A DNA stretch of 64,000 bases from Stygiobacter sp. (GTDB lineage: Bacteria > Pseudomonadota > Alphaproteobacteria > Rhodospirillales > Magnetospirillaceae). The translations under genes and the position numbers were made by a program. The stretch lies in contig VBWB01000016.1 of assembly GCA_006218045.1 (NCBI GenBank), positions 62,001 through 126,000 of the forward strand. The letters run 5' to 3'. Under the pieces are notes generated by a model. The model saw nothing but the letters and a program-made list of their open reading frames with translations, searched no databases and was not told where the DNA came from. Positions 1 to 64,000 of the stretch are shown piece after piece; position 1 is the stretch's first letter, and every line of letters starts with the position of its first letter.

Positions 1-1
1 G

Positions 2-511
2 CAGCGCCTGCGCAAGCAATCGGCCATTCCGGTGATCTTCCTGACCTCGAAGGACGACGAGATCGACGAGTTGCTGGGCCTGCGCATGGGCGCCGACGAC
101 TACATCAAGAAGCCGTTTTCGCAAAAGCTGCTGATCGAACGCATCCGCGCCCTGCTGCGCCGCCTCGACGCCAATGCCGAGGGCGGCGATGCCGGCGCCG
201 CCAACGCGGCCATCGTGCGCGGGAAGCTGGTGCTGGACCCGGGCCGCCATATCTGCACCTGGAACGGCAAGCAGGTCGACCTGACGGTGACCGAGTTCCT
301 GATCCTGAAATCCCTGGCCAGCCGCCCCGGCCACGTCAAGAACCGCGACCAGTTGATCGACGCCGCCTACGGCGAAAGCATCTATGTGGACGACCGCACC
401 ATCGACAGCCACATCAAGCGCCTGCGCAAGAAGTTCCGCGACATCGACGACGATTTCGCCCAGATCGAAACCCTGTACGGCGTCGGTTACCGCTATCGTG
501 ACGAAGCCTGA
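2..511 (+). CDS. chvI: Response regulator ChvI, 3' part (5' end outside window)
   Basis: OmpR-family DNA-binding response regulator, partner of the ChvG kinase that follows. The reading frame is open from base 2, so the start and the phospho-acceptor Asp lie left of the window. What remains is the end of the receiver domain, with the conserved Thr in FLTSK and Lys in IKKPF, then a winged-helix domain with the pattern [12 protein letters not shown] and the C-terminal [11 protein letters not shown]. In alphaproteobacteria ChvI acts with ChvG in envelope and acid-stress control. It overlaps chvG by 14 nt if chvG starts at the GTG at 498. The family assignment is firm; the regulon here is not visible. 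Confidence 0.93.
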
Positions 512-2087
512 ACGGCGCCGGCGCTGGCGGCCTTTATCGTCGCCGCTGACCCGGCGCATCCTGCTGGTCAATCTGATCGCGCCGATCATCCTGGCCGCCG
601 GCCTGTTGTATCTGGACCGCTACAAGCAGGGACTGATCCGCTCGGAACTGGCCGGCCTGACCACCCAGGCGGAAATGGTGGCGGGTGCGGTGGGCGAAGG
701 CGCGGTGTCGGAACAGGCGCTGGGCTTCCTGGAAATCAACCAGGATCTGGCCCAGCACATGGTCCGCCGTCTGGCGCAATCGGCGCAGATCCGGGCCCGT
801 TTGTTCGACGCGGTCGGCGCTCTGGCCGCCGATTCGCGCTTCCTGCTGTCGGCCAAGGGCAATATCCGCATCGAGGATCTGGCCCCGCCCCGGCAGATGG
901 GGTGGCTGGCCACCTTGGATTACTGGTGGGAACAGGCCGCCACCTGGATGCCGCTGGACGAGACCCTGCCGGTGCATCTGGAACCGCCGCAGCAAAAGGC
1001 CGAACACTTCCCCGAAGTGGTCGCCGCCCTGAGCGGGCGGGCGGAAGGGGTGGTGCGTTCCCTGCCCGCCGGCGGCATCATCCTGTCGGTGGCGGTGCCG
1101 GTGCAGCGTTATAAACAGGTGGTCGGCGCCCTGATGGTCAGCCATGACGGCAGCCGGGTGGCGCGAGCCCTGTTCCAGGTGCGCGTCGCCATCTTCCAGG
1201 CCTTCGCCGTGTCGCTGGCGGTGACCATCGCCCTGTCCATCTACATGGCCGGCACCATTTCCCGCCCCATCCGCCGTCTGGCCCTGGCCGCCGAACAGGT
1301 GCGCCACGGACGCGGACGCGCCCACCGCATCCCCGACCTGTCGCGCCGCGGCGACGAAATCGGTGAATTGTCGGTGGCGCTCAAGGAAATGACCGAGGCC
1401 CTGTGGGCACGCATGGACGCCATCGAACGCTTCGCCGCCGACGTGGCGCACGAGATCAAGAACCCGCTGACCAGCGTGCGCTCGGCGGTGGAAACGGCGG
1501 CGCGGCTGTCCGACCCGGAAAAGCAGAAAAAGCTGCTGGCGATCATCCAGGACGACGTCGAACGGCTGAACCGGCTGATCAGCGACATCTCCGACGCCTC
1601 GCGCGTGGACGCGGAAATGAGCCGGGCCGACACCGAACCGGTGCCCCTGGCCCTGCTGCTGGCAACCCTGGCCGAGGTCTATCAAAGCACCGTCGAAACC
1701 CTGCATTTTCCCCTGGAGCTGCCGGCGGGTGATACCCTGGTGGTGGACGGCATCGAAGGCCGGCTGGTGCAGGTGCTCAGGAACCTGATCGGCAACGCCA
1801 TTTCGTTTTCGCCGCCCGGCGGCACCATCCGGCTGGTGGCCAGCCGCCACGGCCAGACCATCCGCCTCACCGTCGAGGATGACGGCCCCGGCATCCCCGA
1901 CGGCAAGCTGGAGGCCATCTTCGACCGCTTCTACACCGAACGCCCGGCAGGCGAGAAATTCGGCACCCATTCCGGCCTGGGCCTGTCCATCAGCAAACAG
2001 ATCATCGACGCCCATGGCGGGCGGATCTGGGCGGAGAACCGGAGCGAAGGCGGGGCGCGGTTCGTGGTGGAGTTGAAGGCTGCGTAG
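498..2087 (+). CDS. chvG: Sensor histidine kinase ChvG
   Basis: Membrane sensor kinase for ChvI, about 529 aa. I start it at GTG 498, which overlaps the chvI stop. The frame is open further upstream, but that part is out-of-frame chvI sequence. Order of domains: cytoplasmic basic N-terminus, first membrane segment ([15 protein letters not shown]), a periplasmic sensor region of about 220 aa, second membrane segment ([17 protein letters not shown]), HAMP, a HisKA box with the phospho-His in [10 protein letters not shown], and a HATPase domain with DDGPGIPDG and [10 protein letters not shown]. The next gene on this strand in related genomes is usually hprK, but here 3.8 kb of accessory DNA intervenes. 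Confidence 0.93.
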
Positions 2088-2234
2088 TGGGGTGTCTGCT
2101 TGGGGCCGGGAGGGGACCAACTGCTTTCAGCCGAACTAATGCGTAAGCGGAAGCATTCTACGGGAGCCAGGAGTGACTTCGGTCGATGGGGTTTCAGCCC
2201 GCATTTAGAGCGCCCATATGGTACCAAACGATAC

Positions 2235-3317
2235 TCATATTTTCTCGACAGTGACTCCCAGAAACTCACTTAATATCCGGACGCGTTCTTTGATACTGGA
2301 GGCATCATTCGTACCTTGCTGATTGAGGCGGTCGAACTCCAGCAACTCGAAGGAAGCACCTTCATAATTCTTGATAGCTGCTTCGCGGTTATCCGCCAGC
2401 GTCTGCCGAAAATCGAGCAGACTCCGGCGGGTCAGTTTCGCGTCCTCACCATGGGTGCTGGCCGATCGGAAGATTAGATAGTAAACGACAAGAATACCTT
2501 GGGCGAGCAGCAACTCGTCCGCATCGGTGAAAACAGCCTCCATCCGATCAAGAACTGTGCAGACATCGGTCTTGAGGCGAATGACGTAGTCCGTCGCACC
2601 GTCTCGATATTTCCGCGCGAGTCCGTCGAGATAAACCTTCTTGGTGTCTACAATTTGCCTGGAACTTTTCAGGCTGTCTTCAACAAGCAGAAAGCGAGCC
2701 GCCGCCTCTCTATACTGGTATCGGTTATTCTTGAATTTAACCCGGCTAGCAAGGAAGTTGTGCTGAGAAATATCTGCTATGGCCCGAACGAGATCGCCGC
2801 CAATGGCGTTTCTCTTCTCCGCTGCGTTCAAGGGCACAGCTTCATTCAAACGCGAGAACATGTCCTCGATCAGATCGAGATCGTTGCCTTCGATTGAGAC
2901 GGTCACCACCGGCAATACGAATGAGTCAAACTTAACGCGAATTTTCGGATACTGTTTGGCGATGTCCTCATAGCTCAACCCACCGAGATTGAGTTGCGGG
3001 TCCCGCTGATACTCAAAGTCAGAGGCAAGAGTGAACTCTCCGTCCATGAACCCCCAGATCGCCTCAAGTCGCTGACGCCCGTCAATGACAGCAAAACGGT
3101 AGCCGGTTTCTGACTGCTCATCGTGGCTTAGCGCGTGGAAGTAAATCTTCGGGAGATCATAGTCATTGAGAATGGAGTCGATTAGGAGGCGGCGCTTTTC
3201 CTTGGTCCAAACCCCTCCCATCCGCTGATACTCCGGATTCATTTTGATCTCAGAGCGCTCAGCGTAAAGCAGCATGATTGTGCTGTTTTTTAGTGTGGAC
3301 GTGTCGACAAAGCTCAT
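2235..3317 (-). CDS. DUF262 (GmrS-like, ParB-fold) protein
   Basis: 360-aa protein with the N-terminal DUF262 signature: NPEYQRMGGVW near the start and the catalytic-type motif VIDGRQRLEAI at about residue 80. DUF262 is the ParB/Srx-fold nucleotide-hydrolysing module of GmrSD-type and SspE-type anti-phage nucleases. Those usually carry a C-terminal DUF1524 HNH nuclease; none is visible here, so this is a stand-alone DUF262 protein. Its ATG overlaps the stop of the FRG gene upstream (ATGA), so the two are translationally coupled. Base composition is clearly more AT-rich than the flanking chv and pts genes, which suggests acquisition. A defence role is inferred from the family, not shown. Confidence 0.8.
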   Translation of the reverse strand: MSFVDTSTLKNSTIMLLYAERSEIKMNPEYQRMGGVWTKEKRRLLIDSILNDYDLPKIYFHALSHDEQSETGYRFAVIDGRQRLEAIWGFMDGEFTLASDFEYQRDPQLNLGGLSYEDIAKQYPKIRVKFDSFVLPVVTVSIEGNDLDLIEDMFSRLNEAVPLNAAEKRNAIGGDLVRAIADISQHNFLASRVKFKNNRYQYREAAARFLLVEDSLKSSRQIVDTKKVYLDGLARKYRDGATDYVIRLKTDVCTVLDRMEAVFTDADELLLAQGILVVYYLIFRSASTHGEDAKLTRRSLLDFRQTLADNREAAIKNYEGASFELLEFDRLNQQGTNDASSIKERVRILSEFLGVTVEKI

Positions 3318-4046
3318 TGCATCATTTCCTTGAGGATCGAACCGACGCTTGCCAGCTCGGGGAATAGACTGAAACGCGTCATTCCAAGAAGTTTCAGTTC
3401 CCTTGAGAGCTGCTCTCGAGCGTCGTGCGGGATCGTATATTTCGCTACATGCGCACCGTCGCCGACGTCTTCGATAGCGACCCTCTTGTTATGGTGAATG
3501 GTAAAGGTGCCCATTTGAGCCTGGATACGTGCATTATTTCTGGTCGCGATCGTAGCGACCGGAAAGAGCTCAATCCGCGTATTCTGTCTGAGACTGTCCG
3601 TCGAATAGGCTTGCAGTTCATCATCCTCGAATGAGGGGATATACTGCCCCTCGACCTTATCCACGATGTTGGCATGTTTATTAAGAGCGGTTGGCCATAG
3701 ACACCAGAGCGCGGCATCGGTGTCAGGCCTCGACCGCAAAATACATCGAAACAAGTGGACCCTCGCTCCAATCGAGAAGTCTCGTCGGAACCCCGTAATG
3801 CTGCATCAGGAACGTCCAATCAAACGACGTCACCGGACGGCGATCAGCCAGCATGGCCGCACTTTGGCGAAAACGGTTGAGCAGAGTAGCCTCGGAGGTA
3901 TCTGCTGTTGAACGCATGAAGCCTGGAAGCAGCTGCCACGCGGCGTCAGCGTGCCCCCTGAACCAGATGGTGCCGGGCCTGGCAATCTGGTCCTCCTGAA
4001 GGGCCTTAAGGAAATCAGCAACGCAACCGATCTGCCGTTCTAACAT
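3314..4046 (-). pseudogene. FRG-domain protein, interrupted by a 1-nt frameshift
   Basis: The first frame (4046 to 3723) gives 107 aa with the namesake motif in TIWFRGHADAAWQLLPG, then HYGVPTRLLDWSEGP, and stops after YFAVEA. The second frame (down to 3314) continues the same domain with DTDAALWCLWPTALNK. Removing one base near 3725 joins them into about 243 aa that read smoothly through the junction. A ribosome site (GGGAAAG) precedes the ATG at 4046. FRG domains are found in phage-related and defence-associated proteins; their biochemistry is poorly known. This is either a genuine pseudogene, a sequencing error in a single base, or (less likely) a recoded gene. It is coupled to the DUF262 gene by a 4-nt overlap. 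Confidence 0.75.
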
Positions 4047-4559
4047 CTTTCCCCAGACCCCTTACCTTGGCTGCAAGCGACACTTTATTCACCCAAAGTT
4101 GTGTCTACCTGCCTGTTTCTAGATATGACATCGTCGGGAGATGCGTACAACTCTAAATCGTTGCGCGCTATTCACCCCACCAGCGAAGGGATTGGCGGGC
4201 ATGCCGTCCTGATCCACTAACTAGCGGGCTGCGGTTAGACACGCCGTACCTTGCAAAAGGGGAAAACGGGGTCAAAGGGAAAACGGGGTGGTCAAAGGGA
4301 AAACGGGGTGGGAAAACGGGGTGGGAAAACGGGGTGGGAAAACGGGGTGGGAAAACGGGGTCAGGGAAAACGGGGTCAGAGTCCATTTCCCCATACCAAA
4401 TTCCCGTCTCAATTTTGGATTCCGCCATGTCTGCTTCCGGGCACCGCCATTGAATTCCGGAACGGCCCCCATGGGCGCAAAGCGGTCGTCCACGTCCCTA
4501 TTAGCGCATAAACACCCCTTCCCCTTGACTCCCCTCCCATCTACGCACACGCTCTCTCC
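4047..4559. other. Non-coding region with tandem repeats
   Basis: About 510 bases without a credible gene. Open frames across 4168-4600 translate only to low-complexity Pro/Phe/His or Gly/Lys peptides dictated by the repeat and are not believable proteins. The stretch contains the 13-bp tandem array (4259-4380). At its right end it contains a leader that resembles the one in front of hprK, including CCCCTTGACTC near 4520-4535, which runs into the hprK-like fragment. Confidence 0.7.
4259..4380. repeat. Tandem array of a 13-bp GGGAAAACGGGGT unit (8 copies)
   Basis: Eight copies of AAAACGGGG spaced 13 to 20 nt apart. The central copies are exact 13-mers, GGGAAAACGGGGT; the first two and the last carry TCAAA or TCA spacers. 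The array runs into GGGGTCAGAGTCC. From memory, GGGGTCAGAGTC-type sequences occur beside REP-associated IS200-like transposases in other bacteria, but no transposase gene is present here. The array lies between the DUF262/FRG genes and the hprK-like fragment, so it may mark a rearrangement junction. Confidence 0.85.
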
Positions 4560-4691
4560 ATGCATCTGGTTCATGCCACCAACGTCGAGATCGACGATCA
4601 TGCCGCCCTCATTTGCTGGCCTTCGGGAAGCGGCACTTCAGCTCTTGCCCTGCGGCTTCTGGACCCGCCGCCGCCAAGACTCACGCGATAG
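4560..4691 (+). pseudogene. Decayed duplicate of the hprK 5' end
   Basis: A 43-codon frame beginning MHLVHATNVEIDDHAA that matches the first ~35 codons of the intact hprK at 5863 (MQLVHATSVEIGGHAV). The homology extends about 40 bp into the upstream leader (CCCCTTGACTC and GCACACGCT in both). The Walker A region has degenerated: GPSGGGKS in hprK is WPSGSGTS here, so the P-loop lysine is lost. Similarity ends after the RLLD codons at about 4665, and a stop follows at 4689. It cannot encode a working kinase. It is best read as a relic of a duplication or insertion that split the chvG-hprK junction. Confidence 0.8.
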
Positions 4692-5013
4692 CCGACAGCC
4701 CCTTCTCGGCGACCAGGGTCAACAGCTTGCAGGCCGGGCCGGCGGGGCGCTTGTCGCCGCGCTCCCATTGGCTCACCGAATCCTTGGTGACGTTGAGATA
4801 CAGGGCGAACACGGCTTGGCTGACCTGCTCGCGCTCGCGTAGGGCGCGAATTTCCGCAGCGGTGAATTTCTGAATTGGCGTCAAGCAAGATTGATCGAAC
4901 CGCCGCATGGTGTGCTTGTCGATGAGCCCGGATTCATGCAGGCCCAGCGCCGTCTCGTGGATTGCCGCCTTCACCTCGCTCGCCGCGAAGCCATAGATGA
5001 AAACAACCGCCAT
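4681..5013 (-). CDS. XRE-family antitoxin (HigA/NadS type), partner toxin truncated
   Basis: About 110 aa. The core, FTAAEIRALREREQVSQAVF followed by YLNVTKDSVSQWERG and KLLTLVAEKGL, is a helix-turn-helix of the HigA-like antitoxin family. In that family the body begins HETALGLHESGLIDKHTMRR. Here it is preceded in frame by MAVVFIYGFAASEVKAA, which resembles the C-terminal end (FLFGFAKNE-type) of the RelE-like toxin normally encoded just upstream. This suggests that the toxin gene has been cut away and its tail fused to the antitoxin. The start at ATG 5013 is tentative; an in-frame TTG lies at 5043. The gene is divergent from the AbrB/PIN operon and shares its promoter region. Confidence 0.7.
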   Translation of the reverse strand: MAVVFIYGFAASEVKAAIHETALGLHESGLIDKHTMRRFDQSCLTPIQKFTAAEIRALREREQVSQAVFALYLNVTKDSVSQWERGDKRPAGPACKLLTLVAEKGLSAIA

Positions 5014-5033
5014 CCTTGACTTGAATCCTTGTT

Positions 5034-5061
5034 GGATATACAAATGTACAACTGTATATCC
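5034..5061. promoter_or_regulatory. Perfect palindromic operator of the AbrB/PIN operon
   Basis: The arms GGATATACA (5034-5042) and TGTATATCC (5053-5061) are exact reverse complements around a 10-bp spacer that itself contains TGTACA. It lies 18 bp before the antitoxin ATG at 5079. This is the expected place and form for autoregulation by a toxin-antitoxin complex. It also overlaps the upstream region of the divergent XRE gene. Confidence 0.75.
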
Positions 5062-5078
5062 GCAGGATGGAGGGTGAC

Positions 5079-5309
5079 ATGCAGGTCTCCAAATGGGGCA
5101 ACAGCCTCGCGGTTCGTCTTCCCGCCGCCGTGGTTGAGGCCCTTGAGCTTAAAGACGGCGACGAGATCGAAATCCATGTCGCCGATGCCCGAAATCTCGG
5201 CGTTGCGCGCAAGCCTGGCCGGGATGAATTGCTGAAGCGGCTTCGTGCCTTTCGCGGTCGTTTGCCGGACGATTTCAAGTTCGATCGGGATGAGGCAAAT
5301 GCCCGGTAG
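5079..5309 (+). CDS. vapB: AbrB/MazE-like antitoxin (VapB type)
   Basis: 76-aa swapped-hairpin DNA-binding antitoxin beginning MQVSKWGNSLAVRLPAAVVE, the hallmark of SpoVT/AbrB-fold antitoxins, with DGDEIEIHV after it and a C-terminal toxin-binding tail. ATG 5079 is chosen over the in-frame ATG 5067 because GGAGGG at 5069-5074 is correctly spaced for it. It overlaps the PIN toxin start by 11 nt, and a perfect palindrome lies just upstream. The role as antitoxin follows from the family and from the coupled PIN gene. Confidence 0.88.
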   Translation: MQVSKWGNSLAVRLPAAVVEALELKDGDEIEIHVADARNLGVARKPGRDELLKRLRAFRGRLPDDFKFDRDEANAR

Positions 5310-5706
5310 TTTCTTCGACACCAATGTCCTCGTCTATATCGCGTCTGGTGATGCCGCGAAGGCGGATCGGGCGGAAGAGATCATCGGCGATGGCGGCGTA
5401 ATCAGCGTGCAGGTTCTGAACGAACTGACCAACGTCGCACGCCGCAAGATGCGGATGACGTGGCCGGATACGCGCAGCTTTCTGTCCACGCTGCGCTCCT
5501 TGTTGACCATCCGACCGATCACGGTCGAGACCCACGAGACCGGGCTTGCGCTGGCCGAACGCTACACTCTCTCCACCTACGACGCGATGATCGTTGCCTC
5601 GGCTCTTCATGCCGGGTGCGATACGTTATGGTCGGAGGATATGCAGCACGGCATGACGTTCGGCGAGAGGCTGCGAATCGTCAATCCGTTTTCCATTGCC
5701 GGGTGA
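5299..5706 (+). CDS. vapC: PIN-domain ribonuclease toxin (VapC type)
   Basis: About 135 aa. The acidic residues expected of a PIN nuclease are present: Asp in FFDTNVLVYIAS, Glu in QVLNELTNVAR, Asp in STYDAMIVASA and Asp in LWSEDMQHGM. I start it at ATG 5299 (MPGSFFDTN), preceded by GAGG; ATG 5290 is an in-frame alternative. It overlaps the antitoxin gene, as is typical of vapBC modules. The likely activity is cleavage of RNA, neutralised by the upstream AbrB-like partner. All catalytic positions are intact, so the toxin should be active. Confidence 0.88.
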   Translation: MPGSFFDTNVLVYIASGDAAKADRAEEIIGDGGVISVQVLNELTNVARRKMRMTWPDTRSFLSTLRSLLTIRPITVETHETGLALAERYTLSTYDAMIVASALHAGCDTLWSEDMQHGMTFGERLRIVNPFSIAG

Positions 5707-5862
5707 TCCCGCTCAAAAAGGCAACCGGGCCGCTGTTGAGCAACCGCTTTGGAGAGCTGCACCAAAGCTTGGAAGCGGTCTTTATGGGCACAATCCGCCC
5801 ATCCCTTCCCCTCTCCCCCACCTCCCCTTGACTCTCCCCCCGCCGACGCACACGCTGTTTTC

Positions 5863-6294
5863 ATGCAACTGGTTCATGCCACCAGCGTCGAGATCGGCGG
5901 TCATGCCGTTATCATCCGTGGCCCGTCGGGCGGCGGCAAGTCGGACCTTGCCCTGCGGTTGATCGATGGCGGTGCCCTTCTCGTCGCCGACGACCAGACC
6001 CAATTATCCGCCCAGGATGCCCGCCTGTTCGCCTCGTGCCCGACCGCCATCGCCGGTATGCTGGAAGTCCGCGGCCTGGGCATCGTCCGTCTGCCCCACC
6101 GCGACCGGGTGCCGGTGGCGCTGGTGGTCGATCTGGTGGCGGCCAAGGATGTCGAGCGCCTGCCCGAGCCGGGAATGGCCGCCTTCCTGGGTATCCACGT
6201 CCCCCGGGTGGCGCTGGCCGCCTTCGAGTCCTCGACCCCGGCCAAGGTTCGCCTTGCCCTCGGGGTGGCGACGCGAGATAGTATCATCCTGTAA
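5863..6294 (+). CDS. hprK: HPr kinase/phosphorylase, short alphaproteobacterial form
   Basis: 143 aa, C-terminal catalytic domain only, as is usual in alphaproteobacteria. It has Walker A GPSGGGKSDLALRLID, then VADDQT, and PAxIAGMLEVRGLGIV, the HprK signature region. It phosphorylates a serine on HPr, which is encoded three genes downstream. Its stop codon shares one base with the rapZ start (TAATG), so it begins the hprK-rapZ-EIIA-HPr-ptsI operon. A leader with CCCCTTGACTC occurs about 35 bp before the ATG and is repeated before the decayed copy at 4560. Confidence 0.93.
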   Translation: MQLVHATSVEIGGHAVIIRGPSGGGKSDLALRLIDGGALLVADDQTQLSAQDARLFASCPTAIAGMLEVRGLGIVRLPHRDRVPVALVVDLVAAKDVERLPEPGMAAFLGIHVPRVALAAFESSTPAKVRLALGVATRDSIIL

Positions 6295-7178
6295 TGAGCG
6301 AGAATCCCACCCCTTCGCCGGCTTCGGGCCGCGCCGTCATCGTTACCGGGCTGTCGGGCGCCGGTAAGACCTCGGCGTTGAAGGTGTTGGAAGACTTGGG
6401 CTACGAGGCGGTGGACAACCTGCCGGTGATGCTGCTGGCCAGCCTGATGCAGGGCGGCGGCGGGCGACCGCTGGCGGTGGGCATCGATATCCGCACCCGC
6501 GATTTCGGCGTCGAGCCGGTGCTGGCCGAGATCGACCGCATCATGGCCGAGACCGGACGTGACGTCCGCCTGCTGTTCCTCGATTGCGACGACGAGGTGT
6601 TGCGACGGCGTTTCACCGAGACCCGACGGCGTCACCCGCTGGCCGCCGACCGTCCGCTGATCGACGGCATCCGCCATGAGCGCGGCCTGGTCAGTCCGCT
6701 GAAGCGCCGCGCCGACGTGGTGTTCGACACCTCGAACCTGGCGCCGGGCGAGTTCAAGCGGGTGCTGTCATCGCATTTCGCCATGGAATCCGATCGCAAC
6801 CTGTTGGTCTTCGTCACCTCGTTCGCCTATCGCGAGGGGCTGCCGCGCGAGGCCGATCTGGTGTTCGACGCCCGTTTCCTCGCCAACCCCCATTACGTCC
6901 CCGAGTTGAAGCCCTTGACCGGGCGCGACCAGGGGGTGGCCGATTATGTCAGCGCCGACCCGGCCTTCGCCGGTTTCTTCGGCTCTTTGACCGATTTGCT
7001 CGCGCCACTGTTGCCGCGCTTCGCGGCTGAGGGTAAGAGCTATCTGACCATCGCCGTCGGTTGTACCGGCGGTCGGCACCGTTCGGTCTATGTGGCCGAG
7101 CGTCTGGCCCATTGGCTGAAAGACCAAGGCGCCAGGGTCGAGCTGCGTCACCGCGAGCTGGGCCTGGAAGGGATATGA
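6294..7178 (+). CDS. rapZ: RapZ / nucleotide-binding RNase adaptor-like protein
   Basis: 294 aa with an N-terminal P-loop (VIVTGLSGAGKTSALKVLED), the DNLP motif, and a C-terminal domain with AVGCTGGRHRSVYVAERL, all diagnostic of the RapZ (YvcJ/YhbJ) family. In enterics RapZ is an RNA-binding adaptor that controls glmS through a small RNA. In alphaproteobacteria its role is less clear, but it commonly sits in this PTS operon. It overlaps hprK by one base and ends 13 nt before the EIIA start. Confidence 0.93.
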   Translation: MSENPTPSPASGRAVIVTGLSGAGKTSALKVLEDLGYEAVDNLPVMLLASLMQGGGGRPLAVGIDIRTRDFGVEPVLAEIDRIMAETGRDVRLLFLDCDDEVLRRRFTETRRRHPLAADRPLIDGIRHERGLVSPLKRRADVVFDTSNLAPGEFKRVLSSHFAMESDRNLLVFVTSFAYREGLPREADLVFDARFLANPHYVPELKPLTGRDQGVADYVSADPAFAGFFGSLTDLLAPLLPRFAAEGKSYLTIAVGCTGGRHRSVYVAERLAHWLKDQGARVELRHRELGLEGI

Positions 7179-7191
7179 TGAGGGGATGGAA

Positions 7192-7599
7192 ATGATCGGT
7201 CTGGTACTCGTCACCCACGGCCGGCTGGCCGATGAACTGGTGGCCGCCATGGAACACGTGGTCGGCCCGCAACCCAATGTGGGGGCCGTCTGCATCGGCC
7301 CCGACGACGACATGGAGCAGCGCCGCAACGATATTCTGGCCTCGGTGGCCAAATGCGACGACGGCACCGGCGTGGTGGTGCTGACCGACATGTTCGGCGG
7401 CACGCCGTCGAACTTGGCCATCTCGATCATGGACAAGGCCAAGGTCGAGGTCATCGCCGGCGTCAACCTGCCCATGCTGATCAAGCTGGCCAGCGTGCGC
7501 CATTCCGAGCCCTTGGCCGAATCCGTCGCCTCGGCCCAGGATGCCGGACGCAAATATATCAACGTGGCGTCCAAGCTGTTGACCCAGGACCGTAAATGA
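7192..7599 (+). CDS. PTS EIIA component, mannose (Man) family
   Basis: About 135 aa. Begins MIGLVLVTHGRLADELVAA, where the His of VTHGRLA is the phosphorylation site of mannose-type IIA domains. MFGGTPSNLA is the conserved glycine-rich loop. ATG 7192 fits the AGGGG at 7181-7185 better than the ATG at 7186. No EIIB, C or D permease genes are nearby, so this is the terminal phospho-acceptor of a regulatory PTS and not part of a sugar transporter. It overlaps HPr by 4 nt. Confidence 0.92.
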   Translation: MIGLVLVTHGRLADELVAAMEHVVGPQPNVGAVCIGPDDDMEQRRNDILASVAKCDDGTGVVVLTDMFGGTPSNLAISIMDKAKVEVIAGVNLPMLIKLASVRHSEPLAESVASAQDAGRKYINVASKLLTQDRK

Positions 7600-7898
7600 A
7601 CGCCGATTCCGCCCCCGTCCTGGACAATCCCGTTTCGCGGCAGGCGACCATCTGCAACCGTCGCGGCCTGCACGCCCGCGCCGCCGCCAAATTCGTCAAG
7701 CTGGCCGCCACCTTCGACGCCCAGGTCAATGTCGCCCATCGCGGCACCGAGGTGTCGGGCATGTCGATCATGGGATTGATGATGCTGGCCGCCGCCCCCG
7801 GCTGCTGCATCGATCTGGCCGCCTCCGGCCCCCAGGCCGAAGCGGCGCTGGACGCCCTGTGCGCCCTGATCGCGCAAAAATTCGACGAAGAAGACTGA
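7596..7898 (+). CDS. HPr phosphocarrier protein
   Basis: 100 aa. It carries the PtsI-dependent histidine in NRRGLHARAAAKF and the HprK target serine in GMSIMGLMML, so both regulatory phosphorylation sites are present. The operon neighbours encode the enzymes for each: hprK for the serine, ptsI for the histidine. Starts inside the EIIA stop (ATGA overlap) and ends 8 nt before ptsI. Confidence 0.94.
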   Translation: MNADSAPVLDNPVSRQATICNRRGLHARAAAKFVKLAATFDAQVNVAHRGTEVSGMSIMGLMMLAAAPGCCIDLAASGPQAEAALDALCALIAQKFDEED

Positions 7899-7906
7899 GC
7901 CCGGCC

Positions 7907-9649
7907 ATGGCCGAGACGCTGCTACACGGGATGGCGGTCAGCCGGGGTATCGCCATCGGTACGGTCTACCGGCACGAATCCGACGCCGTCACCGTCGCCG
8001 AATTCTGTATCCTGCCCGCCCAGGTGGAAAACGAGAAGCTGCGCTTCACCGTCGCCGCCGAACAGGCCGGCCAGCAGGTGGCGCGGTTGCAGGACAAGGC
8101 CCGCACCCTGGAAGGCTCGGCCTCGGAAGAACTGGGCTATCTGCTCGACGCCTACCAGCAGATGCTGCACGGATCGCGGCTGATCCGCGGTGTCCATCGC
8201 CGCATCGAGGTCGACCGCATCAACGCCGAAGCCGCCGTCCAGCACGAAATCGACCAGATCGCCCGTGGTTTCGAGGCCATGGAGGACAGCTATCTGGCCG
8301 CCCGCGTCGCCGATATCCGCGATCTCGGCCGCCGGCTGATCCGCAACCTGACCGGCAAGACCTATCGCCCGTTCCAGGCCCTGCCCAAGAACGCCATCAT
8401 CCTGACGGAAGACCTGACCCCCGCCGACACCGCGCTGTTGGACCCCAGGCAGGTGGCCGGCATCGCCACCCAACTGGGCGGAGCCGAAAGCCACACCGCC
8501 ATCATGGCCCGCTCGCTGGGCTTGCCGGCGGTGCTGGGCGTGGCCGGCCTGCTGAAACACGCCGCCAGCGGCACCACCGCCATCGTCGACGGCAGCCACG
8601 GCCAAGTGATTCTCACCCCCGATGCCGCCACCTTGGGCAGCTATCGCCAGGGCCGCGCCCGTTTCCTGCGCGAGCGCCGCACCTTGTCGCGACTGCGCGA
8701 TGTGCCGGCCATCACCCGCGACGGCGTGCGATTGCTGTTGCAGGCCAATATTGAATTGCCGTCGGAAGTGGATTCGGTCCTTGCCGCCGGGGCCGAGGGC
8801 ATCGGCCTGTTCCGCTCGGAATTTTTGTACATGAACCGCGACGACCTGCCGGACGAGGACGAGCAATACCAGGTCATGCGCAATGTGGTCGAACGCATGG
8901 GCGGCCGCCCGGTGACCATCCGCACCCTGGACGTGGGCGGCGACAAGCTGGCCCATTCGCTCGGCATCATCCCCGGCCCCAATCCGGCGCTCGGCCTGCG
9001 CGCCGTGCGGCTGTCGCTGGCCCGCCCGGAATTGCTGGATATCCAGATGTCGGCGATTTTGCGCGCCAGCGTTCATGGCCCGGTGCGCATCCTGGTTCCC
9101 ATGATCGCCACCATCGACGAAATCACCGCCGTGCGCGCGGCGCGCGACCGCGCCGCGCAACGTCTGTGTCAGGCCGGCAGCCCCCTGCCCGACCCGTTGC
9201 CGCCCTTGGGCGTGATGATCGAGATCCCCGGCGCCGCCCTGTCGGCGGATTCCCTGGCCGGGCACGCCGATTTCTTTTCCATCGGCACCAACGACCTGAC
9301 CCAGTACACCCTGGCCATCGACCGCGCCGACGAAGCGGTGGCCCACCTGTACAACCCGCTGCATCCGGCGGTGCTGCGGCTGATCCAGTTCACCGCCGAG
9401 GCCGCCAACCGCGCCCGCATCCCCGTCGGCGTCTGCGGCGAGGTGGCCGGCGACCCGCGCTATGCCGGGCTGCTGCTGGGCCTGGGCATCCACGACCTGT
9501 CCATGTCGGCCACCAACATACCGGTGGTGAAAAAGCGCATCCGCACCCTGGACCACGTCCAGTCGCGCGGCTTCGCCCAGCAGGTCATGGGCCAGGGTGA
9601 TTCCGTCCGCATCGGCCAATTGCTGGAACAGTTCAACCGGAACGGCTGA
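7907..9649 (+). CDS. ptsI: PTS enzyme I (phosphoenolpyruvate-protein phosphotransferase)
   Basis: 580 aa, normal for enzyme I. The phospho-His lies in GGAESHTAIMARSLGLPAV. The PEP-binding barrel has GLFRSEFLYMNR and IGTNDLTQYTLAIDRAD, and the active-site Cys is in PVGVCGEVAGDP. It transfers phosphate from PEP to the HPr encoded immediately upstream. There is no N-terminal GAF domain, so it is the canonical enzyme and not PtsP. Its last 17 nt overlap the 3' end of the convergent antiporter gene. Confidence 0.95.
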   Translation: MAETLLHGMAVSRGIAIGTVYRHESDAVTVAEFCILPAQVENEKLRFTVAAEQAGQQVARLQDKARTLEGSASEELGYLLDAYQQMLHGSRLIRGVHRRIEVDRINAEAAVQHEIDQIARGFEAMEDSYLAARVADIRDLGRRLIRNLTGKTYRPFQALPKNAIILTEDLTPADTALLDPRQVAGIATQLGGAESHTAIMARSLGLPAVLGVAGLLKHAASGTTAIVDGSHGQVILTPDAATLGSYRQGRARFLRERRTLSRLRDVPAITRDGVRLLLQANIELPSEVDSVLAAGAEGIGLFRSEFLYMNRDDLPDEDEQYQVMRNVVERMGGRPVTIRTLDVGGDKLAHSLGIIPGPNPALGLRAVRLSLARPELLDIQMSAILRASVHGPVRILVPMIATIDEITAVRAARDRAAQRLCQAGSPLPDPLPPLGVMIEIPGAALSADSLAGHADFFSIGTNDLTQYTLAIDRADEAVAHLYNPLHPAVLRLIQFTAEAANRARIPVGVCGEVAGDPRYAGLLLGLGIHDLSMSATNIPVVKKRIRTLDHVQSRGFAQQVMGQGDSVRIGQLLEQFNRNG

Positions 9650-11432
9650 ACAAACCCTTCAGTCTTTGCCGAACCTCCCGCCCCGACGGAAACAGCGGCA
9701 GGCGCGGCTTGTCGATCTGGGTCGGCTCGGTGGCCAGTCCGATTTCGCTGATGACATCGTCGGGACCAAGGGCGCGGACGATCAGTTCCACCTCGCCCAG
9801 GGCGATGCGGTCGCCAATGCCGGGATAGGTGCCCAAGGTATCGGCCATCCATTGGGCGACGGTGACCTCGCTGCAATCGGGCGGCATGGCCAGACCGTAA
9901 AGCAGCCCCAGATCGGTCATCCTGGCCTGGGGATCGATCGGGAAGTCGCCGAAGAACTGGCGGTCGGCCTCGGCGGCGCCGGCGGGGCTGGCGAACAGGC
10001 GATCCAACTGGTTGACCCGGTCGGGCCGGGCGAACAGCCAGACCAGATCGCCGGGGCGCAGCGCGCTGACCGTCACCCCCAGCAAGGATCGTCCATCGCG
10101 CACCACCAGCGACGGCGCCGCCCAGCGCGGCAGCCGGTGCCCGTGGGCGACCAGGGAATCGGGCACGATGCGGTACGACACCAGTTCGTGGCGGGCGCCG
10201 GGGATTTCCAGCTCCATGCGTTCCACCGGGCCGATACGGCGCGGCACCACCTGACCCAGCCAGCGGGCCACCGGCCCCAGGGTCCAGCCCTGCAAAGCCA
10301 AGGACACCAGCACGACGATGAAGGTGACGTTGAAGAACAAGCGCCCGTTTTCCATGCCCGCCACCATGGGCAGCACCGCCAGCAGGATGGAGACGGCACC
10401 CCGCAGGCCGACCCAGGCGACAAAGGCGGTTTCGTTGCGATTGGTGCGAAACGGCAGCAGCCCCACCCACACCGCCAGCGGGCGGGCGACGAAGATCAGC
10501 ACGGCGGCGATGCCCAAAGACGGCAGGATCAGCGGGATGAATTGCGACGGCGTCGCCAGCAGCCCCAGGGTCAGGAACATGGCGATCTGCGCCAGCCACG
10601 AGGCGCCATCCTGGAACCGCCGCATGGTATCGGGGGCGACCAGGGCGGAATTGCCGGCGACCAGCCCGGCCACATAGACGGCCAGGAAGCCCGAACCGCC
10701 GATGACGGCGGTGCCGGCGAACAGCACCAGGGCCAAGGACAGGGCGGCGATGGGCATCAGCCCGCGTTCCAGCCCCAAGCGGTTGACCGCCTGGACGATG
10801 ACCACGCCGCCGGCCAGACCGGCAATGGTGCCGATACCGAATTGCTGCACCAGATGCACGATCACATAAAGGCCGAAACCGTTATGGGTGGACCGGTCGA
10901 CGATGAACTCGATCAAGACCACGGTCAGGAAGATGGCCATGGGGTCGTTGCTGCCCGATTCCACCTCCAGGATCGAGCGGACGCGCTCGCGTACGGTGAT
11001 GCCGCCGACCCGCATGAGAAAGAACACCGCCGCCGCGTCGGTGGAGGCGACGATGCTGCCCAGCAGCAGGCTTTCCAGCCAATCCAGGCCCAGCAGATAA
11101 AAGGCCGGCACCGCCACCACCGCCGCCGTGCCGACGACGCCGATGGTCGCCAGCGACAAAGCCGGAAACGCCGCTTGGCGCACAGACTTGAACGGGGTAT
11201 GAAAGCCGGAATCGAACAGAACGATGGCCAAGGCGATGGAGCCGATCAGATAGGCGCTGCCCACATCGTCGAATCCCAGGCCGCCGATGCCGTCCTGGCC
11301 GGCCAACAGGCCGACGCCCAGGAACACCAGCAGCAGGGGGGCACCGACGCGATAGGACAGCAGGCTGGACAACACGCTGATGGACACCAGCGCGGCCAGG
11401 ATTAAGATCGCCGCATTCATGCTGTCGATCAC
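9633..11432 (-). CDS. Potassium/proton antiporter, CPA1 (NhaP2/CvrA) type
   Basis: 599 aa. About twelve membrane segments (residues 5-400) with SGSNDPMAIFLTVVLIEFI typical of the NhaP2 subgroup, then a cytoplasmic part with a TrkA-C-like domain (ELEIPGARHELVSYRIVPD) and a C-terminal CorC/HlyC-like region. The GTG at 11432 has a strong AAAGGAGG site six bases before it and is preferred to ATG 11420. Convergent with ptsI, overlapping it by 17 nt. Faces away from the Kef-type gene at 11546, with about 110 bp between them. Confidence 0.88.
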   Translation of the reverse strand: MIDSMNAAILILAALVSISVLSSLLSYRVGAPLLLVFLGVGLLAGQDGIGGLGFDDVGSAYLIGSIALAIVLFDSGFHTPFKSVRQAAFPALSLATIGVVGTAAVVAVPAFYLLGLDWLESLLLGSIVASTDAAAVFFLMRVGGITVRERVRSILEVESGSNDPMAIFLTVVLIEFIVDRSTHNGFGLYVIVHLVQQFGIGTIAGLAGGVVIVQAVNRLGLERGLMPIAALSLALVLFAGTAVIGGSGFLAVYVAGLVAGNSALVAPDTMRRFQDGASWLAQIAMFLTLGLLATPSQFIPLILPSLGIAAVLIFVARPLAVWVGLLPFRTNRNETAFVAWVGLRGAVSILLAVLPMVAGMENGRLFFNVTFIVVLVSLALQGWTLGPVARWLGQVVPRRIGPVERMELEIPGARHELVSYRIVPDSLVAHGHRLPRWAAPSLVVRDGRSLLGVTVSALRPGDLVWLFARPDRVNQLDRLFASPAGAAEADRQFFGDFPIDPQARMTDLGLLYGLAMPPDCSEVTVAQWMADTLGTYPGIGDRIALGEVELIVRALGPDDVISEIGLATEPTQIDKPRLPLFPSGREVRQRLKGLFSRSG

Positions 11433-11545
11433 GCGTGGCCTCCTTTCGCTGTAACCGGTTTAAGGGGCGCCACCCGCCTTGTCCAGAGGGCATGGGCATA
11501 TGGCGGGCAAGACAGGATGCGATTGCGTCGAGACGGAGAGATTTT

Positions 11546-13255
11546 TTGGATCACGGCATCATCATCGACGTTCTTATCTTTCTGGCCATTGCCGTGCTGG
11601 TTTCACCCCTGTGCCACCGGCTGCGGGTCAGCCCGGTCCTGGGTTATCTGATCGCCGGTTCGGTGGCCGGGCCGGTGGGATTGGGACTGATCGCCGATAA
11701 CGAGGGAACGCGGTCCCTGGCCGAGTTGGGCATCGTCTTCCTGCTGTTCATGATCGGGTTGGAACTGTCGTGGGACCGCCTGCGGGTGATCCGTCATTTC
11801 ATCTTCGGCCTGGGCTCGGCCCAGGTTCTGGCCACCGGCCTGGTGGCGGCCATGCTCTTGGCGCTGCTGCTGCCGACGCTGCCCTTTGCCGGTGCCGTGA
11901 TCGTCGGCCTCGCCCTGGCCTTTTCCTCCACCGCCTTCGTCCTGCAAATCCTGTCCGAACGCAACCAGCTGACCAGCCAGACCGGTCGGGTGGCGGTGGC
12001 GGTGCTGATCTTGCAGGATCTGGCGGTGGTGCCGCTGTTGGTGATGATTCCGCTGCTGGGCTCGGGCGCCAGCGGCCTGGGCATGTTGACCGGCATGGCC
12101 ATCGCCTTGTCCAAGGCGGCTTTGGCCATGGCGGTCATCTTCGTCCTCGCCCGGCTGGCGCTCAGGCCCCTGTTCCAGGCGGTGGCCGCCACCCGCTCGC
12201 CCGAGGTGTTCGTCGCCGCCGCCCTGTTCGCGGTGATCGGCACCTCGTTCGCCACCGAATCCCTGGGTCTGTCCCATTCTCTGGGCGCCTTCCTGGCCGG
12301 AGTGATGCTGGCCTCCACCGAGTTCCGCCATCAGGTGGAAGCCGATATCCTGCCGGTGCGCGGCCTGTTGATGGGCCTGTTCTTCCTGACCGTCGGCATG
12401 ACCGTCGATCCCACCGCGCTGCTGGCCGATCTGCCGCGCACCGCCATCGGCGTCGGCCTGCTGCTGGCGGTCAAGGCGTCCATCCTGGCGGTGTTGGCTT
12501 TGGCCTTCCGCTTTCCGCTTGCCACCGCCTTGCATCTGGGGCTGTTGCTGGCCCAGGGCGGCGAATTCGCCTTCGTCGTGCTGGCCCGCGCCCAGCAAAG
12601 CAATCTGCTCGATGCCAATACCGCCAAGCTGGTCACCGGCATCGTCGCCATCAGCATGGCACTGACCCCGCTTCTGGCCCTGGTGGCGGAATGGATCGCC
12701 CGGCACCAGCGCCTGCATGCCGGCGACCTGCCCCATCCGGGGACGGAAACCAAGGATCTGGCCAACCATGTCATCATCGCCGGCTGCGGTCGCGCCGGCC
12801 AGATCGTGCTGTCCATCCTGCGCGAACAGAACATCCCCTATGTGGGCATCGAGCGCGAGCCGTTGCTGGTGGACGCCCTGCGCAAACGGGGCGAGCCGGT
12901 GTTCTTCGGCGATATCCGCAAGCTCGAGGTGCTGAAGGCGGTGGGCGGCGACCGGGCGCGGGCCGTGGTGTTGACCATCGATTCGGGCTCGAGCCGGGAA
13001 AAGCTGGTGCCACGCCTACGCGCCCTGTTCCCGGAACTGCGCATCCTGGCCCGTGCCCGCGACCGCCGTCAGGCCAAGGGGCTGGAAGCCGGCGGCGCCA
13101 CCGCCGTGGTGCCGGAAATGCTGGAAGGCAGCCTGCAACTGACCGGCCATGTGCTGCGCCAATTGGGCAAGCCGGCGGAAGACGTGCAAGCGCTGCTGGA
13201 GGATTACCGCAAGGACGATTACGCCCGGCTGGCGCTGACCCAGGAATCGGATTGA
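11546..13255 (+). CDS. Kef-type K+/H+ antiporter (CPA2) with TrkA-N domain
   Basis: About 569 aa. I take TTG 11546 as start (LDHGIIIDVLIFLAIA) because GGAGAG lies five bases before it and the membrane domain begins there; the longer frame from 11435 adds an unlikely polar extension. Twelve or so membrane segments include GYLIAGSVAGP and FLLFMIGLELS. They are followed by a Rossmann RCK domain NHVIIAGCGRAGQIVLSIL and a short tail. Glutathione-gated KefB/KefC are the best-known relatives, but no ancillary kefG/kefF gene is present. Confidence 0.88.
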   Translation: MDHGIIIDVLIFLAIAVLVSPLCHRLRVSPVLGYLIAGSVAGPVGLGLIADNEGTRSLAELGIVFLLFMIGLELSWDRLRVIRHFIFGLGSAQVLATGLVAAMLLALLLPTLPFAGAVIVGLALAFSSTAFVLQILSERNQLTSQTGRVAVAVLILQDLAVVPLLVMIPLLGSGASGLGMLTGMAIALSKAALAMAVIFVLARLALRPLFQAVAATRSPEVFVAAALFAVIGTSFATESLGLSHSLGAFLAGVMLASTEFRHQVEADILPVRGLLMGLFFLTVGMTVDPTALLADLPRTAIGVGLLLAVKASILAVLALAFRFPLATALHLGLLLAQGGEFAFVVLARAQQSNLLDANTAKLVTGIVAISMALTPLLALVAEWIARHQRLHAGDLPHPGTETKDLANHVIIAGCGRAGQIVLSILREQNIPYVGIEREPLLVDALRKRGEPVFFGDIRKLEVLKAVGGDRARAVVLTIDSGSSREKLVPRLRALFPELRILARARDRRQAKGLEAGGATAVVPEMLEGSLQLTGHVLRQLGKPAEDVQALLEDYRKDDYARLALTQESD

Positions 13256-13395
13256 CGGGGGAGCGCCCGGGGCTGAAGGATGAGGCGCGGAGAATCTGGC
13301 GCTTGCCGCGCGCGCAGGGGCGGTCGGGCGAGATCACGTTCGCCCCCCTGGACGGAAAACCGATTCCGAAAGAAAATTTGTGGACGGCGCGGGGA

Positions 13396-13806
13396 TCAGA
13401 ACCCGCAGGCCATACCGCGGGCGACGGCGTCTTGCAACTGGCGCGAACCGACCGGCTTGCGCAACAGCGGAAACCCGGTCGAGGCGGCATCGCGCAAGGT
13501 CTCGATCGAGGTTTCACCGGTGACCAGCAGGCCTGGGATGTCGTGGCCGAAAGCCTGACGCAACAAGCAGATGGCCTGGGTGCCGGTCTGGCCATCAGCC
13601 AGACGGTAATCGGCAACGATGAAATCGGGGAGGGCGCGCAGCACCGCCAGCTTGGCCAGGGCCACCGTGGCACTTTCGGCACCGACGAAACGGTAGCCCC
13701 AGGCCTCGAACATGAATTCATAGGCGGAAAGAACCATCGGCTCGTCTTCGATAACAACGATTAAGGGAGGAGTGTCAAAACCTTCCTGCGCCACGGCTGC
13801 GCCCAT
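13396..13806 (-). CDS. Single-domain response regulator
   Basis: 136 aa, a receiver domain only. The acidic pair is in VVIEDEPMVL, the phospho-Asp in FIVADYRLADG, Thr in LLVTGETS, and the conserved Lys in LLRKPVGS. The ADYRL/RKPV arrangement resembles receiver domains normally found at the C-terminus of hybrid kinases. No kinase gene is adjacent, so its partner is unknown. Confidence 0.85.
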   Translation of the reverse strand: MGAAVAQEGFDTPPLIVVIEDEPMVLSAYEFMFEAWGYRFVGAESATVALAKLAVLRALPDFIVADYRLADGQTGTQAICLLRQAFGHDIPGLLVTGETSIETLRDAASTGFPLLRKPVGSRQLQDAVARGMACGF

Positions 13807-14038
13807 CTCAAAATCCCACCAATTTTTCCTGTGACCCCAAACTCATAATGGATAAAAATCACACTCTGTCACAGCCTGCTTTCAGTATGGATCGCACCCA
13901 TCTTTAGAAGGCATACGAGTTGTCTAATTTAAATGGCAGCACCTGACAGGTTGCCTTTGGCGGCAAAATTAGTTCTTACTTCATCCTTCAGGAATTCGGG
14001 AGTTCGCCGCTCCCCCACCACCCGAGGCCCACGCTCCC

Positions 14039-15058
14039 ATGACCGATACCGTTTTGCCGCTTCCCGCCGGCGCCCTGACCGAGGCGGACCTTGATCCCAC
14101 CATGGACGTGATCGAGGCCATCAACCGCCTGCGCAAGGAAAAGAACGCCATCATCCTGGCCCATTACTACCAGGATGGCGAAATCCAGGATCTGGCCGAT
14201 TTCGTCGGCGATTCGCTGGATCTGTCGCGCAAGGCGGCGGCCACCGATGCCGACATGATCGTGTTTTGCGGCGTCCGCTTCATGGGCGAGGTGGCAAAAA
14301 TCCTGAGCCCGGGCAAGATCGTGGTCATCCCCGATGCCGAGGCCGGCTGTTCCTTGGAGGAATCCTGCCGCCCCGACACCTTCGCCGCCTTCCGCGCCAC
14401 CCACCCCGACCACATCGCGGTGACCTACATCAACTGTTCCGCCGACATCAAGGCGCTGTCGGATGTCATCGTCACCTCGTCCAACGCCGAGGTGATCGTC
14501 AATTCCCTGCCCGCCGACCGGCCCATCCTGTTCGCCCCCGACCGCCACCTGGGCAGCTTCATCGCCAGGAAGACCGGGCGCGACATGACCCTGTGGCCGG
14601 GCAGTTGCATCATCCATGAACAGTTTTCCGAGCGGGAACTGGTCAAGCTCAAGACCCGCCATCCCGCCGCCCTGGTCGCCGCCCATCCGGAATGCCCGGA
14701 AACGGTGCTGCGCCACGCCGATTACATCGGCTCGACCAAGGGTATCCTGGATTACGTCGTCAAGACCGACGGGACCGAATTCATCATCGCCACCGAGCCG
14801 CACATCATCCACCAGATGACCAAGGCGGCACCGCACAAGACCTTCATCCCGGCGCCTTTCGCCGACGGTGCCTGCGCGTCGTGCGCCGATTGCCCGTTCA
14901 TGGCCAAGAACACGCTGGAAAAGATCTATCTGGCCATGGCCAATGAAGGCCCCGCCATCGCCGTGCCGGAAGACTTGCGGATCAAGGCGCTGAAGCCGCT
15001 CGAGCGTATGCTGGAACTGTCGGTGTCCGTACCCATGGGGGGCTCGTCCAATGGCTGA
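14039..15058 (+). CDS. nadA: Quinolinate synthase A
   Basis: 339-aa [4Fe-4S] enzyme that condenses iminoaspartate with dihydroxyacetone phosphate to quinolinate. Diagnostic are AIILAHYYQDGEIQDLADF, FCGVRFMGEVAKIL and the cysteine-rich end CASCADCPFMAKN. First gene of a nadA-nadC-nadB set covering de novo NAD synthesis from aspartate to nicotinate mononucleotide. Overlaps nadC by 8 nt. The 230-bp AT-rich leader before it contains no known riboswitch that I can recognise. Confidence 0.95.
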   Translation: MTDTVLPLPAGALTEADLDPTMDVIEAINRLRKEKNAIILAHYYQDGEIQDLADFVGDSLDLSRKAAATDADMIVFCGVRFMGEVAKILSPGKIVVIPDAEAGCSLEESCRPDTFAAFRATHPDHIAVTYINCSADIKALSDVIVTSSNAEVIVNSLPADRPILFAPDRHLGSFIARKTGRDMTLWPGSCIIHEQFSERELVKLKTRHPAALVAAHPECPETVLRHADYIGSTKGILDYVVKTDGTEFIIATEPHIIHQMTKAAPHKTFIPAPFADGACASCADCPFMAKNTLEKIYLAMANEGPAIAVPEDLRIKALKPLERMLELSVSVPMGGSSNG

Positions 15059-15902
15059 CAAGATCGACATGATCGATGCGCGGCGGGTCATCCTGGCGGC
15101 GCTTTCGGAAGACGTGGGCGGCAACGACCTGGAAGCCGGCGACATCACCTCGACCAGCGTCATCCCCGCCGACCTGCGCTTCAAGGGCGTCATGCAGGCG
15201 CGTCATGCCATGGTGATTTCCGGCCTGCCGGTGGCGGCCGAGGCGTTTCGCATGGTGGTGCCGGAAGCCTGCTTCGCCGCCCGCGTCAGCGACGGTCAGA
15301 AGGTCACCGCCGGTACCGTCCTGGCCGAGATCGAAGGCCCGGCCCGCGGCCTGCTGACCGCCGAACGCACCGCGCTCAACCTGTTGCAATTGATGAGCGG
15401 CATCGCCACCATCACCGCCCAATACGCCGACAGGATCAGTGGCACCGGCTGCACGCTTTTGGACACCCGCAAGACCATTCCCGGCCTGCGCAAGCTGTCC
15501 AAATACGCCACCACCTGCGGCGGCGCCAAAAACCACCGCATGGGTCTTTATGACGGCGTGCTGATCAAGGATAACCACATCGCCGTCTGCGGCGGCGTCG
15601 GAGCAGCGGTCCGCGCCGCCAAATCCGCCGGCCATCCCAATATCGAAGCCGAGTGCGACACCCTGGAACAGGTGGCCGAGGCGGTGGAATCCGGCGCCGA
15701 CATCGTGCTGTTGGACAATATGGGGCCGGACGCCTTGCGCCAAGCCGTCGCCCTGGTGGCCGGACGCTGCAAGACCGAGGCCTCGGGCGGGGTGACGCTG
15801 GAGACCATCCGCGCCATCGCCGAAACCGGTGTCGATTTCGTTTCCGTCGGCCGCATCACCCAATCCGCCCCGGCCGTGGATATCGGCCTGGACTGGAGCT
15901 GA
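15051..15902 (+). CDS. nadC: Nicotinate-nucleotide pyrophosphorylase (carboxylating)
   Basis: 283 aa. Converts quinolinate and PRPP to nicotinate mononucleotide. Signatures: [54 protein letters not shown] and the barrel end [18 protein letters not shown]. Sits between nadA (8-nt overlap) and nadB, consistent with one transcript. Confidence 0.95.
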
Positions 15903-15919
15903 TGGGGGAGAACCCGCTG

Positions 15920-17524
15920 ATGTCCTATGACCTGCTCGTCATCGGTTCCGGCGCCGCCGGCCTGTCGCTGGCCCTGCGCGTTCTGGAAGCCAAGCCGCAG
16001 GCCCGGATTGCCATCCTGGCCAAGGGGCCGCTGTCGGAAGGCAGCACCATGTATGCCCAAGGCGGCATCGCCGCCGTGCTGGACGCCGCCGACACCACCG
16101 ACGCCCATCTGGCCGATACACTGACCGCCGGCGGTGGCCTGTGCAATGCCGAGACCGTGCGTTTCGTCGTCGACAACGCCAAGCCGTCCATCCAGTGGCT
16201 GATCGACAAGGGCGTCCTGTTCGACCGCGAGGGCGCCGAGTATCACCTGACGCGGGAAGGTGGGCACTCGCATCGCCGCGTCATCCATTCCGCCGACGCC
16301 ACCGGCAAAGCGGTGCAGACCGCCTTGATGGAACGCATCGTCGAATCGGGCGCCGAAGTGTTCGAGCACCATATCGCCGTCGACCTGATCCGCGAACGCC
16401 TGGGCGGCGGACGGCTGGGCCGATGCGTCGGCGCCTATGCGCTCGACCGTTCGTCGGGCCGGGTCATCACCCTGCCGGCCCGCGCCGTGGTGCTGGCCAC
16501 CGGCGGCGCCTCGCGCGTTTATCTCTATTCATCCAATCCCGACGGTTCCACCGGCGACGGCATCGCCATGGCCTGGCGCGCCGGTTGCCGGGTGGCCAAC
16601 ATGGAATTCTCGCAATTCCACCCCACCTGCCTTTACCATCCCAAGGCCAAGACCTTTCTGGTCACCGAGGCGGTGCGCGGCGAGGGCGGCCACCTGCTGC
16701 GCCCCGACGGCAGCCGCTTCATGGATGATTACGACCCGCGCGGCGAGTTGGCCCCGCGCGACGTGGTGGCCCGCGCCATCGACGACGTGATGAAGCGGCT
16801 GGGCTGTTCCAACGTCTACCTGGACATCAGCCACAAGCCCGCCGACTTCATCAAAAGCCACTTCCCCACCGTCCATGCCGAATGCCTGAAATTCGGCATC
16901 GACATGACGCGTGAACCCATTCCGGTGGTGCCCGCCGCCCATTACACCTGCGGCGGCGTGCTGACCGATCTGGCCGGTCGTACCGATGTCCCCAACCTCT
17001 ATGCCATCGGCGAGGTGTCGTGCACCGGCCTGCACGGGGCCAACCGCATGGCCTCCAATTCGTTGCTGGAATGCCTGGTGTTCGGCGCCGCCGCCGCCAC
17101 CGACATCGCCGCCACCATGGAGTCCATCGCCCCGCCGCCGGTGGTGGCCGCCTGGGACGAAAGCTGGGTCACCGATTCGGACGAGGAAGTGGTGGTCGCC
17201 CACAATTGGGACGAGTTGCGCCGCTTCATGTGGGATTATGTCGGCATCGTGCGCTCGACCAAGCGGCTGGAGCGGGCCAAGCACCGCATCAAGCTGCTGC
17301 TGTCGGAAATCGCCGAATATTACGGCAGCTTCCGCGTCACCAACAATCTGCTGGAACTGCGCAATCTGGCCATGGTCGCCGACCTGATCGTGCGCTCGGC
17401 CCTGGCGCGCCGCGAAAGCCGAGGCTTGCATTATACCATCGACTATCCCGACCGCGACGCCATCGCCCCGGCGCAGAACACCGTGCTGGTGCCCAAGAAC
17501 TTCACCGCCCGGCGGCAGAGTTAG
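15920..17524 (+). CDS. nadB: L-aspartate oxidase
   Basis: 534-aa FAD enzyme that oxidises aspartate to iminoaspartate for NadA. N-terminal dinucleotide motif [31 protein letters not shown] and [19 protein letters not shown] are typical of the succinate dehydrogenase/aspartate oxidase flavoprotein fold. ATG 15920 is chosen because GGGGGAG at 15904-15910 precedes it; the in-frame ATG 15902 overlapping the nadC stop is the alternative. Confidence 0.93.
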
Positions 17525-17536
17525 GAAAGCCGGCTC

Positions 17537-17932
17537 ATGAGCAATCTGTCCAATTCGCGCCGCAAGGTCTTCGCCCCCGGTTCGCTGATCTTCGCGGAAG
17601 GCACGCCGGGGGCCGAGGCCTATGTGGTCGAATATGGCCGCGTCTCCGTCTACAAGACCGTGCAGGGCAAGCGCATCGCCATCGGCACCATCCTGCAAGG
17701 CGGCATCTTCGGTGAAATGGCGCTGATCGACGACCAGCCGCGCATGGCCTCGGCCTTGGCGGAAGAGGAAACCGCCTGCGTCGTCATCGGCAAGGAGCGC
17801 CTGACCGAACAATTGGAAAAAGCCCCCAAGGGCGTGCGCGTCATCGTCGGCGCCCTGTTGGGCAATATCCGCCTGATGGGGGCCGAACTGGCCGAGGCCC
17901 GCGTCGTCCTGTCGGAGACCGACCCGCCATGA
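17537..17932 (+). CDS. Small cyclic-nucleotide-binding domain protein
   Basis: 131-aa stand-alone cNMP-binding domain: GSLIFAEGTPGAEAYVVEYG, then the phosphate-binding cassette GGIFGEMALIDDQPRMASA with the Glu and Arg needed to hold cAMP or cGMP. There is no helix-turn-helix domain, so it is not a Crp-type regulator. Follows nadB by 12 nt and overlaps the next gene by 4 nt, so it is probably cotranscribed with NAD synthesis. Target unknown. Confidence 0.82.
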   Translation: MSNLSNSRRKVFAPGSLIFAEGTPGAEAYVVEYGRVSVYKTVQGKRIAIGTILQGGIFGEMALIDDQPRMASALAEEETACVVIGKERLTEQLEKAPKGVRVIVGALLGNIRLMGAELAEARVVLSETDPP

Positions 17933-18294
17933 AGCGGCGCACGTTCCTGGCCGGATTGTTGGTCCTGCCCATGGGCCAGGCCCTGGCGGCCGGGGCCAAG
18001 GGCAGCGAATTCTATGTCAAACTGCCCACCATCAACGTGGAATACTGGGACGAAGCCGGTATCTTCCACATGGTGGTGGTGGACGCCACCGCCGTCTTCC
18101 ACCAGGAAGGCGCCAAGCTGGACAAGTCGGTGGGGGTGAAAATTTCCCATGCCCTGTCGGCCATGACCTGGGAGGAATTTTCCCGCGGCAATCCGGCGGC
18201 CACCGTCAAGGCCATCGCCCTTGATCTGGTGCGCAAGGAGCCGGGGGCGGAAAAAGCCGTGGAAGTCCTGCTGGGCCGCCTGATCATCCGCTGA
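17929..18294 (+). CDS. Exported protein of unknown function
   Basis: 121 aa. Starts KRRTFLAGLLVLPMGQALA, a signal peptide with a twin-arginine-like RRxFL motif, so export (perhaps by Tat) is likely. The mature part (KLPTINVEYWDEAGIFHMVV, ending VEVLLGRLIIR) vaguely recalls FliL-type periplasmic proteins, but I do not recognise the family. Overlaps the cNMP-binding gene by 4 nt and precedes another exported protein by 8 nt. Confidence 0.65.
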   Translation: MKRRTFLAGLLVLPMGQALAAGAKGSEFYVKLPTINVEYWDEAGIFHMVVVDATAVFHQEGAKLDKSVGVKISHALSAMTWEEFSRGNPAATVKAIALDLVRKEPGAEKAVEVLLGRLIIR

Positions 18295-18302
18295 GTGCCG
18301 CC

Positions 18303-18944
18303 ATGCCATATGCGATCCGCCTTCTGCTTGCCCTGCTGATCCTGGCCCCAGCCGTGGCCAGGGCGCAGGAAAGCGCAGCCCTGGCCGACGATTTCGACGA
18401 TTGGCAACATCGCGCCATGACCATCATCACCGCCAATGCCGATATCTCCGGCGATCCCCTGACCGCCACCATGATCGTCTGCGCCGGCACCGCCTGTAGC
18501 CACCAGGATCCCATCATCCTGAGCGATGGCGAGGCCGGTCTTCTGCGCGCCTTGTTTGCCGGCACCGATGACGCGGCGGCGGAACGCCAGCGTATCGGCC
18601 AGGCCATCGCCCAGATGGAAAACTTTACCGGCGGGCGCAACGGCACCTGGGCCGACGCCCCGGGCAACCGCCATGTGGATTGGGACGAGCCCGACCAGCT
18701 CGATTGCGTGTCCGAGGCGGTCAACACCCACAACACCCTGGATCGCCTGATCGGCGCCGGCTTGGTCGTCCATCACCGCCTGGGCGGTCTGGTCACCCGC
18801 TACACGCTGTTGCTGCAACATGTGGCGGTGACCATCATCGACGATCAGGGGCTTGAATTCGTGGTCGATTCCTGGGTCGGCGCCAATGGCGAACCGCCCG
18901 ATATCCTGCCTTATGACGAGTGGCGATTGCAGTGGGCGGTGTAA
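18303..18944 (+). CDS. Exported protein with possible transglutaminase-like Cys-His-Asp triad
   Basis: 213 aa with a clear Sec signal peptide (IRLLLALLILAPAVARAQE). The C-terminal half has QLDCVSEAVNT, then LLLQHVAVTIIDD, then EFVVDSWVGANGEPP. The order Cys, His, Asp with these spacings resembles the catalytic triad of transglutaminase/papain-fold enzymes. The enzyme assignment is inference; the export signal is direct. Last gene of the nad-cNMP-exported-protein run, ending before a hairpin at 19011. Confidence 0.6.
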   Translation: MPYAIRLLLALLILAPAVARAQESAALADDFDDWQHRAMTIITANADISGDPLTATMIVCAGTACSHQDPIILSDGEAGLLRALFAGTDDAAAERQRIGQAIAQMENFTGGRNGTWADAPGNRHVDWDEPDQLDCVSEAVNTHNTLDRLIGAGLVVHHRLGGLVTRYTLLLQHVAVTIIDDQGLEFVVDSWVGANGEPPDILPYDEWRLQWAV

Positions 18945-19010
18945 TGCCCCTTGATACGCACACATCCAAAGAGCATACTCGCCCCCGGACCATGGTAAAG
19001 AATCGTCCGT

Positions 19011-19047
19011 GAAAAATAGGCGCAGGGCCGCCCCAAGCCTATTTTTC
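19011..19047 (+). terminator. Hairpin, probable terminator after the nad gene run
   Basis: The arms GAAAAATAGGC (19011-19021) and GCCTATTTTTC (19037-19047) are perfect reverse complements around a GC-rich 15-nt loop. The T-run in the right arm makes it a plausible intrinsic terminator on the + strand. Confidence 0.55.
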
Positions 19048-19060
19048 TCAATTTAAATCA

Positions 19061-19088
19061 ACGGGGAAAAGCGAAGGACTTTTTCACG
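19061..19088. repeat. Short copy of a dispersed repeat
   Basis: Contains AAGCGAAGGACTTTT (19069-19083), the exact reverse complement of 57011-57025 in the composite repeat before the SUMF1-fold gene. Both copies begin CGGGGAAAAG. It lies just before the diguanylate cyclase start. Probably a REP-like or small palindromic element. Confidence 0.55.
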
Positions 19089-19109
19089 GGTAACTAAAGA
19101 GGGCACGCA

Positions 19110-19976
19110 ATGAAACCGGAAGAGGTCTTCGCCTCGCTGACGGCGTTTCAGCAGGGGCTGGCCGGGCATTTCGACTGGCTGCACCGCTGGTATCAGGCGG
19201 TGCTGAACCGCCAGGACGGCGTCAAGTTTCCCGATCCCGCCGCCTGCGCCTGTCCGTTCGATCAATGGCATAAAAGCGCCGGCGACACCCCCTTCGCCAC
19301 TTTTCCCGATTTCGCCCAATTGGCGGCGGAACATGACGAGGTCCACGACAAGGCGGCGCAATTGTCGGGCCGGGCCCAGGCCGGGCTGACGGTGACCACC
19401 TCGGATTACGAAACCCTGATGATGTCGGTGCTGGCTTTCGGCGCCACCGCCCAAGGCCTGGAACGCGAGGTGTGGAAGGCCCTGGCCACCGTCGATCCGC
19501 TGACCGGGCTGTCCAACCGCCAAAGCATGCGCACCCATCTGATGGGCGAACGCGACCGCGCCATCCGGCAAAAGCTGCCCCTGTCCCTGGCTTTGGCCGA
19601 CATCGACCATTTCAAGAAGATCAATGACGGCTTCGGCCATTCCCAGGGCGACAAGGTGCTGCGCGCCATCGCCGGCGTGCTCAAGGCCACCGTGCGCCCC
19701 TATGACGTGGTCTATCGCTATGGCGGCGAGGAATTCCTGTTGTGCTTGCCCGGCACCAACGCCGAGAACGGCGCCCTGGTGCTGGAACGCATCCGCGCCG
19801 CCATCGCCGCCCTGGAACTGACCGATGATCGCGGCACCCCCATTCCGGTCACCGCCACCTTCGGCATCGCCGAAATCAACGCCGACTTGTCGGTGGATGA
19901 CGCCATCGAACTGGCCGACCGGGCGCTTTATGACGGCAAGCTGGGCGGGCGCAACAAGGTGGTGATCACCGCCTGA
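19110..19976 (+). CDS. Diguanylate cyclase with N-terminal CZB (zinc-sensing) domain
   Basis: 288 aa. Residues ~15-95 have the Cys/His pattern of a chemoreceptor zinc-binding domain (WLHRWYQAVL, CPFDQWHKS, EHDEVHDKA), as in the E. coli zinc-inhibited cyclase DgcZ. The GGDEF domain is intact: DPLTGLSNRQSM, ADIDHFKKINDGFGHSQGD and the catalytic YRYGGEEFLL. It also carries the inhibitory RxxD site as RPYD five residues before the GG. It should make cyclic di-GMP and be inhibited by product and possibly by zinc. No signal peptide or membrane segment, so cytoplasmic. RBS AGAGGG precedes the ATG. Confidence 0.87.
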   Translation: MKPEEVFASLTAFQQGLAGHFDWLHRWYQAVLNRQDGVKFPDPAACACPFDQWHKSAGDTPFATFPDFAQLAAEHDEVHDKAAQLSGRAQAGLTVTTSDYETLMMSVLAFGATAQGLEREVWKALATVDPLTGLSNRQSMRTHLMGERDRAIRQKLPLSLALADIDHFKKINDGFGHSQGDKVLRAIAGVLKATVRPYDVVYRYGGEEFLLCLPGTNAENGALVLERIRAAIAALELTDDRGTPIPVTATFGIAEINADLSVDDAIELADRALYDGKLGGRNKVVITA

Positions 19977-20072
19977 GCAACGCGGGTTGGCCGCCATTGT
20001 GTCGCTTCGCGCACGTCTTCGACTCGAGGCGGCGGCCAAGCGGGCGGATGCCCGCGCCCGGCAAGGAACTTG

Positions 20073-20097
20073 CAACGGTCAATCTTATTGACCGTTG
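20073..20097. promoter_or_regulatory. Perfect 10-bp inverted repeat before the Sel1 gene
   Basis: CAACGGTCAA (20073-20082), 5-nt loop TCTTA, TTGACCGTTG (20088-20097). It lies 16 bases before the chosen ATG and has no T-run, so an operator or a translation-affecting hairpin is more likely than a terminator. Confidence 0.5.
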
Positions 20098-20113
20098 GTA
20101 CGAAGAGGGGCTG

Positions 20114-21367
20114 ATGGCACGCGAACCTGAAATCATCGCCGCCTATCGCAAGGCGGCGGAAGCCGGCGAGATGACGGCGCAATTCAGCCTGGGCGAGGCC
20201 TATCGCCTGGGACAGAAGGTCGCGCGCGACACCACCGAGGCCGTGCGCTGGCTGCACCGCGCCGCCGCCCAAGGCCACCCCCAGGCGGCCCGCACCTTGC
20301 AGCAGATGCAGGCCCAGGGCATGGACATCACCCCGCCCGCCGACACTCCCAATCCACGCCAGCGGCAAAGCCTGGACGATCTGCTCGACAGCCTGAAGCC
20401 GGCTTCGGGGCCGGAAGGCGATGGCGGCATGGATGCGCCGCTGATCGCCCCCGAGGCCGACAGCGATCCGCTGGACCTGGAGAGCGGCGGCCCGATCGAC
20501 GTGGACGCCCTGAAGCGGGCCGACAGCCCCGCCGCCTGGGTCGCCCTGGGCAATGCCTATCGCCAAGGCCTGGGCGTCGAGATGGACGAGGTCGAGGCGG
20601 TGTCGTGGTACGCCAGGGCGGCCCAGGCCAATGACCCGCATGGCCAATACGCGCTGGCCATCATGTACGATCAGGGCCTGGGCGTGCGCACCAACGATGG
20701 CGAAGCCCTGCGCTGGTATCTGGCCGCCGCCAAGGCCGGCGACGCCCAGGCCCAGTACAATCTGGCCAACATGATCCGGGCCGGACGCGGCTGCCCCGCC
20801 GATTCCAAGGTGGCCGAGCAATGGTACAAGAAGGCCGCCGCCCAGGGCGAGGCCGCCGCCCTGTTCAGCCTGGGGGCTTTGTACGAGGCCGGCCAGGGCG
20901 TCGATGCCGACCCGATCAAGGCCGAGGATTTCTATCGTCAGGCCGCCGCCCTGGGGGTGGCCGAGGCGCAGTTCAACCTGGGCAATCTGCTGCGCGGGCG
21001 CGATCTGGACGCCGCCCTGGATTTCTATACCCAGGCGTCGGAACAGGGGCTGCGCCAAGCCCAGCTCAATCTGGGACTGCTGCTGCAAGACAGCGACGCG
21101 ACATCGGCGGCCTATTGGCTGCGCCGCGCCGCCAAGGCCGGCGACACCGTGGCCATGCTCAACCTGGCCGCCCTGCTGATCACCGGTCGCGGCGTCGGCA
21201 AGGACGAGGCCGAGGCCTATCTGTGGCTGGAACAGGCCCGCCGCCTGGGCCGTGGCACTGTCGCCGACATCGCCGGCAAGGGCGTGACAGCCCTGGCCAA
21301 GGTCATGGGCGAAGACGGCATCGCCGCCGCCCGCCGCCGCGCCCCCTTGCTTGGCCTGGGGGGCTAA
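20114..21367 (+). CDS. Sel1-like repeat (TPR-type) protein
   Basis: 417 aa with about eight Sel1 repeats of the form AxYxxGxGVxxDxxxAxxWYxxAAxxG, for example YRQGLGVEMDEVEAVSWYAR and YDQGLGVRTNDGEALRWYL. A charged, Pro-rich linker near residues 75-130 splits the first two repeats from the rest. ATG 20114 is chosen for its GAGGGG site; the frame is open to 19997 but crosses a perfect hairpin. No signal peptide, so probably a cytoplasmic scaffold. Four bases from the next gene, hence likely the same transcript. Confidence 0.82.
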   Translation: MAREPEIIAAYRKAAEAGEMTAQFSLGEAYRLGQKVARDTTEAVRWLHRAAAQGHPQAARTLQQMQAQGMDITPPADTPNPRQRQSLDDLLDSLKPASGPEGDGGMDAPLIAPEADSDPLDLESGGPIDVDALKRADSPAAWVALGNAYRQGLGVEMDEVEAVSWYARAAQANDPHGQYALAIMYDQGLGVRTNDGEALRWYLAAAKAGDAQAQYNLANMIRAGRGCPADSKVAEQWYKKAAAQGEAAALFSLGALYEAGQGVDADPIKAEDFYRQAAALGVAEAQFNLGNLLRGRDLDAALDFYTQASEQGLRQAQLNLGLLLQDSDATSAAYWLRRAAKAGDTVAMLNLAALLITGRGVGKDEAEAYLWLEQARRLGRGTVADIAGKGVTALAKVMGEDGIAAARRRAPLLGLGG

Positions 21368-21370
21368 GGC

Positions 21371-23065
21371 ATGGCCAGCCCCAACGTATCCTTTGAAATC
21401 CAGGTCATGGCCGACAAGCATTGGGTGGTCGCCCAATTCGCCGATGACGAGGAGAAGGCCAAGGCCTTCGCCGACAATCTGCTGCAAAAGGGCAATCATG
21501 CGGCGGTGCGGGTGGTGCGCGACTTCCGCCGCCTGGACGGGTTGCACAGCGAAACGGTGATCCTGGAAAAGACGACGACGGTCAAGGCGGGCGCCGCCGA
21601 CGTGTCGCTGTCACCCATCACCGACGCCCCCATCTGCAGCCACTTGGCCGATTTCTATGGGCCAGCGGCGCGGCTGACCATGGGGCGGCTGGTGCGCCGA
21701 TACCTGGATGAGGTGGTGGTCACCCCCACCGAGATGCTGCATTCCGCCGCCGAGATGAAACGCTTCGCCGACAAGGGCGCCTTGCTGTTTTCCGCCATCG
21801 ACCGGGTCTCCACCTTGCAGGCGGGACTGAGCGGCGAGGATGCCAGGACCCGGCGCGATTTTCTGTCCAAGAGTTGGGACGACATGGTGGCGCGCGGTCG
21901 CAAATTCGCCGCCCGCAAGGCCAAGGCGCCGAAGAGTGTCGCCGACATCCTGGCCGAGGTGGAAAAAGGCGGCGAGGAACACCCCTATCTGTGCCTGTCG
22001 ATGATGAGCCTGGGCCTGCTGGAGACGCGGTCGTGGCTGGGCAAGCTGGATCTCCTCAGCAAATGGGCGGCGGAATCCGCCGGCTCGCCGCTCATGCCCA
22101 TGATCGACGGCGTGGTCGCCGACATCGTGGTGTCGGCCCAGATGATCCAGGATCTGCTGGGCTTTCAGTCCAATCTGGGCGCGGCGCTGACCCAGTTGTG
22201 CAATCTGGCCGAGGGCAAGGCCGAACCGGCCAAGTTCGCCCCCGAGATTTTCACCACCCTCAACGCCATGTTCGCCGCCGGCACGTTGCCCCAGTCGAAA
22301 GAGGTTCTGCTGGGGCGCGTCATCCGCGAGTTGGGCGGCGGCAACCCGTTGTCGCGCAACGAACCCAGCCAGGAATTCGAGGTGTGCTGCAAGGTCATGC
22401 ATCGGGTGGTCAGCCACAAGGGCGTGCTGGGCGGCGGCGCCATGGCCGAGGCCATCTTGCACCGCATCACCCGCATCCATGCCCATCTGGGCACGGTGAC
22501 CGCGTCGCAGGCCATCGACCTGACCCTGTCGGCCCTGTCCGATCATGCGCTGGGCATCCAGTACCTGCTGGCCCTGGCCTCGTCGCCCCTGGGCCAGGGC
22601 ATGGGGGCGGGGCTGACCGACCTGATCATCGCCAAGGTGCGCGGCGCCGACCACATCAACAAATGGGTGCCGGTGCGCCAGCCGCCGCCGGAACGCATGA
22701 TCGCCCTGGCGGTACTCAACCGCACCATCCTGGCCTCGACCGTGTTCGCGGACGAAGCCCGCGACGGCCTGGGCCGGCACGTGGACGAGGTGCTGGCCCG
22801 CTACCTGCTGGACGAGGAAGTGATCGAGAAGATCGACAAGCCCGACGACCCCCTGGCCCTGCGCGCCATCCGCCTGATCAAGTTCTGCGGTTCCGGTGTC
22901 CTGATCGAGGGGAAATCGCTGGAGCTGGCCCGTTCACGCGTGATCGAGCATCTGCGCCAACCGCAATTCGAGGAGAAGTTCCTGGCCAGCGTGCCCGAAC
23001 CGGGCAAGGGCGAGCAACACCTGCGAGAATTCCACCGACTTTTGCTGCAAACCGGCTTCCGCTAG
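21371..23065 (+). CDS. Large protein of unknown function
   Basis: 564 aa, not recognised. It is predicted mostly helical, without membrane segments or signal peptide. The N-terminal ~60 residues (FEIQVMADKHWVVAQFADD) look like a small separate domain of the sort found in alphaproteobacterial hypothetical proteins. The rest has no nucleotide-binding or catalytic motif that I can identify. It starts 3 nt after the Sel1-repeat gene, so the two probably act together. Confidence 0.75.
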   Translation: MASPNVSFEIQVMADKHWVVAQFADDEEKAKAFADNLLQKGNHAAVRVVRDFRRLDGLHSETVILEKTTTVKAGAADVSLSPITDAPICSHLADFYGPAARLTMGRLVRRYLDEVVVTPTEMLHSAAEMKRFADKGALLFSAIDRVSTLQAGLSGEDARTRRDFLSKSWDDMVARGRKFAARKAKAPKSVADILAEVEKGGEEHPYLCLSMMSLGLLETRSWLGKLDLLSKWAAESAGSPLMPMIDGVVADIVVSAQMIQDLLGFQSNLGAALTQLCNLAEGKAEPAKFAPEIFTTLNAMFAAGTLPQSKEVLLGRVIRELGGGNPLSRNEPSQEFEVCCKVMHRVVSHKGVLGGGAMAEAILHRITRIHAHLGTVTASQAIDLTLSALSDHALGIQYLLALASSPLGQGMGAGLTDLIIAKVRGADHINKWVPVRQPPPERMIALAVLNRTILASTVFADEARDGLGRHVDEVLARYLLDEEVIEKIDKPDDPLALRAIRLIKFCGSGVLIEGKSLELARSRVIEHLRQPQFEEKFLASVPEPGKGEQHLREFHRLLLQTGFR

Positions 23066-23169
23066 GGGTTGGGCGCATTTCTCCCATTGACGGGACTGTG
23101 GGGCTCTGGCATTGGGGTGTTCACACGGATGGGTCCGAAATTCAAAATCTTACAGGGGAACGACTACCC

Positions 23170-23448
23170 ATGAACAAGGCTGATCTGGTTTCGCGCGTTG
23201 CCGAGCTTTCCGGTCTGACCAAGGCTGATTCGGAAAAGGCCGTCGACGGCGTGTTCGAGGCGATCACTGCGGCCCTGAAGGGCGGTGATGAAGTGCGTCT
23301 GGTTGGTTTCGGCAGCTTCTCGGTCGCTTCCCGCGCCGCTTCCGAAGGCCGCAATCCCCGCACCGGCGAAAAGATTCAAATCCCGGCCTCCAAGCAGCCG
23401 AAGTTCTCGGCCGGCAAGGGTCTGAAGGAAGCCGTCAACGGCAAGTAA
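23170..23448 (+). CDS. hupB: DNA-binding protein HU
   Basis: 92 aa, standard HU length. MNKADLVSRVAELSGLTKAD, the arm region VGFGSFSVASRAA and GRNPRTGEKIQIPASKQPKF identify the HU/IHF family, with the HU and not the IHF arm. A nucleoid protein expected to be highly expressed. It has its own leader with AGGGGAA before the ATG and a strong terminator at 23472. Confidence 0.95.
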   Translation: MNKADLVSRVAELSGLTKADSEKAVDGVFEAITAALKGGDEVRLVGFGSFSVASRAASEGRNPRTGEKIQIPASKQPKFSAGKGLKEAVNGK

Positions 23449-23471
23449 GATCGGGTTTTCCCCGGTCTTCA

Positions 23472-23500
23472 CCCCCTGGCCGCAAGGCCAGGGGGTTTTT
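23472..23500 (+). terminator. Intrinsic terminator of the HU gene
   Basis: Perfect stem CCCCCTGGCC / GGCCAGGGGG with a GCAA tetraloop, followed directly by TTTTT. It begins 23 bases after the hupB stop. Confidence 0.92.
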
Positions 23501-23619
23501 CGTTGGCATCGGAGCGCCTTGCTCCACCCGAGCCCCGCCTGTATCCTCGCTTGACCACGAATGCCGCGCAACACCACCGCCTCTCGCGGCCATACGGGTT
23601 GCCACGCTCTGGAGGGGCG

Positions 23620-24699
23620 ATGAGCGCAGAGGACAGCTTCGCCCAACCGCAATTCGCCCTGCCCCAGGCGGCAAAGGAAGCGCGGCTGCACCACGGACTC
23701 GCCGAAGCGATCCGCCACCATTGCGCCGGATGCCCGCCTTATGCCGCCCTGGTACACGCCCTTTATCCGCATTGGCAGGCCAGTGCCCGATTGACCGACC
23801 TGCCCATGGTGCCGGCCAGCCTGTTCAAGTCCATGACGCTGACCACACAGACCGGACACCCGGTGGTGACCACGCTGACCTCCAGCGGCACCTCGGGCCG
23901 GGCGGTCAGCCGGATCAGCGTCGACGCCGAGACCGCCGACCGCCAGGCAAAGGCCATGAGCGCCGCCTTGCAGCCGGTGCTGGGCCGCCAGCGCCTGCCC
24001 ATGCTGATCCTCGACAGCCAGACCGTACTGGGCGGCGGCGGCATCAATGCCCGCGCCGCCGGCATCTTGGGGTTGATGCGGTTCGGGCGTGATCACGTCT
24101 TCGCCCTGAACGCGGCGATGGAATGCGACAGCGCCGCCATCGACGGCTTTCTGTCCCGTCATGGTCGGGCGCCGTTTCTGATGTTCGGCTTCACCTTCAT
24201 GGTCTGGGCCCACTTCTTCGCGGCCATCCGTGATCAAGGCCTGGACCTGTCACAAGGCATCCTGGTCCATGGCGGCGGCTGGAAGGCCATGACCGACCGC
24301 AGCGTCGATAATGCGGTGTTTCGCGCCGCCTTCCAGGCGGCCACCGGTTTGCGCCGCATCCATGATTTCTACGGCATGGCCGAGCAGATGGGCACCTTGT
24401 TCGTCGAGGGCGATGACGGCCTGCTCTATGCCCCCGACTTCGCCGACGTCATCATCCGCGACCCCGTCACCCTGGCGCCGCTGCCGGTGGGCGAAACCGG
24501 GGTGATCCAGGTGTTGAGCCTGGTGCCGCGCAGCTATCCCGGCAATTCGGTACTGACCGAGGATCTGGGGCGTGTCGTCCATGTGGATCAGCCGGTATCG
24601 GCGGGACGGCTGGGCAAGGCGTTCCGAGTACTGGGCCGGGTTCCCCAAGCCGAAATCCGCGGTTGCGGCGACACTTTCGCACAAGGGATAAGGGCATGA
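23620..24699 (+). CDS. LuxE-like acyl-protein synthetase
   Basis: 359 aa, adenylate-forming fold of the LuxE type. It has the AMP loop TLTSSGTSGRAVSR, DFYGMAEQMGTLF, and near the C-terminus AEIRGCGDTFAQG. In Vibrio LuxE a Cys in the same RGC context carries the acyl group. ATG 23620 follows GGAGGGG. Overlaps the LuxC-like gene by 4 nt. The expected chemistry is activation of an acyl chain for reduction by the partner; the substrate is unknown. No luxAB or luxD is present. Confidence 0.85.
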   Translation: MSAEDSFAQPQFALPQAAKEARLHHGLAEAIRHHCAGCPPYAALVHALYPHWQASARLTDLPMVPASLFKSMTLTTQTGHPVVTTLTSSGTSGRAVSRISVDAETADRQAKAMSAALQPVLGRQRLPMLILDSQTVLGGGGINARAAGILGLMRFGRDHVFALNAAMECDSAAIDGFLSRHGRAPFLMFGFTFMVWAHFFAAIRDQGLDLSQGILVHGGGWKAMTDRSVDNAVFRAAFQAATGLRRIHDFYGMAEQMGTLFVEGDDGLLYAPDFADVIIRDPVTLAPLPVGETGVIQVLSLVPRSYPGNSVLTEDLGRVVHVDQPVSAGRLGKAFRVLGRVPQAEIRGCGDTFAQGIRA

Positions 24700-25922
24700 T
24701 CCGGGGCATCGGACCATCGGGCAGCATTGCCGACATCACGGCCGCTATCGCCGCCATCGCCGCCGCCGACAATCCGGGGCTTCCTTTCGCCGCCGAGGCG
24801 GTGGCGGCCCTGGTCGCGCTTTCCGACCGCCTGCTGGCGGCCCGGGGTTCCCGCCATTTTCCCGAACTGGCCGCCTTGGGCTTCTGGCTGCGCCGCGCCC
24901 CTCTGAACACCCTGGCCGCCGAATTCGCCCGCACCCGCCCCGCCCAGACCATGGCGGTGCCCCGCGGGCTGGTCCTGCATATTCCACCGGCCAATGTGGA
25001 TGTGATGATGGCCTATCCGTGGGCGCTGTCGCTGCTGGCCGGCAATCGCAACGTCATCCGCGTCTCGTCCAGGATCGGCGCCGCCGGCCTGGAACTGCTT
25101 GACGCCATGGCGGCGATCCTGGCGGAAAGCCCGGTGCTCGCGGCCCGCAATTTGTTCGTCACCTGGCCGCGCGACCAGCCCCGGGCCCTGGCCGAGTTGT
25201 CGGCCCTGGCCGATTTCCGTCTGGTCTGGGGCGGCGATGCCACCATCGCCCGAATCCGCGCGGTGCCCTTGCCGCCGCACGCCGGTGAACTGTGCTTCGC
25301 CGATCGCGCCTCGCTGTGCGCCCTGGCGGCGGAGGCCGTCAACCAAGCCGACGCGGCCGATCTGCACCACTTGGCCGAGCGCTTCGCCGCCGACATCACC
25401 ACCTTCGGCCAGGCCGCCTGTTCATCGCCGCGCCTGCTGATCTGGGTCGGCGACGACGATGCCTGCGAACAAGCACAAATGCGTCTGATCAGCGCCCTCG
25501 ACCGCCTGCCCGCCAGCGCGCCGCTGGCCCCCGCCAGCGCCCTGGGTCGCAATGCCTATGTCCACCGTGCCGCCGCCGAAGGCTTGGTCACCCGCCCGAT
25601 CACCCCCGCCGGCCCCATCCTGTTCGCCCATGCCCCCAAGCCGGTGGACGGCCAGCAATGGGGCCATTGCTTCGGCGGTCTGGTCCATGTGGCCCGGGTA
25701 CCGGGCCTAGCCGCCTTGGCCCCCTTCATCCAGCGGCGCCACCAGACCCTGTGCCATTTCGGCTTCGATCACGCCGAGCTTGCCGCCCTGGTCGCCCAAT
25801 TGCGCGGGGCCGGCCTGGATCGGCTGGTGCCGGTCGGCATGGCGCTGCGCTTCAGCCATCTTTGGGACGGGGTCGACCTGCTGGAGAGGCTGAGCAAATC
25901 CGTGCATCTGCTCCCCCCCTAG
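24696..25922 (+). CDS. LuxC-like acyl-CoA/acyl-protein reductase
   Basis: About 408 aa, aldehyde-dehydrogenase fold of the LuxC family. LHIPPANVDVMMAYPWALSLLAGN is the start of the cofactor domain (core motif PPANVDVMM), and TFGQAACSSPRLLIWVG holds the catalytic Cys. It would reduce the acyl group passed from the LuxE-like partner to an aldehyde with NADPH. Start ATG 24696 overlaps the luxE-like stop. Such pairs occur in non-luminous bacteria, where the aldehyde or alcohol product is mostly undefined. Confidence 0.85.
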   Translation: MIRGIGPSGSIADITAAIAAIAAADNPGLPFAAEAVAALVALSDRLLAARGSRHFPELAALGFWLRRAPLNTLAAEFARTRPAQTMAVPRGLVLHIPPANVDVMMAYPWALSLLAGNRNVIRVSSRIGAAGLELLDAMAAILAESPVLAARNLFVTWPRDQPRALAELSALADFRLVWGGDATIARIRAVPLPPHAGELCFADRASLCALAAEAVNQADAADLHHLAERFAADITTFGQAACSSPRLLIWVGDDDACEQAQMRLISALDRLPASAPLAPASALGRNAYVHRAAAEGLVTRPITPAGPILFAHAPKPVDGQQWGHCFGGLVHVARVPGLAALAPFIQRRHQTLCHFGFDHAELAALVAQLRGAGLDRLVPVGMALRFSHLWDGVDLLERLSKSVHLLPP

Positions 25923-26001
25923 GGACGGGTCGCCAATTTTTCCCGCAAGCGCGCATCCTGTGGCATAAGGGGCGAAACACGCCACGGGAACCCGGTCACA
26001 C

Positions 26002-27624
<1,623 letters not shown>

Positions 27625-27650
27625 TACCATAGCCCGCTGATCGTGGCCGA

Positions 27651-28739
27651 TCAGGGGCTGGTGCCCACCAGCCCGCCTTTGCGGTCGAACACCAACACGT
27701 TCGGTCGGACCGGGGCACCGTCCAGCACGCGCCAAGCGACCTTGGCCGCCTCGGCGGCGATGGCGTCACCCAGCGGCAGCCCGGCCGCTTGCGCCAGTTC
27801 CAGCACCTCCAGGGCGGTATTGGCCGCTTCGGCACGGGTCACCAGTTCCGCCCCCGCCCCCAGGGCGCGCAGGTGACCGGCCAGCCAAGCCAAATCCACC
27901 TGCGAGCGCTTGGAATGCAGATCCATCGCCCCCGTCGCCAGCTTGGACAGCTTGGCGAAGCCGCCGGCGATGGTGACGCGGTCAACCGGGTGGCGGCGCA
28001 GATATTTCAGCATGCCGCCGACGAAATCCCCCATATCGATCACCGCTTCCAGCGGCAGGCCGGTCAAGGCCAGCCCCGCCTTTTCCGAGGTGCTGCCGGC
28101 ACAGGCCAGCACGTGGGTCAGTCCGGTGGCACGGGCCACATCGATGCCGCGCTGGATGGAATGAATCCAGGCCGAGCAGGAATAGGGCACCACCACCCCG
28201 GTGGTCCCCAGGATGGAGATACCGCCCAGGATGCCCAGGCGCGGATTCCAGGTGGCCAGGGCCAGCTTGTCGCCGCCCGGCACGGAAATCTCGATCTCGA
28301 TGTCGGCGGGTTGCCCCAGGCCATTGGTGATCTCCACCACCTCGGCGCTCATCAGTCGGCGCGGTACCGGGTTGATGGCCGGCTCTCCCGGCGCCAGCGG
28401 CAAACCCGGCTTGGTCACCGTGCCGACGCCGAACCCGGCACGGAAGACGATGCCGCTGCCCGGTCCTCCCCGGCGCAGGGTGGCGATGATGGTGGCGCCG
28501 TGGGTGACGTCGGGATCGTCGCCGGCATCCTTGACCACCCCGGCCCGGGCCCAGCCGTTGCCCTGCTCCGCCAGGGCCAGGGCAAAATCGGGCGTCTCGC
28601 CGCGCGGCAGGGTGATCCTGACCCGATCGGGAAATGCCTGACCGAACAGGGCCAGGCAAGCGGCCTTGGCGGCGGCGGTGGCACAAGCACCGGTGGTCCA
28701 GCCGGAACGCAGGTTTTTGCCCTCGTCAACCTTGCTCAT
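27651..28739 (-). CDS. cbiD: Cobalt-precorrin-5B C1-methyltransferase
   Basis: 362 aa. Begins NLRSGWTTGACATAAAKAA, the CbiD signature; later GLTHVLACAGSTSEKAG and VTIAGGFAKLSKLATGAMDLH. Methylates C1 in the oxygen-independent corrin pathway. ATG 28739 is preferred (GGAAGG before it) over GTG 28751. It is the only cobalamin gene in the window and has no recognisable cobalamin riboswitch in the 155 bp before it. Confidence 0.93.
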   Translation of the reverse strand: MSKVDEGKNLRSGWTTGACATAAAKAACLALFGQAFPDRVRITLPRGETPDFALALAEQGNGWARAGVVKDAGDDPDVTHGATIIATLRRGGPGSGIVFRAGFGVGTVTKPGLPLAPGEPAINPVPRRLMSAEVVEITNGLGQPADIEIEISVPGGDKLALATWNPRLGILGGISILGTTGVVVPYSCSAWIHSIQRGIDVARATGLTHVLACAGSTSEKAGLALTGLPLEAVIDMGDFVGGMLKYLRRHPVDRVTIAGGFAKLSKLATGAMDLHSKRSQVDLAWLAGHLRALGAGAELVTRAEAANTALEVLELAQAAGLPLGDAIAAEAAKVAWRVLDGAPVRPNVLVFDRKGGLVGTSP

Positions 28740-28796
28740 CGCACCTTCCACGGATCCCTTCCTTACGCAAAATTTTCCTCGGAACGAGAGACCTAG

Positions 28797-31070
<2,274 letters not shown>

Positions 31071-31173
31071 GCCGATGCGGATGGTCCGGGCCGTCCGCGA
31101 TGATGGCCCGGCAGCGAAGGCGGCTAAATTTTCCGCTGGTCATCCGATGGGCGAGGGCGGTGCCCGGACGTGC

Positions 31174-31710
31174 TCACAGCAGGCCGCCCGCTCCCAGAAT
31201 TCCGGCGACGGCGATCAGCCACAGGGGGTTAAGCCGGGTCAACAGCAGGATCACCGTGGCAACGGTGAAGGCAGCGACCTGAACGACGTTCAGTAAGGTC
31301 ATCTCGGCCAGGGCCCAGGCCGTCGCCGCCATCATGCCGATGGCCAGGGGTTGCACGGCGACGCGCACCCGTCGGCCCCATGGACCGTCCAGATGACGAC
31401 CACCGTAACGCAAGGTCAGGATGGTCAACAGGGCCGGCGGCACCACCAAGCCGATGGTGGCGGCCAAGGCCCCCGGGAAACCCGCCGCCCGCATGCCGAC
31501 CAAGGTGGCGAACAGGAAGTTGGGGCCTGGGGCGATCTGCGCCAGGGTAAAACTTTCCATGAACTCGGCGCGGCTGACCCAGCCATGGGTTTCCGAGACG
31601 AAGCGCATCATATCGGGGGACAGCGAAATCACCCCGCCGCCAATGGCCAGCAGCGACAGCATGGCGAAATGCAGCAGGATCTGAAGGGCGATACCGTACC
31701 CGGAGCTCAT
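31174..31710 (-). CDS. chrA: Chromate transporter (ChrA) subunit, C-terminal type half
   Basis: 178 aa with five or six membrane segments. The Chr-family motif is ESFTLAQIAPGPNFLFATLVG, after GGGVISLSPDMM. It is one of two short Chr proteins whose genes overlap by 4 nt (ATGA at 31707-31710); such pairs are thought to assemble into a heterodimer equivalent to long ChrA. The true substrate may be chromate or another oxyanion. Confidence 0.85.
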   Translation of the reverse strand: MSSGYGIALQILLHFAMLSLLAIGGGVISLSPDMMRFVSETHGWVSRAEFMESFTLAQIAPGPNFLFATLVGMRAAGFPGALAATIGLVVPPALLTILTLRYGGRHLDGPWGRRVRVAVQPLAIGMMAATAWALAEMTLLNVVQVAAFTVATVILLLTRLNPLWLIAVAGILGAGGLL

Positions 31711-32267
31711 GATTGCGTCGTCCGCGGATTGATCAACAAGGCAAGGCCCGCCAGCCCCAGCATGACCAAGGCCAAGGGCCAGTGCAGCAGGGCGATGCCG
31801 GCGAACATGGCGGCGGCGAGAACGGCATTGCGCCATGTGGGTTTCAGGCTTTTGGCCATGCGCAAGGCGGTGGCGGCGACCAAGGCGGCAGCGGCCACCG
31901 ACATGCCACGCAAGACGTCCTGGATGACCTGGGCATGGGCCAATTCCTGATAGGCGTAGCCCAGCGCCAGCACGAAGACGGCGGGCGGCACCACCATGCC
32001 GGACAAGGCGGCCACCGCCCCGCCCGACCCGGCCTTCCGATGGCCGACCAGGATGCTGATATTGCAGATGGTCGGCCCTGGCATCAATTGGGCATAGGCC
32101 AGAATCTCGAGAAATTCCTGCGGTGACAGCAATTTGCGCTTCTCCACCAGGATGCGGTGCGCCCAAGGCATCACGCCGCCGAAACCGATCAGCGCCATGC
32201 CGGAGAACAAGGTGAACAGCCGCCATTTCGACAAACTGCCGGAAATCGGGGGGGACACGGCAATCAT
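31707..32267 (-). CDS. chrA: Chromate transporter (ChrA) subunit, N-terminal type half
   Basis: 186 aa, hydrophobic. FSGMALIGFGGVMPWAHRIL and EILAYAQLMPGPTICNISIL (a PGP motif) identify the Chr family. ATG 32267 overlaps the stop of the upstream LysR-type gene by 4 nt, so the transporter pair is cotranscribed with that regulator. That arrangement hints that the regulator may also control this exporter. Confidence 0.85.
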   Translation of the reverse strand: MIAVSPPISGSLSKWRLFTLFSGMALIGFGGVMPWAHRILVEKRKLLSPQEFLEILAYAQLMPGPTICNISILVGHRKAGSGGAVAALSGMVVPPAVFVLALGYAYQELAHAQVIQDVLRGMSVAAAALVAATALRMAKSLKPTWRNAVLAAAMFAGIALLHWPLALVMLGLAGLALLINPRTTQS

Positions 32268-33535
32268 GCTTGCGGTTCCGTGGACTGAAGGGTGGTGGAA
32301 AAGTGGCGGATATTGTCCATGACCGCATGGGCGGCGGGCGACAGCAGGGCGCCGTCGCGCAAGGTCAAGCCGATATGGCGGACCGTGCGCCCCAGGATCA
32401 CCGGCAATTCCCGGATCAGCCCGGCGGCGATTTCCTGCTGCATCTGCCGTGGCGACATGGCGGTCAGTAAGTCGCTGCACGACAAAAGATGACGGATGAC
32501 GGCAAGGTCGCCGGTTTCCACCGACGCCACCGGCGGTTCCAGGCCCAATTCATGAAAGGAATCATCCACCAGCCGCCGCCCCGGGGCGTCGGGACGGGGC
32601 AGAATCCACATCTGATCCAGTACTTGGTCGAGCGCGATGACCTCGCGCCCGGCCAGGGGGTGTTCAGCGCGAGCCAGGATGCCGATGCGATCCTCGAACA
32701 AAGGTTCGGTGCGCAGGCCCAGAGCTTCCGACTGCGACCGCACCGCACCGAAGATCATGTCGATGTCGCCGGTGCGCAGGGCCGCCGCCAGGGTTTCGTA
32801 AGGCCCCTCCACCGTGCGGATGCGCAGACGGGGATGAGCGGCCAAGGTGGCGGCGATGGCGCTGGGAATCACATAAGTGCGCCCCAGGGGCAGCGCCCCC
32901 ATCACCACCGTGCCGAGCAAAGTGCCGGAAATGGCCGACATGTCCGATTCCAGATGGCGTAATTCGGCGAAGATGCGTTTGGCGGCGGTAATCAGCTTGT
33001 CGGTGGTATCGGTGGCCACCATGCCCTGCACCATGCGGTGAAACAACGGACGCCCCAGGCCGCTCTCGATGCGCGCCAGCGACATGCTGGCCCCCGCCTG
33101 CCCCAGGCCCAGGCGTCCGGCGGCGGTGGACAGGTGGCGGGTCTCGGCGATCTGCACCAGCAATTGCAGCTTGCGACCACCATAAAGCAGGTTGGTCAAC
33201 ACCGAGCGCTCGCTGCCGACACGGGTGCGAAACACGTCGTCGGCGGCCTGCTGGACCAGGGCATCCACCCGCTCGGCCCGACGCAGAACCGCCTGGCCGA
33301 AGGCGTTCAACATCATGCCGCGCGGCTTGCGCTCGAACAAAGGCAGGCCCAACCCCTTTTCCAGTTCCCGGACCGACCGCGTGATGGCCGAGGACGCCTT
33401 GAAGATGGCCTCCGAGGATTTGGTGATGCTGCCCTTTTCCGCCACCGACAGAAAGACCCGCAGATGCCCCAGGCAATGCTCCAACCCAACGGGAAGTGTG
33501 GCGATGGTTTCCATGGGACCGGCCTTCGCGGACAT
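32264..33535 (-). CDS. LysR-type regulator with two N-terminal helix-turn-helix domains
   Basis: 423 aa, about 120 longer than a normal LysR protein. Two successive LysR-like winged-helix units are visible: residues ~24-85 (HLRVFLSVAEKGSITKSSEA, LFERKPRGMML) and ~122-185 (LLVQIAETRHLSTAAGRLGL, PLFHRMVQGMVAT). A ligand-binding domain follows from ~205 (GTVVMGALPLGRTYVIPSAI). It is divergent from the dctP'-dctQM promoter. The 36-bp element at 33613 lies in the spacer and recurs at two other aromatic-pathway promoters, so this protein is the leading candidate to bind it. ATG 33535 is uncertain; ATG 33514 has a weak AAGG site. Confidence 0.85.
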   Translation of the reverse strand: MSAKAGPMETIATLPVGLEHCLGHLRVFLSVAEKGSITKSSEAIFKASSAITRSVRELEKGLGLPLFERKPRGMMLNAFGQAVLRRAERVDALVQQAADDVFRTRVGSERSVLTNLLYGGRKLQLLVQIAETRHLSTAAGRLGLGQAGASMSLARIESGLGRPLFHRMVQGMVATDTTDKLITAAKRIFAELRHLESDMSAISGTLLGTVVMGALPLGRTYVIPSAIAATLAAHPRLRIRTVEGPYETLAAALRTGDIDMIFGAVRSQSEALGLRTEPLFEDRIGILARAEHPLAGREVIALDQVLDQMWILPRPDAPGRRLVDDSFHELGLEPPVASVETGDLAVIRHLLSCSDLLTAMSPRQMQQEIAAGLIRELPVILGRTVRHIGLTLRDGALLSPAAHAVMDNIRHFSTTLQSTEPQA

Positions 33536-33612
33536 TTGTGGACGAGCATGCGGACAGCGTGATGCCGCCTTGGGCGAATGTAGTCCGCACGCCCTGGGAA
33601 TGAGAAGATGAT

Positions 33613-33677
33613 ATCACAAAATTAGAAAGCCAATTCACGAATGGGCAATGCCTCTTTGCCACGGCGGGCCGTATAGT
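33613..33677 (+). promoter_or_regulatory. Shared 36-bp activator element, copy 1, with -10 box (dctP'-dctQM promoter)
   Basis: Element 33613-33648: ATCACAAA, ATTAGAA, a 6-nt variable block, then TTCACGAATGGGCAA. The -10-like TATAGT is at 33672-33677, its first base 24 nt after the last base of the element. There is no good -35 box, which suits an activator-dependent promoter. GAA-N6-TTC in the centre is a dyad. The same element with the same 24-nt spacing recurs at 35915 and 42842. Confidence 0.75.
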
Positions 33678-33785
33678 GAGGGCAATCAAGAAAGACGGCG
33701 AGCCTGTGCCCATGCCTGGGAAATCCCACCAAACTGCGGATTTCGCCGTCAAAAAATAAAAAAGCCCAAGTGGAGGATAACCGAA

Positions 33786-33932
33786 ATGAAGAAGTTTCTG
33801 GGGGCGGCATTTGCCTTGGCCCTGGCCGGCACCGCCCCGGATGCGTGCGCAGACGATGCCGTTTTGAAAGCGCATCACTTTCCTGCCCCCCAATCGCCGC
33901 CTCCCTGGACGCTTCCCAGGGTACGGATCTGA
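33786..33932 (+). pseudogene. dctP: Truncated TRAP substrate-binding protein gene (dctP stub)
   Basis: 48 codons: signal peptide MKKFLGAAFALALAGTAPD, then DDAVLKAHHFPAPQSPP, which matches the mature start of the intact DctP at 42980 (DVTLKVHHFLGPQAPQ). The homology then stops and a TGA follows after unrelated residues. The stop lies beside three tandem GATCG pentamers (33931-33945), perhaps a deletion scar. Roughly 300 codons are missing. It occupies the normal dctP place before dctQ and dctM and keeps a promoter and ribosome site. Confidence 0.8.
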
Positions 33933-34016
33933 TCGGATCGGATCGGCCCGCCCGCTCCGCCTCATCCTGGACGCAACCGCCGCCATAACGCGGCGTCATC
34001 AAAATCGGAGGCTTCC

Positions 34017-34538
34017 ATGGCTGACGACATTTTCATGGACATCGAGCACCATTACGGGCCGATCGGACGGGTGCTGGACTGGTTGTCGCGCGCCTTCGCC
34101 GTCGGTGCCGGCTTAACCTTGACGGCCATGGCCGTGCTGTCGCTGGCCAGCGTGGCGGGACGTGCGGCGTTTTCCTTCCCCATCCTGGGGGATTACGAAC
34201 TGGTTCAGGTGATGTCCGCCGTGGCCGTCGTCATGTCCCTGCCGTTTTGCCAGATGGTGCGCGGGCACGTCATCGTCGATTTCTTCACCACCAGCTTTCC
34301 GCCCGTGATCAACCGCTTTCTCGATCTGCTGGCCAATCTGCTGTTGACGATCGGCGCCTTCACCTTCGCCTGGCGCATGGCCGTCGGTCTGCTGGAAATC
34401 AAGAAAACCGGCGACGCCTCCATGCTGCTGAACCTGCCCACCTGGTACGGCTACATCCCCATGGTCGCGTCCTTCTTCCTGCTGGGCTGCACCGCGCTTT
34501 ACGCCGCCTGGGAAGACTTCACGGGAGAACGCAAATGA
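34017..34538 (+). CDS. dctQ: TRAP transporter small permease (DctQ)
   Basis: 173 aa with four membrane segments. The motif DYELVQVMSAVAVVMSLPF and the following RGHVIVDFF are typical of DctQ subunits. Overlaps dctM by 4 nt. Lies 84 bp after the decayed dctP, so it must work with a binding protein encoded elsewhere, most likely the one at 42980. Confidence 0.9.
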   Translation: MADDIFMDIEHHYGPIGRVLDWLSRAFAVGAGLTLTAMAVLSLASVAGRAAFSFPILGDYELVQVMSAVAVVMSLPFCQMVRGHVIVDFFTTSFPPVINRFLDLLANLLLTIGAFTFAWRMAVGLLEIKKTGDASMLLNLPTWYGYIPMVASFFLLGCTALYAAWEDFTGERK

Positions 34539-35851
34539 CCGGTATCGGCTACGGCCTGACCATCGGCGGCTTGATGATCGGCCTGCTGGCGCTGCGCGTC
34601 CATATCGGCGGCGCCATGTTGATCGCCGGTTCCATCGGCTATTTCTGGGTCGCCGGCAGCGACCCGCTGCTGAATTACTTCAAGAACGCCGCCTATGCGC
34701 GGTATTCGGTCTATGACCTGTCGGTGGTGCCTTTGTTCCTGCTGATGGGGCAGTTCGCCACCCATGGCGGCCTGTCGCGCGCCCTGTTCCGGGCGGGCGC
34801 CACCATGATCGGACATTGGCGCGGCGGCATGGCCATGGCCGGCGTCACCGCCTGCGCCGGTTTTGGCGCCATCTGCGGCTCGTCGCTGGCCACCGCCGCC
34901 ACCATGGGCCAGGTCGCCCTGCCGGAACTGCGCCGCCACGATTATTCCCCCAGCCTGGCGGCGGCGGCGCTGGCGGCGGGCGGAACCCTGGGCATCCTGA
35001 TTCCCCCCTCGGTGCCGCTGGTCATCTATGCCATCCTGACCGAACAGAACATCGCCAAGCTGTTCATGGCCGCCTTCATTCCCGGCATCATCGCCGCCAT
35101 CGGCTATATGGTGGTGATCTCGCTGATCGCCCGCCTCGACCCCGCTGCCGCTCCGGCCAGTGAAAAGACCAGCTGGGGCCAGCGGCTTCAGGCCATCATC
35201 GACACTTGGCCGGTGATGCTGATTTTCCTGGTGGTGATCGGCGGCATCTACGGCGGCATCTTCACCCCCACCGAGGCGGCTTCGGTCGGTACCGTCGCCA
35301 CCGCCCTGGTGGCGTGGCGTTCCGGCGGCTTGAAAGGACGCGGTTTTCTGGAATGCGTCTATGGCGCCGCCAAGGCCACCGGCATGATCTTCCTGATCCT
35401 GTTGGGTGCCGACGTGCTGAACGTCTTCCTGGCCCTGACCCAAATGCCGACGGAACTGGCCAAATGGGTGATCGGCTTCGATCTGCCCCCCCTGGCCGTC
35501 CTGTTCGCCATCATCGCCATCTACCTGTTCCTGGGCTGCATCATGGACAGCCTGTCCATGCTGCTGCTGACCATCCCCATCTTCTTCCCGATCATCGTCG
35601 GTACCGATTTTTGGGGACTGGATCACGATTCCAAGGCCATCTGGTTCGGCATCGTCGCGCTGATGACCGTGGAAATCGGCCTCATCACGCCACCGGTGGG
35701 GATGAACGTCTACATCATCAGCAGCCTGACCAAGGATGTATCGATGAAGGACACCTTCCGCGCCATCGTTCCCTTCCTGGCGTCGGACCTGCTGCGCATC
35801 CTGTTGCTGGTGTTCTTCCCATCGGTCGCCCTGATCGCTCTGAAACTGTGA
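34535..35851 (+). CDS. dctM: TRAP transporter large permease (DctM)
   Basis: 438 aa, about twelve membrane segments. AGFGAICGSSLATAATMGQVALPE, whose core is SLATAATMG, together with GTLGILIPPSVPLVIYAILT and FTPTEAASVGTVATAL, is characteristic of DctM. Imports an organic anion, driven by a sodium or proton gradient and fed by a periplasmic DctP. The context suggests an aromatic acid such as gallate or protocatechuate. A strong terminator follows at 35871. Confidence 0.93.
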   Translation: MTGIGYGLTIGGLMIGLLALRVHIGGAMLIAGSIGYFWVAGSDPLLNYFKNAAYARYSVYDLSVVPLFLLMGQFATHGGLSRALFRAGATMIGHWRGGMAMAGVTACAGFGAICGSSLATAATMGQVALPELRRHDYSPSLAAAALAAGGTLGILIPPSVPLVIYAILTEQNIAKLFMAAFIPGIIAAIGYMVVISLIARLDPAAAPASEKTSWGQRLQAIIDTWPVMLIFLVVIGGIYGGIFTPTEAASVGTVATALVAWRSGGLKGRGFLECVYGAAKATGMIFLILLGADVLNVFLALTQMPTELAKWVIGFDLPPLAVLFAIIAIYLFLGCIMDSLSMLLLTIPIFFPIIVGTDFWGLDHDSKAIWFGIVALMTVEIGLITPPVGMNVYIISSLTKDVSMKDTFRAIVPFLASDLLRILLLVFFPSVALIALKL

Positions 35852-35870
35852 CGGTGGGGCAATCAGAACC

Positions 35871-35905
35871 GGGCCGGCCCGATCAAGGGCCGGCCCTTTC
35901 TTTTT
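35871..35905 (+). terminator. Intrinsic terminator after dctM
   Basis: GGGCCGGCCC (35871-35880), loop GATCAA, GGGCCGGCCC (35887-35896), then TTTCTTTTT. It separates dctQM from the gallate operon promoter that begins 10 bases later. Confidence 0.9.
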
Positions 35906-35914
35906 ACAGAACTC

Positions 35915-35979
35915 ATCACAAAATTAGAACGCTCTTTCACGAATGAGCAAAAGGCCGGGACCGGCAACGGGTGTACATT
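35915..35979 (+). promoter_or_regulatory. Shared 36-bp activator element, copy 2, with -10 box (gallate operon promoter)
   Basis: Element 35915-35950: ATCACAAA, ATTAGAA, CGCTCT, then TTCACGAATGAGCAA. The -10-like TACATT is at 35974-35979, again 24 nt after the element. It drives the run from the tautomerase gene to the chemoreceptor (36014-42818). Confidence 0.75.
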
Positions 35980-36013
35980 TTGATCCTGTCGATCACAGCT
36001 TTCCGAGGCCGCC

Positions 36014-37105
36014 ATGCCGCATTTTCCCGACCATCCCGATCTACAGCGCATCCCCTGCGTCTGGATGCGGGGCGGCACGTCCAAGGCGGCATTCTTTCAT
36101 GCGTCCGACCTGCCCGAGGACGGCACCGCCCGCGACCGGCTGATCCTGGCCGCCATGGGTTCGCCTGATCCACGCCAGATCGACGGCATCGGCGGGGGCA
36201 CGCCCCTGACCACCAAGGTCGCCATCATCTCGCGTTCGACCGATCCGGAGGCCGACCTGGACTATCTGTTCGCCCAGGTGGTGATCGGCGAGAACCGCAT
36301 CGATTACTCCCCCACCTGCGGCAACATCCTGGCCGGAGTGGCGCCCTTTGGTCTGGACCAGGGACTGACCCCCGCCCGCGCGGAGGTCACCACCGTGCGC
36401 ATCCGCATGGTCAACACCAATAGCCTGTGCGAAGCGGTGGTGCTTACTCCCGGCGGTCGCGTCGCCTATGCCGGCGACACCCGCATCAGCGGCGTCCCCA
36501 ATCCTTCGGCCCCCATCGAGCTCAGGTTCCGGAACATCGCCGGCTCCAGCTGCGGCATGCTTTACCCCACCGGCAACAAGACCGACACCGTCCGGGGCGT
36601 GGCGGTGTCGTGCCTCGACAACGGCATGCCGGTGGTGGTGATGCGGGCCGAGGATGTGGGCATCACCGGCTATGAATCGCCAGCCCAACTGGATGCCGAC
36701 ACCGAGCTCAAGGCCAAGGTGGAAGCCATCCGCCTGGAGGTGGGGCCGATGATGGGGTTGGCCGACGTCGCCGGCAAGGTCGTGCCCAAGATGACCCTGA
36801 TTTCCGCCCCCCGCGACGGCGGACACCTGAACACCCGCACCTTTATTCCCAAGAAGTGTCACGACGCCATCGGCGTCCTGGGCGCCGCGTCGGTGGCGAC
36901 CGCCTTCGCCGATGCCGGCACCGTGTGCGGCGCGCTGGGGGGCGGCCTGGCGGTCCCTGGCGATATCTCGGTCGAGCACCCCACCGGCGAATTCACCATC
37001 CGCCTGTTCAACGACCCCACCGAAGCCAGGGCGCCCGCGGTGGCCTTGCTGCGGACCGCGCGCCCCCTGTTCGAGGGAACCGTGCTGGTGCCGGCGGTCG
37101 GCTGA
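36014..37105 (+). CDS. 4-oxalomesaconate tautomerase (PrpF family, GalD/LigU type)
   Basis: 363 aa of the PrpF/diaminopimelate-epimerase-like fold. CVWMRGGTSKAAFFHASDLP at the start and DYSPTCGNILAGVAPF with GNKTDTV are the family signatures. In gallate and protocatechuate 4,5-cleavage this enzyme interconverts 4-oxalomesaconate isomers so that the hydratase can act. First gene after copy 2 of the shared element, 30 bp before gallate dioxygenase. GalD (tautomerase) and LigU (allylic isomerase) differ in their proposed chemistry and cannot be told apart here. Confidence 0.88.
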   Translation: MPHFPDHPDLQRIPCVWMRGGTSKAAFFHASDLPEDGTARDRLILAAMGSPDPRQIDGIGGGTPLTTKVAIISRSTDPEADLDYLFAQVVIGENRIDYSPTCGNILAGVAPFGLDQGLTPARAEVTTVRIRMVNTNSLCEAVVLTPGGRVAYAGDTRISGVPNPSAPIELRFRNIAGSSCGMLYPTGNKTDTVRGVAVSCLDNGMPVVVMRAEDVGITGYESPAQLDADTELKAKVEAIRLEVGPMMGLADVAGKVVPKMTLISAPRDGGHLNTRTFIPKKCHDAIGVLGAASVATAFADAGTVCGALGGGLAVPGDISVEHPTGEFTIRLFNDPTEARAPAVALLRTARPLFEGTVLVPAVG

Positions 37106-37135
37106 AGCCAGGAATTACGTCAAAAAGAGGAAGAC

Positions 37136-38419
37136 ATGGCTCGTATCATCGGCGGCATCGCCTGTTCGCATACCCCCACCATCGGCTTCGCCGTGGACCG
37201 CAACAAACAGGACGACCCGGTGTGGGCACCGGTCTTCCAGGGCTTTGAACCCGCGCGGCTTTGGCTGGAAGAGAAGAAGCCCGACGTCCTGTTCATGATC
37301 TTCAATGACCATGTGACCTCGTTCTTCTTTGACCACTATTCCGCCTTCACCTTGGGGATCGACAGCCAATACGCCATCGCCGACGAAGGCGGCGGCCAGC
37401 GCGACCTGCCCCCGGTCAAGGCCCATGCCGCCCTGGCCCAGCATATCGGCGCGTCACTGATGGCCGACGAATTCGACATGTCCTATTTCCAGGACAAGAA
37501 GCTGGATCACGGCTGCCTGTCGCCCCTGTCCATCCTGTGCCCGCGCGATGGCGACTGGGCCATGCCCATCGTGCCCCTGGCCGTGGGCGTGCTGCAGCTT
37601 CCCATCCCCTCGGCGGCACGCTGCTACAAGCTGGGGCGGGCGTTGCGTCGGGCCATCGAAAGCTTCCCCGAGGACATAAAGGTCGCCATCGTCGCCACCG
37701 GCGGCCTGTCGCACCAGGTGCACGGGGCGCGGGCCGGCTTCACCAACACCGAATGGGACATGCAGTTCCTCGAACTGTTCGAGAAGGATCCCGAGGCCCT
37801 GACCCGCCTGACCATCGCCGATTATGCCGAACTGGGCGGAGTCGAGGGGGCCGAGGTGATCATGTGGCTGATCATGCGCGGCGCGCTGTCGGCCAACGTC
37901 AAGAAGATCCACCAATCCTACTACCTGCCGTCCATGACCGGCATCGCCACCGCGGTGTACGAGAACCAGGACATCCCCCTGCCCAAGGACAAGGAAGCGG
38001 AAGCCCGCGCCCATATCGGCCACCAGTTGGCGGGGGCCGAGACCCTGGCGGGCATCCATCCCTTCACCCTTGCGGTCAGCGTCAAGGCTTATCGTCTGAA
38101 CAAATACCTGCATGCCATGATCGACCCCGAACACCGCCGCCGTTTCCAGGATGACCCGGAAGCATCCTTCGCCGCCGCCGGCCTGACCGAACCGGAAAAG
38201 CGCATGGTCCGCGACCGCGACTGGGACGCCATGATCCGTTACGGCGTCATCTTCTTCATGCTGGAAAAATTGGGGGCGGTGGTCGGCACCTCCAACCTGC
38301 ACATCTACGCCGCCATGCGCGGTGAAACCCTGGAGCAGTTCCAGGCCACCCGCAACGCACCGAACGTCCTTTATTCCGTCACCGGCAAGGATGGCGGCAA
38401 GGAAAGCTGGGAGAAGTGA
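37136..38419 (+). CDS. Gallate dioxygenase (GalA/DesB type)
   Basis: 427 aa, one chain that combines a LigB-like catalytic domain (residues 1-285) with a C-terminal LigA-like domain (GLTEPEKRMVRDRDWDAMIR). The iron ligands are in place: His12 in GIACSHTPTIG, His in FMIFNDHVTSFF, Glu in GAEVIMWLIMRGAL; the catalytic His is in TGGLSHQVHGARAG. The length and fusion match GalA/DesB and not two-subunit LigAB. It cleaves gallate between C4 and C5 to 4-oxalomesaconate, bypassing the LigC and LigI steps. Confidence 0.88.
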   Translation: MARIIGGIACSHTPTIGFAVDRNKQDDPVWAPVFQGFEPARLWLEEKKPDVLFMIFNDHVTSFFFDHYSAFTLGIDSQYAIADEGGGQRDLPPVKAHAALAQHIGASLMADEFDMSYFQDKKLDHGCLSPLSILCPRDGDWAMPIVPLAVGVLQLPIPSAARCYKLGRALRRAIESFPEDIKVAIVATGGLSHQVHGARAGFTNTEWDMQFLELFEKDPEALTRLTIADYAELGGVEGAEVIMWLIMRGALSANVKKIHQSYYLPSMTGIATAVYENQDIPLPKDKEAEARAHIGHQLAGAETLAGIHPFTLAVSVKAYRLNKYLHAMIDPEHRRRFQDDPEASFAAAGLTEPEKRMVRDRDWDAMIRYGVIFFMLEKLGAVVGTSNLHIYAAMRGETLEQFQATRNAPNVLYSVTGKDGGKESWEK

Positions 38420-38421
38420 AC

Positions 38422-39477
38422 ATGAACACCCCCGCCGGCCGCCGGCCCCTGATCATCGACATTCACGGCCATTACACCACCGCCCCCAAGGCGCTGGAGG
38501 AGTGGCGCAACCGCCAGGTCGCCGCCATCAACGACCCCAAGCAGATGCCCAAGCTGTCCGAATTGAAGATCAGCGACGACGAACTGCGTGAAACCATCGA
38601 GAGCAACCAGTTGAAGAAGATGCGGGAACGGGGCTCCGACCTGACCATCTTCTCACCCAGGGCCAGCTTCATGGCTCACCACATCGGCGACTTCACCATC
38701 AGCAGCACCTGGGCGGCCATCTGCAACGAGCTGTGTTATCGGGTGTCGCAATTGTTCCCCGACACTTTCGCCGGCGCCGCCATGCTGCCGCAAAGCCCCG
38801 GAATCGACCCGGCCACCTGCGTCGCCGAGATGGAGAAATGCGTCCGCGACTATGATTTCGTCGGCATCAACCTGAACCCCGATCCATCGGGGGGGCACTG
38901 GACCTCGCCGCCGCTCACCGACCGCCACTGGTACCCCCTCTACGAGAAGATGGTGGAGTTGGACATCCCCGCCATGATCCATGTCTCGACCTCGTGCAAC
39001 GCCTGTTTCCACACCACCGGGGCGCATTACATCAACGCCGACACCACGGCGGTCATGCAGTTGATCCAGGGCGATCTGTTCAAGGATTTCCCCAGCCTCA
39101 AGTTCGTCATCCCCCATGGCGGCGGCGCCGCCCCCTATCATTGGGGCCGTTATCGCGGCCTAGCGCAGGAGATGAAGAAGCCGCTGTTGTCCGAGCACCT
39201 GCTGAAGAACATCTTCTTCGACACCTGCGTCTACCACCAGCCGGGCATCGACCTGCTGACCCAAGTCATCCCGGTGGACAACATCCTGTTCGCGTCCGAG
39301 ATGATCGGCGCCGTGCGCGGCATCGACCCCGAGACCGGGCATTACTACGACGACACCAAGCGTTACATCGAGGCCACCTTGAACCTGTCGGCGGCAGACC
39401 GCTTCAAGGTCTACGAAGGCAACGCCCGGCGGGTCTATCCGCGCCTGGACGCCAAACTGAAGAAGAAAGGGCTGTAA
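38422..39477 (+). CDS. ligJ: 4-oxalomesaconate hydratase (LigJ type amidohydrolase fold)
   Basis: 351 aa. [20 protein letters not shown] near the N-terminus (HxH metal motif), [18 protein letters not shown] and [16 protein letters not shown] match LigJ-type hydratases. Adds water to 4-oxalomesaconate to give 4-carboxy-4-hydroxy-2-oxoadipate. ATG 38422 is preferred; GTG 38416 would leave too little room for the GGGAGA site. Follows gallate dioxygenase by 2 nt and is followed by the aldolase 2 nt later. Confidence 0.9.
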
Positions 39478-39479
39478 TC

Positions 39480-40169
39480 ATGGCCATCAACGATCTGGGT
39501 ATCGTCAAGCGCAACATCACCCGCGCCAGCGCCGCCGAGGTGGAGGCGCTGTCCAAGTTCGGCGTCGCCACCATCCACGAGGCCATGGGCCGCGTCGGCC
39601 TGATGCAGCCCCATATGCGTCCCATCTATCCGGGCGCCCGGGTGTGCGGCACGGCGGTGACCGTGCTGCTGCATCCCGGCGACAACTGGATGATGCACGT
39701 GGTGGCCGAACAGGTGCAACCGGGTGACGTGGTGGTCGCCGCCATCACCGCGCCTTGCACCGACGGCTATTTCGGCGACCTGTTGGCCACCTCGTTCCGC
39801 GCCCGCGGCGCCAGGGCGCTGATCATCGACGCCGGAGTGCGCGACGTCAAAACCCTGACCGAAATGGGCTTCCCGGTGTGGAGCAAGGCGATCAGCGCCA
39901 AGGGGACCATCAAGGCCACCTTGGGCTCGGTCAATATTCCGGTGGTGTGCGCCGGTGCCGTGGTCAATCCCGGCGACGTACTGGTCGCCGACGACGACGG
40001 CGTCGTCGTCGTGCCATCGGCGGTGGCGGCACAAGCCGCCGAGGCGGCGGCCAAGCGCGAGAGCAACGAGGAAGCCAAGCGGGCCAAGCTGGCCGCCGGA
40101 ACCTTGGGCCTGGACATGTACGACATGCGCGGGCCGCTGGAAAAGGCCGGCCTGAAATACATCGACTGA
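39480..40169 (+). CDS. ligK: 4-carboxy-4-hydroxy-2-oxoadipate aldolase (LigK type)
   Basis: 229 aa, RraA/HMG-aldolase fold. [20 protein letters not shown], then [20 protein letters not shown] and [20 protein letters not shown] hold the divalent-metal and substrate residues. Splits the hydrated product into pyruvate and oxaloacetate, the last step shared by the gallate and protocatechuate branches. Confidence 0.92.
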
Positions 40170-40180
40170 CGAGGTTGGGC

Positions 40181-41104
40181 ATGAGTGCGGATGCGATTGG
40201 TAGCATAGCCCTGGTCGGCTATGGCGAAGTGGGGACCATCCTGGCCGAGGATCTGGTCAAGCAGGGACTGACGGTGTCGGCCTGGGACCTGAAGCTGCGC
40301 ACCCACCCCGGGGACGAAGCGGCGGTGCGCATGCACCGACACGCCGAGGCCAACGGCGTGCGGCTGTGCGATGGTCCGGCCCGGGCCTTGGCCGGGGCGC
40401 ACCTGGTCATCAGCGTCGTCACCGCCAGCCAAACCCTGTCGGCGGCCAGCGAATGCGCCCCGTTGCTGGAGCCGGGTGCCCTGTTCCTGGATTGCAACTC
40501 GGCCTCGCCGGGGGCCAAGCAATCCTGCGCCCGCACGGTCGAGGATAGCGGTGGGCGCTATGTCGAGGCGGCGGTGATGACCTCGGTGCCGCCGTTCCGC
40601 ATCCAGGTTCCCATGCTGCTGGGCGGCGCCTGGGCCGACCACGCCCTGCCCGCCCTGACCGCGCTCGGCTTCAAGGCGGACGTCGCCTCGGACAAGGTGG
40701 GGGTGGCCTCCGCCACCAAGATGTGCCGATCCATCATGATCAAGGGTCTGGAGGCCATGGTCATCGAAAGCTTTACCACCGCGCGGGCCTACGGCGTCGA
40801 GGATGCGGTGATCCAGTCGCTGGTCCGCACCTTCCCCGGCCTGGATTGGGAAAAGGAGGGCAGCTACTTCTTCCACCGCGTGCTGCTGCACGGTCGCCGC
40901 CGGGCCGAGGAAATGCGCGAGGTGGTCGCCACCGTGCGCGAGGCCGGGCTCGACGGCTGGATCGCGGGCGCCGCCGCCGACCGCGACGATTGGATGGCCG
41001 ATCTCGCCGATGCCCATGATCTGCGCCAAACCCATCCGGGCATCGAGGATTGGCGCGGCCTCTCCGACCATTTGCTGGCCCTGCTCAAGGCCAAGGAGAA
41101 CTGA
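40181..41104 (+). CDS. NAD(P)-binding dehydrogenase with C-terminal DUF1932
   Basis: 307 aa. N-terminal Rossmann motif [18 protein letters not shown] of the 6-phosphogluconate/hydroxyisobutyrate dehydrogenase superfamily; the C-terminal part ([19 protein letters not shown]) is DUF1932. It lies 11 nt after the aldolase and 1 nt before a chemoreceptor, so it belongs to the gallate operon. It is not needed for the known pathway and is unrelated to the LigC dehydrogenase at 50178. It may process a modified aromatic or a side product; substrate unknown. Confidence 0.8.
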
Positions 41105-41105
41105 C

Positions 41106-42818
41106 ATGCCGGCGGCTTGGTTCGATGATCGTCCGGTGCTGTTCAAGGTCGCCGCCGCTCCCGTCATCGGCCTGCTGTGCCTTGTTGCGGTGGGCATCGG
41201 CATGTATTTCACCATCGACCGCCTGAACCATCTGCGCCAGGACATCCGCGACGGCGCCTTCACCCCCTACCAGCAGGCGGCGCAGGTGCAAAATGCCGCG
41301 CTGGATCTCTATGCCCAGATGTTCCGCGTCGCCACCCTTGCCGCCTCGGGCAATGGCGGATTGGGCAGCGAGGCCGATTTGCTCAACGTCCAGGCCGACC
41401 GTCTGGCGGCACTGCGCGACCTCGCCCCGGTCAACGTGCGCAGCGACCTTGATTCCTATATTTCCGCTGCCCGCGACGTCATCAAGGCACTGCGCAGCGA
41501 CCCGTCGCTGGCGCTCATCCTGATGAGTTCGGCGGAATTCGCCTATACCGGCCTTGCCTCGGGCCTGGGCGATGCCACCGCCAGGGCCGAACGCCAGGGC
41601 CAGCACCTGTACGATCAGGCGGCGCGTGAAAGCCGCTTGGCCGTTCAAGTCTTCGCCCTGGGCATCGGTGCATTCGTCGTCGGCGGCATGGTGGTCACCA
41701 TCATCCTGAGCCGCGCCATCAGCCGCCCGATCCTCGCCATGACCCGTGCCATGGGCGAATTGGCCTCGGGCAATCTGCGCATCAATCTGGACGCCCATCG
41801 CCGCCGCGACGAAATCGGTGCCATGGCCCAAGCCATGGTGGTGTTCCGCGACGCGTTGGCTACGGCCGAGGACATGCGCCGCGACCAGGACCACCAGACC
41901 CAACGGCGCGAACAGCGCAGCCGCGACCTCGACAAGGCCATGGACGAATTCCAGACCCGGATCGGCGGAATCGTCGCCAGCGTCACCCGTGCCGCCGAGA
42001 CGTTGCAGACCGATTCCAGCGTGATGCTGGAAGAGTCCGAACGCACCCGCGCCCACACCCTGGCGGGTGGCGAGGAAGCCCGGCGCACCGCCGGCAACGT
42101 CGACACCGTCGCCGCCGCCACCGCCGAATTGTCGGCCTCCATCGACGAAATCGACCGCCGCATGCGGGAAACCGCCCTGGTGTCCGAGGACGCCGCCCAC
42201 GCCGCCGGCGAAGCCGGCACCGCCATGCGCAAGGTGGTCGAAACCTCACGCGACATCGAAGCGGTGCTGCGCATGATCTCGATGATCGCCGGCCAGACCA
42301 ACCTGTTGGCCTTGAACGCCACCATCGAGGCGGCCCGCGCCGGTGAGGCCGGCAAGGGCTTCGCCGTGGTCGCCGACGAGGTCAAGCACCTGGCCAACCG
42401 CACCGCCACCGCCACCCAGGAAATCGCCACGCAAATGTCCACCCTGCGCGAGGTCACCGACGGCGCTTCGCTGGCGGTGGACGGCATCGTCCAGGTGGTG
42501 GGGCGCATCGGCGCCATGGCTCGGGACATGACCCACGCCGTCGAGCAGCAAGGCGCCGCCACCCGCGAGATCGCCCAAGGCGCCGAAGCCGCCGCCCAGG
42601 GCACCCGGGGCGTGGATGCCGCCATGGATTCGGTGGCCGGCGCCACCCAGGCCAACCGCGACACCGCCCGGTCGGTGCTGGCCTCGGCCCGCCTGCTCAA
42701 CGACCAGGCCGAGCAATTGCGTGACGAGATCGAATCCTTCCTGGCCCAGGTGGCCGACACCGGCCTGCGTTCCGCCGACCAACCCTTCATCGACCGCGCC
42801 ACCGCCGGCCTGGGTTAG
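41106..42818 (+). CDS. Methyl-accepting chemotaxis protein
   Basis: 570 aa. Membrane segment at residues ~12-35, a helical periplasmic sensor region (~40-185), second membrane segment ([20 protein letters not shown]), HAMP ([18 protein letters not shown]) and a signalling domain with the hairpin tip [22 protein letters not shown] 41106 is one base after the preceding gene's stop. Last gene of the gallate operon, so it probably mediates taxis toward the substrate or a related aromatic acid. No CheW-pentapeptide tail is visible. Confidence 0.9.
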
Positions 42819-42841
42819 CGTATCGCCGAACAACAAGAGCC

Positions 42842-42906
42842 ATCACAGGATTAGAACGATACTTCACGAATGGGCAACGCGGTTTTTCCCAGCCCGGGAC
42901 TATACT
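42842..42906 (+). promoter_or_regulatory. Shared 36-bp activator element, copy 3, with -10 box (dctP promoter)
   Basis: Element 42842-42877: ATCACAGG, ATTAGAA, CGATAC, then TTCACGAATGGGCAA. The -10-like TATACT is at 42901-42906, again 24 nt downstream. It drives the intact dctP at 42980. No terminator is visible between the chemoreceptor stop and this promoter, so read-through is also possible. Confidence 0.75.
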
Positions 42907-42979
42907 TCGATCACAAAATAGAAACGCCCGGGGACACTGTCCCAAGAGGCGGCGGACAACAAACCAAGGAGGAGATTTC

Positions 42980-44011
42980 ATGTACAGGAGAATGCTGGGA
43001 ATCGCCGTGGCGGCGACCCTGTTCGGTGGGGTTTCCACCGTCAACGCGCAGGACGTCACCTTGAAGGTCCACCACTTCCTGGGACCACAGGCGCCCCAGC
43101 ACGCCAAGGTGCTGGTGCCTTGGTGTGACAGGCTGGACAAGGAATCCGGCGGCAAGCTGAAGTGCCAAATCTATCCGGCCATGCAATTGGGCGGCACACC
43201 ACCGCAGCTTTACGACCAAGCCAAGGATGGCGTCGCCGACATCATCTTCACGCTGGCCGGCTATGCCGCCAACCGCTTCCCCCGCATGGAAGTGTTCGAG
43301 TTGCCCTTCATGATGACCAATGCCGAGGCCACCAGCCGCGCCGTCTGGGATTATTATGAAGCCAACGCCAAGGATGAGTTGAAGGAAACCCACCTGCTGG
43401 CGGCCTTCGTCCATGGTCCGGGCAATATTTACACCGCCAAGAAGAAGATCGAGAGCCTGGCCGATTTCCGTGGCCTGAAGCTGCGTGCGCCCACCCGCCA
43501 GACCAACAAGATGTTGGCCATGATGGGCGCTACCCCGGTGGGCATGCCGGTGCCGGCAGTGCCCGAGGCGCTGTCCAAGGGCGTCATCGATGGCGCCGTC
43601 ATTCCCCACGAAGTGGCGCCGTCCATCAAGATGGACGAACTGGCCAAGTTCGCCGCCGAGACCGACCGCAGCTTCAACGCCCTTTACACCGCCGTCTTCC
43701 TGGTAAGCATGAACCAGGCCAAATACGATTCCCTGCCCGCCGACCTGAAGAAGGTGTTGGACGCCAATTCCGGCGGCGAGGTCTCGGGTCTGTTCGGTCG
43801 CACCATGTCGGAAGCCGACGCGGCGGGCCGTGAAAAGCTGGTGGCCGGCGGCGTCGCCATCAACACCATCCCGGTGGCCGAATTGCAGAAGTGGCAGACC
43901 GCCTCCGCCGAACTGGACAACCAGTGGGCCAAGGACATGGACGGCAAGGGCGCCGACGGCAAGGCCCTGGTCAAGGCCGCCCAGGACCTGATCAGGAAGT
44001 ACACCAAGTAA
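42980..44011 (+). CDS. dctP: TRAP transporter substrate-binding protein (DctP)
   Basis: 343 aa with signal peptide (RRMLGIAVAATLFGGVSTVNA) and the DctP body: GQTN-type carboxylate-binding region LKLRAPTRQTNKMLAMMG with its conserved Arg, then GMPVPAVPEALSKGVIDGAV. No permease genes adjoin it. The matching dctQM lie at 34017-35851 behind a dctP stub, and both loci carry the same promoter element, so this protein very likely serves that permease. Confidence 0.92.
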   Translation: MYRRMLGIAVAATLFGGVSTVNAQDVTLKVHHFLGPQAPQHAKVLVPWCDRLDKESGGKLKCQIYPAMQLGGTPPQLYDQAKDGVADIIFTLAGYAANRFPRMEVFELPFMMTNAEATSRAVWDYYEANAKDELKETHLLAAFVHGPGNIYTAKKKIESLADFRGLKLRAPTRQTNKMLAMMGATPVGMPVPAVPEALSKGVIDGAVIPHEVAPSIKMDELAKFAAETDRSFNALYTAVFLVSMNQAKYDSLPADLKKVLDANSGGEVSGLFGRTMSEADAAGREKLVAGGVAINTIPVAELQKWQTASAELDNQWAKDMDGKGADGKALVKAAQDLIRKYTK

Positions 44012-44034
44012 CAGTGCCCCCCACATACGACAAA

Positions 44035-44066
44035 GGCCCGGAACCCCAAGGTTCCGGGCCTTTTTT
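44035..44066. terminator. Intrinsic terminator between dctP and the reductase gene
   Basis: GGCCCGGAACC (44035-44045), loop CCAA, GGTTCCGGGCC (44050-44060), then TTTTTT. It serves dctP on the + strand and may also help stop the convergent P450-system transcript. Confidence 0.93.
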
Positions 44067-44071
44067 GTGCT

Positions 44072-45292
44072 TCAGCCCAACAGCGAATTCAGCTTGAAGC
44101 CTTCGTCCGCCGCCTGTTCCGGGCTGGGCGAAATCCCCGCCGCCAGCAGCTTGCGACCGACGATATGGTCGGCGGCCTTGTTGACCGAATCCACCGCCCG
44201 CAAGCAGCCGCCCCGGTAATGGAACAGCGAGAACTTGTCGACCGCCATGTCGCCGCGCCGGACCACACTGTCGCACCCCATGGTCAGGCCGACCATCTGT
44301 AGCTTCAATTCGTACTGATCCGACCAGAACCACGGTACCGTGCCATAGGGCTTGTCGTGGCCCAGGATGGTGGCGGCGACGCACCGTCCCTGGTCGGCGG
44401 CGTTCTGCACCGATTCCAGACGCACCCGGCTGGCGGCGAAGGGATGGTCGAAGACGGCGCAATCGCCGGCGGCGAAGATATCGGGATCGTTGGTGCGGCA
44501 ATATTGGTCGACGACGATGCCGTTGTCGCAGACGATGCCGCAATCCTCGGCCAGTTCCACATTGGGGAGCACGCCGATACCGACCACCACCAGATCGGCG
44601 GCGTGAACGGCGCCGTCGGCGCAGACCACCCGCTGGACCCGGCCCTCGCCTTCCACGGCGGCGACCACCGCCCCACACTGGATGACGACACCCCGTCCCC
44701 GATGGAAGGCCGTGAAATAATCGGACAGCACCGGATGGACGACGCGGCCCATGATGCGAGGCGCGGCTTCCAGCACCGTCACCGCCTTACCCAGCTTGCG
44801 GGCGACAGCGGCGAATTCCAGCCCGATGAAGCCGGCACCGATCACCACCACTTGCGCGGCCCGCCCCAGGGCTTCGCCGATGCGGTCGACGTCGTCCAGG
44901 GTCTTCAGGGTGAACACCCCGGCCAAATCGGCGCCGGGCACCGTCAGGTTGCGCACCCGGCTGCCGGTGGCAAGGACCAGCTTGTCATAAGCCAGCGATC
45001 CGCCATCGTCCAGACGCACGCGCTTGCCGGAACGATCGATGGCTTGGACGGATCGACCTCGCCGCAGGTCGATGCCATGCTGGGCATAATAATCGGCGGT
45101 GCGGAACAGGATGCGCATGCCGTCGGTCTCACCCAGCAGATAGGCCTTGGACAAGGGCGGGCGCTGATAGGGCGGATGGGGCTCGGCGCCGACCAGGGTG
45201 ATGGGACCGTCATGGCCCTCTTGGCGCAGGGATTCGACGGTCTGATAGCCCGCCTGACCGGCACCGACGACGACGATCGCCGGCGCCGTCAA
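44072..45292 (-). CDS. FAD-dependent ferredoxin reductase (P450 electron transfer)
   Basis: 406 aa, putidaredoxin-reductase type: FAD motif VVVGAGQAGYQTVESLRQ, NAD motif VVVIGAGFIGLEFAAVAR, and FAAGDCAVFDHPF near the FAD flavin end. TTG 45292 overlaps the ferredoxin stop. With the ferredoxin and P450 genes it forms a complete class I P450 electron chain from NAD(P)H. Confidence 0.9.
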   Translation of the reverse strand: MTAPAIVVVGAGQAGYQTVESLRQEGHDGPITLVGAEPHPPYQRPPLSKAYLLGETDGMRILFRTADYYAQHGIDLRRGRSVQAIDRSGKRVRLDDGGSLAYDKLVLATGSRVRNLTVPGADLAGVFTLKTLDDVDRIGEALGRAAQVVVIGAGFIGLEFAAVARKLGKAVTVLEAAPRIMGRVVHPVLSDYFTAFHRGRGVVIQCGAVVAAVEGEGRVQRVVCADGAVHAADLVVVGIGVLPNVELAEDCGIVCDNGIVVDQYCRTNDPDIFAAGDCAVFDHPFAASRVRLESVQNAADQGRCVAATILGHDKPYGTVPWFWSDQYELKLQMVGLTMGCDSVVRRGDMAVDKFSLFHYRGGCLRAVDSVNKAADHIVGRKLLAAGISPSPEQAADEGFKLNSLLG

Positions 45293-45612
45293 CTTTGCGT
45301 TTCCGGCAAACGCACGACGATGCCGTCAAGTTCCGGCATGGCCTTGATCTGGCACCCCAACCGGCTGTTGGCTTGGCGCGGCGAAGACGTGCATTCCAGC
45401 ATTTCCGCCTCGGTCTCGCTGGGCGGGTCCAGCTTGTCGAGAAAGCTCTCGTCCACATAGACGTGGCAGGTGGCGCAGCCGCACGAGCCGCCGCATTCGC
45501 CCTCGATGCCGTTGATGCCGTTCAAGGTGGCGCCCTGCATCAGGGTCCAGCCGGCCGGCAGTTCGACCCGGTGTTCGGTGCCGTCATGTTCGATATAGGT
45601 GACGGTGGGCAT
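45289..45612 (-). CDS. [2Fe-2S] ferredoxin, adrenodoxin/putidaredoxin type
   Basis: 107 aa. Cluster ligands in GECGGSCGCATCHVYV plus the distant Cys in SRLGCQIK. Starts at ATG 45612 after GGGAGG. Carries electrons from the overlapping reductase to the P450 encoded 82 bp upstream. A GC-rich hairpin (GCCGGCCC / GGGCCGGC, 45650-45677) sits between the P450 and this gene and may tune their relative expression. Confidence 0.93.
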   Translation of the reverse strand: MPTVTYIEHDGTEHRVELPAGWTLMQGATLNGINGIEGECGGSCGCATCHVYVDESFLDKLDPPSETEAEMLECTSSPRQANSRLGCQIKAMPELDGIVVRLPETQS

Positions 45613-45694
45613 GGGTGATCCTCCCTTTTGCTGTTCTTCCATGGATAAGGCCGGCCCTCTGGCGACAGGGGGCCGGCATGGATCAGAGATGGGC

Positions 45695-46858
45695 TCACCC
45701 CACCGCCAGATCCAACCTCATCGGGCTGCGGAAGTTGGATGACGGCACCCAGGGCAGATGCTCCTGCACGCGGGTGAAGTCGGGATAGCGCTTCAGCAAT
45801 TCCTCGAAGGCGATCTTACAGGCCATCCGAGCGATGGAGGTGCCCAGGCAGGCATGAACGCCGCCGCCGAAACCCAGATGGCCACGCGGCTTGCGGGCGA
45901 TGTCGAAGATGTCGGGATTCTCGAACTGGCGTTCGTCACGATTGCCCGCGCCATAGGCCAGCATGACGAAGTCGCCCGCCTTCATGAGCTGGCCATGGGC
46001 TTCCACATCGCGGGTCAGGCAACGGCGGAAACGCTGGGCCGAGGTGTTGAAACGCAGCGATTCCTCCATGGCGTCGGGGATCAGCGACGGGTCCAGAGCC
46101 AGGGCGCGCCGCGCGTCGGCGTGGTCGGCCAGGTTCAGCCCCATCACGCTCATGAAGCCCGACAGCGATTCGATACCGGCCATGATCAAGGTGGTAACGG
46201 TCAGTTGGATTTCCCTGTCCTTCAATTGCTCGCCGTCGATCTCGGCGGTAATGAAGTTGGACAGCAGATCCTCGCCCGGGTTCTTCTTGCGCTCGGCCAC
46301 CAGATTGGCGGCAAAATCGGCCATCCATTCATAGGCGGCGATGTGTTCCGGGCTTTTCTTGCGCGTCGCCGGGTCGGTCTGCACCATCAGCACCGCCTTG
46401 TCGCGGACCAGGTCACGGCCTTCCTCGGGCATGGCGAACAGGTGGAACAGCAAATCCACCGTCACCTTGGACGAATAATCGCCGACGAAGTCGAACACCT
46501 TCTCGCCCGCCAGAGTGTCCAGGTGCTTGTTGCAGAACGCCTCGGTGGGGGCGATCAGATGTTCCAACGCCCGCTTGGTCACCGCCTTCTGGATCAGCGC
46601 CCGCAGCCGGTCGTGACGCGGCGGATCGGTGGTGCCCAGGGTGTTGCCGGCGCGGTTGGGCAACTCATCGACCAGATTGCCCTTGGCCGAGGAATAGATC
46701 TGCCAATCGTTCAAGGCGGTGACGATGTCGGCGTAGCGGGAATAGACCCACATGCCGGCTTCCTCGCACCAGAAACACGGATAGTCGTCGCGCAACGTCC
46801 TGTAATAGGGGAACGGGTCGGCGTCGATAGCCGGCGAATAGGGATCGAAACGAAACAT
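45695..46858 (-). CDS. Cytochrome P450 (soluble, class I)
   Basis: 387 aa, no membrane anchor. The heme loop HLGFGGGVHACLGTSIARM has the cysteine thiolate, and the ExxR pair is in EESLRF. The oxygen-activating I-helix reads IMAGIESLSGF, with Ser where most P450s have Thr. Preceded by AGGAAGGA. Divergent from an AraC-type regulator. The aromatic context suggests hydroxylation or O-demethylation of a methoxylated aromatic acid; the exact substrate cannot be read from the sequence. Confidence 0.9.
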   Translation of the reverse strand: MFRFDPYSPAIDADPFPYYRTLRDDYPCFWCEEAGMWVYSRYADIVTALNDWQIYSSAKGNLVDELPNRAGNTLGTTDPPRHDRLRALIQKAVTKRALEHLIAPTEAFCNKHLDTLAGEKVFDFVGDYSSKVTVDLLFHLFAMPEEGRDLVRDKAVLMVQTDPATRKKSPEHIAAYEWMADFAANLVAERKKNPGEDLLSNFITAEIDGEQLKDREIQLTVTTLIMAGIESLSGFMSVMGLNLADHADARRALALDPSLIPDAMEESLRFNTSAQRFRRCLTRDVEAHGQLMKAGDFVMLAYGAGNRDERQFENPDIFDIARKPRGHLGFGGGVHACLGTSIARMACKIAFEELLKRYPDFTRVQEHLPWVPSSNFRSPMRLDLAVG

Positions 46859-46909
46859 GAGACGGGTTCCTTCCTGTGGGGCGCGAACGTTGTGATCGCT
46901 CGTCTGCCC

Positions 46910-46971
46910 TGTACTTTATCTGCACCACACCCCGGCCCGGAATGGACGGGACGACGGTTTTCTTGTACTTT
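46910..46971. promoter_or_regulatory. Direct TGTACTTT repeats in the P450/AraC spacer
   Basis: Two exact TGTACTTT copies (46910-46917 and 46964-46971), 54 bp apart, in the 140-bp spacer between the divergent P450 and AraC-type genes. They could be half-sites for the AraC-type protein; this is a suggestion from position only. Confidence 0.3.
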
Positions 46972-46998
46972 CCGTTCATTGATACGAAAGGTGTCACC

Positions 46999-47913
46999 AT
47001 GACCGTCCCGCCGTCCGCCGCCAAGACCATCAGCCATTACGGCCTGTTCGGCGAAGCGGGCGACGAGGCCGATCCCGAGTTCATCCATATCGAGGACATC
47101 CGCACCCGTTCGCGCCTTTACGACTGGCGCATCACGCCGCACGCCCATCCGCGCATGTTCCAGATGGTCTACATGGTGTCGGGTGGCGGCGAGGTGTGGC
47201 TGGACGGCACCGCCCACCCCTTGACCGCACCTTGCGCCGCCTGCGTTCCCGGCGGCGTGGTGCATGCCTTTTCCTTCCAGCCGGAAACCGTGGGCTGGGT
47301 GCTGACGGTGTCGGAACTGCTGCTGATCGACGCCCGTTACCGGCGCAGCCGCAAATTGTTCGACCCGCTGGTGGGGGCACCCCGAGTGTTGGATTTCGCC
47401 GACGCCACCGAACCGGCCCAGGTGGTGGAAACCATGCTGGAACTGATGCAGCGCGAATTCAATTGGCCGCAATTGGGCCGCGGCTTCATGTGCGACTGGC
47501 TGATCCGGGTGATCTTGATGATGGCACGGCGGCAATTGGACCGCCAATCCCCCGACCCGGAAATGGCTGGCCCGCGCCGCGAGGCCTATAGCCGATTTCG
47601 TCAATTGGTCGAGGATCGTTTCCGCGACCATTGGCCGGTGGGCGATTACGCTTCGGCTTTGGCCATGACCCCGCCGCGCCTGAACCGCTTGTGCAAGGCC
47701 TTCGCCGGCAAGGGGGCGGGCGAACTGGTCCAGGATCGGCTGATCCTGGAAGCCCAGCGCCACCTGATCTACACCTCGGCCACCGCCGAGATGATCGCCT
47801 ATGAACTGGGGTTCAAGGACCCGGGCTATTTCTCACGCTTCTTCAAGCGCCGCACCGGCTTGGCTCCGGCCCGGTTCCGCCAAGCCAAACTGGCCGAACC
47901 GTTCCCCCATTGA
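46999..47913 (+). CDS. AraC-family regulator, PobR-like
   Basis: 304 aa. The N-terminal cupin sensor has PHAHPRMFQMVYMVSGGGEV; the C-terminal double helix-turn-helix has LAMTPPRLNRLCKAFAGKGA and ELGFKDPGYFSRFFKRRTGL. ATG 46999 follows GAAAGG. The sensor resembles PobR-type regulators of hydroxybenzoate metabolism. Divergent from the P450 operon, which it probably activates, and convergent with the ligAB operon across a terminator. Confidence 0.85.
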   Translation: MTVPPSAAKTISHYGLFGEAGDEADPEFIHIEDIRTRSRLYDWRITPHAHPRMFQMVYMVSGGGEVWLDGTAHPLTAPCAACVPGGVVHAFSFQPETVGWVLTVSELLLIDARYRRSRKLFDPLVGAPRVLDFADATEPAQVVETMLELMQREFNWPQLGRGFMCDWLIRVILMMARRQLDRQSPDPEMAGPRREAYSRFRQLVEDRFRDHWPVGDYASALAMTPPRLNRLCKAFAGKGAGELVQDRLILEAQRHLIYTSATAEMIAYELGFKDPGYFSRFFKRRTGLAPARFRQAKLAEPFPH

Positions 47914-47943
47914 AAAAGGCCGGGAGGGGGAAACCTCCCGGCC
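47913..47943 (-). terminator. Intrinsic terminator of the protocatechuate operon
   Basis: On the minus strand GGCCGGGAGG (47943-47934), a 6-nt loop, CCTCCCGGCC (47927-47918) and then TTTTT (47917-47913). It stops the ligI-to-ligB2 transcript before the convergent AraC gene. Confidence 0.88.
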
Positions 47944-47977
47944 GATCATCTCATCCCAATAGGCCGGTTGGCCGCTA

Positions 47978-48817
47978 TCACTCGCACGCCATGGCCAGCA
48001 GGCCGGCGGCGGTGTTGGAAATGGGGATGTGGTAGTTGCAATGGACTTGGCGCACCGTGGCCCCCAGGGCGCCGCGGCAGGTCAGCCAGTTCAGCAATTC
48101 GATGCCCTGGGTGCCGGTCTTTTCCACCAATTCGTCGTTATTGAACCGGGTCACCCAATCGGGATCGCTGACCAGTTTTTCCAGAAATTCCAGATCGAAG
48201 GCCTTGTTGATGAAACCGGCGCGGGTGCCCTCCAACTGGTGCGACAGACCGCCGGTGCCGAGGACGACGACGCGGGCGTCGGAGTCCCAGTTTTCGATGG
48301 CGCGGCCGATGGCGCGGCCGAAAGCCAGGCAGCGCTTGGCGCTGGGCAGAGGGAACTGCACGGTGTTCTGGCAGATGGGCACGGTACGGATGGGCTTTTC
48401 CAGCCGGTCGGGGAACATCAGTTCCAGCGGCAGGGTGAAAGCGTGGTCCACCAGCATTTCCTGGCAGGTGGTCAGATCGAATTCCGCCTCGATCAGGCTG
48501 TCGATCAGGTGCCATGATAAATCGAGGTCGCCGCCGAACGGTTGAACGGTGGGGATGCCCCAGCCTTCATCGGCGTTGACGTATTCAGGCGCCGCCCCAA
48601 CGGCGAAGGTGGGCATCTTGTCGAGAAAGAAGTTGAGGCCGTGGTCATTGTAGACCACCACCGCCACGTCGGGCTTCACCTCCGCCAGCCAGTCATGAAC
48701 CGGCGGGAAACCGTCGAAAAAGGGCTTCCAATAGGCATCCTGTTGCAGGTTGTTGGCCAGCGCCCGACCGATATAGGGCACATGGGTGACGTTGATGCCG
48801 CCGACGATATGGGCCAT
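47978..48817 (-). CDS. Second LigB-type extradiol dioxygenase beta subunit
   Basis: 279 aa. All catalytic positions are kept: His12 in GGINVTHVPYIG, His in VVVYNDHGLNFF, His in TGGLSHQLEGTRAG, Glu in GIELLNWLTCRGAL. ATG 48817 has GGGAGG before it and starts 1 nt after the stop of its LigA-like partner. It is distinct from the LigB at 51137 and from the gallate enzyme, so the organism has three LigB-family enzymes in 15 kb. Substrate unknown; another protocatechuate-like catechol such as 3-O-methylgallate is possible. Confidence 0.87.
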   Translation of the reverse strand: MAHIVGGINVTHVPYIGRALANNLQQDAYWKPFFDGFPPVHDWLAEVKPDVAVVVYNDHGLNFFLDKMPTFAVGAAPEYVNADEGWGIPTVQPFGGDLDLSWHLIDSLIEAEFDLTTCQEMLVDHAFTLPLELMFPDRLEKPIRTVPICQNTVQFPLPSAKRCLAFGRAIGRAIENWDSDARVVVLGTGGLSHQLEGTRAGFINKAFDLEFLEKLVSDPDWVTRFNNDELVEKTGTQGIELLNWLTCRGALGATVRQVHCNYHIPISNTAAGLLAMACE

Positions 48818-48818
48818 G

Positions 48819-49172
48819 TCAGTTCCTCCCCGCTTCAACCAGTTTGGCCATGAAGGCTTCCTTGCTCATGCCGGTCTGCTGAGCGCCGACATCCTGCATA
48901 TCCAGCTTGTAGATACCGCCCAGCTTGGCGATGTAATAGGCGTTGCCGCCGGCAGCCAGCATGGCCAGTACGTTCAGGTCCAACACCGCCTGCTTCTGTT
49001 CTTCATTCAGACCGAACTTGGCGCAATAGCCCTCGCGGTCGGCCAGGAATGCCTGGCGATTTTCCTCGGAATTGAATGAGAAGCACATTTTGTTGAGGGC
49101 ATATCCCTTGCGGGCCATATCGCCATCGAACAATGTTGTGCCCGGAATATTCAGCTTTGGTCTGGTTGACAT
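48819..49172 (-). CDS. Second LigA-type dioxygenase alpha subunit
   Basis: 117 aa, a LigA-like helical subunit: NIPGTTLFDGDMARKGYALN at the start, FSFNSEENRQAFLADREGYC, then LAAGGNAYYIAKLGGIY. Shorter than the LigA at 51984 (141 aa). ATG 49172 lies inside the end of the aldo-keto reductase gene (22-nt overlap). It forms the alpha2beta2-type dioxygenase with the LigB-like protein after it. Confidence 0.87.
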   Translation of the reverse strand: MSTRPKLNIPGTTLFDGDMARKGYALNKMCFSFNSEENRQAFLADREGYCAKFGLNEEQKQAVLDLNVLAMLAAGGNAYYIAKLGGIYKLDMQDVGAQQTGMSKEAFMAKLVEAGRN

Positions 49173-50173
49173 GATTTTCCTCTCTGAAAGTCTTCCGTAT
49201 CGATTTCGCTCTGATTGGCGGGGCTGTAGCGGTCCCCCGACACGGTGTCGTGGTTGATCAGTTGGTCCAGCCGGAACAGAACCTCCGGCGACAGGGAAAC
49301 GGTGTCCGTTGCCAGATCGTCCGCCAGATGGACGGGGCATCGGGTGCCGAACAGGGCGACCACGTGGTCGCCACGCGACAGCACCCAAGCCAGGGCAAGT
49401 TGGGCCGATGTATGGCCGGTTTCGGCGGCGATGGCGCGCAAGCCCGGCAAAAGCGCCAAGTTGCGCTGGTAATGCGGGGCCTGGAAGCGCGGCATCTGCC
49501 GACGGATGTCCTTGTCGGCCAAGTGCGCCGGATCGGGCGGCGCCGTGGTCAGGAACCCCCGGGCCAACGGACTGAAGGCGACGAAGGCGGCGCCGATGTC
49601 CCGGCAGGTCTCCAGCACCGCGATTTCCGGATTGCGGGTCCACAACGAATATTCGCTTTGCACCGCCGCGATGGGATGCACCGCATGGGCGCGGCGGAGG
49701 GTGTCGGCGGAAACCTCGGACAAGCCGATGGCCCTGATCTTGCCCGCCGCCACCAGATCGGCCAGGGCGCCGACGCTGTCCTCGACCGGCACCGCCTTGT
49801 CCCAACGGTGCAGGTAATAAAGATCGATCACCTCGGTCCCCAGACGCGCCAAGGCTTCGTCGCAGGTGCGCCTGATGGTCTGGGGGCGGCCATCGATCAC
49901 CCGTACCCCGTTCACCCCGGTCATGCCGCATTTGCTGGCCAGGGTGAAGCGGCGACGGTGCGGCCCCAGGATCTCGCCCACCAGGGACTCGTTGGCGCCG
50001 AAGCCATACAGGGCGGCGGTGTCGAAGAAATCGACACCGGCCTCCAGCGCCCCCAGCAACACCCGCCCGGCGGTGGCCCGATCGGGTGGCGCGCCATAGG
50101 CGTGGCTCAGATTCATGCATCCCAGGGCCAGGGCCGAGACGTCGAAGGGGCCGAGGCGGCGGCGGGTCCGCAT
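49151..50173 (-). CDS. Aldo/keto reductase
   Basis: 340 aa. The catalytic tetrad is visible: Asp and Tyr in FFDTAALYGFGANE, Lys in TLASKCG, His in DLYYLHRWD. NADPH-dependent reduction of a carbonyl is expected. It sits between ligC and the second ligAB pair in one operon, so its substrate is probably an aromatic aldehyde or a ring-cleavage semialdehyde. Its closest relatives include general stress AKRs, so the specific role is open. Confidence 0.87.
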   Translation of the reverse strand: MRTRRRLGPFDVSALALGCMNLSHAYGAPPDRATAGRVLLGALEAGVDFFDTAALYGFGANESLVGEILGPHRRRFTLASKCGMTGVNGVRVIDGRPQTIRRTCDEALARLGTEVIDLYYLHRWDKAVPVEDSVGALADLVAAGKIRAIGLSEVSADTLRRAHAVHPIAAVQSEYSLWTRNPEIAVLETCRDIGAAFVAFSPLARGFLTTAPPDPAHLADKDIRRQMPRFQAPHYQRNLALLPGLRAIAAETGHTSAQLALAWVLSRGDHVVALFGTRCPVHLADDLATDTVSLSPEVLFRLDQLINHDTVSGDRYSPANQSEIDTEDFQRGKSCQPDQS

Positions 50174-50177
50174 GGCC

Positions 50178-52409
<2,232 letters not shown>

Positions 52410-53321
52410 CTATTCCTCCGGCCAGTACAGGCGCATGGGGTTGGCCACCAAAAGCTTATGCTGCAACGCGGGCGTGGGGGCGATGTGGGGGATGAAATCC
52501 ACCAACAGGCCGTCATCGGGCATATGGTCCTTCAGATTGGGATGGGGCCAGTCGGTCCCCCATAAAACCCGGTCGGGGAAATTTTCCACCAGATGACGGG
52601 CGAAGGGAACCACGTCGGCGTAGGCATGGCGTTCGCCGTCGAGGGCGGCGGGGCCGCTGGCTGACAGGCGCTCCGGGCAGCTGACCTTGCTCCACACATT
52701 GGGGTTGTCGCGCATGAAGGCGACGAAACGGGCGAATTCCGGCCCGTCCACCGGCTTGGTCACGTCGGGGCGGCCCATGTGATCAACCACCACCACCGTG
52801 GGTAACGCCGTGAAGAAATCCTCCAACTCGGGCAGATCGGCGGCCTCGAAATAGACCACCACATGCCAGCCCAAAGGCGCGATGCGCCCGGCGATTTCCA
52901 GCAATTCGTCCTTTGGCGTGAAATCCACCAGCCGACGCACGAAATTGAAGCGCACCCCGCGCACGCCGGCCCGATGCATGGCCTGAAGCTCGGCATCCGG
53001 CACCGTGCGCCGTAAGGTGGCGATGCCGCGGGCCCTGCCGGCGGAATGGACCAGCGCGTCCACCAAGGCGCGGTTGTCGGCGCCATGGCAGGTGGCCTGG
53101 ACGATGACGTTGCGGGCAAAACCCAGATGATCGCGCAACGCGAACAATTGCTGGCGCGAGGCATCACAGGGGGTGTATTTGCGCTCGGGGGCATAGGGGA
53201 AAGTCTCGCCCGGGCCGAAGACGTGGCAATGGGCATCGACGGCGCCCGGCGGCAGGCGAAAGACCGGCTTGCTGGGATGCGGATGCCAGTCCAGCCACCC
53301 CGGAGTCTTGGTCAAGCTCAT
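52410..53321 (-). CDS. ligI: 2-pyrone-4,6-dicarboxylate lactonase
   Basis: 303-aa amidohydrolase-fold enzyme: AVDAHCHVFGPGETFPYAPE at the start and DRVLWGTDWPHPNLKDHMPD near the end hold the active-site residues seen in LigI. Hydrolyses the LigC product to 4-oxalomesaconate, joining the gallate branch. ATG 53321 follows AAGGA. First gene of the operon; a LysR-type box lies about 85 bp before it. Confidence 0.92.
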   Translation of the reverse strand: MSLTKTPGWLDWHPHPSKPVFRLPPGAVDAHCHVFGPGETFPYAPERKYTPCDASRQQLFALRDHLGFARNVIVQATCHGADNRALVDALVHSAGRARGIATLRRTVPDAELQAMHRAGVRGVRFNFVRRLVDFTPKDELLEIAGRIAPLGWHVVVYFEAADLPELEDFFTALPTVVVVDHMGRPDVTKPVDGPEFARFVAFMRDNPNVWSKVSCPERLSASGPAALDGERHAYADVVPFARHLVENFPDRVLWGTDWPHPNLKDHMPDDGLLVDFIPHIAPTPALQHKLLVANPMRLYWPEE

Positions 53322-53404
53322 CACGCTGTCCTTGTGTGTGCGGATCACAGGGTGATGGTGACAAAATTCCCGCTGGCGGCCAAGGCCAGGACGGCGCTTT
53401 TAGA

Positions 53405-53421
53405 TATAACGATTTGTTATA
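53405..53421 (-). promoter_or_regulatory. LysR-type operator before ligI
   Basis: Perfect dyad TATAAC (53405-53410), 5-nt GATTT, GTTATA (53416-53421), the classical ATAAC-N-GTTAT form of LysR boxes. It overlaps the lysR stop codon and lies upstream of ligI, consistent with control of the lig operon by the adjacent regulator. Confidence 0.65.
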
Positions 53422-54322
53422 GGCAGTGAGCGTTATGCATTTCCGTTCGGACCAGATCGCCCAGCAGCGCCATGGCCCGCCGCCCCAGCGGGGTGATCGG
53501 CTTCTTGGCCGGAAAGGCCAGAAACAAAGTGCTGTTGACGGCGGGCTCGATCAGCGGGCGGAAGGTGAATTCCCCTTCCCGCCCCCAGGCCCGCAACGCG
53601 GTTCGGGTCAGCACCGCGTGGCCGAAACCGGCGCCGACCAAATCGAGGATGGAGGGGATCGAGGTCACCTCCATGGCCACCTTCAAGCGGATGCCGGCAA
53701 AGGCCGCCTGGGTTTCCAGCAGGCGGCGCATGGAATGGGAGCGTTCCGGCAGGATCAGCGGCAATCCGGCCAGTTCGGCCCACCGCAACACCGTTGCCGC
53801 GTCCAGGGTCAGGGCCACCAACCCCAGCGGTTCCTCGGCCAGCGGCGAAACTTCGATGGCGGGATTGGGGTCGGGATTGTGAATCAGCCCGACATCCACC
53901 CGCCCCCCGGCAATCCACTCGGTGACGTGACTGGACAGGCCTTCGACGATGACGGGCCGTGCCTTGGGCAGGGTATCGCGGAATATGCGGGCCAGCGGCA
54001 CCGCCAACCGCCGACCGACGCTGGGCGGCAGGCCGATGACGATACGCCCCGCCGGTTCGTCCCGGGAATTTTCCATGTCCTCGGTCGCCCGCTCCACCGA
54101 TTGCAGGATGTCCACCGCATGGTCGAACAGCTTACGCCCGGCCTCGGTCAAGGCGACGCCTCGTCCGTTGCGGCTGAGCAGGATGACACGCAGATCGGCT
54201 TCCAGCAGCCTGACCTGACGGGAAAGTGCCGGCTGGGCGATGTCGAGCACCATGGCCGCCTTGCTGAAACTGCCCAGCTCGGCCACGCGCACGAAATATT
54301 CCATTTGCTTCAGATTCATCAT
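53417..54322 (-). CDS. LysR-family regulator of the lig operon
   Basis: 301 aa, standard LysR length. N-terminal helix-turn-helix MEYFVRVAELGSFSKAAMVL and DIAQPALSRQVRLLEADL; ligand-binding domain from ~90 (GRIVIGLPPSVGRRLAVPLA). It lies directly upstream of, and on the same strand as, ligI, with a LysR box at its end. Probably responds to protocatechuate or a pathway intermediate. Confidence 0.87.
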   Translation of the reverse strand: MMNLKQMEYFVRVAELGSFSKAAMVLDIAQPALSRQVRLLEADLRVILLSRNGRGVALTEAGRKLFDHAVDILQSVERATEDMENSRDEPAGRIVIGLPPSVGRRLAVPLARIFRDTLPKARPVIVEGLSSHVTEWIAGGRVDVGLIHNPDPNPAIEVSPLAEEPLGLVALTLDAATVLRWAELAGLPLILPERSHSMRRLLETQAAFAGIRLKVAMEVTSIPSILDLVGAGFGHAVLTRTALRAWGREGEFTFRPLIEPAVNSTLFLAFPAKKPITPLGRRAMALLGDLVRTEMHNAHCL

Positions 54323-54594
54323 CCGACCAGCACCCTATTGATTCGCTCCGCTCACCTGCTGGCGATGACAGGCCGCCGGTCCAGCATGGGCGGATCCATC
54401 GTCGGTATCAATTGCGCAAAACCGGCGATCCGCAAATGGCGAGAACATGAGACAGAAACCCTGTCTTCCCCATGGATGACAAGCCTTTAGCCTACCTCTG
54501 CCCCTAATGTCATCATGTCCGCTCGCGGCATATCGCAGCGAAATCCCTTCGCGTGATTGCCATGTGATTGCTTGCGGGGTTCCGTCAGGCCGAA
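54323..54594. other. Intergenic region, nothing recognised
   Basis: About 270 bases between the LysR-type gene and the terminator of the tRNA gene. No coding frame, repeat or RNA that I can support; presumably it holds the promoter of the LysR-type gene near 54330-54400. Confidence 0.5.
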
Positions 54595-54626
54595 AAACAA
54601 AACGCCCGGTCGCAATGCCGGGCGTT
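54595..54626 (-). terminator. Intrinsic terminator of the tRNA-Thr gene
   Basis: On the minus strand AACGCCCGG (54626-54618), 8-nt loop, CCGGGCGTT (54609-54601), followed by TTGTTTTT. Lies about 30 bases after the tRNA 3' end. Confidence 0.85.
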
Positions 54627-54653
54627 GAGTGCCTGAGAACACAGGCTTCAAAA

Positions 54654-54729
54654 TGGTGCTGCCGAAAGGAATCGAACCTTCGACCTTACCCTTACCAAGG
54701 GTATGCTCTACCGACTGAGCTACGGCAGC
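54654..54729 (-). tRNA. tRNA-Thr (GGT anticodon)
   Basis: 76 nt with the CCA end encoded. On the minus strand the acceptor GCTGCCG pairs with CGGCAGC, the D-arm is GCTCAGTCGGTAGAGC, the anticodon loop TTGGTAA lies between CACCC-like stems CCC/GGG, and the T-loop is GGTTCGATTCC. Anticodon GGT reads ACC/ACU threonine codons. Confidence 0.95.
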
Positions 54730-54850
54730 GTCTTCAGTGCCGGGGCGGCTGCCCCGTGAAGAGGGGCGCTTTATGCCAAAGCTTTCCCCCTCGGTCAAGG
54801 GCTTTCTTTCCGATCTTGACCCCGGGCCGAAAGCCGCCAAAATGCAGCGC

Positions 54851-55051
54851 ATGAATGACACCCCAATCCCACCCGACGGCAAGCCCAAGCCGGGCAGCCA
54901 AGCCGAGTTGCGCCGCCGCCGTCAGGCCGAGGCCTTGCGCGCCAATCTCAGCCGCCGCAAACAGCAGGATCGCGGTCGCGCCGACGATGATGCCGCCGCC
55001 GGGGACGACAGCTTGCATGGCGCGGAAACTGACGGTAAAACGGGCGGCTAA
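54851..55051 (+). CDS. Small basic protein of unknown function
   Basis: 66 aa, [20 protein letters not shown] then a run rich in Arg, Gln and Ala ([20 protein letters not shown]). Resembles short conserved alphaproteobacterial proteins without known function. ATG 54851 is chosen because the conserved-looking part starts there; the frame is open to 54737. It ends 19 bp before dcd. Confidence 0.5.
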
Positions 55052-55070
55052 AGTCAGTGGAGCGCCCGTA

Positions 55071-55625
55071 ATGTCCGTCATGCCCGACACCTGGATTCGT
55101 GAAATGGCCACCAACCATGGCATGATCGAGCCGTTCACCGAGAAATTGCAGCGTGAAGGCGTGATTTCCTACGGGCTGTCCTCCTATGGCTACGACGCCC
55201 GCGTCGCCCCCGAATTCAAGATTTTCACCAATGTCGATTCGGCGGTGGTCGATCCCAAGCAGTTTTCCGACAAAAGCTTCGTCGACCGCGAAACCGATAT
55301 CTGCGTCATCCCCCCCAATTCCTTCGCCCTGGCGCGCACGGTGGAATATTTCCGCATTCCGCGCGACACCTTGGTCATCTGCCTGGGCAAGTCCACCTAT
55401 GCCCGTTGCGGCATCATCGTCAACGTCACCCCTCTGGAACCGGAATGGGAAGGCCACGTGACCTTGGAATTTTCCAACACCACGCCGCTGCCGGCCAAGA
55501 TTTACGCCAATGAGGGCGCCTGCCAGTTCATCTTCCTCAAGGGCGCCGGCCCCTGCGAGACGTCCTACCGTGATCGCTCCGGCAAGTACCAGGGGCAGCA
55601 GGGCGTCACCCTGCCCAAGCTGTAA
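55071..55625 (+). CDS. dcd: dCTP deaminase
   Basis: 184 aa. Converts dCTP to dUTP for thymidylate synthesis. [45 protein letters not shown] with the catalytic Glu in [11 protein letters not shown], and the C-terminal [15 protein letters not shown] are typical of the monofunctional enzyme. ATG 55071 follows TGGAG. Confidence 0.95.
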
Positions 55626-55643
55626 AAGCTTGAAAGGCGCCAC

Positions 55644-55675
55644 GGGCAGGGGGTAAACCCTGCCCTTTCTTTTTT
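55644..55675 (+). terminator. Intrinsic terminator after dcd
   Basis: GGGCAGGG (55644-55651), loop GGTAAA, CCCTGCCC (55658-55665), then TTTCTTTTTT. Separates dcd from murA. Confidence 0.88.
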
Positions 55676-55697
55676 CCGATTTTTCAAAGGACCAAGC

Positions 55698-56996
55698 ATG
55701 GACAGGATCCGCATCATCGGCGGCACCCCGCTCAAGGGCATCATCGCCATCGGCGGCGCCAAGAACGCTGCCCTTACCCTGATGCCGGCCTGCCTGCTGA
55801 CCGATCAGACCCTGTCGCTGTCCAACCTGCCGCATCTGGTCGACATCACCACCATGGCCAATTTGCTGGCCCAGCACGGTGTCGGCATGGCCTTGAACGG
55901 CGCCTCGGCCCAAGGCGGCCATACCGGTCGGGTGCTCGACCTGACCGCCGCCGAGATCGTCAACACCACCGCCCCCTATGACCTGGTGCGCAAGATGCGC
56001 GCCTCGGTGCTGGTGCTGGGGCCGCTGCTGGCCCGCTGCGGCCAGGCCAAGGTATCGCTGCCCGGCGGCTGCGCCATCGGCACCCGCCCGGTCGATCTGC
56101 ACCTGAAGGCGCTGGAGCAGATGGGCGCGGTCATCGAATTGTCCGAGGGCTACATCCACGCCAAGGTGGCGGGCCGGCTGAAGGGCGCCCACATCATCTT
56201 CCCGCAGGTGACCGTGGGCGGCACCGAGAACATCCTGATGGCCGCCACCCTGGCCGAGGGCGAAACCGTCATCGCCAACGCCGCGCGCGAGCCGGAAGTC
56301 ACCGATCTGGCCCAATGCCTGGTGGCCATGGGCGCCCGGATCGACGGCATCGGCACCGGCACCTTGCGGGTGCAGGGCCAGGAGCGCCTGCACGGGGCCG
56401 ACTATTCGGTGGTGCCCGACCGCATCGAGACCGGCACCTATGCGGTGGCCGCCGCCATCACCCGGGGTGATGTCGAACTGGTGGGCGCCCGCTATGACCT
56501 GATGGAATCGGTCAACAAGGTGTTGCGCGATAGCGGCGTGGTGATCGAGGAAACCGCGCGCGGCATGCGGGTGCGTGGCGACGTGAACGACATCGTCGGC
56601 GCCGATATCATGACCGAACCCTATCCCGGCTTCCCCACCGACATGCAGGCACAGCTGATGGCCCTGGCCGCCACCGCCAACGGCGCCTCGATGATCACCG
56701 AGACCATTTTTGAAAACCGCTACATGCACGTGCCGGAATTGCTGCGCATGGGCGCCCGCATCAACGTGCATGGTTCCTCGGCCATCGTCCGCGGCGTCAA
56801 GGCGCTGTCCGGCGCCCAGGTCATGGCCACCGACCTGCGGGCGTCGTCGTCCCTGATCCTGGCCGGTCTGGCCGCCCACGGCGAAACCATCATCAACCGC
56901 GTCTATCACCTGGATCGCGGCTATGAGCGGGTCGAGGAAAAGCTGGCCGCCTGCGGCGCCGATATCGAGCGCATCAAGGGCGACCCGGCGGAATAA
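55698..56996 (+). CDS. murA: UDP-N-acetylglucosamine 1-carboxyvinyltransferase
   Basis: 432 aa. First committed step of peptidoglycan synthesis. [17 protein letters not shown] at the start with the catalytic-site Lys, [38 protein letters not shown] (core LPGGCAIG with the PEP-binding and fosfomycin-target Cys), and [13 protein letters not shown]. Standard length and intact active site. Confidence 0.96.
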
Positions 56997-57005
56997 TCGA
57001 TTATT

Positions 57006-57203
57006 CGGGGAAAAGTCCTTCGCTTCGCTCAGTGTACTTTTCCCCGTTGATTGAAGCGGACTTTTATCTTGTGCCGCCTTTGCGGCATGCCGCAAAGGCG
57101 GAAGAAAGAATGAAACCCGCGCGGAAAGCTTGCTTGAGCACGGGTTTTCCGGGTTGGAATCGGGGAAAAGTACACCGAGGCGAAGCCGAGGGACTTTTCC
57201 TCG
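57006..57203. repeat. Composite inverted-repeat element
   Basis: Left unit 57006-57046 (CGGGGAAAAGTCC ... ACTTTTCCCCG) and right unit 57161-57203 (CGGGGAAAAGTAC ... GGACTTTTCC) are imperfect inverted copies of each other. Between them is a perfect hairpin at 57074-57101: 13-bp arms CCGCCTTTGCGGC / GCCGCAAAGGCGG with a 2-nt loop. The core AAAAGTCCTTCGCTT recurs inverted at 19069-19083. No open frame inside is credible. It behaves like a REP/BIME-type or MITE-like element between murA and the SUMF1-fold gene. Confidence 0.75.
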
Positions 57204-57210
57204 AGTACCA

Positions 57211-57942
57211 TCAATCCCGCGCCACCCTAAAGCCGATGTCGTAGCCGTAAGTACGGGCGTCCTCACCCACGCGTGCGGCCGAACGCGACTGGTACGGCAC
57301 ATAGTACCAGCTACCGCCCTTGACCACCCGCCGGGGACAATTGGTCTCGGTGCGGGCGATGGCGTCGCGCGGGCGGCCCTGGTGGCTGGGATACCAGCAA
57401 TCGGCCGTCCACTCCCACACATTGCCGTTGAGATCGTAAAAGCCCCAGCCATTGGCGGCCATGCTGGCCACCGGCGCCGGGCGGCGGTCGAAGCGCGGGT
57501 CGCAATGCTGACACACCGCCATGCCCTCTTCCATGCCGGTGCCCCAGGGAAAGATGGTCTGGCTGCCGGCACGGACGGCGTATTCCCATTCCGCCTCGGT
57601 CGGCAGGCGATAGGGCTTGCCGCTCACCCGCGCCAGCCACGACGCATAGGCTTGGGCATCGGCGAAGCTGACATTGGTCATGGGCATGTGGTCTTCCGGC
57701 CAGCGCAACGAAGCCTTGGCGGCACAGCCGCCGGCGGCGACGCAGGCTTTCCACTGGCCGACGCTGGTCTCGGTCCGGGCCAGGGCGAAGGCCTCGACCC
57801 GCACCGTATAGGGGGCGGCATCATCCCCTAAACGGCCCAGCCCGCCGGGCAAGGCGATCATCTCGGGGCACTGGGGGCAATCCTTGGCCTGGGCGGGCAA
57901 CGCCACCACCGCAAGCAGCAGACAAAAAAACCAGCGGATCAT
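57211..57942 (-). CDS. Exported SUMF1/FGE-fold protein lacking the FGE cysteines
   Basis: 243 aa with a Sec signal peptide (WFFCLLLAVVALPAQAKD). The sulfatase-modifying-factor fold is clear: TNVSFADAQAYASWLA, YRLPTEAEWEYAVRAG, GFYDLNGNVWEWTADCWYP and the end DIGFRVARD. Where formylglycine-generating enzymes have the catalytic Cys pair, this protein reads VPYQSRSAARV with no Cys, so it is probably not a sulfatase activator. No sulfatase gene is nearby. Role unknown. Confidence 0.85.
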   Translation of the reverse strand: MIRWFFCLLLAVVALPAQAKDCPQCPEMIALPGGLGRLGDDAAPYTVRVEAFALARTETSVGQWKACVAAGGCAAKASLRWPEDHMPMTNVSFADAQAYASWLARVSGKPYRLPTEAEWEYAVRAGSQTIFPWGTGMEEGMAVCQHCDPRFDRRPAPVASMAANGWGFYDLNGNVWEWTADCWYPSHQGRPRDAIARTETNCPRRVVKGGSWYYVPYQSRSAARVGEDARTYGYDIGFRVARD

Positions 57943-58048
57943 GCCTGTTACACTTTGTTGCCAAAAACGATGCGGACGGTCATCCCAGGGTTACCCGCCG
58001 ATGGTTGAATCAATGCATGGACGAACAGGATTTGTACAGGAGGAAGCC

Positions 58049-58366
58049 ATGAAGACCACATTGAAGACCATCGCCGTTTTCACCGGTCTGTTGCTCCTGG
58101 CCGGCTGTGCCGCCAATGCCGACGACACGACGACCAAGGCCAACGCCCCCGGTTACGGCCCCGGCTGGCGTCATGAACAGATGATGCAGGCCCGCCTCAA
58201 TGGCGACGTCCCCCCCGGCCCGATGATGATGGCGCGCGGCCCCGGTTTCGGCCCCGGCCAACGCGGCTTCGGCCCGCCGGTGGACGAAAACGGCAAGATC
58301 GACACCAGCAAGCTGCCGCCGTGGTGCCCTTATGCCGACAAGCCGGCGACCACCACCACCAAATAG
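58049..58366 (+). CDS. Small Gly/Pro/Met-rich lipoprotein
   Basis: 105 aa. The lipobox LLLLAGCAAN marks a lipid-anchored protein. The mature part is low-complexity (PGYGPGWRHEQMMQARL, GPMMMARGPGFGPGQRGFGP) with several Met and His residues that could bind metal; the end is KLPPWCPYADKP. CAGGAGG precedes the ATG. I do not recognise a family. Confidence 0.7.
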   Translation: MKTTLKTIAVFTGLLLLAGCAANADDTTTKANAPGYGPGWRHEQMMQARLNGDVPPGPMMMARGPGFGPGQRGFGPPVDENGKIDTSKLPPWCPYADKPATTTTK

Positions 58367-58377
58367 CAAGGTTTCAG

Positions 58378-58405
58378 CCACCCCCGCCCCTACCGGCGGG
58401 GGTGG
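58378..58405 (+). terminator. GC-rich hairpin after the lipoprotein gene
   Basis: CCACCCCCGCC (58378-58388), loop CCTACC, GGCGGGGGTGG (58395-58405), followed by a weak T-run. Probable terminator. Confidence 0.6.
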
Positions 58406-58465
58406 TGCTTTGCCCCTTGGCCCCGGCAATGCTACCATGATCGCCGATCGCCGTTCGGGGGGCCG

Positions 58466-60121
58466 ATGCCGTCTTTGTTTCGCCTGCTGCTGACCATTCT
58501 CCTGCTGGCCGCCCCCATGGCCGCCGGCGCCAGGGAGCAACTGGCCATCGGCCTGTCGCAATTTCCCGCCAGCCTGCATCCCAACATGGACTCCATGATG
58601 GCCAAGGCCTATGTGCTGGGCATGACCAACCGGCCCATGACCGCCTTCGACGCCAAATGGCAATTGGTCTGCATGCTGTGCGAGCGCCTGCCCACCTTCG
58701 ACAACGGGCTGGCCAAGCGGGAAACCACCGCCGACGGCAAGGCTGGGGTGGCGCTGACCTACACCTTGGCCGCCGATGCCTTCTGGGGCGACGGCATCCC
58801 GGTGACCACCGAGGATGTGCTGTTCACCTGGGACGTGGGCCGCCACCCGCAATCGGGGGTGGGCAATGCCGAGATGTACCGCCGCATCCTGAAGATCGAG
58901 GTCAAGGACGCCAAGACCTTCACCCTGCATCTCGACCGCCTGACCTTCGATTACAACGCGCTGAACGATTTCCAGCCGCTGCCGGCGCATCTGGAGCGCG
59001 ATCGCTTCACCCCCGACCCGGCCACCTATCGCAATCGCAGCCTGTACGATCACGACAGCACCCGGCCCGGCCTGTATAACGGCCCCTATCGCATTGCCCA
59101 GGTGGTGGCGGGCAGTCATCTGGTCTTGGAACGTAACGGCCAATGGCGCGGCACCCGGCCCGATTTCGACCGGGTGGTGGTCCGCGCGGTGGAAAACACC
59201 CCGGCCCTGGAAGCGCAATTGCTGTCGGGCGGCATCGACATGATCGCCGGCGAACTTGGACTGCCGCTGGAACAGGGGTTGGCCCTGGCCAAGCGCAACG
59301 ATCCGCGCTTTCAGGTGATTTTCAAATCCGGGCTGGTCTTCGAGCACATGGACGTCAACCTGGACAATCCGGCCCTGGCCGACCGCCGGGTGCGCCAGGC
59401 GCTGATGTACGGGCTGGACCGCCAGGGCATGAGCCGGCAATTGTTCGATGGCCGCCAGCCGGTGGCCCATACCCAGGTCAACCCGCTGGACGGCGTGCAT
59501 GCGGGCGACGTCCCCACCTATGGCCCCGACCCGGCCAAGGCTGCCAAGCTGCTGGACGAGGCCGGCTGGACCTTGAAGGGGGCCAGCCGCCGCAACGCCA
59601 AGGGGGAGGTTTTGACGGTGGAATTGATCACCACCGCCGGCAACCGCTCACGCGAGTTGGTGTCGCAGGTGATCCAGGGGCAATGGCGGGCCTTGGGCGT
59701 CGACGTGCGGCTGAAGGCCGAGCCGCCGCGGGTGTTCTTCGCCGAAACCGTGACCAAGCGGCGCTTCGCCCATCTGGCCCTGTTCGCCTGGGTGTCGGCG
59801 CCGGAGAACGTGCCGCGCACCACCTTGCATTCCAGCCAGATCCCCAGCGCCGCCAACAATTGGACCGGCCAGAACTATACCGGTTACGCCGATCCGCGCA
59901 TGGATGCCCTGCTCGACGCCATCGAGGTGGAACTGGACAAGCCCAAGCGGGTGGAATTGTGGCGGCAATTGCAGCACCTCTATGCCCAGGATCTGCCGGC
60001 CCTGCCCTTGTTCTTCCGCGCCGAAGCCTATGTGCTGCCGCGCGCCCTGACCGGGATGGAACCCACCGGCCACCAGGACCCCAGCACACTCTGGATCGAA
60101 CACTGGCGGTGGCGGCCATGA
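58466..60121 (+). CDS. ABC transporter substrate-binding protein, peptide/nickel (family 5) type
   Basis: 551 aa with a signal peptide (RLLLTILLLAAPMAAGAREQ). Family-5 features: YTLAADAFWGDGIPVTTEDV and DNPALADRRVRQALMYGLDR. First gene of an SBP-permease-permease run; overlaps the first permease by 4 nt. Likely imports oligopeptides or a related compound. Confidence 0.9.
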   Translation: MPSLFRLLLTILLLAAPMAAGAREQLAIGLSQFPASLHPNMDSMMAKAYVLGMTNRPMTAFDAKWQLVCMLCERLPTFDNGLAKRETTADGKAGVALTYTLAADAFWGDGIPVTTEDVLFTWDVGRHPQSGVGNAEMYRRILKIEVKDAKTFTLHLDRLTFDYNALNDFQPLPAHLERDRFTPDPATYRNRSLYDHDSTRPGLYNGPYRIAQVVAGSHLVLERNGQWRGTRPDFDRVVVRAVENTPALEAQLLSGGIDMIAGELGLPLEQGLALAKRNDPRFQVIFKSGLVFEHMDVNLDNPALADRRVRQALMYGLDRQGMSRQLFDGRQPVAHTQVNPLDGVHAGDVPTYGPDPAKAAKLLDEAGWTLKGASRRNAKGEVLTVELITTAGNRSRELVSQVIQGQWRALGVDVRLKAEPPRVFFAETVTKRRFAHLALFAWVSAPENVPRTTLHSSQIPSAANNWTGQNYTGYADPRMDALLDAIEVELDKPKRVELWRQLQHLYAQDLPALPLFFRAEAYVLPRALTGMEPTGHQDPSTLWIEHWRWRP

Positions 60122-61077
60122 GTATCTGGCTGCTGGGACGGCTGGCCCAGGCCGTCATGGTGCTGGCGGTGATGAGCGTGGTGGTGCACGGCCTGATGGG
60201 GCTGATGCCCGGCGACCCCATCGACCTGATGATCGCGTCCGACCCCAACCTCACTCCCGCCGACGCCATCAGACTGAAGACGCTGTACGGCCTGGATCAG
60301 CCCTGGGGCCAACGTTACCTGGCCTGGGCCGCTCAGGTGATACAGGGGGAATTGGGCTATTCCCGCCTGTTCGCCCAGCCGGTGCTGGCGGTGATCGGGC
60401 CGGCCCTGCTCAATTCCCTCACCCTGATGCTGGCCGCCTTGGTCCTGTCGCTGCTGCTGGCGGTGCCCTTGGGCATGGTGGCGGCACAGCGCCCCGGCAG
60501 CCTGATCGACCACGCCATCAACGCCTCCGCCTTCGCCTCGGCTTCGCTGCCCACCTTCTGGCTGGGCTTGATGCTGATGCTGGTCTTCGCCGTCAGCCTC
60601 GGCTGGCTGCCCGCCGGCGGCATGCAAAGCCTGGGCGGCGATGGCGGCGGCCTGATCGACGGCTTGCGTCACATGGCCCTGCCGGTGGCCACTTTGGCCA
60701 TCGCCGGTCTGGGCCAATATGCCCGCCACACCCGCGCAGCCATGCTGGCCGAGGCTGGCCAGGATTATATCCGCACCGCCCGGGCCAAGGGCTGCGGCCC
60801 GGTCCGCATCGCCCTGAAACACCAATGGCGCAACGCCTTGCTGCCGCTGATCACCCTGCTGGGGCTGGAATTCGGCAGCCTGTTTTCCGGCGCCCTGATC
60901 ACCGAAACCGTGTTCGGCTGGCCCGGCATGGGCAAGCTGATCGCCGACGCGGTGATGGGCAACGATTTCAATCTGGCGCTGAGCGCGCTGATGCTGGCCA
61001 CCGCCATGACCCTGGCCGGATCGCTGTTGGCCGACATGGCCATGGCTAGGCTGGACCCCCGGATTTCGCTGCGATGA
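60118..61077 (+). CDS. ABC transporter permease, DppB/OppB type
   Basis: 319 aa, six membrane segments. GLMPGDPIDLM near the N-terminus and the EAA loop AEAGQDYIRTARAKGCGPVR are typical of DppB-type subunits. Overlaps both neighbours by 4 nt. Confidence 0.92.
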   Translation: MSIWLLGRLAQAVMVLAVMSVVVHGLMGLMPGDPIDLMIASDPNLTPADAIRLKTLYGLDQPWGQRYLAWAAQVIQGELGYSRLFAQPVLAVIGPALLNSLTLMLAALVLSLLLAVPLGMVAAQRPGSLIDHAINASAFASASLPTFWLGLMLMLVFAVSLGWLPAGGMQSLGGDGGGLIDGLRHMALPVATLAIAGLGQYARHTRAAMLAEAGQDYIRTARAKGCGPVRIALKHQWRNALLPLITLLGLEFGSLFSGALITETVFGWPGMGKLIADAVMGNDFNLALSALMLATAMTLAGSLLADMAMARLDPRISLR

Positions 61078-61919
61078 GGCGCGATCTGCCCGCCCTGATC
61101 GGCACCCTGATCCTGGCCCTGCTGCTGGCGGCGACCGTCGCGGCGCCGTTCGTCGCCGCCGACCCGGAAACCATGAATCTGGCCGCCATCCATGCCCCGC
61201 CATCGCTGTCCCATCCCTTGGGCACCGATGAATTGGGCCGCGACGTCGCCGCGCGCCTGCTGCATGGCGGGCGGGTGTCGCTGGCGGTGGCCCTGGCCAC
61301 CGCATTGCTGGCCGCATTCTTGGGCACCGCCATCGGCCTGCTGGCCGGCTATCACGGCGGGCGATTGGATGCCCTGCTGATGCGGCTGACCGATGGGGTG
61401 ATGGCGCTACCGCTGCTGCCCTTGCTGATCGTGCTGGCGGCGCTGGACCCGGCCAAGCTGGGCATCGGCCCGGAAGCTCAATCGACCGAGGCCTTCACCA
61501 TCGGGCGCATGGTGGTGATCATCGCCCTGGTCGGCTGGACCGGGGCGGCCCGGCTGGTCCGGGCCCAGACCATGACGGTGAAGGCGCGCGATTACGTCCG
61601 CGCCGCCACCGCCCTGGGGGCGACGCCGGCGCGGATCATGCTCCGCCACATCCTCCCCAATGTCGCCTCGCCCATGGTTGTGGCGGCGACCTTGTCGGTG
61701 GGCAACATCATCCTGGTGGAAAGCGCCCTGTCCTTCCTGGGCCTCGGCGTACAGCCGCCCATGGCCAGTTGGGGCAACATGCTGACCGGGGCCATGAATG
61801 TGATCTGGAGCGCGCCGCTTCAGGCGCTGTGGCCGGGCCTGGCCATCTTCGTCACCGTGCTGGCCTTCAATCTGGCCGGCGACGGTTTGCAACGCCGACT
61901 GGATCCCAGAAAGGTGTGA
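61074..61919 (+). CDS. ABC transporter permease, DppC/OppC type
   Basis: 281 aa. HPLGTDELGRDVAARLLHGG and the EAA loop VKARDYVRAATALGATPARI identify a DppC-type subunit. Last gene of the run. The usual two ATPase genes (dppD, dppF) do not follow; a divergently oriented kinase gene starts its 3' end 28 bp away. The ATPases must be encoded elsewhere or are lost. Confidence 0.92.
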   Translation: MRRDLPALIGTLILALLLAATVAAPFVAADPETMNLAAIHAPPSLSHPLGTDELGRDVAARLLHGGRVSLAVALATALLAAFLGTAIGLLAGYHGGRLDALLMRLTDGVMALPLLPLLIVLAALDPAKLGIGPEAQSTEAFTIGRMVVIIALVGWTGAARLVRAQTMTVKARDYVRAATALGATPARIMLRHILPNVASPMVVAATLSVGNIILVESALSFLGLGVQPPMASWGNMLTGAMNVIWSAPLQALWPGLAIFVTVLAFNLAGDGLQRRLDPRKV

Positions 61920-61947
61920 CACCCGCTCCGGATCGGGGCCTTCGGCC

Positions 61948-63912
61948 TCATGCCGAGACGGTGAAGCGGAAGGTGCTGCCCGACGCATCCGCATCGACCC
62001 AGATCCTGCCGTCATGGGCTTCGACCACGCGCCGGCACAGGGCCAAGCCGATGCCCGAGCCGCCTTCCATGCCCGGTGGATGGAAGCGGCGGAAAGGCTC
62101 GAAAATGGCGGTGCGGTAATCTTCGGGCACACCGATGCCATTATCGGCGACGGCAAATTCCCAAACACCGTCGCCACGGAAGGCGGCGCTGATCTTCACC
62201 TCCGGCGTCCGCTCGGGATGACGATAGCGCAAGGCGTTGCTGATCAGATTCTGGAACAAGGCCGACATCTGGTCGGGATTGATGCGCAGCACCGGCAGGG
62301 GGGCGACTTCGACATGGGCGGCGGTGGCGGCGATGGTCGCCGATAAATCGCCGATCACCCGCGCCAGCAGCGCATCCATATCGGTTTGCGTCCGCTCGTC
62401 GCTGTGATGGGTGCTGCGCGAATAGGCCAGCAGGCCTTGGATGTTGTTGCGCATGCGATCAGCGCCGCCGACGGCGAAATCGATGTATTCCCGCGATTCC
62501 ACGTCAAGGGAATCGCCCGCCCGCCGCTTCAGCAATTGCAGGAACAGGCCGATGGTGCGTAAGGGCTCCTGCAGATCGTGCGAGGCCACATAGGCGAAGC
62601 GCTCAAGATCGGCATTGGTCTGCTCCAACTGCGCCGTACGGTCCAGCAACTGGTTTTCCACCTGTTGCCGCCGACTGATCAACTGGTTGGCCGACAGGGC
62701 GAAGCCGTGATGTTCGGCAAAGCGCAAGGCGGTGGTGTCGATGGGATGCGGCGAATCCGCCGCCGCCGCCATGGCTCGGGTCAGTATCTGCGCATCCAGG
62801 GCGGTCCGCCGCGACGTCCTTCGCATGATCGACAGAGCGACGGCGCCGATCAGCACCGTCGCCAGCAGGGCCATCACCGCCTTGATCCCCAATCCCTGAA
62901 CCAACAATTGCCGCTGGCGGGCGATCTCGGCCTCGGTGCGGTCATGGGTCATGCCGGCGCCGACGAACCATTGCCAATCGGGAATACCAGCCACATAGCT
63001 GGTCTTTTCCACCGAACCGCCCTTGAAATCGGTCATGGAATAGGTGACCAGACCGCTGCCGGCCTTGGCCGTGGTGATCAGTTGGGCGGTCCCCTCGCGC
63101 ACGCCCTGGTGGGGGGAGTACAGGCTGTTGGTGCCCTTGAGCGCCCCCACCAGCGACAGCCCGTCCCACTGGCTGACGAAGATATAGCCGTCCTGGTCGA
63201 AGCGCATATGGCTGATCCGTTCCAGCAATTCGGCCTTGATGTCGGTTTCCATGTCCTCGACATATTCGCCGGTGCCGACCACCCAGCCCAGGTCGGGGAT
63301 CAGCCGCACATAGGCGAATTTCAGGTGATCGTTACCGGGCTTGCCCGGCTGTGCCCAGTAATACCGGTACAGGCCGCCGCCGTCCTTGGCGACCAGTTGC
63401 AACATATCGTAGACGACGAACTCCCCCCTGGCGCCGGTCTGGCCCAGCATGTTGGTGCCTTCCAACTGGGGCCGCAACGGAAACAGCTTTTCGATGCCGG
63501 CCAGATCGAAAGCGAAGTAATAGCCGCGCCCGTTATTGAAGCGGATGGGACGCAGGGCCTCGCGCACCATGGATTCCACTTCCACCCGGCTCTTGTCTTT
63601 CTGCGTCTTCAGCAGATTGGCGATGATCGCTTCCGCCTCGTCCACCCGACCGCGCAAGGAATCCTCGACCCTCGCCTCGGTGCGATGACGCTCGAAGGCG
63701 ATGGTTTCCATCACATCGTCGATCATCCGCTTCAGGTAAGCCCGGGTGCTGTGCTGCTGGGCCTCCCGCAGCTGGTCGGAGCGGCGGCTGAACTCGATGA
63801 ATTCCACCGTCGCCCAGATCAGACACAGCAACACCAATCCCACCCCGGCGACCATGGTCAGGCGCAGAAAAAGATGGTCGATCAGGCTGGCTTTTCCACG
63901 CACGGCGGACAC
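61948..63912 (-). CDS. Cache-domain sensor histidine kinase
   Basis: 654 aa. Membrane segment near residue 20, then a long periplasmic region with two Cache-like repeats (FNNGRGYYFAFDLAG / LGWVVGTGEYVEDMETD and DQDGYIFVSQWDG / PDWQWFVGAGMTHD), a second membrane segment (AVMALLATVLIGAVALSIM), a coiled linker, HisKA with the His in YVASHDLQEPLRTIG, and HATPase with NLISNALRY and GSGIGLALCRR. The HDLQEPLR box is of the bacteriophytochrome-like kinase class. Cache domains of this type bind small organic acids. Starts at GTG 63912. No response regulator adjoins it. Confidence 0.9.
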   Translation of the reverse strand: MSAVRGKASLIDHLFLRLTMVAGVGLVLLCLIWATVEFIEFSRRSDQLREAQQHSTRAYLKRMIDDVMETIAFERHRTEARVEDSLRGRVDEAEAIIANLLKTQKDKSRVEVESMVREALRPIRFNNGRGYYFAFDLAGIEKLFPLRPQLEGTNMLGQTGARGEFVVYDMLQLVAKDGGGLYRYYWAQPGKPGNDHLKFAYVRLIPDLGWVVGTGEYVEDMETDIKAELLERISHMRFDQDGYIFVSQWDGLSLVGALKGTNSLYSPHQGVREGTAQLITTAKAGSGLVTYSMTDFKGGSVEKTSYVAGIPDWQWFVGAGMTHDRTEAEIARQRQLLVQGLGIKAVMALLATVLIGAVALSIMRRTSRRTALDAQILTRAMAAAADSPHPIDTTALRFAEHHGFALSANQLISRRQQVENQLLDRTAQLEQTNADLERFAYVASHDLQEPLRTIGLFLQLLKRRAGDSLDVESREYIDFAVGGADRMRNNIQGLLAYSRSTHHSDERTQTDMDALLARVIGDLSATIAATAAHVEVAPLPVLRINPDQMSALFQNLISNALRYRHPERTPEVKISAAFRGDGVWEFAVADNGIGVPEDYRTAIFEPFRRFHPPGMEGGSGIGLALCRRVVEAHDGRIWVDADASGSTFRFTVSA

Positions 63913-64000
63913 AGCTCCACTTACAACTCTTGGTCAGAATACAGTCTTTCGCCAAAGCCGTATCCCTATCTTTAGCAGCATTATACGTCCTTCCCTTGCC

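Follow-up and report, generated by a model that had tools for sequence, protein, structure and literature searches.

The window analysed here, a 64,000-nt stretch of Stygiobacter sp. DNA (contig VBWB01000016.1, assembly GCA_006218045.1; the whole genome is 4.33 Mb), holds a cluster in which profile matches identify gallate dioxygenase, oxalomesaconate tautomerase, aldolase, TRAP transporter, and methyl-accepting chemotaxis protein (MCP) genes. Three copies of a 36-bp element and a divergent regulator gene lie among them:

32264–33535, minus strand: LysR-type regulator (HTH_1 twice, LysR_substrate once), predicted to bind the element
33577–33582, minus: −10-like TACATT for the regulator gene, at 31 nt from element 1
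33604–33606, minus: TTC, conserved in all four genomes; either the start of a weak −35 for the regulator or the edge of a third box
33613–33648, plus: element 1 (boxes 33613–33627 and 33634–33648), between the divergent regulator and dctP'-dctQM
33672–33677, plus: −10-like TATAGT, 24 nt past element 1 (start predicted at ~33684)
33786–33932, plus: dctP remnant; 48 codons and a stop, the first ~39 codons being similar to the start of dctP
34017–34538, plus: dctQ, TRAP small membrane subunit (PF04290, 66.6 bits; cut-off 28.3)
34535–35851, plus: dctM, TRAP large membrane subunit
35871–35896, plus: terminator-like hairpin, T-tailed, separating dctM from element 2
35915–35950, plus: element 2, in front of the gallate operon
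35974–35979, plus: −10-like TACATT, 24 nt past element 2 (start predicted at ~35986)
36014–37105, plus: galD, 4-oxalomesaconate tautomerase (NF033377, 488.2 bits; cut-off 440)
37136–38419, plus: galA, gallate dioxygenase (NF009904, 758.3 bits; cut-off 412)
38416–39477, plus: galB/ligJ-like amidohydrolase (PF04909), from its context a probable oxalomesaconate hydratase; an NCBIfam search gave no match
39480–40169, plus: galC, 4-carboxy-4-hydroxy-2-oxoadipate aldolase (TIGR02798, 413.6 bits; cut-off 304.5)
40181–41104, plus: NAD-binding/DUF1932 dehydrogenase-like gene, start codon presumed
41106–42818, plus: MCP (HAMP, MCPsignal), start codon presumed
42842–42877, plus: element 3, in front of the detached dctP
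42901–42906, plus: −10-like TATACT, 24 nt past element 3 (start predicted at ~42913)
42980–44011, plus: dctP, TRAP solute-binding protein

The three elements are near-identical, as the initial annotation had it: 28 of the 36 columns are the same in all three. Each comprises two 15-bp T-N11-A boxes, ATCACAAAATTAGAA and TTCACGAATGGGCAA, at a distance of 21 bp, which is two turns of the helix; boxes 1 and 2 agree at 8 of their 15 positions, or at 6 in element 3, and their dyad symmetry is weak, with complementary pairs at 3 of 7 in box 1 and 4 of 7 in box 2. The core, at up to three mismatches, is found three times in the window (0.08 expected). The genome-wide scan suggested by the initial annotation, now run, returns three exact matches to the full pattern and no others (reversed control, 0), and all three precede genes of the gallate cluster. 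A slightly shorter core again gives three exact matches, followed by five at three mismatches, a level at which the reversed control has two.

Promoter geometry

All three −10-like hexamers begin exactly 24 nt past the last base of their element; each is the sole TAnnnT within the next 60 nt, and TACATT at promoter 2 agrees with TATAAT at 4 of 6 positions. A good −35 is absent, as had been noted: the best match at 15–19 nt spacing is 3, 2, and 1 of 6, and a sigma-70 consensus scan of 33500–44150 finds two sites, neither at these promoters, with 2.0 expected by chance. The claim that the fixed phase can hardly be chance is borne out: an equally good common offset with TATAAT-like hexamers never arose, whether in 20,000 random triples or in 20,000 shuffles. 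The proposed transcripts need one correction: the one described as dctQM opens with the truncated dctP (33786–33932). The gene has moved, leaving a remnant under promoter 1, so segments have been rearranged here.

Could the promoters, then, be a block recently copied by rearrangement or by a mobile repeat, its constant distance owed to copying and to no regulation? The relocated dctP and its remnant do show that segments have been shuffled, but pairwise identity is only 26, 48, and 30% in the 23-nt spacers and 22–32% in the 100 nt upstream of the elements; since spacers and upstream flanks are unrelated, the constant phase is not merely that of a recently copied block. The element and its distance are, moreover, kept in other species before different genes, and the genome has only three copies. 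With non-homologous spacers, this explanation is largely excluded already, and we grant it next to no probability.

The element and its predicted regulator in related genomes

Within the family, the core at 0–1 mismatch occurs in 4 of 55 genomes, that of Stygiobacter sp. included, and exactly the same four encode the regulator at no less than 62% identity (62–69% in the three others); the remaining 51 have neither the element at 0–1 mismatch nor a close regulator. The chance of the three other genomes coinciding is 1 in 24,804, by simple arithmetic that ignores kinship. Each of these three relatives has the element immediately upstream of the divergent regulator gene, between it and dctP or galA, and the −10 begins at +24 or +25; the scan of related genomes that had also been proposed thus finds the element tracking the regulator orthologue with its geometry kept. 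Since only four genomes have a clear pair, the comparative footprint is shallow and partly inherited. On the contigs of the named relatives, a single-sequence scan gave no match and an alignment scan gave three loci.

A scoring matrix was built from six sites, which score 58.6–64.4. A score of 35.4 goes to a seventh, half-degenerate site, which precedes galD in Magnetospirillum sp. 64-120; no other site in the 16 sequences scanned, namely the window plus 15 loci that include three repeats of others, scores above 6.9. In the same strain, galA sits elsewhere, without the element, so that even in genomes with the regulator the element is not a marker of every galA. Exact spacing of 24 nt, true of the window's three copies, gives way to 24 or 25 nt in the relatives: among the seven sites, TAnnnT starts at +24 in five and at +25 in two, is the sole one within 60 nt in all seven, and shows an offset pattern found in 0 of 100,000 shuffles. 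The best −35 match is 1–3 of 6 at all seven promoters.

The other side of the element is equally regular where the regulator adjoins it. A TAnnnT lies 31 nt away in 4 of 4 adjacent copies and 0 of 3 non-adjacent ones (a common regulator-side offset in 0 of 100,000 shuffles); two of the four regulator-side flanks, which share 33–55% identity, contain a further TAnnnT. A GAA 21 bp upstream of the box 1 GAA follows the same division (4 of 4 adjacent copies, 0 of 3 others) and may be a third box or, equally well, the −35 of the regulator promoter.

Farther afield, the long pattern occurs in 1 of 385 genomes of the class sample, the Stygiobacter sp. genome itself. Relaxing the core at two further positions and allowing up to two mismatches gives 24 matches in the four element genomes, against 3 for the reversed control: five exact, two at one mismatch (the G022 site and one elsewhere in G033), and 17 at two; these matches are scattered in all four genomes. 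Distant tandem-HTH regulators (31–35% identity) are unaccompanied by the element at the seven loci scanned, where the best score is 3.3. In the genus of genome G394, a conserved block with CACGAATG separates the regulator from its divergent neighbor in 6 of 10 genomes; as a common recognition word, CACGAATG was dropped, with no other distant locus among those displayed having it exactly and an overlap that could be chance. The class- and order-level regulator searches scored the best 4 or 6 candidates per genome and may have missed members.

Might the element instead be bound by an activator encoded elsewhere, with the LysR-type neighbor linked to it only in position? Co-occurrence rests on four related genomes, and linked blocks can travel together without the regulator binding; however, 51 of the 55 family genomes lack both the element at 0–1 mismatch and a close regulator, the T-N11-A boxes stand at LysR-type positions, and the fixed distance to the regulator-side −10 is confined to the copies that adjoin the regulator gene. 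We consider another activator improbable.

The regulator and its predicted operator

LysR-type proteins usually have a single N-terminal HTH. The regulator (HTH_1, 101.2 bits, cut-off 26.6; LysR_substrate, 109 bits, cut-off 28) departs from this layout in that HTH_1 matches two stretches, as it does in 10 of 10 homologs scanned. The double HTH lowers the assignment to “standard LysR-type” but not that to “LysR-type”. The best NCBIfam match, PcaQ (TIGR02424), covers residues 121–413, i.e., the second HTH and the effector domain; an identity as PcaQ is rejected on score (188.8 bits against a cut-off of 303.8), and the regulator differs from PcaQ in its additional N-terminal HTH and in the neighboring pathway genes. 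A search of solved-structure sequences returns six at E ≤ 1e-15, OxyR-type proteins best, all beginning at regulator residue 122 or 123 and so leaving out the first HTH. The AlphaFold2 model, built on a 4-row alignment, is too poor for fold searches at a mean pLDDT of 46; its secondary structure repeats the winged-HTH pattern, with block means mostly 74–80 in the second copy. Double-headed LysR-type regulators also adjoin oxalomesaconate-pathway genes in other alphaproteobacteria. A search of the open-access PMC literature for LysR-type proteins with two or tandem HTHs found no paper among the matches listed; the portion of PMC6018408 consulted treats MarR and AraC proteins, not LysR-type ones, and that of the LigR paper (PMC12710314) held no passage on motif or HTH terms.

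What would such a regulator do here? We put at about 0.87 the probability that the 36-bp element is its RBS/ABS operator, lying back to back with the regulator promoter and activating dctQM, galDABC with the dehydrogenase and MCP genes, and dctP; we infer regulator binding, activation, start sites, and co-transcription. Computed from the −10 position, the predicted box centers are −64 and −43, in agreement with the LysR-type pattern of T-N11-A boxes near −65 and within −45 to −35. The box at −64 would be the recognition box (RBS) and that at −43 the activation box (ABS); occupying both, the effector-bound regulator would hold RNA polymerase at a promoter with a −10 and without a −35, jointly switching on TRAP uptake (dctQM, dctP), galDABC with the dehydrogenase, and the chemoreceptor. 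The activator-type promoters first proposed, under one local regulator, and the suggested local regulon for uptake, sensing, and degradation gain support from regulator co-occurrence, the genome-unique element, the geometry kept in relatives, and the gallate enzymes, TRAP transporter, and MCP in the cluster. With the operator at element 1 set between back-to-back promoters, the regulator's own level is very probably controlled there too.

Repression is the opposite possibility: the element could exclude polymerase or loop among its three copies, which lie within 9.3 kb, and the promoter-proximal box abuts the −35 region. Yet seven promoters with no good −35 suit activator dependence, and the predicted edge at −36 agrees with LysR-type activation sites; a repressor is very improbable.

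The predicted activator operator has partial counterparts. Passages of PMC9942251 describe GalR of Pseudomonas putida KT2440, likewise a LysR-type activator encoded divergently from a gallate operon gene, with 4-oxalomesaconate as inducer, two responsive promoters, and, in the gal promoters, a conserved stretch just under 40 nt long in which the RBS and ABS are predicted near −35. Its box differs (a T-N11-A core resembling CTATA-N9-TATAG), as does transport, by MFS/porin there and TRAP here. By analogy, the effector in Stygiobacter sp. would be a gallate-pathway metabolite such as 4-oxalomesaconate. OxyR, in passages of PMC5002191, has 15-bp motifs centered at −66, −44, and −35 relative to the target start; the motif length, the first two centers (−64 and −43 predicted here), and the divergent genes are alike, whereas the third motif at −35 is a difference. 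In the gammaproteobacterial LysR systems of those passages, the −10 of the regulator gene is overlapped by the first motif or lies upstream of it; here the element is 31 nt from that −10. The portion of PMC6449761 consulted held no passage on gallate regulators, and a search for Magnetospirillum with gallate, dioxygenase, and TRAP gave, among the matches listed, no paper with Magnetospirillum in it.

The predicted switch is well preserved but ordinary in kind; the double HTH per chain is unusual. A bolder, rather unlikely reading is that one dimer has four DNA-binding heads, each chain placing one HTH on each of the in-phase boxes, which have a spacing of 21 bp. On that view, the boxes would not be filled cooperatively by two dimers but would together form one rigid composite site of 36 bp; a single protein particle in contact with both back-to-back promoters would account for the constant distances on either side, and such regulators would make up a mechanistic class of their own.

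The element offers a clean, testable operator for a gallate regulon in the Magnetospirillum group, in which uptake, ring cleavage, and a chemoreceptor are seemingly switched together, and it connects a two-HTH LysR-type architecture with a specific stretch of DNA. Should a single dimer span both boxes, this would be an exception to the usual way in which LysR-type proteins fill the RBS and ABS.

A 36-bp element in phase with three -10-like hexamers

The gallate region carries three copies of a 36-bp element, each found on re-reading at the position and with the sequence assigned by the initial annotation. The region is laid out as follows:

32264-33535 (-): divergent LysR-type regulator, left of element 1; 423 residues, two HTH_1 stretches, one LysR_substrate domain
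33613-33648: element 1
33786-33932: dctP remnant, 48 codons, right of element 1
dctQ, then dctM: between dctP remnant and hairpin
35871-35896: terminator-like hairpin, between dctM and element 2
35915-35950: element 2
galD: oxalomesaconate tautomerase, first gene after element 2
galA: gallate dioxygenase, after galD
amidohydrolase, probable galB: after galA
galC: aldolase, after galB (TIGR02798, 413.6 bits vs cut-off 304.5)
40181-41104: dehydrogenase-like gene (DUF1932/NAD-binding), after galC within the gallate operon
MCP: after the dehydrogenase-like gene
42842-42877: element 3
42980-44011: full dctP, after the MCP

Genes of the middle unit overlap or are separated by gaps of at most 30 nt (their starts are partly presumed). 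The transcripts had been listed as dctQM, the gallate operon and the detached dctP; the first would open with the dctP remnant before dctQM. Directly behind the regulator lies a chromate-transporter family gene (31174-32328, -; above the Pfam but below the NCBIfam cut-off), and matches adjoin the regulator in Magnetospirillum moscoviense BB-1 (G022; partial), Magnetospirillum sp. 64-120 (G023) and Paramagnetospirillum caucaseum SO-1 (G033). Two more LigB/LigA-type dioxygenase gene pairs (47999-52385, -; below the gallate dioxygenase cut-off) indicate more than one extradiol ring-cleavage system in the window.

The element has the structure ATCACAAAATTAGAA-N6-TTCACGAATGGGCAA: two 15-bp boxes at a phase of 21 bp, both with T-N11-A. 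All three copies agree in 28 of 36 columns. Their pairwise identity of 83-86% within the element compares with 26, 48 and 30% for the 23-nt spacers leading to the -10, 22-32% over 100 nt of upstream sequence and 21-31% over 75 nt of downstream sequence. Are the boxes a true repeat? They share 8/15 bases (6/15 in element 3) and have weak dyad symmetry (complementary pairs: 3/7 in box 1, 4/7 in box 2); because self-comparison at offset 8 (8/16) scores nearly as well as at 21 bp, the direct repeat is not significant alone. A half-degenerate site in G023 supports the two-box reading, since the WTCAC and GCAA of box 2 survive there with the 21-bp phase intact. By eye, ATCACAAAATAGAA at 42910-42923, directly 3' of the promoter 3 -10 (about -3 to +11), is a near copy of box 1 minus one base; none was seen by eye at promoters 1 and 2.

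The initial annotation had also described -10-like hexamers at one distance from the element, no good -35 and a phase hardly due to chance, and all three points hold: (i) TATAGT, TACATT and TATACT each begin 24 nt past the element, each the only TAnnnT within the following 60 nt; (ii) the best -35 matches at promoters 1, 2 and 3 are 3, 2 and 1 of 6, and a sigma-70 scan found no promoter at the elements (2 sites elsewhere vs 2.0 expected by chance); and (iii) an equally good shared offset arose in 0/20,000 random triples and 0/20,000 shuffles. The relatives bring the number of promoters to seven. Five of these, the window's three and both in G023, have the start of the -10 at +24, and those of G022 and G033 have it at +25; none of 100,000 shuffles placed all seven inside one 2-nt slot.

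Occurrence of the element and its regulator

The core at up to 3 mismatches occurs 3 times in the window (0.08 expected). The whole-genome scan suggested initially returned 3 exact matches to the full pattern and 0 to the reversed control; with a slightly shorter core, 3 exact matches are followed by 5 at 3 mismatches, against 2 for the reversed control there. Among 55 family genomes, a 22-base core at up to 2 mismatches is found in 16 (own included), 12 of which match at 2 mismatches (13 matches; the reversed control also gives 8 there). The core at 0-1 mismatch is confined to four, the genome of the window, G022, G023 and G033, and exactly these four encode either the query regulator or one 62-69% identical to it; the chance of three such genomes coinciding among 54 (own excluded) is 1 in 24,804, kinship ignored. 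The regulators of G009 and G032 are at 32-35%, and these two genomes show neither a core match nor an element by matrix scan of the fetched loci. Wider afield, the long pattern at up to 3 mismatches is found in 1 of 385 genomes of a class-wide sample, the own genome, and order-wide a regulator at E <=1e-60 occurs in 6 of 297 genomes, namely these four genomes with the core plus two at 34-35%. Gallate dioxygenase scores above its cut-off in five of the 55 family genomes: the four that carry the element, and G019 (88% complete; locus L068), which has neither core match nor close regulator. The galA of G023 lies on a separate contig, without the element.

The regulator's architecture, with paired HTH_1 stretches and a single effector domain, recurs in 10/10 homologues scanned, and tandem-HTH homologues in other alphaproteobacteria adjoin oxalomesaconate-pathway genes. 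At 6/7 loci of distant homologues (31-35%), galD-like and dehydrogenase-like genes lie alongside, the latter (DUF1932/NAD-binding) within 4 kb, which suggests that the dehydrogenase-like gene acts in the gallate pathway, at an additional step or in a side reaction; at the exception, L043, an amidohydrolase (galB) and a weak match to galC take their place. A matrix scan of these loci did not find the 36-bp element, and the architecture is thus wider than this operator.

Gene order in relatives and the divergent promoter

From the divergent regulator outward, the element is followed by dctP-dctQ-dctM in G023, with the half-degenerate element then preceding galD-galB-galC-dehydrogenase-MCP; by dctP-dctQ-dctM-galA-galB-galC in G022; and by galA, close to a contig end, in G033. 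In G023, dctP stands at the first place, after the regulator-adjoining element, and none was found after the MCP; in the window, a truncated dctP precedes dctQM and the full gene lies behind the MCP with its own element copy. The remnant shares 22/39 residues with the syntenic dctP of G023, 19/39 with that of G022 and 16/39 with the window's own (all ungapped). The detached dctP was not newly copied from either relative's gene, since DNA identity is 79% to G023 and about 77% to G022 (whose slice started 16 bases before the start codon).

On the regulator side, all four genomes have a TAnnnT 31 nt from the element (TACATT, TACATT, TAAGAT, TACACT) and TTC at 7-9 nt; the three elements without an adjoining regulator have neither at these distances, and one has a TAnnnT at 20. 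Additional regulator-side TAnnnT motifs lie at 36 in G022 and at 5 in G033. A common offset arose in 0/100,000 shuffles, and inheritance contributes to this conservation, because the four flanks are 33-55% identical. The fixed back-to-back arrangement makes autoregulation, of either sign, likely: numbered from the regulator's own promoter, the element would span -43 to -78, clear of the -10 and upstream of the -35 region there.

A predicted operator set for gallate use

With the -10 hexamer taken as -12, the predicted box centres fall at -64 and -43, close to two of the OxyR motif centres reported at -66, -44 and -35 (PMC5002191). For Pseudomonas putida GalR, PMC9942251 reports 4-oxalomesaconate as inducer and a conserved stretch, nearly 40 nt long, in which recognition and activation sites (RBS and ABS) are predicted. 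The elements are a real, functional-looking predicted operator set, ordinary in kind and, within the literature and genomes examined, new in sequence; the regulator architecture is uncommon. With a pathway metabolite bound, the regulator would fill both boxes and bring polymerase to a -10 that lacks a -35, and the three units would rise jointly, coupling uptake, degradation and sensing.
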